Positions 1 to 64,000 of a stretch of 64,000 nt of DNA are shown here, piece after piece. The position numbers were made by a program, and so were the translations under genes. Location of the stretch: NCBI GenBank assembly GCA_024663395.1, contig JANFAH010000001.1, positions 6,324,001-6,388,000 on the forward strand. The letters run 5' to 3'. This DNA is from Pisolithus tinctorius. Taxonomy: Eukaryota; Basidiomycota; Agaricomycetes; Boletales; Pisolithaceae. How positions within the stretch are numbered: position 1 is the first letter of the stretch; each line of letters starts with the position of its first letter. The notes under the pieces are model-generated. The model was not told the origin of the DNA. It searched no databases and saw only the letters and a list, made by a program, of their open reading frames with translations.

Positions 1-1300
1 TTCTGTAAAGGTAATCGGGCAGGTTGGAGTACATCAGAATAGCTGTCTCTGGTTCTTGATGAGAATAAGCCTCCTGCGGTAGAAGAACTGCACGAACCCA
101 AGGCAAACCCTGTTGAAATATCGTTATGAATGCCCCGTGAGCATAAGAAAAAACTCACCAAAGTGAACTAGAATTAATAGTATCTATCGTGACCATGTCA
201 CCAAACGATAAATATGCCATCATCAGCAAATACACTCACAATTGGGGCAGTCACCAACCACTTCACTCGGTGGCGACAAACTGAACGTCGATCAACGATA
301 TCTCGAGAAGCAGATCAAGTGTGACGTACGGCAATATATTATGTATGCAAAGACACCGGTAGTGTTCAGTTTATGAGCATCAAGTCTTAACAGATAGTTA
401 CTTACCATTGAACTATGCAAACCACGAGTACCTGCAATACAAATAAATCTTGTCACAAACAGTTTTAAGATGGAGGAACGCACATTCACTAGAAGCGACG
501 CCTAGGTGGTGAAAACATTGCAAATCAGTGCATCGTTGAAGTTTTGGCTTGCGTACTGGGAATGACCTGCGATATCTCGTCAGTGGGGTGAAGGTTTGAA
601 AACGACGCCATACAAACCAGACAATACGCTCCAAACTCGTCGGAACGCCGTAATTGGTTATCTGCAGCGATTGAGCACGAGGGTCACAAAGAGTAGACAT
701 ATCAGTTTTACCAGGTAGTAATACAACATGTGGCAAACTAATCGACCGTGAGCCATGCATTCACTTATATATGCCAAATACTCACTGAACGAGATATGTA
801 TAGTATCAAGAATCCTGGCCGTGTGTGAGCAGATTTGACCAGCAGCCGAAGGTAGTCTATCTAACTCACCATATGGCAGCAACGAGGAACTTCGTGGTAG
901 GCGCATCCTCAGCATAGTGCATGTAATACACATAAGTCTATATGACTGGTAAGTGGAGCGCTAGCTCCAACATTCCGTTTACAACGCGCCTGGAGAGTCG
1001 TTATTCCATACAACCTTGAAGCGTAATATGGACATCAGAGGAGAGATGGGCAAAAAATCAAGCAGAACATTACGTACATGGCGGAGATCAAACCCCCGAT
1101 GAGGGCAGAACCTATACGAACAAATGAACAAACATGACTGCATTTGACCACGAAGATATTCACCGAACCCGTCGGGGATGCCCATGTCGTTTGAGTAACT
1201 TGTATCAGGGAAGCTCAAATTTGGTGCGGGGTGTGGACTCGAAGGAACGATCGAGCGTGGAGAGGGCGTATCGGTAGCAAACCTGCCCTGCTTTTTAAAG
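1..1300 (-). pseudogene. DUF6534 membrane-protein pseudogene, copy A (3' end off window)
   Basis: Decayed multi-exon copy of a basidiomycete DUF6534 gene; such proteins are predicted multi-pass membrane proteins of unknown function. Read on the minus strand, exon remnants give LYGITTLQ (about 1000), then YYMHYAEDAPTTKFLVAAIW (about 870-930), ILDTIHISF (about 800), CHMLYYYLV (about 730) and TNYGVPTSLERIVW (about 610-660). Reverse-complement GTGAGT/GTAAGT donors separate them. The expected GT donor after LYGITTLQ reads GC. A TTTAAAA box near 1290 is shared with the other copies and is probably the core promoter. The C-terminal third, including the YANSLLASLN signature seen in copies B-D, lies beyond the left edge. 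Homology is sure; inactivation is inferred from broken frames. Confidence 0.7.
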
Positions 1301-2174
1301 GTTGGGAGCTGTACCAATATGATCGGGATACCTTGTGTTGCCTCAAATACTAGCATATGGAGTATATGTTTGATCCCCGACTCCCGGCACAGCCCTTCTA
1401 GGCCTCGGAGGAAGCACAATATATCAAGTTGGAGCCTGAGATGTAGCCAGGAAAATACTGAATGCCGGGGGTTCCTTTACTGATGAACTGCTAGCAGCGA
1501 GGGTGCGAACGACATTACAAGTCTGCAAACTTCAAAGCCATATGTCGCGGGAGCAAGAACAGACTCTACTCTAATCGTTGTTGCCGAATTCTAATATTCT
1601 ATGCACAGAAACCAGTATTTCTGTGAGGATAGAGTTGGACAGGTTGGAGTAAGTCTTAATAACAGTCTCCATGATGGAAGAAAAGTGCGAACCTATGCTG
1701 AATCCTGTTTTCCACCCACATTCACCCAGACGATTTACAGATTGCAACCGTGACGAAAGGTCTCGATGTCGAGTTCCGCATTGGGAGCACGGAACCAATT
1801 CCCAACGCCGCCTCAGCGAATTCAGGACATCCGCCAGAATCACTGCACCCTGAGCATGTGGCACACCGCAGACCCGGCTGTGTGCTTCTCTTGATGCAGT
1901 TGCCTCACAACGAGTATAAAAAGATCGCACCTGACTGTACAATCACCACTTGTGTCAACTGATCAATGGCTTGCATTAGAAACAATGAACTTCGGATCCT
2001 GGAGATCGCATGGTCCTGTCCCTCGTACTGAAAATGCTTCACCCGTTGCTTGATGACATACACTACGAGCCCTAACCTGTCGTTATGTCGTCATTGCTTC
2101 AGCTAGGTGATATTTCATAGCGGCCTTAGGCCGTTTTATGTTGTAGCGAAGGCAGTGGCGGACGCGTAGAAGTA
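1301..2174. other. Spacer between DUF6534 copies A and B
   Basis: No convincing gene. About 1590-1690 is a short displaced fragment of the DUF6534 unit (compare 2995-3060 and 12490-12570). About 1690-1870 matches a degenerate block at about 9100-9270. Upstream DNA of copy A occupies about 1300-1440. Open frames here are short and contradicted by the repeats. Confidence 0.5.
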
Positions 2175-4210
2175 ATACTAGAATTACACCTCCCTCTCTT
2201 CACCGTGCCGTAGTCTTTCGAGTGCAGGAATGGCAGTGGTATCGATGACAGTCACCTTGTGCACGTCGAAATGCCTTTCTCTGTTTGTTGAACTCCCCAC
2301 CTCTCCAGAAAGCTGCGATGTGTTTGCGGGGTGGGTAGTACCGATGCTAGGAATTGGCAGGGTACCTGAAACCTGGGATCGAAGGGATTGCCGGGTATTC
2401 AGCGTTGCTAGAAGGGAGTTGGGGTATACTGTTCATGGTAAGTTAGGGTGTATGCCGTCCACCTGCAAGGCACAGAAGACTAACGCTTTCCAATGATGAA
2501 GTCCAATGCCATCGACCATGCAGCTAGGTCACTGACATCCTGAAGGAAGAGTGAGGGCGGCATAGTTGTCTTACAATAGGCCGTACGTACCACGGCGACC
2601 TGTGCAATAGCGACTAGTCTACCACGAAGAGCCTGAATCAGTTCACAGTTACAGATCAGAGGAGCACCGAACCCACGAAGTCAGCAGACACCGATTAACA
2701 GCATATATGATAAGCGTATTCAAGAGACGCTTCATTCTAACCAGGGCTCGTAAGGAATAAACCACCGATATGGAATGGAGTCACCTTGGGGATGTAGAGA
2801 AAGAGCGACTGTCATAGAAAAGCATGCAGAGTGACACCGCAATCAAAACCTCAGCTAGTGCAATAACAGACACAGCAGGTGTCGCGGTGTAAAACTAGGA
2901 ATAACGGCTCGTGAGCCATCGCACCAATCCCTCTGTTAATAAAACTACCCTAGCCTGCCCAACAGAGCTGGTCTCGTTATCGACGAGCCTACCCGTAAAA
3001 ATCAGTGATTCAGTGAAGACGGTAGGAGAGGTCGAAGTACGTCACAACAACTGTCACTACTTCTTGATTAGAATAGGTCTCTCGTGGTAGACAAATAACA
3101 CAAACCTATGCCAAACCCTGTTGAGACATCGTTATCAATGCCTCGTGAGCACGATGAAAAACTCACCGAAGTGGGCTAGTACTAATATTACCTATCACGA
3201 CCTTGTCACTGGATGATACCTTCGCCATCACAGCTAAATGTACTTACAATTGGGGCCGTCATCAACCATCTCACTTGAGGCTGACAAACTGGATACCAAT
3301 CAACAAAATTCTGACATGCAGGCCGAGTGCGACATACTGCGATATATTTGATGCGCGAAGAAGCTTGTAGCATTGGAGTTATGAGCGTCAACTCACAAAA
3401 GAGAGTCACTTACAATTGGACCGCAACAATCACAAGTGACTGGAGTACTATGCATAGTGGGAATGACCTGCCGTATCTCATCAGTGGGATGCAACTTTGA
3501 AAAGGACGCCATATGAACCAGACAATATGCTCCAAACTCATCGGAACGCCATAGTTTGTTATCTGCAGCGATTGAGCATGACAGTTATAAGGATCAGAAG
3601 CAACGGTTTCACCAAGTAGTAATACAAGTAGTGACACACTAATCAACCATGAGCCATGCGTCCATTTATATACGCCAAATACTCACTGAACAAGACATGT
3701 AGGGTATCAAGAATCCTGGCTTTGCGTGAGCATATTTGACTGGCAGCACAAGGTAGTCTATCAAACTCACCATACAGCAGCAACGAGGAAGTTCGTGATG
3801 GACGCATTCTCAGCATGGTGCATGTAATATACATATGTCTGTATAATTGGTAAGTGGTGCACTAGCTCCAACATTCCGTTTAAAACACGCCTGGAGAGTT
3901 GTTATTCCATACAACCTCGAGGGGTAATATGAACACTATAAGAAAGATATGAAAAAATCAAGCAGAAAAATACATACATGGCGGAGATCAAACCCCCGAT
4001 GAGGGTAGAACCTATGCAAACAAATGAACAGATGTGATCGCGTTTGACTACGAAAGGTCTTCACCGAACCCGCCGGGGATGCCCATGTCGTTTGGGTAGC
4101 TTGGGAGCTCGAGCTTGCAGAGGGATGTGGACGCGAAGAAGCGATCGTGCGTGGAGAGGGCGTTCTATAATCTGATAATGGAGAAGCCCTCCCCTGCTTT
4201 TTAAAGGTCG
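2175..4210 (-). pseudogene. DUF6534 membrane-protein pseudogene, copy B
   Basis: Full-length decayed copy on the minus strand. From the 5' end: TTTAAAA box near 4195, LYGITTLQ near 3900, YYMHYAED-type exon near 3800, ILDTLHVLF near 3700, TNYGVPMSLEHIVWF near 3540, a WLMTAPIVS exon near 3260, MALDFIIGK near 2500, then the family signature VYPNSLLATLNTRQSLR near 2390. The C-terminal exon ends at a stop near 2182. The order and intron positions match the other copies. The signature exon is better preserved here than in A, but several donors are altered (GC after LYGITTLQ) and frames are broken, so it is probably not translated. In the intact family this would be a multi-pass membrane protein. 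Confidence 0.72.
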
Positions 4211-4399
4211 AATGCTGTACCAATGTGATAGGGAGAACTTGCATGTTATAGGTAGGAAGTGCCATCTGTTTGATCCCATGTGGCAACAGCCAAGTTCAAT
4301 TAATCTTGGCATTTCTGATTTGGCATTGGGCGTGGTGGCGTGTATGAGGACTGCTGACACCAACCCATGCCATGACATGGAAAACATTATGTAAATGCA

Positions 4400-4620
4400 A
4401 GTGCGGCACCCTAGACATGTGGCCCACACCCGGTATCATAATGGCAAGTGCTCGCCATCGATTGGTCATATCAACGTTCCGACAACATCCCCGTGCACCG
4501 CCTATAATATGCGAAGGGACCACGACCGTGCGTGCGCATGACCTGCCGATGGGTTCCTTGGTCGTATATATCTGCCGGTTCGAACGTTCACCAGTCATCC
4601 ACTGTTGGCACTATGCTGTC
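4400..4620 (+). repeat. Degenerate spacer repeat, unit 1
   Basis: Shares an ordered series of words with 4990-5190, around CATATCAACG, CCGCCTATAATATGC and GGTTCCTTGGTC. Direct orientation relative to 4990-5190. Confidence 0.55.
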
Positions 4621-4989
4621 ATCCTCCGATGTCTTTTGGATGGCACGTCGCACTCGGGTTTCAGCCAGCACAGGGCTCGTACACATGGACGGCTGTTGGC
4701 CCATCACGCACAGAGCTGCACTGCACCATGCCGTCCAGATCTTGCTCAACTATTGTACACGCTTACTGACTTGCGCAAACTTGTCCCCGGCGCCTATATC
4801 GATGGGCATCCCCTTACATCTGGTTCTGAATCTGACTGTCATCAGACACCAATGGACACCGTAGAAAACCACGTGGACTCCATCTTCTCTGCAACTGACT
4901 TGTCAACCTCAATGTGGACGCGACTGGTAAAGAGACACCGAAAGGTACTTTGGTATTGGGCATGTAAAATGATACCGGCCCGGCGGCTG

Positions 4990-5190
4990 AGCGCTGGCCA
5001 TAAATATGATGCTGGTTCCAACCCTGTGCATGAATCAGAAAACGTTGAATGCGGAACTCCGGACATGTCCATATCAACGCTCCAACAACGTCGCCTACCG
5101 CCTATGATGTGCAAACAGAGCGCAACCAGTGACCGCGACCTACCGGGGGGTTCCTTGGTCTAGTATCTGGTGGTTTACCGCCATGGTGCC
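4990..5190 (+). repeat. Degenerate spacer repeat, unit 2
   Basis: Second direct unit. It is also matched in inverted orientation at 9930-10115, where the reverse complement carries the same AAAACGTTGAATGC and GGGGTTCCT words. Confidence 0.6.
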
Positions 5191-6345
5191 ATGGTGCCAT
5201 CCTCGGACGTCTTTCGGGCGACACGCGGCACTCCGCTTTCAGCTAGCATACAACGGAGGCTCAACTGGGACGCGGTTTACGGTGTCGCCCAGGTCCCACC
5301 CGCTTATTTCCGCAACCTTCTCTCGAGAAACTTATGGTCGCAACGATAGATACGTATGTCTTTGTGCGAGCGGACAAAACAAGGCATCGCCTCTTGCCTT
5401 GAGCCGGTTTCCTTCGTCCGAGCAGCACGCCTTGTGTGAGTTTGTGTACCGTGATCATCGCCAATTCACCCACCACAGCACACCCCAGAATCTTGAGTTA
5501 TTATCCATCTCCTACTGCCGAAGATTCCTTCTCGCTGTAACTCTCTCATTTACCGCTGTACAGGGCAGTCGTCTCTTCTTCGAACTTCAGTAATGTCCTG
5601 CTACCTGCTCGGAAGTCTGTTGTTGTATAACCTCACATGTCCTCTATCTCGCAAAATCCAGGGGTCGCTTACGGTTTCTTCCTGCGCTCAGCGATGGAGC
5701 TCGCCCTCCTTCATACACAGGCCGAAAAGAGGTCGCCCTCGATTGGCTTCGCGTTCCCCGAGACGTGTTGCGAACACTTGATTATTGAGGGAATTATTTC
5801 CATCCTGTGCCATCGGGCTTCTCTGTCCATGTTCAAGGCTCCAGCGTTACGAAAGGTGACATGGAACTATCACATTCTCTTGTGACGAACAAACCGAATG
5901 AGGAGTGCAGGATGTAACTACTAGAACGGACACTTCGGTGAGGGAAGCATGAACGCCTCGGGGCATCAGGATAGGTTTAGGTGATAAGAAGGTGCATGTG
6001 AGCTGTTCACGTTGTGCGCTCGAGCAACTCAGAATCTCGATTTCACCTCTGTGAGACACGGTGAAAGCAGCAATCAAGTACAGAAGAGTGCGGGTTTGTG
6101 AGTGAAGTTTGAAACTTGAAACACGCAGTAGTCGGCAATGTCTGTACTACAGCAGGGCTAACCCGTTCGACTGCCGAGGATCGGCAAGACCCAAACCAGA
6201 GCATAAAGAGTGAGACTTCTTCATATCCCATGAAAGCCGAACGTCATCTCTAAACCCCATGCGCACATGATCGCTTTCCATAGCGGACCATAGCCACTGG
6301 GGCACACCAGTCTTCCACTCATACATGGAGATTGATGTAACTACT

Positions 6346-8465
6346 ATTAGTATCACACCGCTCCCCCTCTCCGCGATACTATCGCCTTATCAAGTGTCAC
6401 ATCGGCACTAATACCGATAGCGGTTACTTCGTGCACGTCGAACCGCCTTACTCCACCCTTCGAACCCCCTCCGTCCACGAAGAATTCGCCGGGTCCGCGA
6501 AGTGGATGGCATCGACGCGTTCGGCTGACTCGATGCCTGAACCCAGAGATCGAAGATATTGCCGGGTATTCAGTGATGCTAGAAGCGAGTTGGCATATAC
6601 TGTTGAATAGTAAGATGGTGTTATGTCCACCGCGTGCAAGGTATGGAAGACGGACGCTTTCCAATGATGAAGTTCAACCCTATTAACCATGCATGATTTT
6701 CATTAGCAGTCTGAGGGAAGTGTGAGAGCGGCATAAGCATAGTATAATACGTTATATGTACCATGACCAGCTCTGCAATGGCAACTAGTCTGTAATGAAA
6801 GGCGTCAATCGAGTCATGGTTACAAACCACCGAGGGATCAAACTTACAAAGTCAGCAAACACCGGTTAACAGCATAGACGATAAGTGTGTTCACGAGACG
6901 CTTCGTTCTAAACAGGGTTTGTTAGGAATGAACCACTGACACAGACTGGAGTTACCCCGGGAACGCTAAGTAAGAGCCACTGTCATACAGAAGTATGCAG
7001 AGTGAGACCGTAATCAGAGTCTCAGCCAGTACGACAGTAGCCACGGTGGGTGTCACGCCGTAAAACTAGGAATAATGACTAGTGAGCCGGTGCATCAAAG
7101 TGCCCATTGACAAAATTACCCTAATCTGTGTAAGAACACTGATCTTGTTATTTACGAACCTATTCACGGAGATTAGTACTTAGTGAACATGTTGGGATAG
7201 ATTGCAGTACTCCAAAACAGTCGACACTGCTTCTTGGTTAGAATAAGTCTCTCATAGTGGAAGAAAAACACAAACCCATGCCAAACCCTGTGGAAATACG
7301 GTTTGGACATGTCCCGTAAGCGTAGTAATAATAATAAAACTCACCGAAGTGAGCTAGCACTAGTAGCATCTATTGCGGCCACGTCACTCTGCCCATCGCG
7401 AGCAAACAACAAGTATACTCACAATCGGGGTGGTCACTAACCACTTCACATGAGGGCGACAAACTGAATGTCGATCAGTAAAATCTCGAGAAGTAGGTCG
7501 AGTGAAACATACGATAATATAGTATGTGTGCGAAGAACCTAGTGGCGTTTCGTTTGTATGTCAACCCCACAGCAGAGAGTCACTTACAATTGAGTTATAC
7601 AAACCATAAGTATCTGCGATACAATTAAATCTTATCGTAAAGGTTGTGGGATGAAAGAAACGCACATTCACCAGAAACGACGTCTAAGAGAGCAAAACAT
7701 TCTAAATCAATGCAATATGGAAATTGTGGTGTGCGTACTGTTAATGACCTGGCATATCTCATCACCAGGATGCAACTTTAAAATAAAAGGCACACAAACC
7801 AGATATTATACTCCAAACTCGTCGGAACGCCATAACTGGTTATCTGCAACGATTGAGTATGACTGTTACAAGAGTAAATGCGTCAGCTTCACCATGTAGT
7901 AATACAAGATGTGACACGCTAATTGGCTCTCAGCTATCCATTCACTTATATGCACCAAATACTCACTGAGCGAGACGTGCAGGGTATCGAGAACCCTGAG
8001 ATCGCGTGAGCAGGTCATTTGACAGAAGGCGACGTAACTCACCACACGACAGCAACCAGGAATTTTTTGGTTGAGGCATCCTCAGCATAGTGCATGAAAT
8101 ACACATACGTCTATATAGCCGGTAAGTAAAGCACGAGGCTGAACATCCCATTTAAAACGCCCCTGCAGAGTCGTTATGCCATATAACCTTGACATACAAT
8201 GAGAGGTGTGACAAAATCAGGCAATGCCATGCATACGCAGCGGAGACCAAACCCCCGATGAGGATAGGACCTATCACGAGCAAATGAGCAGACAAGCTTG
8301 TGTTTGCACTACAAAAGGTCTTCACCAAGTTCACCCGGGATCCCCATGTCGTTTCGGTAATTTGTCTGAGGGAAACTCGTTGGCGAGCTCGCTAGGGGGT
8401 GTGGATAGAGAAGTGATCGAGGGTGGCAAAGGCACAGTACCCCGAGAAGTCATGCCCTGCTATTA
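6346..8465 (-). pseudogene. DUF6534 membrane-protein pseudogene, copy C
   Basis: Third minus-strand copy. Upstream TTAAA box near 8462, LYGITTLQ near 8170, ILDTLHV-like exon near 7985, and a degraded middle part. An exon ending LNFIIGK lies near 6670, and the signature VYANSLLASLNTRQYLR near 6590. The C-terminal frame runs through a VHEVTAIG segment to a stop near 6355. The signature exon is intact, whereas the N-terminal half is more eroded than in copy B. Frames do not join into one product, so I call it a pseudogene. Confidence 0.7.
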
Positions 8466-10239
8466 AAGGACACAGCCCGGGCTGGTATTATGATCGCGAG
8501 AGCCTGCGTGATTTGATCCGATCAGTGATGATTTCTGGCACGACAGGAATGGCAAAGATGTAGACAAAAATACTCAATGTCCACACCTCATATTTTGTAT
8601 TATACCCCATTTATGACCTGCAAGCGGCGAGGGTGTGAACCACTGTACACGTCCGCGAAGTGTGTTTGTCATGGGATGAGGAAGCCACTTTAAGTTGGGC
8701 AAGGTTTGGGGTCGAACGGATTGGGTAAGTATGGGCGGGTTTGCGGTTCAGATCTAGACAGCGCAGGCACCACAGGGCCCAACCGGGTATTACAAAATGA
8801 TGCCGAATTCAAAAAGTGTCGGTGGAAAATGGAAACTCACCCCCGGTGTTGTAATAGGTATTAAGTGGTTTCCATCGATTGGCGAAACCAACGCTCCAGC
8901 AACTGTCGCCTGTGCACGGCGCGCAAATAGAAGGATAGTGTTGACCTGACCCAACCAAGGCCAGCATTCCAACTCACACCAAAGGGTGAGTAAGTAATGA
9001 AACCTTCCGGTCCACAATGAATATTGCATGATAGCCAAGATGTTACGGCGCCATGTGCACGTGATCGCGCTCCACAGGGTTACAGCCACCGGAGGCAGAA
9101 GCTTGGCGTCACCCAGACGACTCACAGATTGTAACGGGTCGTCTCGTCGTTCTTGATAGCAAGGGCCGAGATTGGAGTGCGAAACCTACACACTACGCTG
9201 CCTCTGAGAATTCAGGTTCTCAACCAAAATCGCTGTGCACCCCTAAGCATGCACACGAGGCGTGTGCCGACTGTCCGATGGCCCCGTTCAGCGGACGGTT
9301 TTCAAGTGGAAGCAACGACGAGGTTATTATGATTTGGGGTCTTGATCGCACGCCACTGTCGACGTCGAGACATACAGCTCACCTCGGGTCCCAGCTCTGG
9401 TGAGACGAAGTATTCAGTTCCAATGAAGTCAACACTGAAGCGTAGAAGCCTACGAAAAGACTACCTGGTCATGAAAGTGTTAAGGTACCCTCACCGGCTC
9501 ATTTCTTCGAGTTCAAACCGTACATCTAGACATAACGGATATTACTTGGGCTCCCGAAGACTGATGCCTATCATCTGTTGGGCTCGATTCTAAGGCTATT
9601 ATTTGGTGCGGTTATACGTTAGATGAGCTATGCTTTTAACTTTCGACTAGCTGACCAACGTCATGATACCCAATTTCAGAGCGCATCCGAAAGCTAGACC
9701 AACACAATGGCTTCGTTGAGGGTGTATGCTTTTACCCTGTTGGAGAGTTCATGGCTACTCAATCGGATGGCAAGTTTGAAAATATGGTGGACGACTGATT
9801 GGGATGGGGATGCTCTTCTTTCTGGAAACAAGGAGTCTGAGAGAAAACTCCTAGTGTCGTGTCATTGCAAGTGGAAAACTTCGCATCGCCGTTACAGCGA
9901 CGTGCTGTTCAAAGACGGATGTCAGACTAGAATGGCAGCATGGTGTCATGGCGGTGAATCGGCAGATACTACACCGAGGAACCCCTCGGCAGGTTACGGT
10001 CAGTGGCTGCTCTCTACAGTACTTGCACATGCATGTCGCAGGCGATGCTGTTGGAGTGTCGAGACGACCACGTCCAGAGGAGTCTGCATTCAACGTTTTC
10101 TGTTTCATGGACGGTGCCGCGCTCAGCTGCCGGGCCTGCCCATCATCTTACACAATCACACTCCGAATACTAACTTCCAAGTCAGCTTGCATCACCACAA
10201 ACTATGCCCGATATGAAACAACAACTTCTTCCCACGACA
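8466..10239. other. Spacer with degenerate blocks
   Basis: No recognisable gene. About 8800-9270 is similar to blocks near 1690-1870 and 55390-55500. The frames at 9342-9593 and 9707-10216 (plus) show no family motif; the latter overlaps the inverted repeat at 9930-10115. Confidence 0.4.
9930..10115 (-). repeat. Inverted copy of the 4.99-5.19 kb spacer repeat
   Basis: The reverse complement matches 5030-5190 word for word over several stretches. Together with the inverted DUF6534 copy that follows, it suggests an inverted duplication of this part of the array. Confidence 0.6.
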
Positions 10240-11090
10240 TATGGCTTTGAACTTGTAAAGTCATTCGCACCCTCTGCTGCTTGCAGTCCGCAAATAAATG
10301 AACCCTCGACATTCAGCAATTTTCTGGCTATGTCTCAGGTTTCTCGAGGACAATACATACGTTGTGCCTTCCTCCGAGGCCTAGGAAGGGCTGTACTGAG
10401 GCATCTCGATGATTTAGTCACCTCAGGAGTGAAATATGTCAGTGCTAGAGGCCATGCAAGTTCTCCCAATCGTACTGACACAGCCTTCAACCTTTAAAAT
10501 GTAGGGTAGGGTTGGTCTACTATGTACATCTGATCGATATGTCCTCTCAGAGTCTCCACGCATGATCACTTCTCGAGTCCAATCCCCCAGCAAGTTCAAG
10601 CTCCATAATATCAGTTACCCAAACCACGTGGATATTCCCCATCAGGTTCGGTGAAGACCCTTTGTAAGCAAATGCGGTCATGTCGTGTATTGGGAGTTTG
10701 ATTTCCGCGGTGTATGTGTATCACATGCACTATGCTGAAGATGCGTCCACGAAGTTCCTTGTTGCTGCCATATGATAAGTCGGATAGACTACCTCGGGCT
10801 TCCGATCAAATCTGCTCACAAAAAGCGAGGTTTCTTGACACCCTACATGACATGTTCTGGTGAGTATTTGGCATATATAAGTAAATGCATGGCTCGTGGT
10901 CGATTGGTTTGTATTACTACCTGGTAAAGTTGTCAAGTCTATTCTTTGTGATCGTCATGCTCAATCATTCCAGATAACCGATTATGGTCTTCCGATGAGT
11001 TTGGAGCGTATTCTTTGGTTCATATAGTGTCCATCTCGAAGTTGCTTCCCACTGATGAGATATAGCAGGCCATTCCCAGTATGCATACCC
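10240..11090 (+). pseudogene. DUF6534 pseudogene, copy E (inverted, partial)
   Basis: The only plus-strand copy. It contains the upstream block (10345-10410, complement of about 1380-1420), a CTTTAAAA box near 10490, an exon YHMHYAEDAS...KFLVAAI near 10715-10770, CHMLYYYL-like remnants, and a TDYGLPMSLERILW exon near 10980. The donor after the second exon is changed (TGGTGAG to TGATAAG). The exon with LYGIT appears deleted and everything after about 11090 is lost. It is inverted relative to copies A-D. Confidence 0.65.
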
Positions 11091-11700
11091 CATTTTCTAC
11101 ATAGCACTGATTAGACGTCGGTTCTGGTGATTGTGCACTCGTTTCATCTTGAAACCATTTATCACTATATTTAGCTATATTCCAGTTACTTGTGATTATT
11201 GCAGTCTGACTTTTGGTGACTCTTTTCTGTGGGTTGACACCGGTAACCTGAATGCTACTAGCTTCTTCGCACATAAGATATACTGCTGTATGTTGCATTC
11301 AGCCTGAATATCAGAATTTTGTTGATAGGACCCGATAATCACGCCTTGGCTTGATACAATTAAAAGGTATGAAATGATCCTCGCATCAAACAATAATTCC
11401 TTTATAGTTGCGTATTTGTTCATACCGCCGATCATCATAGTCGGATTGCACATATTAATAAGCGCATTTCATGCTGTTGTGGGCTGGTGACCGCAAAGAA
11501 ACTGTCACCGAAGCTCTTTCTCGGACCAAAACTGGATTACTGGCTTCTGTGGGGGTGAAACTTACCATAAATTATAACTCTATGGTAGCCTCACAAAGCA
11601 AGAGGGGCAGCTTGCAGGTAGGGCATATTTCATATTGGCATTACACCACTTTAACTAAATGGCAGATCCAGCATAGAGTGACTAGAATTACACCTCCCCC
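11091..11700. other. AT-rich spacer
   Basis: No motif recognised. Short frames at 11020-11453 (minus) and 11471-11719 (plus) have no family signature. Base composition is more AT-rich than the flanks. Confidence 0.35.
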
Positions 11701-11704
11701 TTTC

Positions 11705-13573
11705 TTCACAACACTGTAGTCTTATTGAGCGCGGGATTGGTGGTAATGTCGATAACAGCCATCTTGGGTATGTTGCACCATTTTGCTCTGTCCTTAGAAC
11801 TCTCAATGTCCTGGGGAAGCCTCGGTGGATTCGTGAAGTGGACAGCACTGACGCGTAGATCTGATAGGGTACCTGCAGCCTGTGACCAAAGGTGTTCCCA
11901 GGAGTTCAATGACACAAGAAGTGAGTTGGCATATACTATTAAATAGTCAACTTGGGTGTTATGTCCACTGCATATGAGACACGGGAGACTGACACTTTCC
12001 AATGATGAAGTCCAACCCCAATGCCCAATAATCCTGGTAGTCAACACTCTGAACCAAGGGTGAGAACATCACAGTTGTCTTACAATAAGTCATGCATACT
12101 GTGACAAGCTCTGCTATGGTGAATAGTCTACGATGAAACACCAAGTCATAGTCAGAAATGAAAGAGGACTGAAACTTACAAAGTTAACAAGCACCAGTTA
12201 ACAGTATAAATGATAAGCGTTTTCAAGAGATGCTTCGTTCTAAAGCATGGTTCGTCAGGAATGAGTCACTCTTGTAGACTGGAGTCACCTTGGGAATGAA
12301 GATCCAGAGCTACCATCATAGAAAAGTATGCAGGGTGATGCCATAATCAGAACATCAGCTAGTGCTGCAGCAACTAAAGAGGGTATCACAGCATAGACCT
12401 AGGATTAATGAGTGAGCCAGTGCACTGATTGCTTTGTTAACAGGACTACTGTAACCTGTGAATAGGTGCTGGTCCTCTGACTGATGAACCTATACACAGA
12501 TATCAGTATTTCTGAGAACACAGTTGGACAGGCTGGAGTACATTAGAGCAACTATCTCTTGCTTGTTGATTAGATTAGGCCACTGGTGGTCAAAGAAAAG
12601 CCCATACCTATGCTAAGCACTGTTGAATGTCATGAGAAATGCCTCATGAACACAGTAAAAAGCTCACTGACATGAACTAGCACTAGTATTATCTATCATA
12701 TCCTGTTATTTAATGATATTTTTGCTATCACAAACGAATGCACTCACAATTGGGGCAGTCACCAACCACTTCATCTGGGGACAACAAACTGAATCTTGTC
12801 AAGAAAGTCTCAACGGGCAGGTTTAATGGGACCTACAGCAATATATTTGTTGCACAAAGAAGCTAGTACCATTCAGTTTGTGAGCACCAACCCACAACAG
12901 ACAGCCACTTACCATTGAACTACAGAAACCACAAACACCTGCACAAACATAGTTAGTCTCATCACAACACATTTAAGATGAGGGGAACACACATTCACCA
13001 GAAGCACCATCTAAGTAGGGAAAACATCCTAGGTCAGTGCGTGGTAGAAAATTAGGTATGCATACTGGTAATGACCTGCCACACTCATCAGCATGAAGCA
13101 ACTTTGAAATGGAAAGGTATGCAAACCAAACGGAGTAGTTCAAACTCATTGGAATGCCATAATTGGTTATCTGCAACGATTGAGCATGTCAACTACAAGG
13201 AGTAGATGCATCAGTTTCACCAAGTAGAAATACAGGACATGGCACACTAATCAGCCTTTAGTCATGCACTCACTCAGAAGTAACAAGAACTCACCAGACA
13301 AGACCTGTAGAGTATCGAGGATCCTGACATTGAATGAACTGATTTGATGGGTGTTCCAAAGGTAACTTAACTTACCATATGGCAGCAACCAAGAACTTCA
13401 CGGTCAAACTGTCTTCAGAGTAGTACATGTAATACGCATAAGTCTACATAGCCAGTAAGTAGATCCCCACCCTGAACATTCCATTTAAAATGCACCTGGA
13501 GAATGGTTATGCCATATAACCTTGGTGGAAAATAAGGGCATGAGACATGACAGGTCAAGCAAAGCCATACATC
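11705..13573 (-). pseudogene. DUF6534 pseudogene, copy D, main part
   Basis: Minus strand. The best-preserved exon junction of the array is here: LYGITILQ (about 13496-13519), a 52-bp intron 13444-13495 with GT donor and TAG acceptor, then TYAYYMYYSED...KFLVAAIW. The signature exon reads VYANSLLVSLNSWEHLW near 11930, followed by a frame to a stop near 11706. The 5' end was cut off twice by retroelements: it continues at 36906-37004 and again at 55034-55200. This copy is clearly poorer in CpG than A-C, which suggests long exposure to CpG decay. Confidence 0.72.
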
Positions 13574-13577
13574 GCGG

Positions 13578-14231
13578 TGTAGGATAAGTCCAAGTAGCTG
13601 TATAACATGAGCTAGATGGCTTAGATAACAACAATAAGAAATGAAGGGAACGAATTGTTCGTCCCAAGGGATTCTGGACTGTCAGGACTAGAAGGGGAGA
13701 CCCAGTGCTTTGTAGCGGTAGTGTTTCGTGACGTGCGCGGCATGGTCCGCGGAGTAGTACTGGCGATGCAAGCGGTGCGAGCAGTATACGTAGTTCATGC
13801 GCAGTGGAATGCGAGACGTGCAGTGTAGACAAAGTGTAAAGGAAACTCGTGGTGACCTTCTGAGTGCCAAAAGGTATCATTCTGTACCTAAGTACAGGGC
13901 TTTATAGTCCGGACAAACCCAGAACCTAAGTAAGACAGGGTACAGTAAAGGAAAGCTGCGCGACAGTGCGTGCAGACAAGACTGGCCGAACAGAGGCCGA
14001 GGGTATACTACAAGCATTAAAGGAATAGAGCCCGTGATAAGAAAAAGAGTCCGAGGAAAAACAACAACTGGAGCACAGCGGCCGTGGGTATAGCATTGCG
14101 CAAGAGGGAGCGAGGGCGTGGGAAGGTAGTGCGTGAACAATGGTGAACGCGAGAGGGGAGCGGACGCAACAGTAGTCACGGAACGGTTAATAATAGGGGC
14201 TTACGTGTCCAGGGAATGCGGATTCCTCACA
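13578..14231 (-). repeat. E1 LTR, left (3' LTR in sense)
   Basis: 654 bp, sense ends TGTGAGG and CCTACA. The sense 5' end folds as GGAAT-CCGC-ATTCC just inside the terminus. It differs from the right LTR at paired CA/CG/TG sites. Confidence 0.93.
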
Positions 14232-14250
14232 CCTGCGGGGGACTTAGATG

Positions 14251-14268
14251 CTGACCGTCCCCGGTCAG
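14251..14268 (-). promoter_or_regulatory. Hairpin with GGGGAC loop before E1 3' LTR
   Basis: In sense (minus) CTGACC-GGGGAC-GGTCAG, extendable by one G-C pair, 19 nt from the LTR. E2 and E3 have the equivalent at the same distance. Confidence 0.6.
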
Positions 14269-14457
14269 CCACGTGGCGCGGAGGACATAGATAGCTTGCC
14301 GTGTGGTGATGGCAATGGTGTGGTGCCGAGGGTTCGAGAACACCGGATGATTCTGCGTAGAAGCGAAGCAAGCATGGAGCCAAGGAACACGAGGAGACCA
14401 TTGAATACCGCGTATAGGCGTCCGGACCGATGACATAAGCGCCTCATGGCTGCTAAG

Positions 14458-14700
14458 TATATAATTGTTAGTGCGTGGCTCAAACCTTCGCATCGACTTG
14501 ATTCTTTCCCCCCCCTCCATCCATCGCATCTAATACTCTCACCATGTCTGCCAACCGTGCCCCCCGTCTGTCCCAGCTCGTACGCGCGGCCACAAAAGCC
14601 TCCACATCATCATCAGTGGGGTCATCCTCAGCCTCTTCAAGAAGGTGGTCTAGTTCTTCATCATCTAACCCAGTAATGCGAGTTACGGTTGCACGGGTCT
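14458..14700 (+). promoter_or_regulatory. Antisense promoter and start stub in E1
   Basis: TATATAA at 14458-14464 is followed by a pyrimidine-rich leader and an ATG at 14544 in good context (CTCACCATGTC). The frame runs to a TGA near 14699 and overlaps the 3' end of pol antisense. It occupies the place where E2 carries its antisense zinc-cluster gene, so it may be a truncated remnant of such a gene. That is inference; no zinc cluster remains. Confidence 0.35.
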
Positions 14701-15907
14701 GAGACCGCGGGTGGTAGGGAAGTAAGTGGAATGCAGTGAAGCGGAGTTTGGAGATGGAGCCATCCAGCTCGGCCAGTAGGTACGAGCCCCCAGTGGTCCG
14801 ACGAAGGACAACCATGGGACCGGTGTACCGCAGCTTTGTCTTCTGGTTCAGCTCTTTCTCTATGCAGGAGTTGCGAACAAGCACGAGGGCGCCGGGAGCG
14901 AAGTTATGGTCTTTAATGCGATGCTGAAAGGCGGTTTTGAACTGTTGGATAGACTGGAAGCGTGCACAGAGGACGTTGCCACGGACCTGATCTAAATCAT
15001 CCTGACGCTTCTGTAACTGGCACATGCGCCAAGCAATCAGTTCTGTGGTAGTCAGCGGTGTCGCATCATCGCGGGATAGGGGCAAAAGGAAAGTAGCCTC
15101 GGCAAGGTCGAATGGGAACAGTGGTTCGACACCATGTACCATGAAATAAGGGGACAGACCCATGGATTTCAGAATGGTGACCTGCTCGGCCCAGAAGACG
15201 GAGTGCGCAACGGTGTGCCAGTGGCGATCATCGTTCTTGCAGCTCTTCATGATAGCCTCGCGAACATCATAGTGGCGACGCTCTACAATGCCGTTAGCCT
15301 GAGAGTTGTAAGGAGAGATACGGATGTGACGGATATGATATTGCGCGGCTAGGGCATCTAAGGCTTGGACGAACGCAGGACCATTGTCAGTGACAATCTC
15401 GGTGAGCGGACCCCAGCGGCATAGGATGTCCTCGAAGATGAAGGACGCGAGCGCGGTACTATTTTCCGTGCACAACATACGCCATTCGGGATATGAGGTG
15501 AGTGCGCAACGAGCCTGTACTATGTAGCGGTAGCCGCCGGCTTTGGGCATCAGCATCGTGTCAATGTGAGCTTTATGAAACAGGCCCCCTATCATGGGTA
15601 CAGTGGGGGGAATATGAAGCTTCTGCGTCTGGCGGATCTGGCATTCATGACAAGTGCAAACATACCACTTCACATCCTCGACAAGAAGAGGCCACCAAAA
15701 GTGGAGGAGAAGGCGTGTACGGACCGTAAAGACACCCTTGTGTCCAAGGTCGTCATGCGCTTCTTTGATGAGACGATACCGCTTGGATTCATCGACAACT
15801 AGCTGGTGCCGTCCATGCGGTTCCCTGCGCCATAAGTTGCCATCTAGGAGGAAGAAGCGGCTAGCCGAATTGAAGAAAGATGAGTACTGCGCATCGGTAA
15901 GGTCAGG
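14480..15907 (-). pseudogene. E1 pol, integrase segment
   Basis: Integrase part of pol, which would insert the cDNA into the host genome. On the minus strand the frame opens near 15907 (PPDLTDAQY) and contains the HHCC zinc-binding region (AHDDLGHKG ... CTCHECQ). The DDE core follows: D in HIDTMLMPK, D in IVTDNGPAFV and E in NGIVERRHYD. A C-terminal GPMVVLRRTTGGSYLL module precedes an acidic tail. The core is open to 14480, so this segment could be functional by itself. A frameshift near 15905 separates it from the upstream RNase H end. The last 60 or so residues overlap the antisense stub and may be an artefact of a deletion. Confidence 0.85.
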
Positions 15908-16260
15908 TGGTCGCGAGGAATGCGCGGATCATTTCTATCTTTGCTTCACGTGCCTGAGCTTTTGTGGACCATGGAATGGCAGGGTCGTCTGGGGTATCGG
16001 AAGGGTTATTAGCATCAGCAGTTGCAGAGAATGCGAGATAGAAGGATGCAGGCGGTGGGAGGCTCGCCTGATGGTAGGCGGGTGGCGGTAGGGAATGCTG
16101 ATCTTGACTGGAAAGTGACATAGGAGGCGGGCAGTCATTGACAACCTGTGTAGAGAAAGAGTAGAAATGGTCCAGCCAATCCTCATGGTCGTCAACCTCG
16201 GGCGGGTTGAGCTCCGACTGCGGACAGCGGGATAAGCCATCAGGGCCGGCATGCTTGTCC
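15903..16260 (-). pseudogene. E1 pol, RNase H end and linker
   Basis: The frame begins directly after the X solo LTR with ADKHAGPDGLSR, the RNase H end motif whose first half (KLVHVPA) lies at 18125-18145 on the other side of the LTR. A linker follows, rich in Pro and Ser, then a TGA near 15903 through a frameshift into the integrase frame. It is a broken fragment of the same polyprotein as the neighbouring pol pieces. Confidence 0.8.
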
Positions 16261-16264
16261 GCGG

Positions 16265-18120
16265 TGTCACACACCAAAGGTGTTGTGGACATGGTTACAG
16301 CTGACTCTGCCTAACTCGTTGACGAGTTGCGCGCAATGCCCAAGCATGCAGATGAAGACTAAAGGCCTCATGTGTAGAAAGACTGTTGGACGTGAACAGT
16401 CATCCTTCGCACAAGATCGAGTCGTCAGTGCTAAAGAGAAAAGAGGAAGCGAGTTAAGCATGCATTAAAGGTTTTTAGCGCCCGTGTACGGCATTCCGGT
16501 TTCTGTCATATCTCCACCATTTCCAAAGATATCGACTCCGTTCCCATGCTCGCTTAAAGTGCTCAGCCCCACGATTCTTCCTTCCAAATTTGGAGAGGAT
16601 CCTCGCACCCTGCACGTTTCTACAGCACTCCATCCATCAGACGCTCATTTCGCTAAGTCCATCAATCATGGCCACCTCTTCGTCGATCATCTCGCTTGTC
16701 TCATTTGCCAGAGACAGTGGCTACGTATATCTGCCAGGCATTCCCACCAGCTTCTGTCCTGAAGCCCCCTGGTTCATCCCGTCATTGTCAGCCCCGTCTC
16801 GTCCCATGCAGCTTGGTCAGCGTGTTCTCCTTGTCAGTATGACTTCCAGAAGGACGTTCTTTGGTCACCTCAGGTCTGTCACTCGGTTAGAAAGGTCTTA
16901 TGTGGTCGTTTCAGTCTCCCCGGTTGATGAAGCATATGGATCGTTCCTTCCTGCTCCCTGCACCGTCTTTATTCCAGTCTCGTCCGTCATTCTTCCTGCA
17001 TTGCGACAGCTGCAGTATAATCTACTGTCCTCCAGCCTCCCTGATCGCATTCATGACGAGTATGACATGCATCTTGCCTTCTTACTGCAAGATCCAGCAG
17101 AAGACGTTCCCCCTTCTCCTCCTCCTCCATCAGAGCCCTGTCCATGAAGTTTTTGTTAACTTTGCTGAGAGGATGGAAGGGTGGGAGACGTGATCGCGTA
17201 TGCTCTCATTGCCCCACAGACCCCCAACGCCCTAGCCCCCTTTGACGCCTGACTCATGCCCTTCAATTCTGGAATTAATACTTCCCTATCTGGAAACACC
17301 ATCCATCTGTCATGCCATCTTTGGATCTAGAGATGTCTCCGCCGAGATCTGACTTGCATCGCCACCCCCTAATGTGATATCAGTGCGCTTACTCAGTTTC
17401 TGACTCCATTTGACTCATTCTGTGATATTTTGACTATCCTTGACTCGTTCATTGCCAATACTTACCAATCTTCTTTGCTTGCTTACTTTTCGTTTCTCGC
17501 TTACTCATCATGATTACTCAGTCCTTACTCATTACTTACCAAGTGTTTGTGCCTTGTTTGTCACAAGCAGTGCTCCCCCCTCAGTATATAAACCCCCATG
17601 TACTTAGCTACCGAGAATCAATCAGAATCGATCAAGAAGCAGTCCAGCAATCAGTTCAGTGCCTATCTCATCGTCGACAGTTGAGGCTCCACGAAGGGGT
17701 CTATCTGTCATCATTCATATCCTTGGTAGTTGAGGCTCATTCGGAAGAGTCTATCTACCACCATTATCTGAAGCTCCATCCCCACTTAGTCAGCAAGTCT
17801 TGCTTAGTCATCCTCCCACTCCTGCATAACTCGTCATCGACTTGTGCAAGGAGCACATTTACTTGAAGTCCATTACTTGAAGTGCCTTTCGGCTGAACAC
17901 CTTCGCTCTGTTCAGCGTCCCCTTCTCAATCGGCATTCATTCATCCTCTCCTGCGTAACTCGTCATCGACTTGCGCCAGGAGCACCTCTACTTGAAGTCC
18001 CCCCCCACATTCAGGTTTCTGCCCTCCAGGTTCCGCGGAGGCACACCACCACTCGCTCTACTTTTGTCTTTTGTGTTGGTTTTGGTTGGTTCCCACTGCC
18101 TTTCCACACTTTGACTCACA
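16265..18120 (+). repeat. Solo LTR X (1856 bp) in E1 pol
   Basis: Same family as the LTRs of E3, opposite orientation. Target duplication is GCGG (16261-16264) and GCAG (18121-18124); the second copy has lost its CpG. TATATAA lies at 17585-17591, so U3 is about 1.35 kb. Three imperfect palindromes around AACTCGTNRWCGASTT are at 16313, 17828 and 17957. The sense 5' end folds as ACACC-AAA-GGTGT. Confidence 0.92.
16590..17147 (+). CDS. Open frame inside U3 of LTR X, copy 1
   Basis: 185 codons (161 from the second Met, MATSSSIISLVSFARDSGY), in sense, upstream of the TATA box and therefore in U3. The same frame is open in all four X LTRs of the window. The product has no signal peptide or domain I recognise; it ends in a Pro-rich tail (PPSPPPPSEP). 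If made, it would come from the 3' end of the genomic RNA or from an upstream promoter. The copies are too similar to prove protein-level selection, so this could also be fortuitous. Confidence 0.35.
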   Translation: MERILAPCTFLQHSIHQTLISLSPSIMATSSSIISLVSFARDSGYVYLPGIPTSFCPEAPWFIPSLSAPSRPMQLGQRVLLVSMTSRRTFFGHLRSVTRLERSYVVVSVSPVDEAYGSFLPAPCTVFIPVSSVILPALRQLQYNLLSSSLPDRIHDEYDMHLAFLLQDPAEDVPPSPPPPSEPCP

Positions 18121-18124
18121 GCAG

Positions 18125-19206
18125 GAACGTGGACGAGTTTGAACGAGAAGAGGAGGACGCCAGCAATCCAGTGATTGATCGTCGCGTTAGGCTGGAGATC
18201 TGGGTTATTTATCATGCCCTTAATATACTTTGCATCTACCTCCACAGTGAAGTTAGTGAGACCGAAGATGTATACGTGTACCGCACGCAACGCGCGGAAG
18301 AGACCGTACAACTCAAGCTTAGCCTGGGAGTAGCGGCTTTCCACTTCATTGAGGGTGATGGATCCGAAGCGACTTGGGTACCGTCTGCCATCTTTGCCAA
18401 GCTGGTAGAGGATGTAGCCAACTGCGATGACCGATGTGTCGACTGCTAGAACTACTTTGCGACCGCACTCGTAGTCGATTCTTCGGAGTGCGGGGGACTT
18501 TACAATTTCATCCTTGAGGCGTTGCATGGCAGCACGTTGCGGCTCGTCCCATGTGAATGGTACGTCTTTCCGCGTGAGCACGACTAGCGGCCGCGCGATC
18601 TTGGCGAAGTCTTTGATGAAGATGCGTAGCACACCGCAGACACCGAGGAAACCGCGAACCTGTGTCAGGTTGCGGCACTCGGGCCAGTCGTGGATCTTCT
18701 GCACTTTGCTTTCTTCAGGAATGCGACCTTCAAAGGTGCACTTGTGGCCAACAATCACAGCGGACGGAGCGGCTAGCACGAACTTCTTTGCCGAGACGGT
18801 GGCTCCGACATTCTGCAAACGCTGAAGGATACGGTTAACGACTATACAGTGATTCCAGATAAATTTCCAAATCCCAGGATTCTCCGGGATAGTCTCATAG
18901 GAGCTGTCTGCACGCTGATAGCGGGTGGTTTCGGATTTCACGGGGACGTCATCTATGAAGGGTAGGGTATGATGCGGGATCTCATCCTGGAGAACAAATG
19001 CAGTATCTCCCTGGTATACCTGTACCGCATTCGCATGACCTTGCGGCAGAGTAGTAAGCCGATGTGGTCCGAGGGGGGTACCGAAGGTGGTGAGGTCACG
19101 GGAATCGACGTGGAGTGCGCGCTGGTCATACCCGGAGTAGAGGTCCATCATCGCATACACCGCATATCCAGCAAAGGATTCTGCGAGATGTTCTACGAAG
19201 GGCAGC
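18125..19206 (-). pseudogene. E1 pol, reverse transcriptase core and RNase H
   Basis: The middle of E1 pol lies between two X solo LTRs. It starts VLPFVEHLAESFAGYAVY and carries the RT motifs MMDLYSGYD, LPQGHANAVQ and the catalytic FIDD (LPFIDDVPVK). The thumb follows, then RNase H with VVLAVDTS, AKLELYGL and VEVDAKYIKGM. It ends KLVHVPA at the LTR junction. All catalytic Asp/Glu residues I can place are present and no stop interrupts the fragment, so E1 pol was in good order when the LTRs landed. The 416-codon frame that includes it starts inside the LTR and is artificial there. Confidence 0.9.
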
Positions 19207-19210
19207 ACGG

Positions 19211-21059
19211 TGTCACACACCAAAGGTGTTGTGGACATGGTTACAGCTGACTCTGCCTAACTCGTTGACGAGTTGCGCACAATGCCCAAGCATGCAGATG
19301 AAGACTAAAGGCCTCATGTGAAGAAAGACTGTTGGACGTGAACAGTCATCCTTCGCACAAGATCGAGTCGTCAGTGCTAAAGAGAAAAGAGGAAGCGAGT
19401 TAAGTGCGCATTAAAGGTTTTTAGCGCCCGTGTACGGCATTCCGGTTTTCGTCGTATCTCCACCATTTCCAAAGATATCGACTCCGTTCCCATGCTCGCT
19501 TAAAGTGCTCAGCCCCACGATTCTTCCTTCCAAATTTGGAGAGGATCCTCGCACCCTGCACATTTCTACAGCACTCCATCCATCAGACGCTCATTTCGCT
19601 AAGTCCATCAATCATGGCCACCTCTTCGTCAGTCATCTCGCTTGTCTCATTTGCCAGAGACAGTGGCTACGTATATCTGCCAGGCATTCCCACCAGCTTC
19701 CGTCCTGAAGCCCCCTGGTTCATCCCGTCATTGTCAGCCCCGTCTCGTCCCATGCAGCTTGGTCAGCGTGTTCTCCTTGTCAGTATGACTTCCAGAAGGA
19801 CGTTCTTTGGTCACCTCAGGTCTGTCACTCGGTTAGAAAGGTCTTATGTGGTCGTTTCAGTCTCCCCGGTTGATGAAGCATATGGATCGTTCCTTCCTGC
19901 TCCCTGCACCGTCTTTATTCCAGTCTCGTCCATCATTCTTCCCGCATTGCGACAGCTGCAGTATAATCTACTGTCCTCCAGCCTCCCTGATCGCATTCAT
20001 GATGAGTATGACATGCATCTTGCCTTCTTACTGCAAGATCCAGCAGAAGACGTCCCCCCTTCTCCTCCTCCTCCATCAGAACCCCATCCATGAAGTTTTT
20101 GTTAACTTCGCTGAGAGGATGGAAGGGTGGGAGACGCGATCGCGTATGCTCTCATTGCCCCACAGACCCCCAATGCCCTAGCCCCCTTTGACACCTGACT
20201 CATGCCCTTCAATTCTGGAATTAATACTTCCCTATCTGGAAACACCGTCCATCTGTCATGCCGTCTTTGGATCTAGAGATGTCTCCGCCGAGATCTAACT
20301 TGCATCGCCACCCCCTAATGTGATATCAGTGCGCTTACTCAGTTTCTGATTCTATTTGACTCATTTTGTGATATTTTGACTATCCTTGACTCGTTCATTG
20401 CCAATACTTACCAATCTTCTTTGCTTGCTTACTTTTCATTTCTCGCTTACTCATCATGATTACTCAGTCCTTACTCATTACTTACCAAGTGTTTGTGCCT
20501 TGTTTGTCACAAGCTGTGCTCCCCCCATAGTATATAAACCCCCATGTACTTAGCTACCCAGAATCAATCAGAATCAATTCAGAAGCAGTCCAGCAGTCAG
20601 TCCAGTTCCTATCTCGTCGTTGACAGTTGAGGCTCCACAAAGGGGTCTACCTGTCATCATTCGTATACTTGGTAGTTGAGGCTCATTCGGAAGAGTCTAT
20701 CTGCCTCCATCATTCATCTGAAGCTTCCTCTTAGTCAGCAGTCTTAGTCATCCCTCCACTCCTGTGTAACTCGTCATCGACTTGCGCCAGGAGCATATTC
20801 TATCAAAAGTCCATTACCCCCAAGTACTTTCGGCTGAACACCTTCACTCTGTTCAGCATCCCCTTCCCAATCATTGTCCATTCGTCTTCTCCTGCGTAAC
20901 TCGTCAACGACTTGCGCCAGGAGCACCTCCACTTGAAGTCTTCCCCACTTTAGGTTTCTCTGCCCTCCAGGTTCCGCGGAGGTAAACCACCACTCGCACA
21001 TATTTGTCTTTTGTGTTGGTTTGGTTGGTTTATACTGCCTTTCCACACTTTGACTCACA
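19211..21059 (+). repeat. Solo LTR X (1849 bp), second copy in E1 pol
   Basis: Perfect 4-bp target duplication ACGG (19207-19210, 21060-21063). TATATAA at 20531-20537. Palindromes at 19259, 20768 and 20898. It is somewhat more diverged than the other X LTRs. Confidence 0.92.
19536..20093 (+). CDS. Open frame inside U3 of LTR X, copy 2
   Basis: Homologue of the frame at 16590-17147, 185 codons, also uninterrupted. It differs by a few substitutions (for example SSVISL for SSIISL and EPHP for EPCP at the end), with no indel. Function unknown. Confidence 0.35.
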   Translation: MERILAPCTFLQHSIHQTLISLSPSIMATSSSVISLVSFARDSGYVYLPGIPTSFRPEAPWFIPSLSAPSRPMQLGQRVLLVSMTSRRTFFGHLRSVTRLERSYVVVSVSPVDEAYGSFLPAPCTVFIPVSSIILPALRQLQYNLLSSSLPDRIHDEYDMHLAFLLQDPAEDVPPSPPPPSEPHP

Positions 21060-21063
21060 ACGG

Positions 21064-21465
21064 ACGCATTGCAGATGGTCACTGCATTCAGGGGCTGTAA
21101 GTCATGCACAAGGTGAAGAGACTTTCTGTCTTTCTTTACTACGCAGAACCAGCACGAGCGGTAAGCCGCTGTAGAAGGTTCGTACATGCCGGACTTGATG
21201 CGATCTTTAATCATGTCTATGACCTGGGCATGTATCGCATTCGGGATAGGGATATTGTGTTGGACCCAAGGCATGTGCAGAATCGTAGGAATCTTTACTG
21301 GTGGGAAATACCGTTCGTCTAGGTGTCCGCGCTCTGTAATGTCCCAAGCGAATGCGAGCTCATGGACCGAAACGAGCCAAGTTATGAGTTTAAGTTCTTC
21401 TGGCCAAAGCCAATCTGCAGGATCGAGGTCAAGTTCCATGGCCCGTTCAGCAGTGAAGCAGATGC
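21064..21465 (-). pseudogene. E1 pol, N-terminal reverse transcriptase segment
   Basis: Fragment between solo LTR X and E3. It reads MELDLDPADWLWPEE ... NIPIPNAIHAQVIDMIKDRI ... YRSCWFCVVKKD, then HDLQPLNAVTICNAS, the fingers region of a Ty3-type RT. It continues from PTHPPDFAP at 32978 before E3 and into VLPFVEHL at 19206 after the LTR. No stop codons. Confidence 0.87.
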
Positions 21466-21469
21466 CCGG

Positions 21470-23325
21470 TGTGAGTCAAAGTGTGGAAAGGCAGTGGGAA
21501 CCAACCAAAACCAACACAAAAGACAAAAGTAGAGCGAGTGGTGGTGTGCCTCCGCGGAACCTGGAGGGCAGAAACCTGAATGTGGGGGGGGACTTCAAGT
21601 AGAGGTGCTCCTGGCGCAAGTCGATGACGAGTTACGCAGGAGAGGATGAATGAATGCCGATTGAGAAGGGGACGCTGAACAGAGCGAAGGTGTTCAGCCG
21701 AAAGGCACTTCAAGTAATGGACTTCAAGTAAATGTGCTCCTTGCACAAGTCGATGACGAGTTATGCAGGAGTGGGAGGATGACTAAGCAAGACTTGCTGA
21801 CTAAGTGGGGATGGAGCTTCAGATAATGGTGGTAGATAGACTCTTCCGAATGAGCCTCAACTACCAAGGATATGAATGATGACAGATAGACCCCTTCGTG
21901 GAGCCTCAACTGTCGACGATGAGATAGGCACTGAACTGATTGCTGGACTGCTTCTTGATCGATTCTGATTGATTCTCGGTAGCTAAGTACATGGGGGTTT
22001 ATATACTGAGGGGGGAGCACTGCTTGTGACAAACAAGGCACAAACACTTGGTAAGTAATGAGTAAGGACTGAGTAATCATGATGAGTAAGTGAGAAACGA
22101 AAAGTAAGCAAGCAAAGAAGATTGGTAAGTATTGGCAATGAACGAGTCAAGGATAGTCAAAATATCACAGAATGAGTCAAATGGAGTCAGAAACTGAGTA
22201 AGCGCACTGATATCACATTAGGGGGTGGCGATGCAAGTCAGATCTCGGCGGAGACATCTCTAGATCCAAAGATGGCATGACAGATGGATGGTGTTTCCAG
22301 ATAGGGAAGTATTAATTCCAGAATTGAAGGGCATGAGTCAGGCGTCAAAGGGGGCTAGGGCGTTGGGGGTCTGTGGGGCAATGAGAGCATACGCGATCAC
22401 GTCTCCCACCCTTCCATCCTCTCAGCAAAGTTAACAAAAACTTCATGGACGGGGCTCTGATGGAGGAGGAGGAGAAGGGGGAACGTCTTCTGCTGGATCT
22501 TGCAGTAAGAAGGCAAGATGCATGTCATACTCGTCATGAATGCGATCAGGGAGGCTGGAGGACAGTAGATTATACTGCAGCTGTCGCAATGCGGGAAGAA
22601 TGATGGACGAGACTGGAATAAAGACGGTGCAGGGAGCAGGGAGGAACGATCCATATGCTTCATCAACTGGGGGGACTGAAATGACCACATAAGACCTTTC
22701 TAACCGAGTGACAGACCTGAGGCGACCAAAGAACGTCCTTCTGGAAGTCATACTGACAAGGAGAACATGCTGACCAAGCTGCATGGGACGAGATGGGGCT
22801 GACAATGACGGGATGAACCAGGGGGCTTCAGGACGGAAGCTGGTGGGAACACCTGGCAGATATACGTAGCCACTGTCTCTGGCAAATGAGACAAGCGAGA
22901 TGATCGACGAAGAGGTGGCCATGATTGATGGACTTAGCGAAATGAGCGTCTGATGGATGGAGTGCTGTAGAAACGTGCAGGGTGCGAGGATCCTCTCCAA
23001 ATTTGGAAGGAAGAATCGTGGGGCTGAGCACTTTAAGCGAGCATGGGAACGGAGTCGATATCTTTGGAAATGGTGGAGATATGACAGAAACCGGAATGCC
23101 GTACACAGGCGCTAAAAACCTTTAATGCATGCTTAACTCGCTTCCTCTTTTCTCTTTAGCACTGACGACTCGATCTTGTGTGAAGGATGACTGTTCACGT
23201 CCAACAGTCTTTCTACGCATGAGGCCTTTAGTCTTCATCTGCATGCTTGGGCATTGCGCGCAACTCGTCAACGAGTTAGGCAGAGTCAGCTGTAACCATG
23301 TCCACAACACCTTTGGTGTGTGACA
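21470..23325 (-). repeat. E3 left LTR X (3' LTR in sense)
   Basis: 1856 bp, sense ends TGTCACAC and GACTCACA. TATATAA on the minus strand at 21999-22005. Palindrome cores at 21618, 21747 and 23262. Confidence 0.93.
22443..23000 (-). CDS. Open frame inside U3 of LTR X, copy 3
   Basis: Sense frame of 185 codons in the 3' LTR of E3, so present at the 3' end of the genomic RNA. Nearly the same as the frame in the right LTR. Differences from the solo copies include FFGRLRS for FFGHLRS and SVPPVDE for SVSPVDE. No known domain. Confidence 0.38.
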   Translation of the reverse strand: MERILAPCTFLQHSIHQTLISLSPSIMATSSSIISLVSFARDSGYVYLPGVPTSFRPEAPWFIPSLSAPSRPMQLGQHVLLVSMTSRRTFFGRLRSVTRLERSYVVISVPPVDEAYGSFLPAPCTVFIPVSSIILPALRQLQYNLLSSSLPDRIHDEYDMHLAFLLQDPAEDVPPSPPPPSEPRP

Positions 23326-23344
23326 TCCACCGGCAAGAAGAAAT

Positions 23345-23362
23345 GCAATCGTCCCCGATTGC
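23345..23362 (-). promoter_or_regulatory. Hairpin with GGGGAC loop before E3 3' LTR
   Basis: In sense GCAATC-GGGGAC-GATTGC, 19 nt from the LTR. The stem differs from that of E1 and E2 while loop and spacing agree. Confidence 0.62.
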
Positions 23363-23452
23363 GACCAATGCAGGGAACCCAGGGAAAACAAAAAGAAAAA
23401 TGAAGGAAGGAATGACAGGCAATCAGTATCGTAAGAAATGAAAAAAGGGAAA

Positions 23453-26400
23453 TCATGAATAGTCATCTGAGTCGTAGTCGATATCATTATTGGTTTCTTT
23501 GTTTTCATCATCTGTTTCATCTTCTTCATCATTGTCGTTGTCATTGTCGTTGTCATTACTGCTGTTATTTTCTTCTTCTTCATCTCTTTCTTCTTCCATA
23601 ACACTGGGTAAGGGAGTGTGGCGAGAATAATAAGGAATGAGTCGAAACGCTGCGACGCCTCGAGCAGAAATGGTGCCATCGAGTTCTTTAAGGACGTAGG
23701 AGCCTCCCTTGGTGCGACGAACAACTTCATAGGGACCAAGGTAGCGTGGCTTTGACTTGCGATCCAGTTCTTTCTCTATCTGCGTGTTGCGAACCAATAC
23801 CAAATCTCCTGGCTCATAAGCTGACTTCATCAACCGTAAAGCATACCTCTTCTCAAACTGACCCTTGGAGCGTAAACGAGACTTCTGCAATGTAGTGAAA
23901 GCGGCATTGATATCTTCTTCTCTCCTTTCCAACTGACGAATGCGAAGTGCGAGAAGCTCTTGAGACGACATTCCAGAGTAGAATCCTTCAACGAGATAGG
24001 TAGACTCGAAGAGATCAAAAGGCAGGACGGGATCAAGACCATGTAGCAGGAAGTAGGGGCTGAATCCAGTGGAGCGACGAGTAGTGACCTTGTCTGTGAA
24101 GAATGCATGATAGACCTTGGATGGCCAGAGTGAAAGATCTCCTTCACAAGCCTTGATGATAGCTTCTCTGATAACAAAGTGACCACGTTCTACAACTCCA
24201 TTTGCCTTGGAATTATATGGAGAGATGCGAATCTGAGGAATGGAGTAGTGCTTCATGAGTTTCTCAAAGGCGCCCTTGACCTCACTGCCATTATCAGTGA
24301 CAACCTGGGCAATAACACCATAACGACAGAAGACCTCTTCCCAGAAGAACTTAGCAAGACTGTCTGCATTGGCATGACGAAGAGCACGACCTTCTGCAGC
24401 GAGGGAAAGATCATCTCGAGCTGCGACAAGATAGCGATAACCACGTGCTTTGGGCATGAGCATGACGTCGACATAGACCTTCATAAAGATTCTGGGGGAA
24501 GCAGAAATGGTGATGGGAACCTCTGCTTTACGAGTGCTTTGGATCTGGCATTCATGGCAAGAGCGGACATGATGGGCAATGTCTTGGTACATCTGAGGCC
24601 AGTAAAAGCGCTGTCTGACTGTATGAAAGACTCCAAAGACTCCACGATGACCGAGTTCTTCATGAGCATGGCTGAGGATCTGGACACGGAGATGGGGATC
24701 AAAGACGACCTTGGCTGGAGGATGGGGACCTCGACGTTTAAAGAGCTGGTCTCCACGAAGGAAGAACTGGAGGGATCTGCGAATGAAGCGCTTGCGAGCA
24801 GTATTGGAAGGGAACGGGGGAAGTTCTGTAGTACGAAGGAAGTGCAGGACTCGACGTAAGAGGACATCTTGAGACGTATCATTGGAAAGGAATGATGGGA
24901 GGGTAATGGCATATGTGGATTCGTGCACAAGTCGTCGTCGAGTTGCGCTGACTGAAGATGGACGGGCATCTGTAAAAAGAATATTCTCCAACCACTCATC
25001 AGCCTCTTCTGCATCAGCTTCGCCCTCTTCATACTCCTCTTCTGTAGGTTGACGTCTGGAAAGGGCATCTGGGGCTCGGTGACGAACAGCAGGGACATGA
25101 ATGAGCTTAAAATCAAAGAGAAGTATACCCTCGATCCAGCGATTGACAGTAGCGTTAGGTTGAAGATCTGGATCATTGAGCATACCTTTGATGTACTTCG
25201 CATCAACCTCTACCCATAGATGATGAACACCATAGAGATATAGACGGTAGTGACGAAGTGCTCTGAAGAGACCATAGAGCTCGAGCTTAGGCTGACTGTA
25301 GCGGGATTCACGTTCATTGACGGGGAGTGAGCCATAGCGAGCAGGACGTTTGTGACCTTCTTCATCATACTGGGAGAGAACGAATCCAACGGCGATGTTA
25401 CTAGTGTCAACGGAAAGAACGACTGGCAGGTCAGATGAGTAGTCAATGGGGCAAAGGGCAGGAGCAGATGAGACGGCGAGCTTCAAGGCGTCAAACACAT
25501 CTTGCTGGGGCTGATCCCAAATGAACGGAGCATTCTTGCGATAGAGGTCAACGAGTGGGCGAGCCAACTGCGAGTAGTTCGCAATCCAGATACGAACAGT
25601 ACCACAGAGACCTAGGAATGAGCGAACATCTTTGGGCATAGCGAGCGTTGGCCAGTTGACGACCTTCTTCACCTTGTGGTCGTCAGGAGAGCGACCATGA
25701 GGATGGCATGCTTGACCAAGAATGATAACACGAGGCTGGCAGATCTGAGATTTCAAGCCAGAAAACGTTCCGCCGGCATGAGCAAACCGATGCATGACTC
25801 TATGCACGTCTACAGCATGTTCCCAAATGAAGCGACGTATGCCGGGATTCTCGGGTAACGTTTCGGCATTGCCATCAGCATCTTCATAGCGGGTCGCAGG
25901 GCCTTTGACTGGCAGATCGTCGATGAAAACATTGGCAACGTGAGGGATTTCGTCCTGTAGAATGAAAGCTGTACAATTCTGAAACTCCGATGGTGAGTTG
26001 GTGTAGCCTTGAGGCATGGCAGTATGGCGCAGTAAGCCAAGAGGCGTCATGAAGGATGTCAGATCTCGGCTATCGGGGTGGAGCTGGCGTGCATCAAATC
26101 CTGAAAATAGATCAAAGACCGTGTAGCATTGACGACCGGCAAACGGCTCCACAAAGTCGTCCAATATTGGTGGAACACCAGCATCTCGAATTGTAACCCT
26201 ATTCAGAGGCTGTAGATCATGAACGATACGGATCTTGCCATTCTTTTTCATAACACAGAACCATTTGGAGCGATAGGATGATTGGGCTGGCTCATAGAGA
26301 CCAGCAGCGATCTTCTCCCGAAGAAGCTGTATGACACGTTCTCGTATGCCAGGGGGAATTGGAATGTTACGAAACTCCCATGGTTCATGCGGCAGGACAG

Positions 26401-27694
26401 GAATGATGTAAGGCGAAAAGTAGTCCAAACGAAAGTTTCCTCTCTCCGATTCATCAAACGCCAAGGCACGCTCATTAAGCTTCATGACATGCGAAAAAAG
26501 TTTTTCCTCTTCTGGCCAGAGAAAGCCATCAGCGTTAATCTTCATGGAGGTAAGGCACTCTTGAGTAAGCTTCTTTGTGGGAATGAACACAGGAGGGTGA
26601 CACGTGAGAGGTGTGAGTGATGCAAGGGGGTCTTCTGGAAACTGGCGATGGACTCGAGCGTCTTCTGGATAGACTCCAGGCACTGGCTTGACCTTACGAT
26701 CAACGCGCTTGTACGCTCCATATACCGGCTGATCTGTTTCATCGGCTGAGTCTTCTGTATCCATAGCAAGGCCTTTTCTAAAATGTAACAAATCAAGAAA
26801 GTCAGACAGGGAATAGTAAAAATGAAGCTGTTTTTCAGTTTTCTGAATAAGAAGGGGATCTGGTGCTTTTGAAGGATTAGATAACGAAGAAGAGAAGACA
26901 TCAAGATAAAAGGAGCTCTGGAAGCTTGAAACTGAAGGAGGCATAGTAAGTGATGTTACAGGAGTATCTGAGCAAAGAAACGATATCTGTGGGTTTAGGA
27001 GTTTAACGACTTCTCGGTCAAAGTGAGCAGACGAAGAACAAGAGAAACTATAAGTACAAGAGGGGACATACGAATCAATCTTCAAAGAGCTGGAGAAATA
27101 AATGATGAGATATGGGAGAAAGTGGAGGAACACATCCGAAAAGACCATCGGACCTGTCTTGAATTGAATCTGAGGAAGTGGAAGCAGGAAAGTGGTCTGG
27201 GTATGAAACCGCTTCGAAAGGGGGAGGATGAGCTGAGGCTGAGGCAAAACTGACTGCACTGGCAAGGATATGAAGACTGGAGTTTGGGAATGCATCTGGG
27301 TCCTCTTCATCCACATCACCTGAATGGTCCTCTGCAGCTTCCTGCAAATGAGCGATCCATCCAGTTGGGGTACGACACATGACAACATTGCTATAAGGCT
27401 CTGGCATGGCAACTGACTCTTCACCAACAGCAGCATTAGACATGGCTTGGGGAGCTGAGGGTAGTAATGGCATAGGAAGAGTTGGACTAGAGGAATGCTG
27501 ATGCCTGCATAAGTCGTCATCGAGTTGTGCAGACTGAGGCAAGGACGGGCTAGGCAGATAGAAGCGAGAGCCAATACTAGTGTTGAACATATCAGAGTCA
27601 AGTGGCGAAAGTGTGGTGGGTATATCTGGGGATAGACTGGACAAGTGGTGAGACATGCGCAACTCGTCGACGAGTTGCGTGGACTGAGAGTCAT
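23453..27694 (-). CDS. E3 pol polyprotein (RT-RNase H-integrase)
   Basis: Open frame of 1413 codons; the conserved part starts near MDTEDSADETDQPVYG (about 26763). Reverse transcriptase has VFDLFSGFD, MPQGYTNSP and catalytic FIDD. RNase H has VVLSVDTS, PKLELYGL and VEVDAKYIKGM. Integrase has the HHCC region (HAHEELGHRG ... CHEC) and DDE residues in VYVDVMLMPK, VVTDNGSEV and NGVVERGHF. A GPYEVVRRTKGGSYVL module leads to a long Asp/Glu/Asn tail. No frame break or lost catalytic residue is visible. The frame is +1 relative to gag with a 620-bp overlap, and no GGGTTTT site is present, so expression may use splicing (see 26778). Residues before about 26763 are poorly conserved and may be untranslated. 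Confidence 0.93.
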   Translation of the reverse strand: MTLSPRNSSTSCACLTTCPVYPQIYPPHFRHLTLICSTLVLALASICLARPCLSLHNSMTTYAGISIPLVQLFLCHYYPQLPKPCLMLLLVKSQLPCQSLIAMLSCVVPQLDGSLICRKLQRTIQVMWMKRTQMHSQTPVFISLPVQSVLPQPQLILPLSKRFHTQTTFLLPLPQIQFKTGPMVFSDVFLHFLPYLIIYFSSSLKIDSYVPSCTYSFSCSSSAHFDREVVKLLNPQISFLCSDTPVTSLTMPPSVSSFQSSFYLDVFSSSLSNPSKAPDPLLIQKTEKQLHFYYSLSDFLDLLHFRKGLAMDTEDSADETDQPVYGAYKRVDRKVKPVPGVYPEDARVHRQFPEDPLASLTPLTCHPPVFIPTKKLTQECLTSMKINADGFLWPEEEKLFSHVMKLNERALAFDESERGNFRLDYFSPYIIPVLPHEPWEFRNIPIPPGIRERVIQLLREKIAAGLYEPAQSSYRSKWFCVMKKNGKIRIVHDLQPLNRVTIRDAGVPPILDDFVEPFAGRQCYTVFDLFSGFDARQLHPDSRDLTSFMTPLGLLRHTAMPQGYTNSPSEFQNCTAFILQDEIPHVANVFIDDLPVKGPATRYEDADGNAETLPENPGIRRFIWEHAVDVHRVMHRFAHAGGTFSGLKSQICQPRVIILGQACHPHGRSPDDHKVKKVVNWPTLAMPKDVRSFLGLCGTVRIWIANYSQLARPLVDLYRKNAPFIWDQPQQDVFDALKLAVSSAPALCPIDYSSDLPVVLSVDTSNIAVGFVLSQYDEEGHKRPARYGSLPVNERESRYSQPKLELYGLFRALRHYRLYLYGVHHLWVEVDAKYIKGMLNDPDLQPNATVNRWIEGILLFDFKLIHVPAVRHRAPDALSRRQPTEEEYEEGEADAEEADEWLENILFTDARPSSVSATRRRLVHESTYAITLPSFLSNDTSQDVLLRRVLHFLRTTELPPFPSNTARKRFIRRSLQFFLRGDQLFKRRGPHPPAKVVFDPHLRVQILSHAHEELGHRGVFGVFHTVRQRFYWPQMYQDIAHHVRSCHECQIQSTRKAEVPITISASPRIFMKVYVDVMLMPKARGYRYLVAARDDLSLAAEGRALRHANADSLAKFFWEEVFCRYGVIAQVVTDNGSEVKGAFEKLMKHYSIPQIRISPYNSKANGVVERGHFVIREAIIKACEGDLSLWPSKVYHAFFTDKVTTRRSTGFSPYFLLHGLDPVLPFDLFESTYLVEGFYSGMSSQELLALRIRQLERREEDINAAFTTLQKSRLRSKGQFEKRYALRLMKSAYEPGDLVLVRNTQIEKELDRKSKPRYLGPYEVVRRTKGGSYVLKELDGTISARGVAAFRLIPYYSRHTPLPSVMEEERDEEEENNSSNDNDNDNDNDEEDETDDENKETNNDIDYDSDDYS
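24921..24953. repeat. Palindromic repeat in E3 pol
   Basis: Core AAGTCGTCGTCGAGTT (24929-24944) in GCACAA/TTGCGC arms, followed by ACTGA like the gag copies. The pol frame reads it as ATRRRLVHES, while another frame would read AQLDDDLC as in gag. The element therefore repeats the DNA, not the peptide. Confidence 0.7.
26778..26810 (-). promoter_or_regulatory. Candidate 3' splice site before E3 pol
   Basis: In sense, CTGAC, a T-rich tract and TTTTAG precede the first conserved pol codons (AAAAGGCCTTGC, then ATGGATACAG). This is the layout of a fungal intron end. The donor is not identified. Confidence 0.35.
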
Positions 27695-30600
27695 GACCTA
27701 TATCCGAGGATGAACCAGACAACTGCACATGGCTGCACAAGTCGTCATCGAGTTGTGCAGACTGATGATGGGTGGATGGACTGGGCGCATATGGATCCCT
27801 GCACAACTCGTCGTCGAGTTGTGCGGACTGAGAGTCATGGCAAGCATCATGGGAAGTAGGGGCAACTGAACCACAGTAGGAAGTATTGAAGATGGAGAAT
27901 GTAGCTTCAGAGTCTGGAGTGACAGTGTCTCTACAGAACAGAAGTGAAGCCTGGTGGGAACCATCAGCAGGCTCTTCCTGAATGATAACTGGATCTGGGG
28001 ATGGGGGAGAGGGAGTCTGAGGCGGAGCAGTAATGCCATTAGAAAGTACATGTGAAGCAGGTAGACTCGAGTTAGATGGCAGGTCTGGAGGTGGAGATGC
28101 ATTGCTCTGAGTGGGAGATGCCTGTGGGAGTAGATGAGGATAGAACCTGACATAGGCAGAACCTTCAAGCTCATGGTAATGCTCTAGTGGGGCAGGAACC
28201 TGTCGGACCAAGCGAGTATCAAGCATAAGGAAGTCTTGGAAGTAGACTCCTGATTCATCAGTACCTCTTTCTCCAGCAAGTGCATGGTTTGAGTCAAGAT
28301 AAAGGGAGGATAGATGGGGAGTGCGATGAGCAAGGCTAGTAAGAAGCGAGACAAGTGACTGGCGCTCTTCTCTTCTGATCTGGCGACAAATCTGGGCAAG
28401 GGTAGGATTATCCTCCAATCCACTCACATCAGTGGACTGTAACTCCTGGGTAAGCTGACCAACAAACGCCAAAGGAAAGGGACTGGTAGGAGGTGGGAAT
28501 GCTTGGACAGGAATGGGATGGAACACAGGAAAGGCTGAGGCAACATCAAACCCATCTGGGGGTGATTCAGGATACAGCAGAGTAGAATCAAGTGACTGAG
28601 GGGGTGACTGCGAAGTTGATGGGGGTGGAGCGAAGACAATGGGTGAAACACGATGAGGGGTACCAACCGCTACATCTCTCATAGGTTCATCGGCTTCTTG
28701 CTGAGAATGGACAGGCTCTAGAGTTGCCATAAGAGTATCTGCAACAGATCCAAGCTGGCCTTCAGTAACACACATCTCCAGGGGGCGATCTGAATCAGCT
28801 CCAAAGACAACATAAGTTCCAGACTCTCTTTCAACAATGCTAACCGAGTTTCCAAGAGCCCAAGGACGACCAAGGAGGAGATCAAAGCCTGCATTAGTGT
28901 CTGGGGCGACGAATAGATTGGTCCAAGTCCTGGCAGCACCACAGAAGAGAGGGACATCCTGTACCAGACCTTTCAGAGTAGAGATACCTCCTTTTGCATC
29001 TCGCATATTGATGGTCTGTGACATATCGACAGGCATGCGAATGACTGACTGGGCTATACCAGCACGAACGACATTGAGGGTAGATCCAGAGTCAATGACA
29101 CCTGTTACGCGACGACCATTGCAAGTCAGATTGATAGTGATAAGGGGACTAGATGTCAATGCCAAGTAGGAGGATGCAGGAGGAGTTCCTTCAACAGCAG
29201 TAACAGATTTGACAGGCTGAGCCAGGGGCTGTCTCTTGAATCGCATAAGCTCCTGAAGGTGCTGAGAAACATCCCTAGATGATCCAATGACCTCCCCAAC
29301 AGATACAGTCAAGGGAGTAGAAAGAATGCGCTCTACAATGGCTTTAGAGTTGGCAGACTGCGAAAGTGACGAAGACAGGGAAGTGGTAGGAGGGGGCTTG
29401 GACTTCTTAGACCTGTCTGCAGAATCAGTGGCTTGACCAGATGGCTTTGGGACAGAGGCATCTTCCATGATGGCATCATCTCTAGTACCATCAAAGACAG
29501 CGGGATGGACGTCAACTGGTACAAAGGCAGGGGCAAGTGGTACTTTCTGTGGAGCAGGGATGGACGCAGAGGATGAGGGCTTTGGCTCCTGACTCTCTTT
29601 CTCCTTGCCATGCGAACGAGGCGGGACAAGGACACTGTCAAAGACAGCCTTTCTCTTTTCTTTGGTAACCTTGTTAGAGCGATCCACAGCAGCAACAAGG
29701 GGTTCTTCTTCCAACTCATAAATCTCGGCACTAGACTCTTCTTTGGCCTCTTCATGGATAACAAAGCGAACTGCATTGGCAGGCTGAGTAGCAGCTTTAG
29801 TGCGCTCATAGGCTTGCAGGATAGTCTCTTCTCCATTGCGATAGATGCGCTGTCCATTAGGGTAGATGACTCGATGGTTTTCATCACGTGCCAAAGAACC
29901 CTTCTGAATGAGATCATTAATGGCCTGGCAACTCTCAACACCATGGCCTTCAACACCACAGCCATAACAAGTGATGGTCCTTCTAGCAGGACGGGTCTGG
30001 GATGAGGAAGTAGCAGCAGGGGCAGTGGATGCAGGAGTAGATGCAGGAGCAGGACGAAGGGAAGGGGCACGAAGCACCTTTGCAGCGTCAGGATCCATCT
30101 TGATAGCACGATAGTAAAGGAGGGAGTAGTCTGGGTCATTGAGTGACATGCGAGAGAGAGACTTGATTAGGGTCTCAACTTCATCTTGCTTACGAGCAGT
30201 AGGGCCTTCTTTCTCCAAATTTTCAAGGTTTCTTCTGGCTTCATGGGAAGGAAGCAGAGGGCGAACACTGTCATCTCTTCCATCTGAGCGATGAGAAGCA
30301 TTAGGCTGGGCCTGAGGAGCAGGGGCAGCACGAGGGCCAAGGAAGTCAAGGTCATCTGCATCAAAGCGATCACGGCGAAGGACCTCTTCAGCTGACTGGC
30401 ATACATCATCATAGGGGAATGGCCTGCTGATGTCAAGGTTGGGATCCTTTGTCCTAAGACGAGTTTCAACCAAGCCACGAAAGACTGGGGACAAACCAGC
30501 CCAAAAGTAGCGATTATATTCATCAACCGATATCCTTCCTTTATTCTTCAACCAACCTCCAATGCGAATGAAGCCACGGTTGTAAGCCCTAAAGTCTTGA

Positions 30601-31016
30601 AGAGTCATGATGGGCTGCATCCTAGACTCCAAAGCAAAGCTCATGAGATGCCTTTCAAAGAACCTTTCATCTGACAGATCAGCATCAAAGTACTTGAGGA
30701 GATCAGCCTTCAAGTTAGCCCAATCAGGAGTGTAGTAGTGAGCCATTCCTTCAATGATCTCCCGAACACGAGCATTGCAGTACTGGAGGATTGATTCAAC
30801 CATTTCCTGGTCAGAAGTGACATTGTGGTAGGCACAGAGGCGTTCATAGTGGTCCAAGAAAGAGCGAACATGGGTATGGTCTCCTTGGAAGAGTTCAGGG
30901 GCAGACTTCATGCCAAGCAAGGGCATAGTGAGAACAGAGCGAGCAGGGGGAGCAGCCATAGCTACTGGAACTGCTGATGATGTAGGAGGATAGATAGTGG
31001 GGATGGTGGATGACAT
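27075..31016 (-). CDS. E3 gag-protease polyprotein
   Basis: 1313 codons from an ATG about 100 bp inside the 5' LTR. A capsid-like region (about residues 35-240) contains FQGDHTHVRSFLDHYERL and RFFERHLMSFALESRM. A CX2CX4HX4C zinc knuckle follows (CYGCGVEGHGVESC, about residue 355). An aspartic protease has GVIDSGSTLNVV and DLLLGRPWA. The last 450 or so residues are a Ser/Pro-rich tail with four AQLDD(D/E)LC-type repeats encoded by a palindromic DNA repeat. It is unusually long for a Ty3-type Gag. All motifs are intact and nothing interrupts the frame. Confidence 0.92.
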   Translation of the reverse strand: MSSTIPTIYPPTSSAVPVAMAAPPARSVLTMPLLGMKSAPELFQGDHTHVRSFLDHYERLCAYHNVTSDQEMVESILQYCNARVREIIEGMAHYYTPDWANLKADLLKYFDADLSDERFFERHLMSFALESRMQPIMTLQDFRAYNRGFIRIGGWLKNKGRISVDEYNRYFWAGLSPVFRGLVETRLRTKDPNLDISRPFPYDDVCQSAEEVLRRDRFDADDLDFLGPRAAPAPQAQPNASHRSDGRDDSVRPLLPSHEARRNLENLEKEGPTARKQDEVETLIKSLSRMSLNDPDYSLLYYRAIKMDPDAAKVLRAPSLRPAPASTPASTAPAATSSSQTRPARRTITCYGCGVEGHGVESCQAINDLIQKGSLARDENHRVIYPNGQRIYRNGEETILQAYERTKAATQPANAVRFVIHEEAKEESSAEIYELEEEPLVAAVDRSNKVTKEKRKAVFDSVLVPPRSHGKEKESQEPKPSSSASIPAPQKVPLAPAFVPVDVHPAVFDGTRDDAIMEDASVPKPSGQATDSADRSKKSKPPPTTSLSSSLSQSANSKAIVERILSTPLTVSVGEVIGSSRDVSQHLQELMRFKRQPLAQPVKSVTAVEGTPPASSYLALTSSPLITINLTCNGRRVTGVIDSGSTLNVVRAGIAQSVIRMPVDMSQTINMRDAKGGISTLKGLVQDVPLFCGAARTWTNLFVAPDTNAGFDLLLGRPWALGNSVSIVERESGTYVVFGADSDRPLEMCVTEGQLGSVADTLMATLEPVHSQQEADEPMRDVAVGTPHRVSPIVFAPPPSTSQSPPQSLDSTLLYPESPPDGFDVASAFPVFHPIPVQAFPPPTSPFPLAFVGQLTQELQSTDVSGLEDNPTLAQICRQIRREERQSLVSLLTSLAHRTPHLSSLYLDSNHALAGERGTDESGVYFQDFLMLDTRLVRQVPAPLEHYHELEGSAYVRFYPHLLPQASPTQSNASPPPDLPSNSSLPASHVLSNGITAPPQTPSPPSPDPVIIQEEPADGSHQASLLFCRDTVTPDSEATFSIFNTSYCGSVAPTSHDACHDSQSAQLDDELCRDPYAPSPSTHHQSAQLDDDLCSHVQLSGSSSDIGHDSQSTQLVDELRMSHHLSSLSPDIPTTLSPLDSDMFNTSIGSRFYLPSPSLPQSAQLDDDLCRHQHSSSPTLPMPLLPSAPQAMSNAAVGEESVAMPEPYSNVVMCRTPTGWIAHLQEAAEDHSGDVDEEDPDAFPNSSLHILASAVSFASASAHPPPFEAVSYPDHFPASTSSDSIQDRSDGLFGCVPPLSPISHHLFLQLFED
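27500..27832. repeat. Four palindromic repeats in E3 gag
   Basis: Cores at 27511-27526, 27661-27676 (perfect: AACTCGTCGACGAGTT), 27739-27754 and 27805-27820. Each has GCRCAA/TTGYGC arms and a following GACTGA. Related cores occur three times in each X LTR. Confidence 0.75.
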
Positions 31017-31097
31017 AGTAGCAAGATATCAAGTGGGTTTTTAGAAGCAAGTTTCAATAGGCTGAGTGAATAGGGTTCTTGATCCAGGAATAACCAC

Positions 31098-31115
31098 CCC
31101 TCGCGGTGGGCTCCA
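31098..31115 (-). promoter_or_regulatory. E3 primer-binding site
   Basis: TGGAGCCCACCGCGAGGG in sense, 2 nt after the LTR. The same word follows the 5' LTRs of E1 and E2. It would pair with a tRNA beginning GCCCACC with U73; I cannot name the tRNA. Confidence 0.65.
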
Positions 31116-31117
31116 GA

Positions 31118-32973
31118 TGTGAGTCAAAGTGTGGAAAGGCAGTGGGAACCAACCAAAACCAACACAAAAGACAAAAGTAGAGCGAGTGGTGGTGTGCCTC
31201 CGTGGAACCTGGAGGGCAGAAACCTGAATGTGGGGGGGGACTTCAAGTAGAGGTGCTCCTGGCGCAAGTCGATGACGAGTTATGCAGGAGAGGATGAATG
31301 AATGCCGATTGAGAAGGGGACGCTGAACAGAGCGAAGGTGTTCAGCCGAAAGGCACTTCAAGTAATGGACTTCAAGTAAATGTGCTCCTTGCACAAGTCG
31401 ATGACGAGTTATGCAGGAGTGGGAGGATGACTAAGCAAGACTTGCTGACTAAGTGGGGATGGAGCTTCAGATAATGGTGGTAGATAGACTCTTCCGAATG
31501 AGCCTCAACTACCAAGGATATGAATGATGACAGATAGACCCCTTCGTGGAGCCTCAACTGTCGACGATGAGATAGGCACTGAACTGATTGCTGGACTGCT
31601 TCTTGATCGATTCTGATTGATTCTCGGTAGCTAAGTACATGGGGGTTTATATACTGAGGGGGGAGCACTGCTTGTGACAAACAAGGCACAAACACTTGGT
31701 AAGTAATGAGTAAGGACTGAGTAATCATGATGAGTAAGCGAGAAACGAAAAGTAAGCAAGCAAAGAAGATTGGTAAGTATTGGCAATGAACGAGTCAAGG
31801 ATAGTCAAAATATCACAGAATGAGTCAAATGGAGTCAGAAACTGAGTAAGCGCACTGATATCACATTAGGGGGTGGCGATGCAAGTCAGATCTCGGCGGA
31901 GACATCTCTAGATCCAAAGATGGCATGACAGATGGATGGTGTTTCCAGATAGGGAAGTATTAATTCCAGAATTGAAGGGCATGAGTCAGGCGTCAAAGGG
32001 GGCTAGGGCGTTGGGGGTCTGTGGGGCAATGAGAGCATACGCGATCACGTCTCCCACCCTTCCATCCTCTCAGCAAAGTTAACAAAAACTTCATGGACGG
32101 GGCTCTGATGGAGGAGGAGGAGAAGGGGGAACGTCTTCTGCTGGATCTTGCAGTAAGAAGGCAAGATGCATGTCATACTCGTCATGAATGCGATCAGGGA
32201 GGCTGGAGGACAGTAGATTATACTGCAGCTGTCGCAATGCGGGAAGAATGATGGACGAGACTGGAATAAAGACGGTGCAGGGAGCAGGGAGGAACGATCC
32301 ATATGCTTCATCAACTGGGGGGACTGAAATGACCACATAAGACCTTTCTAACCGAGTGACAGACCTGAGGCGACCAAAGAACGTCCTTCTGGAAGTCATA
32401 CTGACAAGGAGAACACGCTGACCAAGCTGCATGGGACGAGATGGGGCTGACAATGACGGGATGAACCAGGGGGCTTCAGGACGGAAGCTGGTGGGAACAC
32501 CTGGCAGATATACGTAGCCACTGTCTCTGGCAAATGAGACAAGCGAGATGATCGACGAAGAGGTGGCCATGATTGATGGACTTAGCGAAATGAGCGTCTG
32601 ATGGATGGAGTGCTGTAGAAACGTGCAGGGTGCGAGGATCCTCTCCAAATTTGGAAGGAAGAATCGTGGGGCTGAGCACTTTAAGCGAGCATGGGAACGG
32701 AGTCGATATCTTTGGAAATGGTGGAGATATGACAGAAACCGGAATGCCGTACACGGGCGCTAAAAACCTTTAATGCGCGCTTAACTCGCTTCCTCTTTTC
32801 TCTTTAGCACTGACGACTCGATCTTGTGCGAAGGATGACTGTTCACATCCAACAGTCTTTCTACGCATGAGGCCTTTAGTCTTCATCTGCATGCTTGGGC
32901 ATTGCGCGCAACTCGTCAACGAGTTAGGCAGAGTCAGCTGTAACCATGTCCACAACACCTTTGGTGTGTGACA
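31118..32973 (-). repeat. E3 right LTR X (5' LTR in sense)
   Basis: 1856 bp. TATATAA on the minus strand at 31647-31653. Palindrome cores at 31266, 31395 and 32910. It differs from the left LTR at about eight CpG-type positions. Confidence 0.93.
32091..32648 (-). CDS. Open frame inside U3 of LTR X, copy 4
   Basis: 185 codons in the 5' LTR of E3, almost the same as 22443-23000 and fully open. It lies upstream of the transcription start of that LTR, so only read-through or an internal promoter would express it from here. Confidence 0.35.
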   Translation of the reverse strand: MERILAPCTFLQHSIHQTLISLSPSIMATSSSIISLVSFARDSGYVYLPGVPTSFRPEAPWFIPSLSAPSRPMQLGQRVLLVSMTSRRTFFGRLRSVTRLERSYVVISVPPVDEAYGSFLPAPCTVFIPVSSIILPALRQLQYNLLSSSLPDRIHDEYDMHLAFLLQDPAEDVPPSPPPPSEPRP

Positions 32974-32977
32974 CCGG

Positions 32978-33400
32978 GGCGAAGTCTGGTGGATGGGTTG
33001 GAAGTGGTTGGAGACCAGCGAGCGGGTCGTCAGGCAGGCTGCGCACAATGCAGTATTCTTCTGCCATCGGGGCAGGTACCGTCCGAACCTTCTTGGCAAC
33101 TGGCTTGTAAACGAGGGTGCGAACCGTGGGATCTAGTCGATAAACGCTGCCAAATGTGGCTATAGCAGAGGGGTTTAGTATTGTCTGAGTGGAAGAGAGG
33201 AAAGTGAAAGCAGGCGAGGGTATTCCGGTGGGTATGTTCCGTGGTACAGGTGCCGCGGGCGAAGAGAAGTTCGTTGAAGTGAAGGCTAGGGATGAGACAG
33301 TAGGGCTGAGGAACGGATAACAGCGGCTAAATAGGAAACAGGACGTCTTAGTAGGCTCTCCCCGACCGTTTGGTGGATCATCGATATTTAAAAACCCCAT
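32978..33400 (-). pseudogene. E1 pol, N-terminal leader
   Basis: First piece of E1 pol, opening at ATG 33400 (MGFLNIDD) in the -1 frame from gag-protease. It ends at the E3 insertion with PTHPPDFAP. It contains the YKPVAKKVRTVPAPM block that precedes RT in all three related elements here (compare YKPVVRKVRPVP in E2). Continuation is at 21465. Confidence 0.87.
33388..33397 (-). promoter_or_regulatory. E1 -1 frameshift site
   Basis: The sense gag-protease frame reads TGG GGT TTT TAA. GGGTTTT (33397-33391) is a canonical X XXY YYZ heptamer directly before the stop, and pol continues in the -1 frame. Confidence 0.7.
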
Positions 33401-36234
33401 TTGACTATACTTTGGTGGCTATGGCAGTGCTTGCTGCACTTGCAGCGTGGACAGCCCTCACGCCATGGGCGCATGGGCAAAGTGTACTCACGGCCGTCGT
33501 TTGGGTCTCGGAGAGTGATCTGCTGTCCACCGTCGGGATAATTGTTTGTTACTGCACTCATAAGGCAAATGAACGGACGTCTGAGGAGCATGTCGAAGTT
33601 GGCATGTTCAACTACTTGAACCTGTAGCATGACTGGCCCAGCGCCGAAGTCGAGTTTCAGGTTCTCTAGTACGCCTACAGTAGTGTCTTTAGACATGTTA
33701 GCAGACATCATAGTCATGAGATGATCGCAGTGCAATGGAAGCCCGATCTTTTCCCAAACGCGCCTGGGCATGGCGACAATTTCCGAACCGGAATCTAGTA
33801 CGCAGTTGATGGTGATGTCAGTCCCAGGGACCTTAGCCTCGATGCAGCGGAGCAGCAGAGTGTGGTGAGCTACGATGGAGCCGTCGTCACCGCGGATAAT
33901 GCGGTCTCCGTATTCATGCGCGGTTCTTTGAGGATCGCAGCCGGTCAGTTCATTCACTTGTACTCCTTCTTCATCGTCGCTACGAACTACCTCAATCTCG
34001 TTTGTGGTGACGCGTTTCGCCATGGTGATGTCTCTGAACTGTTTGCGAAACTCTGGGGCTACTGCAAATAATTCTTTGACTGGCATGGCAATGCTAGTTT
34101 CGAGTACGCGCTCCATGATACGCTTGGGCGCAGCTTCGTCTTCGAGAGGGAACGAGTAACGATACTGGTTTTGATTGCGAGCTGCTGGGTATGGTGTCTG
34201 CGACAGAACAATTGCCACGGGAACGGGATCCTTGCGCGCGGGCATCGGAGCCGGACTAGTTGGAGGAACATATGGTTTCGTAGCGCTGGATGTTGGTGCA
34301 GGTGTGGAGGGCTCGGATGCCTGGCGAGCGGCATGTGAACTTTGAACGCCAGGGGAAATGATTTCCTCTTCAACAGTGGCTGCGTGCGGGTCGACTCGTG
34401 GAGGGTTGGCAGGACGTGCCGTGGGTCAAGCTGTGATTTCAACTCCGTCGAAGCGGGCTTTCTTTCCGCGGGGAATGACTGCTCCCTTGTTACCTTTATC
34501 CGCTTGGTTGGTAGCCCAAGCTTGAGCGACATATGCTTGGAAGTCAGGGTTGGCTAAGTCTGCGACAGGTTCATCGGCATCTTGGACGGTGTTTAAGAAG
34601 GCAGAAGGCTGGATCTCCAACTGCATGTCAATTTCGGGATGAGCAATGCAGAAGAGGTTGGCGGTGCCTTGTGCGGCCACGTTGCGCGGAGCAGGAGTCG
34701 CGGCGCGCGTGCTGGCCTGGTCTCTGTCAGCCATGACGCGGTCAACAGCCTCTCTTAGTGAGTTACACTTGGGGAAGCGTGGAATTCGGCTTCCGTCCGC
34801 AAGATAGAGATGGTTGTCTGTACCTCTCGTGATCTTACCTGTGCGGATATAGACTTCAACGAGCACGCACATCCTTGTCCAGTGGTTGGGGTCTGCACAG
34901 AAACCGCAGCCAGGTCTGTGTTGCTGCGGTGGAGGCTGCGTCTGGAAGTTGTATTCCTGTTTAACGACAGTACCAGGAGGTGGCACTTGCGGCATGTAAG
35001 CCGACGAGGGAGGTGCAGCTGGCGAGGCCACGGTACCCATTGCCGGTACCACGCTACGAAGAGCGGATCCTGTCAGAAGGAACTTAGCGGCTTTGACGAC
35101 TTCTGCGAGCGGGTATGGATTGTCAGGGTGGAGGTCGGTGCGGACTATGGAGAGTCGATGACGAATACGGTCTGCGATGGCCCTCGGGAAGCCATTCAGG
35201 AACATGGAATCCCGTTCCCTCTCTGCAAGCTTTTTAGTTTTAATGAGCAGGGCAGAAATCTTAGCAAATTTCCGCTGGTATTCTCCGAGGTCATCCTGGT
35301 TCCACATAGGCTTGGACTGATATTCTTCGACGAGGTACTGCAAGTCTGCACGGCAGTAGCAGTCGTCACCCTCGCAGCCAGGGTACAAACCTTTAACAGC
35401 TACTATGAAGGCATCCCAGTCGTCGGCTGCAGGAGCGGCTTCCGGGAGCGTTTGCCAGACCTTGGCTTCTTCGAGGTCAGCGTAGCAGATTGCGGCTCTG
35501 ATCTTGCCATGGTCATCAAGAGCAGCGAGAGTACCAAGGAAGTCGATGTCTTCGAGGTAGCGTGGAAGCTGCGCGGGAGAATCTCCGCTAAATTTAGGTG
35601 AGTTTTGTGTTCCGCGGAGCGGCATCTGAAACTGAGGATTAGCCATAGGTGGGTTAACCTGTGGTGGCGGTGCCGGATTGGTAACAGGTGGAACGGGTAT
35701 TGGTTGCAGGTGCGAAGCAGTTGGTATAGTGCACAAGCGAGCTGGCGGAAGCGTTGGCGGGTTACTAATTGGCTGATGGGTGGTCTGCGACCGAGTGAGT
35801 GGTCGCGGCAGTGTGGTGGATGGAGCTGGGAGTCTGGGTATAGATTCAGAGGTGTCAAAGAGACGGGAAAAAGAGGGCGTTGGTGATGATGAATCAGATG
35901 ATGTGACAGGTGTTAAAGGTGATGGCGGGGTTTCGGGCCTTCGGGGAGTCGAGTGGATAAAGCCACCGGGAAAATCAGGGGCAGTGAGATCTAGGTGATC
36001 CGACGCAACGGATATCTGATCTGCCGAGATATCAGGAGGGGTGATCGTGGGTAGTACCCATGGAATGTCAGCGGGTAATTGCGCGTGATCTGGTGTTACA
36101 GGTGAAACAGGGCGGAAAATGTTGGAGTCTTCTGACAGGTTGAGATTGTGAAAGTGCAGGCGTAAATTTTCTAGTTCGGTGCGTTCGGCGGTGCGCCTGA
36201 GCAACCTTCTGGAAGCGACAGCAGAATCCCTCAC
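33388..36234 (-). pseudogene. E1 gag-protease, one in-frame TGA
   Basis: One reading frame interrupted only by TGA at 34428-34426. Gag has an N-terminal Pro/Thr/Ser-rich region. A capsid-like region follows (FSGDSPAQLPRYLEDIDFL ... MFLNGFPRAIADRIRHRL). The zinc knuckle CGFCADPNHWTRMC fits CX2CX4HX4C. Protease has CVLDSGSEIVAM and FDMLLRRPF. The related E2 gene has no stop at the matching place, so the TGA probably arose from CGA. No ATG occurs before about residue 195 (MANPQFQM). The upstream part is nevertheless similar to E2 (RTELE ... FHNLNLS against RTELE ... FHRLSIS), so it may be translated from a non-AUG start. Confidence 0.85.
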
Positions 36235-36245
36235 GGTGGGCTCCA
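36228..36245 (-). promoter_or_regulatory. E1 primer-binding site
   Basis: TGGAGCCCACCGTGAGGG in sense, 2 nt after the LTR. It differs from E2 and E3 by one CpG-type change. Confidence 0.6.
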
Positions 36246-36247
36246 GT

Positions 36248-36901
36248 TGTAGGATAAGTCCAAGTAGCTGTATAACACGAGCTAGATGGCTTAGATAACA
36301 ACAATAAGAAATGAAGGGAACAAATTGTTCGTCCCAAGGGATTCTGGACTGTCAGGACTAGAAGGGGAGACCCAGCGCTTTGTAGCGGTAGTGTTTCGTG
36401 ACGTGCGCGGCGTGGTCCATGGAGTAGTACTGGCGATGCAAGCGGTGCAAGCGGTATACGTAGTTCGTGCGTGGTGGAATGCGAGACGTGCAGTGTAGAC
36501 AAAGTGTAAAGGAAACTCATGGTGACCTTCTGAGTGCCAAAAGGTATCATTCTGTACCTAAGTACAGGGCTTTATAGTCCGGACAAACCCAGAACCTAAG
36601 TAAGACAGGGTACAGTAAAGGAAAGCCGCATGACAGCGTGTGCAGACAAGACTGGCCGAACAGAGGCTGAGGGTATACTACAAGCATTAAAGGAATAGAG
36701 CCCATGATAAGAAAAAGAGTCCGAGGAAAAACAACAACCGGAGCACAGCGGCTGTGGGTATAGCATTGCGTGAGAGGGAGTGAGGGCATGGGAAGGTAGC
36801 GCATGAACAATGGTGAACGCGAGAGGGGAGCGGATGCAACAGTAGTCACAGAACGGTTAATAATAGGGGCTTATGCGTCCAGGGAATGCGGATTCCTCAC
36901 A
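36248..36901 (-). repeat. E1 LTR, right (5' LTR in sense)
   Basis: 654 bp. Followed by the GCGG target duplication and the resumed DUF6534 copy D. Confidence 0.93.
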
Positions 36902-36905
36902 GCGG

Positions 36906-37004
36906 AGAGCAAACCCCCGATGAGGATAAAACCTATTGTGAACAAATGAGCAAACAAAACCACATACAACCATGAAGAGTCTGCACCAAACCTGTTCGGG
37001 GTGC
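36906..37004 (-). pseudogene. DUF6534 copy D, middle fragment
   Basis: About 100 bp matching 3983-4090 and 8240-8350 (AGAGCAAACCCCCGATGAGG and following). It is left between the right end of E1 and the left end of E2. Confidence 0.8.
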
Positions 37005-37008
37005 CCGC

Positions 37009-38004
37009 TGTGGGACACGACTTCTGGGAAGCATGCGACTAGAGGAAGGGTGAAGGGAGAATTCCCTAGGATCATCCCAAGGGGTACTGTGTGGAAGGAG
37101 AGGCCAAGAAAGGGCTTAGAAGCGGTGGGGAAATTCGAGTGAGAGTTGCGGAATTTAATTCCAGGCAGATGTAGACGTGTGAGGAACAGCAAGATGGGTA
37201 TATGAAATTCCGAGGGGTCACTACACATCAAGAGGAGCAAATTCGAAGCAAAAGAGACACGGGATTAGGTGTGCAGGGCTGGAGGACACAGGAGACATGA
37301 AGACCTCTGGGGACACTGAAGATGCAGCAGACTCTATATACGCACTTTAGACTCTAGAAACTCTCGAACTCGCAGAACACACACAGATAGCGACTCAAAA
37401 GGTGGGTGGTATATTTCCGACATCATGGCAGAATTATATAGTACAGGGAAAGTAGGTACGAGTCGGAGTAAGGTGGGGCGGGAAAACTAAAAGACCGGAA
37501 AATAAAGGAAGGGACATCAGATGTCAGTGAAATACAGATGCACGTGAAATAGACCGTTGGGTAGTAGATGAGAGCAAGAGCGGGACAATGGTAAGGGGTA
37601 TCTTCCAACAGAACGAGAGTATGCATACAAGTGGGAGGTGGAGCTGAGTGGCACAGGAGGGCAGAGTGTAGTGTACTGGCACGAAGTCCAGCTTGTGGAA
37701 TTTAGGGTGACAGGGGAATCCAGAGTTTTTTAGAGGAAAGTGGCACGGATGACTGGTGACGTGGCTGAGGGGAGGCACAGCTACTGAATTCTGGATGACT
37801 CTGCGCGAATGCGGAATTTCCGGATCAGCATTTTGATGACTGAGTGACATGCAGAAGGTCGGTAGAAACTCCGAAGGTGACAGGGGTTGGGAGGAAACAC
37901 AAGGTCATGAGTGGGAAAAATTCCGAAACAGGCTTGTCGTAGAGGCCTGCGGAATTTAGTGACAGATTCCTGTTCCAGCCTCAGGGAGTATACAGCTCCC
38001 TACA
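37009..38004 (-). repeat. E2 LTR, left (3' LTR in sense)
   Basis: 996 bp, sense ends TGTAGGGAG and TCCCACA. The sense 5' end folds as GGGAG-loop-CTCCC. It contains about five exact CGGAATT sites (near 37149, 37206, 37811, 37920, 37959). Confidence 0.92.
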
Positions 38005-38024
38005 CCTCCCGGGGACTTCGAATG

Positions 38025-38042
38025 CTGACCATCCTCGGTCAG
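38025..38042 (-). promoter_or_regulatory. Hairpin before E2 3' LTR
   Basis: In sense CTGACC-GAGGAT-GGTCAG, 20 nt from the LTR. Same stem as E1; the loop is changed from GGGGAC at two positions. Confidence 0.58.
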
Positions 38043-38266
38043 ACCGAACTGAGGCGTGACAGAGATGAGCGGAATTTCGGCAGACGTTACATAACAATGA
38101 TGGTGCGAGGTCGGAATTCTGCCTCATGCAGAATGGAATTCCGCATTGTACGAGATAGTCCTGCAGAATTTAAACTCACCCAGAAGGTGGCTCACCGCTC
38201 GTCAAACTCTCCCGACAACACCCTCGCTCACCTATCCTGCTCCCAACGTTTCATCCACCCGTCGAC

Positions 38267-39516
38267 ATGCAAGCTTACTCGATCCATGACGCACGACCTG
38301 TGTTCAGCATGAGGGACCAGGCCATTACCTCGCTGTCAGCAGCTCTGAGGCACATCAGGGTGCTAATTGACATGGCACCGCAACCTGAAGAGAGCCTGGA
38401 GGCGATATACGAGTGGGTGGGGGACTGGGACCAGACCTGGGTGAGTGCACCAGATACTCGTGCCACGCGATGTGCCAACAGATCTCCAGGCTGGGATCTA
38501 CTCGTGGTGGAGGTATGTCGACGAGAACAAACTCTCTATCCCAAAGGTGCGTGACACCAACCTGCACGACATGACCGAGGAATCCATGATACAGCAGAAC
38601 GAGGTGATCCCAGGGGTCATAGCCATAGCGGATCTTTGTCGGCCAGAAGGGCAGCGGAGATTCCACATCGATGACGTCTTCGAGGACTACCAGGAGCGGG
38701 TCAAGGAGAGAGCGCGTTTGGAGGCTGAGAGGTTGGCCAAGGCACCGTCAGTGCGTACCCGGGGCCAAACAGCAAGAGAGGAGGGCCAAGACCACGTGCC
38801 AGAGGACACTGAAGGACACCCGTCAAGAGGAGCTGCACGTTCAGCAGGGGGGGGCTCTGGTAGCACGAGCAAAGGAAAAGGGAAACAGAAGGTGTGTTCC
38901 TTGTCCTTGACAACCCTGAGCATGAATGCTGACTTCAATGAAAATTCTGCAGGCCACCAGCAAGGAGGACGAGCTGGCTGATGATGTTGATGATGATGAG
39001 GGTGATGTCGACGATGACGAGGGTGACGGCAAAGGTGAACCAGGTCCTTCTGCAAAGGGACCTCGCGTGGCTGGAGACAACGAGCCCTGCAAGACGTGTG
39101 CACAGGCGAACCTCAGGTGCATCGGGGAGCCAGAATTGTCCTGTAAACAGTGCCAGAAGGCGAAGCGCAAGTGCTCGCGCTCTCATGGAGTAGGGAGAAA
39201 GGTGAGTACCAAACAGGTGAAATTCCGCAAGGGGAACAAGCTGACACCACCTTCAGTGAAAGAACTCTGGTACCGTTGGGGAAGCAGGCCCGTCCCACAA
39301 ACGGGTCAAATTGATTACGACTTCGAAGGTGGCCCTGGCAGAACCTGCAACCAGGCCTGCTAAGAAGCTTACACTGAAAATCCTGGCTCGCAAATGGCAG
39401 CCTGATCCGACCCCCACACACTCCCCTATGCCACAACCAACCCCTTCCCCCCACGATCCCTCACCATCACCTCGTCTCTTTTTCCATGGGGCTACTCCAA
39501 TGCCTGGACCTTCGAC
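38267..39516 (+). pseudogene. E2 antisense gene, Zn(2)Cys6 protein, 5' part
   Basis: Starts at ATG 38267 after a pyrimidine-rich leader. Exon 1 (38267-38440) ends WVGDWDQTW. A 49-bp intron 38441-38489 joins it to AGIYSWWRYVDENKL. Exon 2 runs to 38891. Intron 38892-38952 has a TGCTGAC branch site and CAG end. Exon 3 (38953-39201) carries an acidic run and then a perfect CX2CX6CX7CX2CX6C cluster, from CKTCAQANLRC to CQKAKRKC. A third intron starts at 39202 and ends near 39259-39265. A Lys/Pro-rich exon follows until E4 breaks it at 39516. Likely a nuclear DNA-binding protein that recognises CGG-type sites, as Gal4-class clusters do. The coding sequence itself is undamaged apart from the insertion. 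Confidence 0.8.
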
Positions 39517-39968
39517 TGTTACATTTCACCCCTGACTTTTCCTTTTCTGCTGTACGTTTGCCTTGTTTGTGATCCGTTGGACTTAGTTTCCTTTTGAGCC
39601 GTCTTCTCTCTGATCCGACAGCTCTCTATTCCCACCACTAGCGTTACTGGCTCGTTACATGCTTAGGACATGTGTCGTCATTGCTCAACCAATGGCGTAG
39701 TTACCTCGGTACATGCGGATGCCTCATGGTCTGTTTCTGTGTAGTATTTAGACTGCTGGCTCAAGTCCTGGAAACCCAGACTTGAGCTGCTCAATTATAC
39801 GCAGCGTTCTCAGAACTTCACCCTCAGTGTCCCTTACCAGGACCACTCTTACCGGCATTATCTTAAATCCTCTGTCGTTTACAGAGGTTACTGAAGCCGT
39901 TTGCTCAGTAGAAACCTTAGTCTGCGATTCAAGCTCTCCCTACGTCTTGACTTCGGTCGAGCATAACA
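39517..39968 (+). repeat. E4 5' LTR
   Basis: 452 bp, TGTTACATTTC to GAGCATAACA. Many CpG dinucleotides are preserved and shared with the 3' LTR. Confidence 0.93.
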
Positions 39969-40140
39969 AAAGCTCAAGTCTAACAGCCTTTGGCCGAATT
40001 GGTCACTGCTTAGTGAACCACCACGAACCCCCGAAACAACCGACGTTGGGCGCCATTGCAACCCACCCGTGAAGAATCATCATCTGACGAAGAACAGGAG
40101 AGTACTGTCACTGACACCTCCGCCCCCACTGCAGATTACG

Positions 40141-41474
40141 ATGTCTGGCTCATTGTCGAAGGCACTGGTTGGCAATGCCACCAAAGCCACTGAACTGAAG
40201 ATTGGCGCTGTAGGGAATAAGTACTCCCTACTAAGGTGATTTAATTATTTTATCTTTTCTATTGTGTTTTTGCTTTGATTTACATTAGTGATACTTAGCC
40301 TACCTTTGTGGCGCATTTTTGGTAGCTTAGTCAGCATTTTTTGCGCACTAGTGTAGGTCTACAGTACAAAAAAAAAGGAGAAACGAGACTGCGAGACAGT
40401 GAAATCGAAGACTGTGAACGAAAGACAGCGAAAGCCCTCACTGAGGCACCCCTAGACGACCCTCCAGACGCCATTATTCGCTCATTCCCTACTCCATTCG
40501 TTCTGACCAACTCTATCCACTCCTTCACCCTCTTTCCTCAATCCAAGCTCAGAGTCCCTTCGGGTCGAACTAGACCCATTTCTATCAAGCCCTAGGAGTC
40601 CCCTACACTCCCTAGGCTCGCTATCTACCTAACTTACAGCGCTCCATCTGATTTTGATGGAAACCAAAAGAACGCCATGAGCTGGCTGTACTCTGTACAG
40701 ACCTACCTCTTGGTCAACGAAGAATTGTACGACTCTGACACCAAGAAGGTTGTTTATGTGCTGTCATACATGAAGAAAGATGTCGCCCGCTCCTGGGCTG
40801 CCACCTTCCAGAAGACATCTTTGGAAAAGAACCCCCCAAGTTTTGGCACCTTTGCTGATTTCATAAAAGATTTCAAGGCTTCTTTCACCTCTGCGGACAC
40901 TGCAGGTACTGCTATCGCCAAACTACGTACCCTAAAACAAAAAGAATCGGTCGAACAATATATCACCGATTTCCGAACTGCCGCCACTGACTCTACCATC
41001 ATGGAAGATGTCGCTCTGATCGAGTTCTTCTCCCAAGGACTCAAACCTTTCATCGCAAACCGAATCCACATGGTGGAAACCACTCCCACCAAAATCACTG
41101 AGTGGTACACCCAAGCACAGAAGTTCGATGCTAAGTGGAGAAAGGTCAATGAAACCTTTGGAAGAAAAGAAAAGAAAATGTTCCACCCTAGGAACAACTT
41201 TGCTGAAGAAAAAGATCCTAACGCCATGGACGTGGATGGAGTAAGACTCTCCAAAGAAGAACGAGACCGTCACATCAAAGAAGGAAGATGTTTTGGTTGC
41301 GGAAACAAAGAACATCTCTCCCGAGAATGTCCAGACAAAGGAAAAACCCCCCAGAAGAAGGTGAAGAAAATCCACAAAATTGTGGAAGTAGAAGAAAGCG
41401 ACGATGAAGAAAAAGTCACCGGTCCATCCGTCGCTCTGGTTAACATTGCTAGAGCTCTTGGAAAGGATTTTTGA
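40141..41474 (+). pseudogene. E4 gag, split by solo LTR Y
   Basis: Gag opens at ATG 40141 (MSGSLSKALVGNATKATELK), is cut at 40208 and resumes at 40643. Without the LTR and one GCGC the frame is continuous (KIGA then PSDFDGNQKN). A capsid-like region follows (AMSWLYSVQTYLLVNEELYD, FIKDFKASF, YITDFRTAA, FFSQGLKPFI). The zinc knuckle CFGCGNKEHLSREC fits CX2CX4HX4C. The frame ends GAT TTT TGA at 41474, and pol continues in the -1 frame across TTTTTGA. Gag coats the RNA in the particle. Confidence 0.88.
40209..40638 (+). repeat. Solo LTR Y in E4 gag
   Basis: 430 bp, TGTAGGGAATAAG to CTTACA, with GCGC duplications at 40205-40208 and 40639-40642. The start folds as GTAGGGA-loop-TCCCTAC. Same family as 54026-54452. 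The internal part of this element is not in the window. Confidence 0.92.
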
Positions 41475-44400
41475 ATGGGAACTCTGTGTTGACGCCAGAT
41501 GTTCCCAAAACTAAGGACAGTTTAGTTTCTGTTGCACCTGTACTTGTAACGTCTACACCAGAACGTACTATGCAGATTCCCATCTCCCTCTATGCATCAG
41601 AAACCACTCAGAAAGTCGTCAACACAACTGCTCTGGTTGACTCCGGAGCAGAAATTTCTTGCATCGACTGGGGTTTTGTGTGAAAGCACCAAATCCCCAC
41701 TCAACACCTCACCGAACCCATCCTCGCAAAGAATGCCGATGGAACCCAAAATTCAAAAGGAAGAATATTGTTTTCCGCCACCCTCTACTTTAAAGTTAAA
41801 GGACTTGTTCACCGGTCCTTTTTCCATGTCATTAACTGTGGGACGGAAAACGTCATTCTGGGTCTCCCCTGGCTCCAGGAAAACAATCCCATTGTGGACT
41901 GGAGAATGGGCACGTTGTCTATCGACGAGAAAACCGATAGATCAAAAGAGCTAAGATGCAACATCTCTTCTGTTGCCATCGAGGAACCAACCGTGAATCT
42001 TGTGTCCCCTGCTGAAAAGAAAGGGATAAACAAATTCATGGATTACGAAGAACCAGAAGACGAAACCATCCGAGCACACTTCGTGATGTCGGTTGGAAAA
42101 CTTGTTGAAGAAGCAAAGAAGATTAATCCCAACAATAATCTTCTTCGAAAAATCACTACGGCTACGGAATTAGCCCAAGAAGAACACAAGAAGAAACCAA
42201 AAGCTGTCCTCCCTGAGGAGTACAGAGACTTCGCCTCGGTTTTCGAGAAACCATCTGATGGAGTTTTACCCCCATCATGACCATACGACCATGCCATAAA
42301 CCTTGTAGAGGACTTCGTCCCCAAGGTGGCCAAGGCATACCCTCTCTCTCCCTCTGAGCGAGAATCCGCAGAAAAATTTATCGAAGAAAACCTTCGAGAA
42401 GGAAAGATCTGCCCCTCAAAATCTCCCCAAGCTGCCCCCTTTTTCTTCGTAGGAAAGAAAGATGGTTCCCTACGACCCTGCCAAGACTACAGGTACCTGA
42501 ACAAAAATACGGTGAAGGATGCATACCCCCTTCCCCTCATTTCAGACCTTGTAGACAAACTAAAGGGAGCCACCGTCTTCACGAAGATGGATGTCAGGTC
42601 GGGCTATAACAATGTCCGCATCAAGGAAGGAGACCAATGGAAGGCAGTGTTTATCACACACAAAGGACTTTTCAAACCCACCATTATGTTCTTCGGTCTC
42701 TGTAACTCCCCTGCCACCTTCCAATGATTCATGAACGACTCTTTCAGAGATATGATCGCAGAAGGATGGTTGGTTGTCTACATGGATGACCTCCTCATCT
42801 TCTCCGATGACCCCGAAGAACACAAGAAAAGAACCCGTTGTGTTCTCGAACGAATGAAGGAACTCTTCCTTCCCTTGAAATTGGAAAAATGTCACTTTGA
42901 TCTGACTGAGGTGGAATACCTTGGGATGATCATCAAGGAAAACACCGTCGCCATGGACCCTGTCAAAGTCCAGGGCATCGCCGACTGGCCTGTCCTGAAG
43001 AAGGTCAAGGATGTGCGATCCTTTTTAGGATTCGCAAACTTTTACAGAAGATTTGTCCCCTACTACTCGGACATTGCATGACCACTCATCGACCTTACCA
43101 AGAAAACAGTCAATTGGAGTTGGTCTAAGAAATGCCAAGACGCCTTTGATCTTCTCAAAAGAATCTTCATTGCACAACCGACTCTTCGAATGCCTGACAC
43201 CTCTCAGCCATTCGCAATTACCACAGACACGTCCAAGTATGCAACAGGAGGAATCCTCCTTCAAGAAGATTCGAATGGACAATGGCAGCCCTGTGCCTTC
43301 CTGTCCCAATCGTTTAACCCTGCAGAAAGAAACTATGACATTTATGACAGAGAACTGCTAGGGGTTATTCGTGCACTGAAATCCTGGAGGCATTACCTCC
43401 ATGGATCCCCACTCCCAGTTAAGGTCTTCACAGACCATAAAAACCTAACATATTTCAAGTCACCTCAGAATCTGAATCGTCGCCAGGCTTGCTGGCTCCT
43501 AGACCTCGCAGACTTTGATCTGCAGCTAGAACATGTTCCAGGCAAAGACCTGGCCACACCAGATGCACTCTCCCACCGACCCGATCATATCCCTGATGAC
43601 GACGAAGATAACAAAGGAGTCACCCTTCTTCCACAAACCCTGTTTGTCAATCTTATTGACACCAATCTCACTCAGAAGGTCGCATCATCATCCACAAAAG
43701 ACCCTGTGGTCCAAATGGCACTTCGTGCCATCGAAAATGTCGATATGCCGCTTCCATTCAAGTCGCATCTCTCTGACTGGAAGTTCGAAAGTGGAGTTCT
43801 ACTCTACAGAAATCGGGTGTACATCCCTGATGATCCCACCCTCTGACAGACTGTCGTGTCCAACCACCATGACCACCCCTCTGCTGGACACCCTGGTATC
43901 CTGAAAACTCGGCAACTCGTTTCATCTGAATTCTGGTGGCCTGGACTTGCATCCTTTGTCCGAAAATACATAGAAGGCTGCGCTACCTGTCAGCAGAACA
44001 AAGTTAATACACACCCAACGACACCACCCCTTACGCCTATCCCCTCCACCTCGACCCGCCCCTTCCAACAGATCTCTTGCGATCTGGTTACTGACTTACC
44101 CATTTCAAACGGCTGTGATTCCCTTTTGGTCGTGGTAGACCATGGGCTTACAAAGGGGGTAATTTTATCACCCACCAAGAAAACTGCCTCCGCCGCTGAC
44201 ATCGCAACACTGTTTTTCAAAAAAGTCTACTCCCGCTTCGGGTTGTATGACAAAATCATCTCGGATCAAGGGCCCCAGTTCGCCTCGGCCTTTGCCAAAG
44301 AACTTGCTTCCCTCCTAGGATACTCCCTCGCCCTGTCCACAGCATACCACCCTCAGACCGATGGAGAAACCGAATGTGTGAATCAAGAAGTGGAGACCTA

Positions 44401-46177
44401 TCTCCGCATCTTTTGCCAAAACGACCCCACCTCGTGGGTGGACAACCTACCTATGGCCGAGTTTGCGCATAATCACCATCCACACTCCGTCACCCATCAA
44501 TCCCCGTTCTACCTCATGTACGGGTATGAACCGAAACCACTTCCATCCCTGATCACAGAAACCCACCTTCCTGCCACCGAGTCTAGACTCAAGGAACTCA
44601 GAAAAGCTAGAGAAGAAGCCCTTGTGGCCCACGACCTAGCCAGAAAAACTATGAAAGACCACTCGTCATGACCCTTCACCCCGTTCCAGAAAGGTGATAA
44701 GGTTTGGCTAGAAGCACGCAATTTGAAATGCTCTTATGAAAATAGGAAACTGGCACCCAAACGAGAAGGACCCTTCACAATCTCCGACGTCCTGTCTCCA
44801 ATTACATATCGCCTCACGATTCCCTCACGATGGAAGATTCATAACGTCTTCCATGCTTCTCTCCTATCACCCTATCGCGAAAATGACGTTCACGGACTGA
44901 ACTTCCCGGCTCCACCACCTGACCTAATCAACGAGGAAGAAGAATACGAAGTTGAGGCGATAGTCGGCCATAAAAGGTCCGGCCGTGGACATGCCTTCTT
45001 AATCAAATGGAAGGGTTACCCTTCTTCCGAAAACTCATGGCAGAAAGAATCACACCTTGAACACGCAGATGATATGCTCTCCACCTATAAGAAACGATTC
45101 CCCAAGGACTTCCCCCTCAAGAAACAACCCACTCGACATTCCACTCGTACCGTCAGAAACATCACTCTTGAAATGCCTCCTTGTCGTTACACCTACCCCC
45201 GTGAACCCTCTCGCCACCACACCCCGTTCACTCGTCGACAGAGACAACCCGCCAGTGATCAGATGATCACTTCTTACCAACTCTTCGTCGCTGACCCCAC
45301 CGTCATCGGCACCGTCTACCACGAAGTGGACGAGGACTCTCCACTTGACCTTGTGTATCACACCACTATCCAGGCCCTTCGGCTCGAAGAACTCTCCCGC
45401 TATGTCAACCACCAGAATCCCCTCCTTTCCCCCGCTCGCACTATCTTAGGTGAAATCGCTCTCCAACAGGTTCCCTTGCTTCTTAAACTTTTTGATGTCC
45501 TTGGAGGTGCCGACCTCATTTATAACGTTCGTCAGTATCCAACATTGATAGCACCTCCCCTGCCTGGGTCTAGAAGACCCTCGACTGCAACCTCTCCTCC
45601 GGTTTCCTCTGCGTCGTCCTCCCCTCCCACACTGTCGTCGTTGTCGTCTTCCCACTCATCCCATTCTCTCCAAAGGGCCGACAGACCTCGTGCCTGCTGC
45701 TTGTCAGGCCCCAATCCTCAACCCTGCGAGTCTCATGACTCCCCATCTGAGGTAGATCCTGAGACCGCCTTTGGCATCTCCCGTGCTGAACTTGACTACA
45801 CGTTAAACATTGTCGAAACCCTTGCACAGTTGCCGCCAACTCCTGTGCTAAACGCCTTAACCGAGTTCGACATACCTCTTACTCCGTCTGATCCACGCTA
45901 TCGTCAAGCGTGTTATGTCTGCCGCCGTCTCGGCCATATCCACGTCAACTGTGGACTGTACGAATGTCCCCTTTGCCATGCCACTCATCCTGGGCATACT
46001 CAGGCCCAATGCCCTTCCATCCGCCCTCGTCGTCCTTTACAGGACAGAATTGCTACCCCCGCCTTGGTAGATGATCGTACCCTCGTTGGGAGCAAGGACA
46101 ACGACTTGTACAACGATGACTTTGATTTTGACGACTCCGCCATCAGCAATATGACCGGAGAGCCTTATGGAGAGTAG
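41471..46177 (+). pseudogene. E4 pol (protease-RT-RNase H-integrase-chromodomain), six TGAs
   Basis: A single frame from 41471 to the TAG at 46177 with no frameshift, broken only by TGA at 41681, 42278, 42725, 43079, 43844 and 44669. Protease: ALVDSGAEISCID and [22 protein letters not shown] and catalytic YMDD. RNase H: TTDTSKYATG and DRELLGVI. Integrase: HHCC (HPGILKTRQL ... CATCQQ) and DDE residues in SCDLVTDLP, ISDQGPQF and GETECVNQEV. A chromodomain spans about 44940-45100 (EYEVEAIVGHKRSG, FLIKWKGYP). C-terminal: a CX2CX4HX4C-like knuckle (CYVCRRLGHIHVNC). At each TGA the family expects Arg, consistent with CGA to TGA. Confidence 0.9.
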
Positions 46178-46202
46178 TTGAAGTCAGGGACTTCAACGCT
46201 TA

Positions 46203-46214
46203 GAAAGGGGGTAA
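46203..46214 (+). promoter_or_regulatory. E4 polypurine tract
   Basis: GAAAGGGGGTAA directly before the 3' LTR: an ordinary plus-strand primer, unlike E1-E3. Confidence 0.75.
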
Positions 46215-46666
46215 TGTTATGTTTCACCCCTGACTTTTCCTTTTCTGCTGTACGTTTGCCTTGTTTGTGATCCGTTGGACTTAGTTTCCTTTTGAGCCGT
46301 CTTCTCTCTGATCCGACAGCTCTCTATTCCCACCACTAGCGTTACTGGCTCGTTACATGCTTAGGACATGTGTCGTCATTGCTCAACCAATGGCGTAGTT
46401 ACCTCGGTACATGCGGATGCCTCATGGTCTGTTTCTGTGTAGTATTTAGACTGCTGGCTCAAGTCCTGGAAACCCAGACTTGAGCTGCTCAATTATACGC
46501 AGCGTTCTCAGAACTTCACCCTCAGTGTCCCTTACCAGGACCACTCTTACCGGCATTATCTTAAATCCTCTGTCGTTTACAGAGGTTACTGAAGCCGTTT
46601 GCTCAGTAGAAACCTTAGTCTGCGATTCAAGCTCTCCCTACGTCTTGACTTCGGTCGAGCATAACA
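46215..46666 (+). repeat. E4 3' LTR
   Basis: 452 bp, identical to the 5' LTR by eye except the TATG/TACA site near its start. Confidence 0.93.
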
Positions 46667-46671
46667 TCGAC

Positions 46672-47014
46672 CCTACCAGCCCCTGTCGACAAACTGCAAA
46701 TAGAGTTCAAGCCATTTTTCGCAATTGCGACTGGCTTGTTAAACGAACCAGGAGGCATTGAAGAGTCAGTCCAGAGCGACGCTCCTTCTGGCACTGAAAT
46801 TCCGGAGGTCGAAAACCCACACAAGCAGTCAACAGCAAGCTTCGTCGAACGTTTGCGAGTGCTCGAGGCGAGAGCCGAGGACGAGGAATTCAAGCTGGAG
46901 CAGATATACCGGCTGCTGGAGATGTTGGCGAGGCGGGTAACACATCGGATTGAGACTGCACGGGCTAGATGGGAGGAGCTGCGAAGGTTGAAGGACGATC
47001 TCCGGGACCTGTAA
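46672..47014 (+). pseudogene. E2 antisense gene, 3' part (coiled coil)
   Basis: Continuation of the gene at 38267 after E4. Removing E4 and one TCGAC restores the frame (PGPST then LPAPVDKLQIEF). The remaining 110 or so codons end at TAA 47014. The C-terminal half is a charged heptad-like helix (SFVERLRVLEARAEDEEFKL, RIETARARWEELRRLKDDL), a probable coiled coil for dimerisation as in many zinc-cluster proteins. No stop or frameshift. It converges on the 3' end of E2 pol about 250 bp away. Confidence 0.8.
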
Positions 47015-47264
47015 ATAGCGTACTAGAACCTGCGGAATATTTGTACTCGTATGTCCCGAATGTGAAAGAGTCTTTTGTGTGTTGGTATTAGTACTACAGT
47101 AAGGAAATGTAAGACTTCTGAAGGAAAAGTAGTGCGGAATTTTTTTTTTTTTTTGACTTTGTCTCTTTCATGTGAGCGGTGTGGAATATATATATGAGAT
47201 GAAATGGGTATCGATAAAAGAAAGAAGAGAGAAAGAAAAGAAAAGAGGTAGAGAGAAGGACAGG

Positions 47265-48161
47265 CTACTCATCTGACTCGTCCAACAGGATGCCAGCGAG
47301 CGTAGGGTCTGGGAACGCTTCGTCTTCAAGATGATCCAGGTCTTGTGGGGAAGCACCAGTCAGCTGGGTGACTTTGATACGAGTGTTATTCCTCGGGAAA
47401 TAGGGGTACAGACGAAAGGCAGCGAAATGGAATTTTGAGACTGTGCCATCTAATTCTGCAAGGATGTACGAGCCACCTTTAGTGCATCTGACAACGATCA
47501 TAGGCCCTAGGTAGCGCGGTTTTGTTTTCCAGTTGAGTTCTAGTTCGATATGGGAATTCCGAATGAGGACAAGCGACCCTGGTTCAAAGTTAAAGTCCTT
47601 GATGGAACGTGCAAAACGATCGATGAAATCCTTGGCCGAGGCAAAGCAGGATTTTAGGACCAGATCATGGATGCAAGCAAGGTCCTCGGGGTGTTTCTGG
47701 AGTTGACGAGCACGGTGAGCAACGAGGTCTGTAGTTGAGTAAAATTCTGCCTCGAAAGGGGCTAAGAACGTCGCTTCGACCAGATCAAAAGGGAGTCTGG
47801 GTTCAACACCGTGAGCCATATAGAATGGAGAGAACCTGGTTGCCTTGTGGACCGTAACCCTTTCTGCCCAAAATACCACAGGGGCAACTTCCGACCACCT
47901 TGACACTTCCCCACTACAACTTTTTACCATCACCTCTCTTACATCAAAATGCTGCCATTCGACAACTCTGTTAGCCTGCGAGTTATAAGGAGAGATGCGT
48001 ATGTGACGAATTCCGAAGGTCTTGGAGAGCCAGTCGAGAGCAAGAACGTATGGTCCCCTGTTATCTGTGACAATCTCCGCAATGGCACCCAACGGCACAG
48101 AATCTGTTCGAAGATGAACTTTCCAATGGACTTGCCTGTCTCTGCACAAAGCATAGCCCAT
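47265..48161 (-). pseudogene. E2 pol, C-terminal integrase part
   Basis: Minus strand. Carries the second and third catalytic residues (IVTDNRGPYV, NRVVEWQHFD; the usual VER is VEW), then the GPMIVVRCTKGGSYIL module and an acidic end (LLDESDE). A frameshift near 48110 separates it from the first half of integrase. It would complete cDNA integration in an intact copy. Confidence 0.85.
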
Positions 48162-49315
48162 TCGGGGTAACTGGTGAGTGAACAGTGGGCTTGGGTGACG
48201 TAGCGAAAGCCGTTCGACTTTGGCATTAAGAACGTGTCCATATATGCCTTGTAAAATAGGGGTTCAGGAATAGCAACAACTGGCGGGATATGAATGTGGT
48301 CCAAACGGTGGATCTGGCACTCATGGCATGATTTAACATACCAACGGACGTCCTGCTCTAGCATGGGCCACCAAAAGTGAGTCAGCAAACGCATGCGAGT
48401 TGAGAAGATACCCTTGTGCCCTAGGTCATCGTGGGCCTGGCAGAGAATCCCAAGGCATTTTTGTGAGGGTACCACTAGCTGATGCCGCCCCTGGGGATCC
48501 TTCCTCCACAGTTCTCCTCCTTTCACGAAATACCGAGTTGCAAGACACACTAGGCTTTCCAATTCCGCCTCTCCCAACCCTTCTGGCATTTTCTTCATCT
48601 CCAAAAACTCCTTTACCACTCTCATCCTCTCTTCCCTCTGTTTTGCTTTTTCTGACCTCGGAATTTCGGTCTTGAGGACTCCAGGCATCGATTCTTCAGC
48701 GGTAAAGATTCCTAGACTCTGTGACAGGGGGAGAGATGAGTCTGACATGATGCTTGGAATTTCCAAGAGGTAAGGTTGAGACTCGAAACACGCTTCCCTA
48801 TGATTCAAGAGCTCGACTGCGAAAGCCCCACACTCATCTATCCAATCCTCATAGTCCTCATCTCCCTCCTCATCTTCTTCTGCTTTCAGCCTCCTCGACA
48901 GTCCATCTGGCGCTGTGTGCTTGTGTGCTGGAACATGTACAAGCTCGAAGTCGAATAAGAGAATTCTGGTGATCCAACGATTTATGGTCGCGTTAGGCTG
49001 TAGATCGGGATTGTTAATCATCCCTTTGATATATCGTGCATCCACCTTGACAACTAAATTCCGCACACCGAAGATATGAAGTTGGATGTCATGCAAAGCA
49101 CAGAACAGTCCAAATAGCTCCAGCTTAGCTTGGCTGTAGCGACGTTCACGATCATTGCGGGTTATCGAGCCAAACCTAGCGGGGTAGTGTCTTCTGTCTT
49201 CCCCTTCCTGCATGAGGAGGTACCCGACAGCGATGTTAGAAGTGTCGACTGCTAAGATGACCTTCCTTTTGGAATTATAGTCGATAGTTTGCAACGCAGG
49301 GGACGAGACGATCGC
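48112..49315 (-). pseudogene. E2 pol, RNase H and first half of integrase
   Basis: Frame with RNase H (VILAVDTSNIAVG, AKLELFGL, VKVDARYIKGM), the end motif HVPAHKHTAPDGLSRR, and the HHCC region of integrase (AHDDLGHKG ... CHEC). The first catalytic Asp is in YMDTFLMPK. It is bounded upstream by TGA at 49319 and downstream by the frameshift near 48110. Confidence 0.85.
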
Positions 49316-49318
49316 CCG

Positions 49319-50874
49319 TCAAAGATACTCCATGGCTTCCCTATGTTCGTCACGGAATTCGAAGGGGACATCCTTCTTGGTCAGTTCAACGAGGGGACAG
49401 GCATGTTTGGCAAAGTCTTTGATGAAGATCCTGCAGTAAGAGCAGAGACCTAAAAATCTGCGTACTTCAGTAACATTTGCGCAATAAGGCCAATCTTTAA
49501 TCTTCTGGACTTTAGTTTCATCCAGAATTCTACCCTCGAACGACACCTTATGCCCAACCACTATGATGGATGGCGCAGCGATGACGCATTTCTTTGCTGA
49601 GACGGTGGCTCCTGCATGATGTAGACAGCGTAAGACCCAGTTGACATTCTGCAGGTGCTCCCAGATGAAGCGTCTAATCCTGGAATTCTGTGGAATCATT
49701 TCATAGGTCCCATCGGGATTTTGGTAGCGAGATTTGGGGCCTTTAATGGGACAGTTGTCAATAAACGGGATGGTGACTTCCGGAATTTCGTCTTTTAAAA
49801 TCCAACAGATGTCTCCATGGAAAATTTGGACGGCATTCATGTAGCCCATAGGAAGTTTGGTGAGTCAAAGAGTACCTATAGGAGTTTGGAAGGTAGTGAG
49901 GTTGCAGTAATCGTTGTGTATGGTGCGATGATCATATCCGACCATAAGATCTAAAATTCTGTAGACCGAATGACAAGCGAAGGCTTCAGCAATCGAATCG
50001 ACGAAGGGGGGAACGGCTGAGTCCTGGATAGAAACAGCATTTAGAGGTTGTAAGTCATGTACGAGGCACAGAGATTTTCCATCCTTCTTGACTATGCAGA
50101 ACCATTTTGAGCGGTAAGACAAAGTAGACGGTTCATAAACCCCCATGGAAATCTTTTCCTTGATGATATTAATGACTTCACAGAAAATAGCAGGAGGAAT
50201 GGGAATATTCTGCTCGATCCAAGGCTTGTGTGCTAGTGTAGGTATCTTCAGGGGCAGGAACATGTCTTCTCGAAAGGTCCCTCTTTCCGAAGCGTCCCAA
50301 GCAAAGGCATCTTCTTGCTCCCTGACTAACCACTGTACTAGGTCTAATTCCGTAGGCCAAAGGAACCTTGCCGGGTCCAAATCGAGCTCGTCAGCTCTTT
50401 CCTGAGTAAACCTGGAACCTGGCACAAACAGAGGGGGATGAGTAGGTAAAACAGGCAGATCTGTGAGTGGGTCTTCGGCCTCCCAACACTCTACCCAGAA
50501 TTCTGCTGGCATCGATGTCGGTACCGGCCTCACCTTCCTCACTACAGGTTTGTACTTTAAGACATGATAAACGGGATCGAACTGATAAGTAGAGCGTAAG
50601 GCAGAAATTGTCAGTGGAGAAATGGTAGTAGCGGTCAAGAACAAGAAAGGATCAGTCGGGGAAACAGAACTGGTGTCAAAGGGGTCGACTGGGGGCATAA
50701 TGTTGCCTCGTAAGTCGTAGATAAAGGCCGCAGCGGAATTTATGACAGTGTCTGTGGGTAAAAACGTGGAAGACTTCAAAGGGTATAAAGGCGGGTCAGA
50801 AACATAAAGTGAACACATGGAGAAGGCGCAGTCCTGGTCTCCTCACAGATTGTACGAGTCCTCGACTGATACTA
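49319..50874 (-). pseudogene. E2 pol, reverse transcriptase part with mutated active site
   Basis: The -1 frame from gag-protease opens at the GGGTTTT site. TGA codons lie near 50842, at 49865 and at 49319, each where related elements have Arg or a charged residue (GTL-stop-LTKLP against GPHRLTTLP in E1). The leader has YKPVVRKVRPVP. RT contains YRSKWFCIVKKDG, HDLQPLNAVS and ILDLMVGYD. The catalytic FIDD is FIDN (codon 49756-49754, GAC to AAC type), which would abolish polymerase activity. Confidence 0.87.
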
Positions 50875-50881
50875 AAAACCC
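50872..50881 (-). promoter_or_regulatory. E2 -1 frameshift site
   Basis: The sense gag-protease frame reads CAG GGT TTT TAG. GGGTTTT (50881-50875) sits directly before the stop, as in E1, and pol is in the -1 frame. Confidence 0.7.
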
Positions 50882-53578
50882 TGTTCGGGTGGATTCATGT
50901 GGTGATGCATTTGTTTTCGCGTGAAGAAGTCTTCTTCATCTTTGGAATTTACGAAATGTGGAAGGGGTTGCAGTCTGTTGCGAGGTCATGTCAGAATTAA
51001 AACTTGTCTCCCGGAATTAGGGTTGCGGATTTCTAGAGACTGTTCTCCATCAGGGAAATCATGAAGGACACTGGAGAGTAGGCAGAAGAAGGGTCAACTG
51101 AGAAGTAAGTCAAAAGGTGCACGATCAACGACCTGGATTTGTAGATGAGCCTCAACGTTTCCTATGCGCAAAGTGGCATTCTCTATGACCCCAAGGGTGC
51201 TTTCTTTAGATTGGTTAGCGGCCTCCAGAGTCATGGTCATGTCAGTACGGAGAGGGGCCTCTAAGGCTTCCCACAACTCCCATTGCAAGGCCACTACCTG
51301 GCATCTGCTGTCCAAAATACATTTGACATGGAGTTTGTCCATCAAGATCCCATCGACAGCACGTAAGGGAGCTGTAGCGAGGCCCACGCACTTCCCTTCT
51401 GTGTCTCTGACCCAGTACTGCTCATAGGATGCCCAAGCAGCCAAGGGAGTCACGTCTGATGTGGTTTCTAAACTCCCAATAGTTATCTTCTTCATCGCAG
51501 CTAGTTCTCTGATCTGCTTGCGAATCTCCGGGCTGACAGCTAATAGATCTTTAGTAGAGATTTCCATTTTTGCGTCTAAGACTTGGTTTACGATCCGCTT
51601 GGTCGCCACAGCCTCATCAAAACTGCTTTGGTAACAGAATTGAGGTGCGGAATTTGTAGTTGGCTTAAGTTTCCGGAGGTCTGTAAGATTAGGAGCAACC
51701 AGAGTTTTTCCAGCTGTTGGGGCTTCCAAAGACGAGGCGGGGTTAGCTGGAGTGGAATTACTGACTGGGATAGGAGGCACTGGCATGTTGGCCAACGCTG
51801 GGACTGCTAGTGCCAGCCTTTGACGACGAACCGGGACTTCTACACTGTCGAAGTGAGCTGTCTTCTTTTTCTTGATAGCATTCTTCAACTCTTCTACCTG
51901 CACATAAGCCCTTGCTAAGGCACATTGGTCTTCTTCGTCAGCATCCTCCTCTAGGTTTTTGTCGACTAGATAGGAAGAGGGGTGTAGGTCGACTTGGTAT
52001 TCCGAAACATCTTCGTTGCTGAAGAACATTGTGCTGACAAGATGGGGAGGAGTTTCATGCCTGCAGGATGAGGTTGACTGCTGGCTGGGTCGCTGAACTG
52101 AGACAAGGTTTGCCGAGGCAATGATTGAGTCGTGCATGGCAAGGTAGTTATTGATCTTTTCCTTGAAATTACAACCTGCAGCTGTCCTAGGAATATCAGA
52201 GCCATCTGGCATGAAAACTCTCCCTCCAATCAGGGAGCATTTCCCAGCTTGTACGTATTCGTGACACAGCGCACACTCTGCAGTTCTGTGCCCATCTGTT
52301 CCTCCGCAGAAGAAACACCGTGGATCGAAGGAACGATGGAATTGTCCTTCTTGACCTTGTTGGGTGGGCAGGGTAGAAACAGGCTGCTGAGCGACATGGA
52401 CATACTCTTGCTTCAGGATAGTAGGAACAGCTGGCAAGGAAGATGGAGTGGAATTCTGGGGAAACAGTGCCGACAAGTCTGGTTGAGGGAGGTTCTGTTT
52501 GGCCCCACTGAGGAGGTAGTTGGCATGTTTGTAGACAGTATTGAACTTCCATGGTTCATCGATGTCATGATCTAGGTCAGAGAGTTGCAATCGTGTGAGC
52601 AAGGAATTCCGAAACCTCAGGGGAAACCCCTCAAGGAATTTCTCGTTGGTGTAGTCCTCAGGGAGTTTCTTCTTCTTCTGGACGAGGCTGAGGATACGTC
52701 GGAATTCTCGGACGTATTTCCCAAGATCTTCCAGTGACTCCATAGGCTTCTGAACCTGATGGTAGAGTAAAGTTTCGAGGTCGGCTTTGGTATAATGACG
52801 ATCTTTCACCGAGGCACCTGGATAGTAGTTCAGGAGCTCTTTGGAGAAAGCGTCCCAATCATCGAAGCCATCGGTTGCAGCATCTAAGGTGGACCAAAAT
52901 TCTGCCTCATTGTGGTCAGTGTAACGAATGACCCAGTGGATCTTATCTTTTCCGGAAACGAGACCAGCGTCGAGACAGAGTTGTTCAACGTCTTCGAGGT
53001 AGTGGGTGATATCTTCAGTATGCCCAGAAAACTTCAGGGCTTTGTTGGAACCCCTGAGCAGCATATCTTTTGCTCCAGACATTATGCGAGGTGGTGCAGG
53101 GATCTGGCTCGGAATTTGGGGAATGACGGGAGTGGAATTCGAGAGAGTCGAGACAAGAGTATTCTGTATGGGTATTTGGGTAGAAAGGGTGATAGCAGAA
53201 TTTGCGATTAGAGAATAGGAAGGAAGGAGAAGCTGTTCAGCAGCTAGTTCTGAATCACTGGATGACAAGGGCGACGAAGGAGTCAGTTCTGAAAGGGGCA
53301 AAAGTTCTTGACGGTCAGAGGGAGGATCAAAAGGTTCATCAAAGTCGAAACCTCCTGGAAACACTGGGTAAAACACTGGGGACTCTGGGCTCTGAAAGAT
53401 CTCGTCTAAACCAAGATCTGAGTCTGACAAGTGTGACTCTGAAATATCTCTAGGATCAGCTACCGGGATTAGGATTTCTGATGAAGAAATAGATAGTCTG
53501 TGGAAGGGCTCTAGGAGCTCTTCAAGTTCGGTTCTTTGACAAGTGGGTCGTAAGGATCTCCTTTCCAGATCTACAGAC

Positions 53579-53596
53579 CCCTCGCGGTGGGCTCCA
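53579..53596 (-). promoter_or_regulatory. E2 primer-binding site
   Basis: TGGAGCCCACCGCGAGGG in sense, 6 nt after the LTR. Same as E3. Confidence 0.65.
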
Positions 53597-53602
53597 AAAC
53601 GT

Positions 53603-55029
53603 TGTGGGACACGACTTCTGGGAAGTGTGCAACTAGAGGAAGGGTGAAGGGAGAATTCCCTAGGATCGTCCCAAGGGGTACTGTGTGGAAGGAGAGGTCG
53701 AGAAAGGGCTTAGAAGCAGTGGGGAAATTCAAGCGAGAGTCGCGGAATTTAATTCTGGGCAGATGTAGACATGTGAGGAACAGCAAGATGGGTATATGAA
53801 ATTCCGAGGGGTCGCTACACATCAAGAGGAGCGAATTCGAAGCGAAAGAGACACAGGATTAGGTGTGCAGGGCTGGAGGACACAGGAGACACGAAGACCT
53901 CTGGGGACACTGAAGATGCAGCAGACTCTATATACGCACTTTAGACTCTAGAAACTCTCGAACTCGCAGAACACACACAGATAGCGACTCAAAAGGTGGG
54001 TGGTATATTTCTGACATCATGGCGGTGTAGGGAATAAGTACTCCCTACTGAGGTGATTTAATTATTTTATCTTTTCTATTGTGTTTTTGCTTTGATTTAC
54101 ATTAGTGATACTTAGCCTACCTTTGTGGCGCATTTTTGGTAGCTTAGTCAGCATTTTTTGCGCACTAGTGTAGGTCTACAGTACACAACAAAAAAAGGAG
54201 GAGAAACCAGACTGCGAGACAGCGAAATCGAAGACTGCGAACGAAAGACTGCGACAAGCCCTCTCGGAGGCACCCCTAGACGACCCCTAGATGCAATCCT
54301 CCACTCTTTTCATCACTCCATTCCTTCTGACCAACTCCAGTCACTCATTTGACTCTTTTTCACTGATCCAAGCACAGAGCTCCTCTGGGTCGAACTAGAC
54401 CCTTTCCATCAATCCCTAGGAGTCCCTAGGATCGCTAAATACCTAACTTACAGCGGAATTATATAGTACAGGGAAAGTAGGTACGAGTCGGAGTAAGGTG
54501 GGGCAGGAAAACTAAAAGACTGGAAAATAAAGGAAGGGACATCAGACGTCAGCGAAATACAGATGCATGTGAAATAGACCATTGGGTAGTAGACGAGAGC
54601 AAGAGCAGGACAACGGTAAGGGGTATCTTCCAACAGAACGAGAGTATGCATACAAGTGGGAGGTGGAGCTGAGTGGCACAGGAGGGCAGAGCATAGCGTA
54701 CTGGCACAAAGTCCAGCTTGCGGAATTTAGGGTGACAGGGGAATCTGGAGTTTTTTAGAGGAAAGTGGCATGGATGACTGGTGATGTGGCTGAGGGGAGG
54801 CACAGCTACTGAATTCTGGATGACTCTGCGCGAATGCAGAATTTCCAGATCAGCGTTTTGATGACTGAGTGACATGCAGAAGGTCGGTAGAAACTCCGAA
54901 GGCGACAGGGGTTGGGAGGAAACACAAGGTCACAAGCAGGAAAAATTCTGAAATGGGCTTGTCATAGAGGCCTGTGGAATTTAGTGACAGATTCCTGTTC
55001 CAGCCTCAGGGAGTATACGGCTCCCTACA
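53603..55029 (-). repeat. E2 LTR, right (5' LTR in sense), split by solo LTR Y
   Basis: The original 996 bp is interrupted at 54026-54456. It differs from the left LTR at many CpG-type sites. Exact CGGAATT sites lie near 53745, 53801, 54453 and 54720. Confidence 0.92.
54026..54452 (+). repeat. Solo LTR Y in E2 right LTR
   Basis: 427 bp, TGTAGGGAATAAG to CTTACA. GCGG duplications at 54022-54025 and 54453-54456. The left E2 LTR shows the empty site near 37428, as GGCAGAATTATA after CpG decay. Confidence 0.92.
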
Positions 55030-55033
55030 CCGC

Positions 55034-55200
55034 ACTGTTTGCATAGCTTGTACGAGATGAAACCATGGAGAAACACGTTACAGGGTGTGGATTGAGAAGT
55101 GATCTAAGGTTGTAGGGGTGAGTCGAGCTGATAGTGGAGTAACTTAGTCCTGTTTTTAAAGGACGAAGGCTGCAATATATAGTACCATCAGGAGAATGCA
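55034..55200 (-). pseudogene. DUF6534 copy D, 5' end and promoter fragment
   Basis: Resumes after E2 with ACTGTTTGCATAGC and matches the upstream part of copies B and C (GGTGTGGAT-GAGAAGTGATC near 55086 and 8397). It includes the TTTTTAAAGGA box near 55154. It fixes the original position of the three copy D pieces. Confidence 0.72.
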
Positions 55201-56528
55201 GCAAAGGCTACAAAGGATCGGCTGTAATGGGCAAGGTATGAGGTCATAATGCATTGATCTTACCCGATTACCAGGTGGCTGGGGTGTAGTATGTAAGAAA
55301 TACAAACCCTGCAAACAATGGTCTCCAAACATGTCCGTGAAGCAGACATTGCCGAATGTCACCCTCTGGACGGTGAGATGATAATGGAATGTATGAATGC
55401 CAACTCACTCTTGGTGTTGTGACGAGCACCTGCTCTTGGTTATCGATCTCTACACTCGAACAACATTGCCTGCAACATGCGCTACAGACCATGATGCGCA
55501 CACGAAAGCTAACACTGACTAGCACCACCTACCACACACCTACACTTCAAGAGAACTCTAACCTGCGTAGCTGTTTGACTGTCAAATGCAACTCTCGACT
55601 AGCTCTGCTTTCCACACATGTACCCCAGGTTACTAGCAATAGTGCACGCCAGGGAGAGACCCATTACGCCTTGGAGGCTGAGACCCGATCACTGCTGGTG
55701 TCCTCATTTTGTCCATGCGCATTACGGATATTCATTTTTTGCGTCGGATCTCCTTGTGACCCGAGACAATCAACTGACAAACGTACATATTGTAACGACT
55801 TCCAGTGATTGCAGCAGTCTTGTGTCGAACTTCTGCAGTGCTGAAGGGGAACTCTCAGCAAAACGACAGAGTCATGCTTCTGCACAGCGAACGTACAAAA
55901 CAACGGCTACCGATGCCAAATCCGTGTTCAAATCACAGCCTCAGTTTGACATTAGATCTTCCGATAATTGTCCGACAAGGACTGGTCCGTGTTTCAAGTG
56001 CATCAGTTAGACCAACTTGATCAGTGACGACAGTTCTCTGAATACCTCCGAAATCACCGCTTGTGACCAGTCCTGAATTTGAATCTCCTCCCCCACTCCG
56101 TGGTCCAAAATGCCTTTTGTTGTGCTGGCATTGCTGTTTGCGTGTTCATTTGTTCTTGCGACTCCAAGAACACTTGCGCGAACATGAACCATCCCATCAG
56201 ACTTTCCGTCCAATCCACTCGGTCGATTCTGCATGACTCGCCGGAAAATCCATGGCGATGATTTGGTGGTCTGTTCAGGCTAGTTGCCAGGCAATTGACG
56301 GGAGGTGCACGAGTACCCTATGTAAGGAGTGCTCTAGTAGTAGATAGCAGTGGTTAGTAAGTGCGGCAAGCAGCCCCAACTTCTCATCCACGAATGGAAC
56401 TGGCACTTCGAGGCTAGTCCCTATGTTTACATGATCGCCTTTCATGAATCAACGAATTAACGACTCTCTTATCAACCTTGCAAATCGCCCTCACGAACCA
56501 TTCAGAGGGAGTGGTGTAACGAAGGACT
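55201..56528. other. Non-coding spacer
   Basis: No gene recognised. About 55390-55500 is a degenerate match to the spacer near 8825-8930. Frames such as 55389-55808 and 55618-56010 (plus) have no family motif. Confidence 0.4.
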
Positions 56529-57240
56529 TTGGATGAGACTACTACTCTATGGCAAACCATACTAGACCTCACTCTCTTGGGACACCCAGATCATCGTTCG
56601 TTTCTCGTCAAAGTCGCTGGTCATATCTATGGGCGGTTCAGAGCGACAGGTGCCAAAGAGGATTTGGACGAAGTCATTGCGGGTGCATTGGAGCTCCCTT
56701 CACCAGGAAACTCGGAGAGATGGTCAGTTCCCATCAATCTTACATATCGCCTTTGCGAGGTTCATGAGTGTCAGGTAGGAGAGTTCCGAGGTAGATCATC
56801 ACTCTGGTGGCCGCTTGTCGGCTCAGTGGATGACCCAAATCGACGCTCTTGTGTGATTCGCAAAGCTACAGCGGGTCTCGATGAAGTCATTACACTCTGA
56901 CGAGTTGCTTTAGAATTCACGTCGTCAGATCATCGGGAGCGACCCTCAACCCTTGTCAATATTGCTGATCGCCTTAAAGAACGGTTCCGGAAATTGGGTC
57001 TTGTAGTAGACTTGGCAGATTCCATCAACCTTCGGCGAGCCGCATCAGAACTCGCTTTACAGAAAAACCATGATCATCCCCCCTCTCACATGGCCATTGC
57101 TGGTGACCAGGTCAGAAAGGAAGATGCGGCTTTGGACTTAGAGCGAATCGTTAGAGTGCACACCTCCCGGTCACCCAGATCAACACGCACTCCTATCAGT
57201 CTTGACGAAGCCATTAAACTTACGCGCGCGGCACCATCAT
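56529..57240 (+). pseudogene. TPR-repeat protein pseudogene fragment
   Basis: Shows the repeat pattern of the large basidiomycete TPR family (often found with NB-ARC or CHAT domains): DLDEVIAGALELPSPGNSERW, LDEVITL-stop-RVALEF, LVNIADRLKERFRKLGLVVDL, ISLDEAIKLTRAAP. The stop at 56898 is TGA directly before Arg-Val-Ala. The region ends abruptly near 57240, where a CpG-free block begins. No N-terminal effector or C-terminal CHAT domain is in the window, so it is a fragment. Confidence 0.65.
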
Positions 57241-58880
57241 GTCCAGTAAATTTTGTCTGTAAGATTTTGTATGGCCTGCCAAAGAAGCACAATGGGCTGG
57301 CCATGATAACATATAATATATTTGGCTGTACTACCATTGCTACCCTTATACATGTATGTTACATGAGTAAGACCTCAAGGACATATATGTGACTGTCAAC
57401 TGCTGCCAAGGTGGGGATGCATCACAGTAAGGCAGCACTATTCTGGCTATGTGCAAGTCCTGACAATTTATTCTGGTAACTGATATTGTCTGACATCATT
57501 GTTTAACATGTAAGGTCTGTCCTCAATTAGTGTGTATTGCACTTTGTAGGGAACTTTGTATGGCATGCCAAAGAAGTGTAATGGACTGGCCACAGTAACA
57601 TAGAATATATTTGGTTGTACTACTATTGCTACCCTTATACATGTATGCCACATGAGTAAGACTTCAAGAACATATATGTGACTGTCAACTGCTGCCAAGG
57701 TGGGGATGCATCACAGTAAGTCAGCACTATTCTGGCTATGTGCAAGTCCTGACAATTTATTCTGGTAACTGACATTGTCTGACATCATTGTTTAACGTGT
57801 AAGGTCTGTCCTCAATTAGTGTGTATTGCACTTTGTAGGGAACTTTGTATGGCATGCCAAAGAAGTATAATGGACTGGCCACAGTAACATAGAATATATT
57901 TGGTTGTACTACTATTGCTACCCTTATACATGTATGCCACATGAGTAAGACTTCAAGAACATATATGTGACTGTCAACTGCTGCCAAGGTGGGGATGCAT
58001 CACAGCAAGTCAGCATTGTTCCAGCTATGCACAAGTCCTCATAGTTTTCTCTGGCAACTGACATTACCTGACATCATTGTTTAACATGTAAGGTCTGTCC
58101 TCAATTAGTGTGTATTGTACTTTGTAGGCAGGCAGACACTGACTTGCAACATAGACAAAACCATTGAGGTTCATCCATTTCTACCAAATGTCTGGACACC
58201 ATGTTGAGTCCCATGTAATATGGCTGTTATCATGTGATTTCTGGACATTAGTAAGTCATGCTGCATTCATTAGTATATTTGCTGGGAAGTTGTCAGGAGC
58301 TGTCACTTGGTGTTGATATTGTATTAGCAGAAGCCACATGAGTAATGTTGACTGAAATCTACATGGCTACTGTGAGTTTTTGTCAGGGTTAAGGTAGATG
58401 GTATTGCTTTGGCATGCTGGTATGTAAATAGATATTGTCCACAATGTAGTCCCTGTTACATTACAAGTCTCCAACCTCAGAACTATATTGAGCCCTTCAG
58501 CCCAACAGTATCCAGTAGGCATATCATCCTACCTTGCAAGCAAGTAGCCCTTGATCTGCAATCTAAACAACTACTTATTAGCATTCACCATGTCCTGCCA
58601 ATTCTGGTTATTCTGCAAATCTTGTGGCATGATACAACTACATGCCAATTGTTGTCCCATTGCTATGTAGTTGGTGGATTATCCCACCTTTGAATAAGAG
58701 CAACAAACAAACAACATATGGAACACTACCACTGCTGTGTAAATTTATTTATAACATCCCACTACATGGGCAGGCAGAGATCATTCAGCAGATGCTGCAA
58801 TCCTAGGACCATGTGGACATAAACATTACTCTTTGGGCTGCATTGGTGCATGCAATGAATATATTTATATATTAGAAGCT
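57241..58880. other. CpG-free block
   Basis: About 1.64 kb with, by eye, a single CpG (near 57797), between CpG-containing flanks. Includes the tandem repeats at 57258-58124. The remainder (58125-58880) has no coding motif. Probably an old, heavily methylated insertion or satellite. Confidence 0.65.
57258..58124. repeat. 289-bp tandem repeat, three units
   Basis: The word TTTGTATGGC recurs near 57265, 57554 and 57843, a 289-bp period. Units 2 and 3 are nearly the same; unit 1 and the end of unit 3 are more diverged. Confidence 0.88.
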
Positions 58881-58969
58881 GCCATCCCGGCAGAAGATAG
58901 GTAATGCACTGGAATTACAATAATCGAGCTACTTGTAATGAATGGGAATGCGACATCAGGTAATCAAAA

Positions 58970-60433
58970 TTATTCCACCTCTCTGGCCAAGCGCTGGGCT
59001 GCAAGTTGGGACACCGACGATTTCTTGACTGCAGCAACAGGCAACGTGATCGGTCGGTTCTTACCAAAAGCCTTGCTAAAAAGACGTCAGAGCATAGTGA
59101 CTTCAATTTGGGACGCATACCGATTCCACCATGCAAGCAGCTCGTCCACTCATTTCTTAGCTGCAGGGCCTGGCAGATCTTCGATAAAATCCAAAATCGC
59201 GTTGTAGAATTGTGAATAGTCAAAGTCGCCGTCCACATTGTGCCAGGTGTTGGCAGAGGAAAGGGCGAAGCGGACCTAAGATGGTAAGGGATTGAGCATA
59301 CATGACCAGAGCGTAGCATACCTGGACTGCCGTGTATGCAATTGACCAAGGAGTGACTGCCTTCATGCCAAGGATCGAAGCAACGTGATTCTTGGTTGCT
59401 GCCTTCTGGTTGGAACTCCCCCGACGGCGTCCAGGCGTTGCGCGATCCTCGTCAAGGTCCCGGATGGATGAAGGTGATGTGAATATGAACTTGAACGCCT
59501 GCAGAAGTCAACGCCGCGAACGGTAGCTACCCAGAAATCGATTCCACATACCTTAATCAAAAGTGAAGACCGGAAGAGTCCTCGCTCAGCATCTGTTGAG
59601 TAAAACTCGAAATTTTCATAAAGGAAGAGCGGCCAAGAATATGCTGTGACAAGGTAAGATGGGTTGCGATCCCAAATCCCGTCTTTCACGCTGGTCCGGC
59701 ATTAGCACGCGAAAGAAATTGTAGGTGGTTTAAGTACTTACATGGCTAGGTCCCAATCGAACTCTGCTGGGCAGATTAACTTGCCAGTAACATCATGCAT
59801 GAACCCGCGCTCATCTTTGGTGGTAGTGCGAAGGGGAGGCTCAATGGGATGGAACAAGTCAGTCAACCAAGACACGATGTCTTGTTTGAGATTAGCCGTG
59901 TCATCTCCACGCGCCCCATCAGCTCCTTTTCGAAGCTGCTTGCAAATATCTTCGAGCTCATCAGCAGTGCCGCGCAAAACAATCTTTTTCATCCAAGGAA
60001 GAACTGTGATGAGTTCCTCAAAGGATTTATAGAGACGGTCGTCACTGGTAGCAATTAGCTAGAAACCGATCAACTGTTTGAATTCACATACTCGCAGGTG
60101 TTCTCCAAGTCAGACTCGTTATGGTCATTTTCTTGAAACTCTTGGTGGCGGTCGAACGCTGCGATGAGATCTTCGACATTTTCATAAAGAGTTACCAGGC
60201 GTCTTATTGCTCTGCCCCGATGAACATACGAGTCCTGTTGCCTATGGTGGATCGGCGAACAAGTAAAAACATCAAATGGTAAATACACACCTGCGGGATT
60301 TTTTCGAGCTTGCTCTCATGGTTTCAAGCTCGAGCTCAAGGGCTGCTATCTGCCTCTTCGATCTGCAGTGCGCAACGTGCAGAGCATCTTCGTCACCGGA
60401 AGGCTGCCCGTCGTCAGACTGTGACTCTGCCAT
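58970..60433 (-). pseudogene. DUF6698-family gene with two in-frame TGAs
   Basis: Six exons fit on the minus strand: 60433-60291, 60241-60092, 60044-59742, 59690-59552, 59498-59322, 59275-58970, with GT-AG introns of 46-53 bp. The start MAESQSDDGQ leads into a coiled segment (IAALELELETMRAS). The family core follows: RLYKSFEELITVLPWMKK, TGKLICPAEFDWD, SYLVTAYSWPLFLYENF, AFKFIFTSPS, VTPWSIAYTAVQ / VRFALSSANTWHNVDGDFDY and LLAWWNR. TGA at 59152-59150 (before VDELLAWW) and 59089-59087 would truncate it; both suit former CGA codons. Final stop TAA 58972. Exon structure is well kept, so the loss is recent or the gene is partly functional. DUF6698 has no known role. Confidence 0.75.
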
Positions 60434-61180
60434 GCCTGGAGCTCTGAAGGTGGTAGTGGGCGGCAGCTAGTAGCATGCTTTTGCGGGCAGGCGCACTTAA
60501 TAGACTCGGCGTGCAATATCGTTTACGTGACTACAGAACTTCGGATGACAGGTTGAAATTTCATCTGCGAGACGGTTGAATTACAGCATATGAATTGTTT
60601 GAGAACTCAGCATGTACCGAAGTGCTGTTTCATCCGAGACGGACGGCCCAGGTTGAAATTTCACCTAAGCGATTTCTTGACAGGGCGTGCCTCCTGGAAT
60701 ATGGCAAGAGAATTCCACTGAGTGTTCGCTATTATGTCATGTTGAGACTCCAAGTACTTTTTGCCATATGCTAATGAGTTAGGGCACTCGAGGGTAGCTT
60801 TGAAACGCTCCCAGAATGGTCCCGATCAACCAACAGGATTTTTACTCAGCACCAGCATTATTGCTATCTAGCTTGCATGATGAAAATGTACAGTAATCTA
60901 CGTGGGGTCCATGACGACAAAAACATACTAGATATGTGCCAGTTGCTTGGAGGGACATCCAGCAAGAGACATAGGCACAAGCCGAAGAAAAACTCCCCAG
61001 AGGCTTACCCCCATACACAAGGTACATAACTACAGCAAAGTGGTCGTCGCCTGTAAGTGCATAGTGGGGTGTGCAGAATGGGAAGAGAGCGACAAAGCAA
61101 CAAATGAGATATACTGTATATAAACAGGAAGTGCACACGGACCAGCGAGATGCACATGCCACTCGCATGGGGGCGCAGGC
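60434..61180. other. Intergenic spacer
   Basis: Upstream region of the DUF6698 gene and downstream region of the RPB1 copy. GGTTGAAATTTCA occurs twice (60551, 60651). No gene recognised; the 172-codon frame at 60842-61360 mostly lies antisense or out of frame to RPB1 remnants. Confidence 0.4.
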
Positions 61181-61189
61181 AAGGTCTCT

Positions 61190-63990
61190 CGTGCTTCGTG
61201 GTCTTGGGTCGGCATCATGTCGGATCTTTTGCCCAAAGGACTCTGCCCGTATCCGAGGAATGAGATCTCCTCCCCGCCATTCGCCATTGACAGCAGGGCG
61301 AGAATGCCACTGACTTGCCCTTGAAGTTACTCTCTGACCATGCGGGGGAGTGCGTGTCATACGGCGTCATTGCCACACCGCCGTCCACGTTCGTAGCAAG
61401 TATATTTTGCACTGGCAAACGATGGGATCTTGTAGTGTGTTAATGACCAGTGCGATGCGACATCAAAGGCACTTGTACCCATGGGCGCGAGCTGGCCGAA
61501 CATTACATTTTCTGTGATGCCATGACAATCATCCTTTTCACCAACGACAGCGGCTTCCATCAAAATCTCCACCGTTTCCTCAAACGAGCAAGGCATCGGG
61601 ACACCAGTTCTAGCTGGAGCTTCGACTCGATTTCCTCATCCGGGACGGCGAAGAATTCCACGAACTCGGAGTCTTCTTCAATTACGGTGGACGTAGGGTC
61701 GGGGTCGTACCAAATCTCGACTGCAGCAGTTACAGTCCGAAGCGACCCGGGCAACATCAGACTCCAAATATACGGAAAGCAGAGGCGTTTTGATACTGGT
61801 GGCGACAACGATAATTTCTTTTGAACCGGGCGCACCGATCGTAACATTCTTGCTGGATATGCAGGCGTAATGGAAGGTGTTAAGCGACATCTGAGTAACT
61901 GGTTCACCAATGGATTGGGCGACAAGGGTACTGCACATTTCTCCAGGATTGACAAGGGAATGGTTGAACTTCGCCTGGATCCCACCCAACACCCACTCAG
62001 ACACTTTGCAGTTGAGATGGAACTCTTCTAACATGCGGCGAGTAGCGAGTGTGGCTCGTACATGCAAGCAGAAGGTCAGCAAAGCGCTCGCCTGCGCTTC
62101 CCTACCGAGTTCATCGTCGTCCAGCACAGCCAGGAGCCTCTCCGTGAGTTGGTAGACTGCGTCGACAATGTACGCTGGTTCGAGGTCACTAGGCTTGTGG
62201 CGGTCGATGTGAAAGATCTGAACGGCATTCTAAGTGATACGATGCGGATTGACAGGCATGTGGTGGGGAGTAAGGTTGTCTGCACGAAGGAAAATGAACC
62301 ACCGCAATTCAGGACGATCCTGTATGGGTCAACTGTATTCTTCATCAAGCTTCACTTGCAACTCAAGGGAGCCGTCGTCGATACCGATCCGCAGAACCCC
62401 AGGAAGCAAGCCACCTCCTTGTCCGTGACGCCAACACGGACTCTGTGCTCGAACCCCCTATCCTGAGCTCGAACGTGCCAATCCTCTGGTGCTCGATGAA
62501 TGCGCCATCCTTCTCACCCTCTCCATATATGAGCCGGATGAGGTCGCCCAATGAATTGCACACTGTATGTCATAGCAGACCGTGACGTCCTCTAGCGCCT
62601 TGACAAGACATCACACCGTTAGATGCAGCTTGTCTCCGCCGTTTTGACAGCGGTATCGACGAGACCTTCTTGACCAACCACACCATGGAAAAAGAACTCC
62701 TGGAGGGAGGTCAGACCGCACAGATATGAACTCCCCTCGCCTCCGGACTAAAGTCATCCTTAGTGAAGTGAGTTAACGTCTGATAGCGGAAGCCGAATGA
62801 TATACGCTTTCCTTCTACACTCCACCGCCTGAAATAGGCGGACATCTGCGAGACATTGCTATATGAATCTGTAGATCCCGCACTGATCATCTGCTTGACA
62901 TTGTCGTCCTCTTTCAAGTGCTCCTGCGCGTATCGACCAGACTGGTCACGGCCAAGGCTAAGTTCACGTTCCACTATACTGAAGGATTCTTGGATAATCA
63001 TGCCAGGCATGACCTTCAAGCGGTTGCGATATGCGTCATCGATGATCTCCTAGACCCTGTGCTCCTCCGCAATTTTTTCGGTGATGAAGCTCACCACTTT
63101 CGGTCCAGAAAAAGTATCTCCAATGCCAATACTGAAACCATTATGGCAAAGCCCGTAGTTGATGACCCTCTGCATACCAGTGAAGACTTGAAGTGGGGCC
63201 GAGACCTTTCTCACAGAAGGCGACAAGTATGGGACCACCTTTGGTCGCGCCGGCCGCCTTTTTGTCAACGATGCCATACAAAATTTCACCGTTGTCGACC
63301 ATCATGCCATCGTCGAGGATTGGGTTCAATGTTTTCTAATCCAATGCATGACGAATATTGAATCCGCGCGGAATAGCCGTGCTCAGAATTTATTCACCTA
63401 TCCAGAGAGGCTTTGGCTTGATAACGGCTGGCAGCGGGACATGACCATCCCAATTAGGTACCCAGAGGAGAATGTTTTGAACTTGGTTCCAGTCAGGGAA
63501 CGTGTCTCGCGGCGTGTACTTGCGGATACCGCACAGCGTATCTTGCGCGACACCCACAAGGGGTTTGTCAGCTTATGGCGAAATGATCTGACTCAAACAG
63601 CATCAGCGACGAAGAATAGATGATGGAGGGCGTGCACGAACCTGCAGCGTACCAATGCAATCTGTGATGATTCTGCACGAGTCTCAGACTGTGGTATACT
63701 GAACAATGATTATGAACACACGCAACTGGTAACTAACAACCTTGGACTTACTGCATGTTCATCTCGTCACCGCCGAAACCAGCATCATAAGGGGACCTCG
63801 CGGAGGGGTTCAGGCGGGAGGCTAGAAAAGTTGTCAGCATAAGGAACTCCGAGACATCTAAGAGCTTACTCGAGTAGGGCATCAGCTTCACCTGGTGACT
63901 CATATTTAAGGATATAGCCAACCCCCCGTCCTTCAAAAGTCGTCCTACTATCCAACTGTATTGGAGAAACGCATCGACACTTGCAGTGCC
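61190..63990 (-). pseudogene. RPB1: RNA polymerase II largest subunit (RPB1) pseudogene, partial
   Basis: Minus strand, from the region before the active site to the linker before the CTD. Recognisable blocks: [11 protein letters not shown] (about 63890), [10 protein letters not shown] (about 63770; normally NADFDGDEMN), [30 protein letters not shown] (about 63290), NGFSIGIGDTF, RDQSGRYAQEHLKEDDNVKQM (about 62930), [31 protein letters not shown] (about 61930), [33 protein letters not shown] (about 61580) and [11 protein letters not shown]. Two active-site Asp are Gly, several frames shift, about 200 residues are missing between ESKLQL and FEETVEIL, and no CTD heptads follow. Introns are retained (for example one ending TTTTCTAG near 63826), so it is a genomic duplicate and not a retrocopy. 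It may extend past the right edge. Confidence 0.85.
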
Positions 63991-64000
63991 GCAAGTCGAT

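Follow-up and report, generated by a model that had tools for sequence, protein, structure and literature searches.

A selected antisense gene and a dispersed DNA word suggest that a Pisolithus LTR retroelement marks itself, perhaps escaping host silencing

The element E2, found in a 64,000-nucleotide stretch of the Pisolithus tinctorius genome (referred to here as the window), and a sister family are Ty3/Gypsy-type elements of Pisolithus in which gag and pol are accompanied by a spliced accessory gene on the other strand. The gene is part of the element and is under purifying selection, and the word CGGAATT is scattered across the same element far more often than expected. These features suggest that E2 marks itself, perhaps escaping host silencing. 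On the basis of sequence comparisons, we propose, at somewhat less than even confidence, that the antisense protein binds a short word along the DNA of its own element, CGGAATT in E2 and CGGARTT in the sister family, and that it thereby most likely counters silencing. Genes in antisense orientation between pol and the 3' LTR have long been reported with no function assigned to them; the E2 gene brings a candidate target, in the form of a word that is dense in the element and confined to it.

The antisense gene is real and occupies the interval between the 3' LTR of E2 and its minus-strand pol (Table 1), where the original prediction had placed a spliced plus-strand gene. Both of the introns first proposed are bounded by GT and AG in the window and in all 29 of the other aligned copies, but a third intron had been missed; with all three removed, the translation of another copy (L018) is identical to a predicted P. 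tinctorius protein (P0001). Once the third intron is taken out, the claim that the window copy is open on either side of the E4 insertion fails, since a TGA stands at 39257-39259. The window copy is broken twice, by the TGA following intron 3 and by E4, whose later insertion into the gene was correctly recognized and is marked by a target duplication. The 3' LTR has at least 41 matches in its own genome (40 of 413 candidates scored). Within pol, the part at 47939-49318 has Pfam matches to RT_RNaseH and Integrase_H2C2; the reverse transcriptase (RT) and integrase (IN) C-terminal pieces have no Pfam match yet match related elements, and the IN C terminus ends near 47268. Several stops had been reported in both gag and pol; pol is indeed interrupted, but the gag region holds a long open frame.

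TABLE 1. Features of E2 and of its antisense gene, with positions counted from the first nucleotide of the window
Feature	Position	Strand	Evidence or remark
E2 3' LTR, TG...CA	37009..38004	-	self-alignment to right LTR, 94-95% identity; ends read
CGGAATT x29 in E2 outside E4, dispersed, 17 forward and 12 reverse	37009..55029	.	word count
Leader, 3' LTR to antisense ATG	38005..38266	+	richest stretch for CGGAATT
Antisense gene, exon 1, ATG 38267	38267..38440	+	
Antisense gene, intron 1	38441..38489	+	GT..AG in 30/30 copies including window
Antisense gene, exon 2, helical N-terminal domain	38490..38891	+	well conserved between subfamilies
Antisense gene, intron 2	38892..38952	+	GT..AG in 30/30 copies including window
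Antisense gene, exon 3, acidic stretch and six-cysteine cluster	38953..39201	+	cluster halves in swapped order
Antisense gene, intron 3	39202..39256	+	GT..AG in 30/30 copies; CGGAATT at 39221
Antisense gene, exon 4, first part	39257..39516	+	opens with TGA in window copy
E4, chromodomain Gypsy element, inside exon 4	39517..46666	+	5-bp target duplication TCGAC
Antisense gene, exon 4, second part, C-terminal helix	46667..47014	+	stop 47012-47014
E2 pol, fragmented (RT, RNase H, IN)	47268..50842	-	Pfam, reading frames, related elements
E2 gag region, 834-aa open frame	51097..53598	-	frame reading; 30% identity to corresponding E1 region
E2 5' LTR, with ~400-bp insert at about 54024-54426	53603..55029	-	self-alignment, ends read

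The gene was proposed to belong to E2, and the genome agrees: it adjoins at least 83 of the 95 integrase places that have 68 to 100% identity to the integrase of E2. This count is a lower bound that was made with a 4-kb limit and with one second piece of an integrase place left out; the window copy is itself among the 12 misses, because E4 displaces the gene past the limit. In a related lineage with 55 to 61% integrase identity, the gene was found at 1 of 26 places, which proved to be a damaged E2-family copy (L030). A set of 29 copies (L010 to L038) was retrieved through the gene, so that its presence there is no proof; 28 of these have an LTR upstream, and 27 have opposite-strand pol downstream, one with just 51 bp of it. 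The sister family has an identical layout, and its protein is about 44% identical to that of E2. The E2 gene is antisense to gag-pol, lies between pol and the 3' LTR, and is present in most copies, as is required of an antisense accessory open reading frame of LTR elements (aORF-3R). An ordinary host gene beside a repeat is excluded by its association with the integrase.

Selection on the gene was assessed from the same collection of copies. An open frame from ATG to stop is present in 11 of the 29, and 18 are broken; in 11 of those 18, the frame is first interrupted by a TGA at either of two codons where this stop recurs, a pattern that decay of inserted copies would produce. Between subgroups, dN/dS was 0.16 to 0.29 (36 of 45 pairs, those with dS of at least 0.1; L020, whose protein equals that of L019, was left out). 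A frame control, covering the 37 of 45 pairs that had 8 or more synonymous differences, excludes a chance open reading frame: of the five other frames, four gave ratios of 0.83 to 2.11, and the reverse frame with the same third codon positions gave 0.26 to 0.33. The dN/dS of the antisense gene falls within the range of the integrase, so that the gene is conserved like pol, and copy number, adjacency to the integrase, dN/dS, and the frame controls all place it above chance. Absence or breakage in most copies had been named as grounds for abandoning the proposal. The gene is not absent, and most of the collected copies are broken, yet dN/dS between subgroups is about 0.2, below the value of 1 that had been set as a check.

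The predicted product is a protein of nuclear type, probably DNA binding, with a helical N-terminal domain, an acidic region, a Zn2Cys6-like cluster whose halves are swapped, and a C-terminal helix. The cysteine pattern CX2CX6CX7CX2CX6C, the acidic region, and the C-terminal helix that had been reported are all present, and the intact copies and the sister protein P0037 conform to the spacing rule of Zn2Cys6 clusters (PF00172), which is CX2CX6CX5-12CX2CX6-8C. Three pieces of the cluster scored 13.8, 18.6, and 20.5 bits against Pfam Zn_clus, below the curated cutoff of 21 bits, and they align in swapped order, the first half to profile positions 15 to 33 (two pieces) and the second half to positions 2 to 17 (one piece). 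The same swap of halves was seen, with weak scores, against LAC9 and Pho7. The six-cysteine spacing of the Gal4 class is confirmed, but an ordinary cluster of that class is not supported. CGG is the core of Zn2Cys6 sites. Pho7 binds TCG(G/C)AxTTTxAA (PMC5559640). The E2 protein resembles Gal4-class factors such as Pho7 and LAC9 in spacing, in a basic half in which K/R precedes the last cysteine, and in its association with a CGG-type word in the element, whereas it differs in that the basic half comes second, in scoring below the Pfam cutoff, in having no other Pfam domain found, and in being encoded by a retroelement. A cysteine cluster in swapped order would be an unusual DNA-binding module. 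No Pfam family was found in 28 whole proteins at an E value of ≤0.01, and at the same threshold neither the VANC domains DUF1985 and DUF287 (28 relatives) nor TRP28 (a domain of the Retand lineage only) or bZIP (antisense proteins) were matched. The structure model was weak (mean pLDDT, 54.7); Foldseek with this model gave no match at an E value of ≤0.001 and no meaningful PDB match, and no convincing hit came from a profile search against PDB sequences.

Dispersed CGG sites had also been noted, and the signal is far stronger than first shown. CGGAATT occurs 29 times in the 10.5 kb of E2, against 1.05 expected from dinucleotide shuffles, and not once in the 44.9 kb of the window counted outside E2 and E4; E4 contains one. 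Its z score is 23, while the top 7-mer of any other tested stretch reaches at most 6.8. In pol, 9 words fall within 3.6 kb against 0.98 expected from synonymous shuffles (maximum of 6 in 5,000), and the word is found in all codon phases and in both orientations; an RNA-level signal is unlikely, given the forward and reverse sites. Four of the fresher copies, drawn from both families, contain 23 (within 4.2 kb), 19, 13, and 12 words against 0.36 to 0.60 expected, with the word in the sister family being CGGARTT. Fresher copies were picked by eye as having many words and few decayed ones, so that these counts are upper-end values, and the sets vary by analysis (13 and 9; 11 for density; 7 and 8 for conservation between families; 13 for CpG decay). 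Elsewhere, the word is absent from two nearby related elements (8.1 and 7.8 kb) in which no antisense gene was detected, and three loci of E1, a related element, have 0, 1, and 0 words, the window's own locus being the one listed first. Eight other Zn_clus loci of the genome (L001 to L008) contain one word in 24.9 kb.

The word is dense in the leader, the spacer, and the introns, reaches its lowest density in the antisense exons, and has further sites in the LTR and pol. Just upstream of the antisense ATG the density is 11.5 sites per kb (10 fresher copies; L029, the eleventh, was dropped, as the end of its gene could not be located). The flanks look unrelated at the 17 sites listed, and the sites are not arranged as tandem repeats. 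Between families the word is kept in 303 of 709 copy-pair comparisons, compared with 2,072 of 21,215 for other CG-containing 7-mers, which argues that the word helps the element. In old copies, the CpG of the word decays like other CpG (127/238 versus 2,145/4,068; P = 0.89; 28 of 29 copies, with L019 left out), so that no lasting local protection, such as a methylation footprint, is visible, and this comparison lends the proposed binding and anti-silencing no support.

It is probable that the antisense protein binds the word. Selection would then maintain the word at dozens of places, mostly in the leader, spacer, introns, and LTR but also in pol, and protein bound along the element may hold chromatin open, or reopen it, against host silencing; the dense sites 5' of the antisense ATG may allow the protein to tune its own gene as well. 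That anti-silencing is the purpose of the system is a more tentative proposition. The protein might instead be an autoregulatory transcription factor that sets sense and antisense transcription from the LTR and leader, with the sites in pol being spare or enhancer-like. The leader, directly upstream of the antisense ATG, is the densest stretch and the LTR holds more sites, and HBZ of HTLV-1 offers a precedent, being a spliced antisense regulator that starts on the 3' LTR side (PMC1459196). HBZ is, however, a bZIP protein of a retrovirus, and the E2 protein has no bZIP match. HBZ is not known to have a dispersed word. Control of a promoter needs neither so many sites in pol, in all codon phases, nor sites in introns and spacer, and we consider this explanation unlikely.

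The remaining explanations appear weaker. If a host factor or the host silencing machinery bound the word and the antisense protein did something else, the indirectness of the link between protein and word and the subthreshold cluster would be understandable. The word and the gene are nevertheless found together in two families, and in two related elements neither was detected. E1, whose integrase has 88 or more matches in the genome, thrives without the word, and selection on the word between families indicates that it is helpful to the element, which makes a host factor improbable. Slightly more doubtful still is the idea that the word acts on double-stranded cDNA or the preintegration complex (in nuclear import, protection from self-integration, or target choice), with the antisense protein as a coat: sites in both orientations and spread over the whole element suit such a substrate, and some plant antisense proteins are nuclear (PMC7264820), but dense introns and spacer and depleted antisense exons are not predicted by it. 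E2 is a repeat family whose copies inherit sites in common, and composition, repeats, or codon use could in principle have produced the excess by chance. This is effectively excluded by the dinucleotide and synonymous shuffles, the unrelated-looking flanks, the z score, and the extra conservation between families; the same shuffles, flanks, and z score exclude tandem repeats or codon use as the source of the word.

VANDALs are DNA transposons, whereas E2 is an LTR element whose gene is antisense to gag-pol. The suggested likeness to the logic of VANC proteins is nonetheless upheld by an element-encoded gene under selection and a self-dispersed word. In the VANDALs of Arabidopsis (PMC5735166, PMC10398659), an element-encoded protein is likewise paired with a short motif that is overrepresented in its own family; the motifs are chiefly noncoding (VANC21 location is noncoding [PMC5735166]), comparable to the density in the leader, spacer, and introns of E2, and in both systems protein and motif differ between related families. 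VANC targets are, however, often tandem repeats in noncoding DNA, whereas the words of E2 are scattered, have unrelated-looking flanks, and are also found in pol; the E2 protein has a cysteine cluster and no Pfam match to VANC domains, and its anti-silencing activity, a feature of VANC, is putative. If the protein does counter silencing, sequence-specific anti-silencing would have evolved in fungi and in plants, in a retroelement and in DNA transposons, with an unrelated protein. It is possible, though somewhat doubtful, that E2 represents sequence-specific self-recognition in a fungal LTR retroelement, in which an antisense-encoded, permuted Zn2Cys6 protein reads a word dispersed by selection along the entire element, coding DNA among it, and thereby turns silent chromatin at its own copies into open chromatin, having arisen independently of VANC and with a specificity that is perhaps splitting between families (CGGAATT versus CGGARTT).

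Antisense open reading frames (ORFs) between pol and the 3' LTR are described in maize Grande, rice RIRE2, and Retand (PMC7264820, PMC11963269), and brtn of Botrytis Boty is an antisense accessory ORF at the same site (PMC8365987). The E2 gene is like them in position, in orientation, in presence in most copies, and in encoding a suspected regulatory or DNA-binding protein; unlike them, it has no TRP28 or SMC domain found, and it has three introns and a self-directed DNA word, a feature not described for the others in the text consulted.

No relatives beyond Pisolithus were among the matches listed in the protein searches (in two of the three, the best 7,995 candidates were scored). Among the loci of the sister family, L043 and L044, L048 and L049, and L062 and L063 look like duplicates, and L050 overlaps L069.

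The antisense gene of E2, a Ty3/Gypsy-type LTR element whose two LTRs are 94-95% identical to each other, lies on the plus strand between pol and the 3' LTR. It contains three introns with GT..AG boundaries in 30/30 copies (the window copy aligned with 29 others), although their lengths differ among copies. The two introns of the original prediction are thus both real, but a third had been missed. A protein of P. tinctorius Marx 270 (P0001, M404DRAFT_20576) is identical over 467 amino acids to the reading of copy L018. The window copy, which had been described as open, is not intact, because the first codon past intron 3 is a TGA and because E4, a second Gypsy element, is inserted in exon 4. 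An uninterrupted reading from ATG to stop (467-481 amino acids) was present in 11 of the 29 other copies; of the 18 interrupted ones, 11 have a TGA as their first stop, in each case at either of two recurring codon positions.

Features of the E2 region and its surroundings
Feature	Position	Strand	Remarks
E2, LTR element	37009-55029	minus	TG...CA ends
Antisense gene of E2	start 38267; stop codon 47012-47014	plus	start 262 bp inward of 3' LTR
TGA past intron 3	39257-39259	plus	
E4, Gypsy element with chromodomain, within E2	39517-46666		TCGAC duplication on flanks
E1, related Gypsy element	13578-36901 (with gaps)	minus	broken up by ~1.86-kb repeat copies and a third related element
~1.86-kb repeat copies in E1	16262-18126, 19208-21059, 21466-23325, 31112-32984		
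Third related element	within 23326-31111		interrupts E1
~400-bp shared sequence	40203-40602 (E4 leader), 54020-54426 (E2 5' LTR)		89% identical
289-bp unit, three tandem copies	57266-58132		88-94% identity to first copy

Searching the genome (92.5 Mb, 221 contigs) with the antisense gene gave at least 42 matches at at least 40 places, window included (best 40 of 145 candidates scored). An LTR was found upstream in 28/29 copies, and opposite-strand pol was found downstream in 27/29, one with 51 bp only. Because these 29 copies had been found through the antisense gene itself, a count based on integrase was also made, in which a match had to lie on the opposite strand no more than 4 kb beyond the integrase end. 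By this count the antisense gene or protein was matched at at least 83 of the 95 places with 68-100% identity to the E2 integrase C terminus and at 1 of the 26 places with 55-61% identity, the single case being a damaged E2-family copy (L030). A sister family, with integrase about 80% identical to that of E2 across the main match in locus L069, encodes an antisense protein 43-48% identical to that of E2. Its layout is the same, with opposite-strand integrase in L069 and in 23/30 loci searched with 1.5-kb flanks; no integrase match was found within these flanks in the remaining 7. Protein-search matches came from P. tinctorius and P. orientalis only (56 and 84, among the best 7995 candidates sharing most words), as did the 49 matches to the N-terminal part at E values up to 10.

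The original prediction proposed a test for conservation with dN/dS below 1 among other E2 copies. Among 10 intact copies, dN/dS was 0.16-0.29 in 36 of the 45 pairs (those with dS of at least 0.1), and noisy (0.18-2.43) in the nine closest pairs. In a wrong-frame control of six pairs, values were 0.83-2.11; as expected, only the reverse frame with shared third positions gave lower ones (0.26-0.33). In these copies integrase gave 0.09-0.54 (the 37/45 pairs with at least 8 synonymous differences), and the antisense gene is therefore constrained about as tightly as integrase. The dS values of the two genes were unequal in some pairs (antisense gene and integrase, 0.255 and 0.055 for L011/L022; 0.075 and 0.252 for L011/L014), suggesting an exchange of antisense module and pol between E2 lineages.

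The dispersed CGG sites noted earlier proved to be strongly enriched. CGGAATT is the commonest 7-mer of E2, with 29 occurrences in 10,473 bp against 1.05 expected from dinucleotide shuffles (maximum 7, n=500); elsewhere in the window it occurs once in E4 and not at all in the remaining 44.9 kb. Within pol there are 9, against 0.98 by synonymous shuffle (maximum 6, n=5000). The word occurs in both orientations (17 forward, 12 reverse) and in every codon phase of gag and pol, and at 17 sites its flanks look unrelated, apart from a mild bias to a preceding TG and a following T. The 29 other E2-family copies hold 410 CGGAATT in 122.2 kb, and 31 sister loci (including L069; some duplicated or overlapping) hold 181 in 111.4 kb, as against 1 in 24.9 kb of eight other Zn_clus loci. 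CGGAGTT reaches 2.1 per kb in fresher sister copies versus 0.67 in E2. Decayed words are also frequent in E2 (CAGAATT 23, TGGAATT 13; 0 and 1 in E1), and the old E2 copies L021, L037 and L038 and seven sister loci hold 0-1 CGGAATT, with decayed forms instead. Across 10 fresher copies, the number of words per kb was highest in the leader (11.5), the post-gene spacer (9.8) and introns (8.6), followed by the LTR with flank (5.5), integrase (4.9) and antisense exons (0.77). In ungapped alignments of E2 (n=7) with sister copies (n=8), the word was kept, CpG decay allowed, in 303/709 copy-pair comparisons, against 2072/21215 for other 7-mers with a CG; since the copies share ancestry, the comparisons are not independent of one another. 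At several positions only one of the two families has the word; individual sites therefore turn over too, although the total remains high.

Two relatives gave a different picture. E1 is 53-62% identical to E2 in pieces of reverse transcriptase (RT) and 54-55% in integrase, and the third related element is 42-49% identical to E2 in RT. No CGGAATT was found in E1 (8.1 kb) or in the third element (7.8 kb), and the latter had no match to the E2 or sister antisense proteins. The E1 integrase frame stops about 250 bp from the LTR, which leaves insufficient space for the antisense gene. E1 integrase was matched at least 88 times in the genome; the window's own E1 locus (L070) and two more copies contained 0, 1 and 0 CGGAATT, and over 1.5 kb past integrase the longest antisense frames of these three copies were 61-141 amino acids. 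Word and gene are therefore found together in two families, and neither was detected in two relatives.

The structure model of the antisense protein is weak (mean pLDDT 54.7); its better-modelled parts are the helices of the N terminus, a pair of short ones at the cysteines and a 38-residue helix at the C terminus. As to the proposed Gal4-class cluster, the cysteine spacing fits Zn2Cys6, but Pfam Zn_clus scored 13.8, 18.6 and 20.5 bits against three cluster pieces, under the cut-off of 21, with the halves in swapped order. A B-box model scored about equally on one piece (14.6 bits, likewise under its cut-off). Comparison with LAC9 and Pho7 from the PDB again gave swapped halves with weak scores (E values of 4.7 and 9.6). 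These weak but agreeing matches lead us to infer that the cluster is permuted, with the basic half second. Separately, a multi-copy Zn_clus family (L002, L003, L005 and others) has open frames of 254-275 amino acids at six places, and there the profile matches in one stretch.

A word kept by selection along the entire element in both orientations requires a reader of double-stranded DNA. Zn2Cys6 proteins prefer CGG, which makes the antisense protein, encoded by the element itself, a suitable candidate for that role. The Pho7 target is given as TCG(G/C)AxTTTxAA (PMC5559640). The closest worked-out case is that of VANC21, described as binding YAGTATTAY within introns and in the intergenic and terminal parts of VANDAL21, and as removing methylation from whole VANDAL21 copies (PMC5735166). 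We therefore favor anti-silencing as the function of the antisense protein, with plain auto-regulation second. Anti-silencing was unsupported by CpG decay in 15 older copies, in which the CpG of the word decays like other CpG (127/238 versus 2145/4068, p = 0.89); transient opening in the few active copies would still be compatible with this result.

The layout is already known from antisense genes of other elements, such as brtn of Botrytis Boty (PMC8365987), and DNA binding is predicted for the Retand TRP28 proteins in PMC11963269. Among the matches listed for titles and abstract openings of the open-licence literature, we found no report of a gene or word like these in Pisolithus and none of a retroelement-borne antisense zinc-cluster protein. 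The combination of a cysteine-cluster protein with a dispersed word is thus new as far as these searches go.

Elsewhere in the window, the ~400-bp sequence shared by the E4 leader and the E2 5' LTR may be a solo LTR from another family, and beyond E2 a 289-bp unit occurs in three tandem copies. The ~1.86-kb repeats in E1 carry GACGAGTT close to each end in opposite orientations, an arrangement that resembles the subterminal repeats of DNA transposons.
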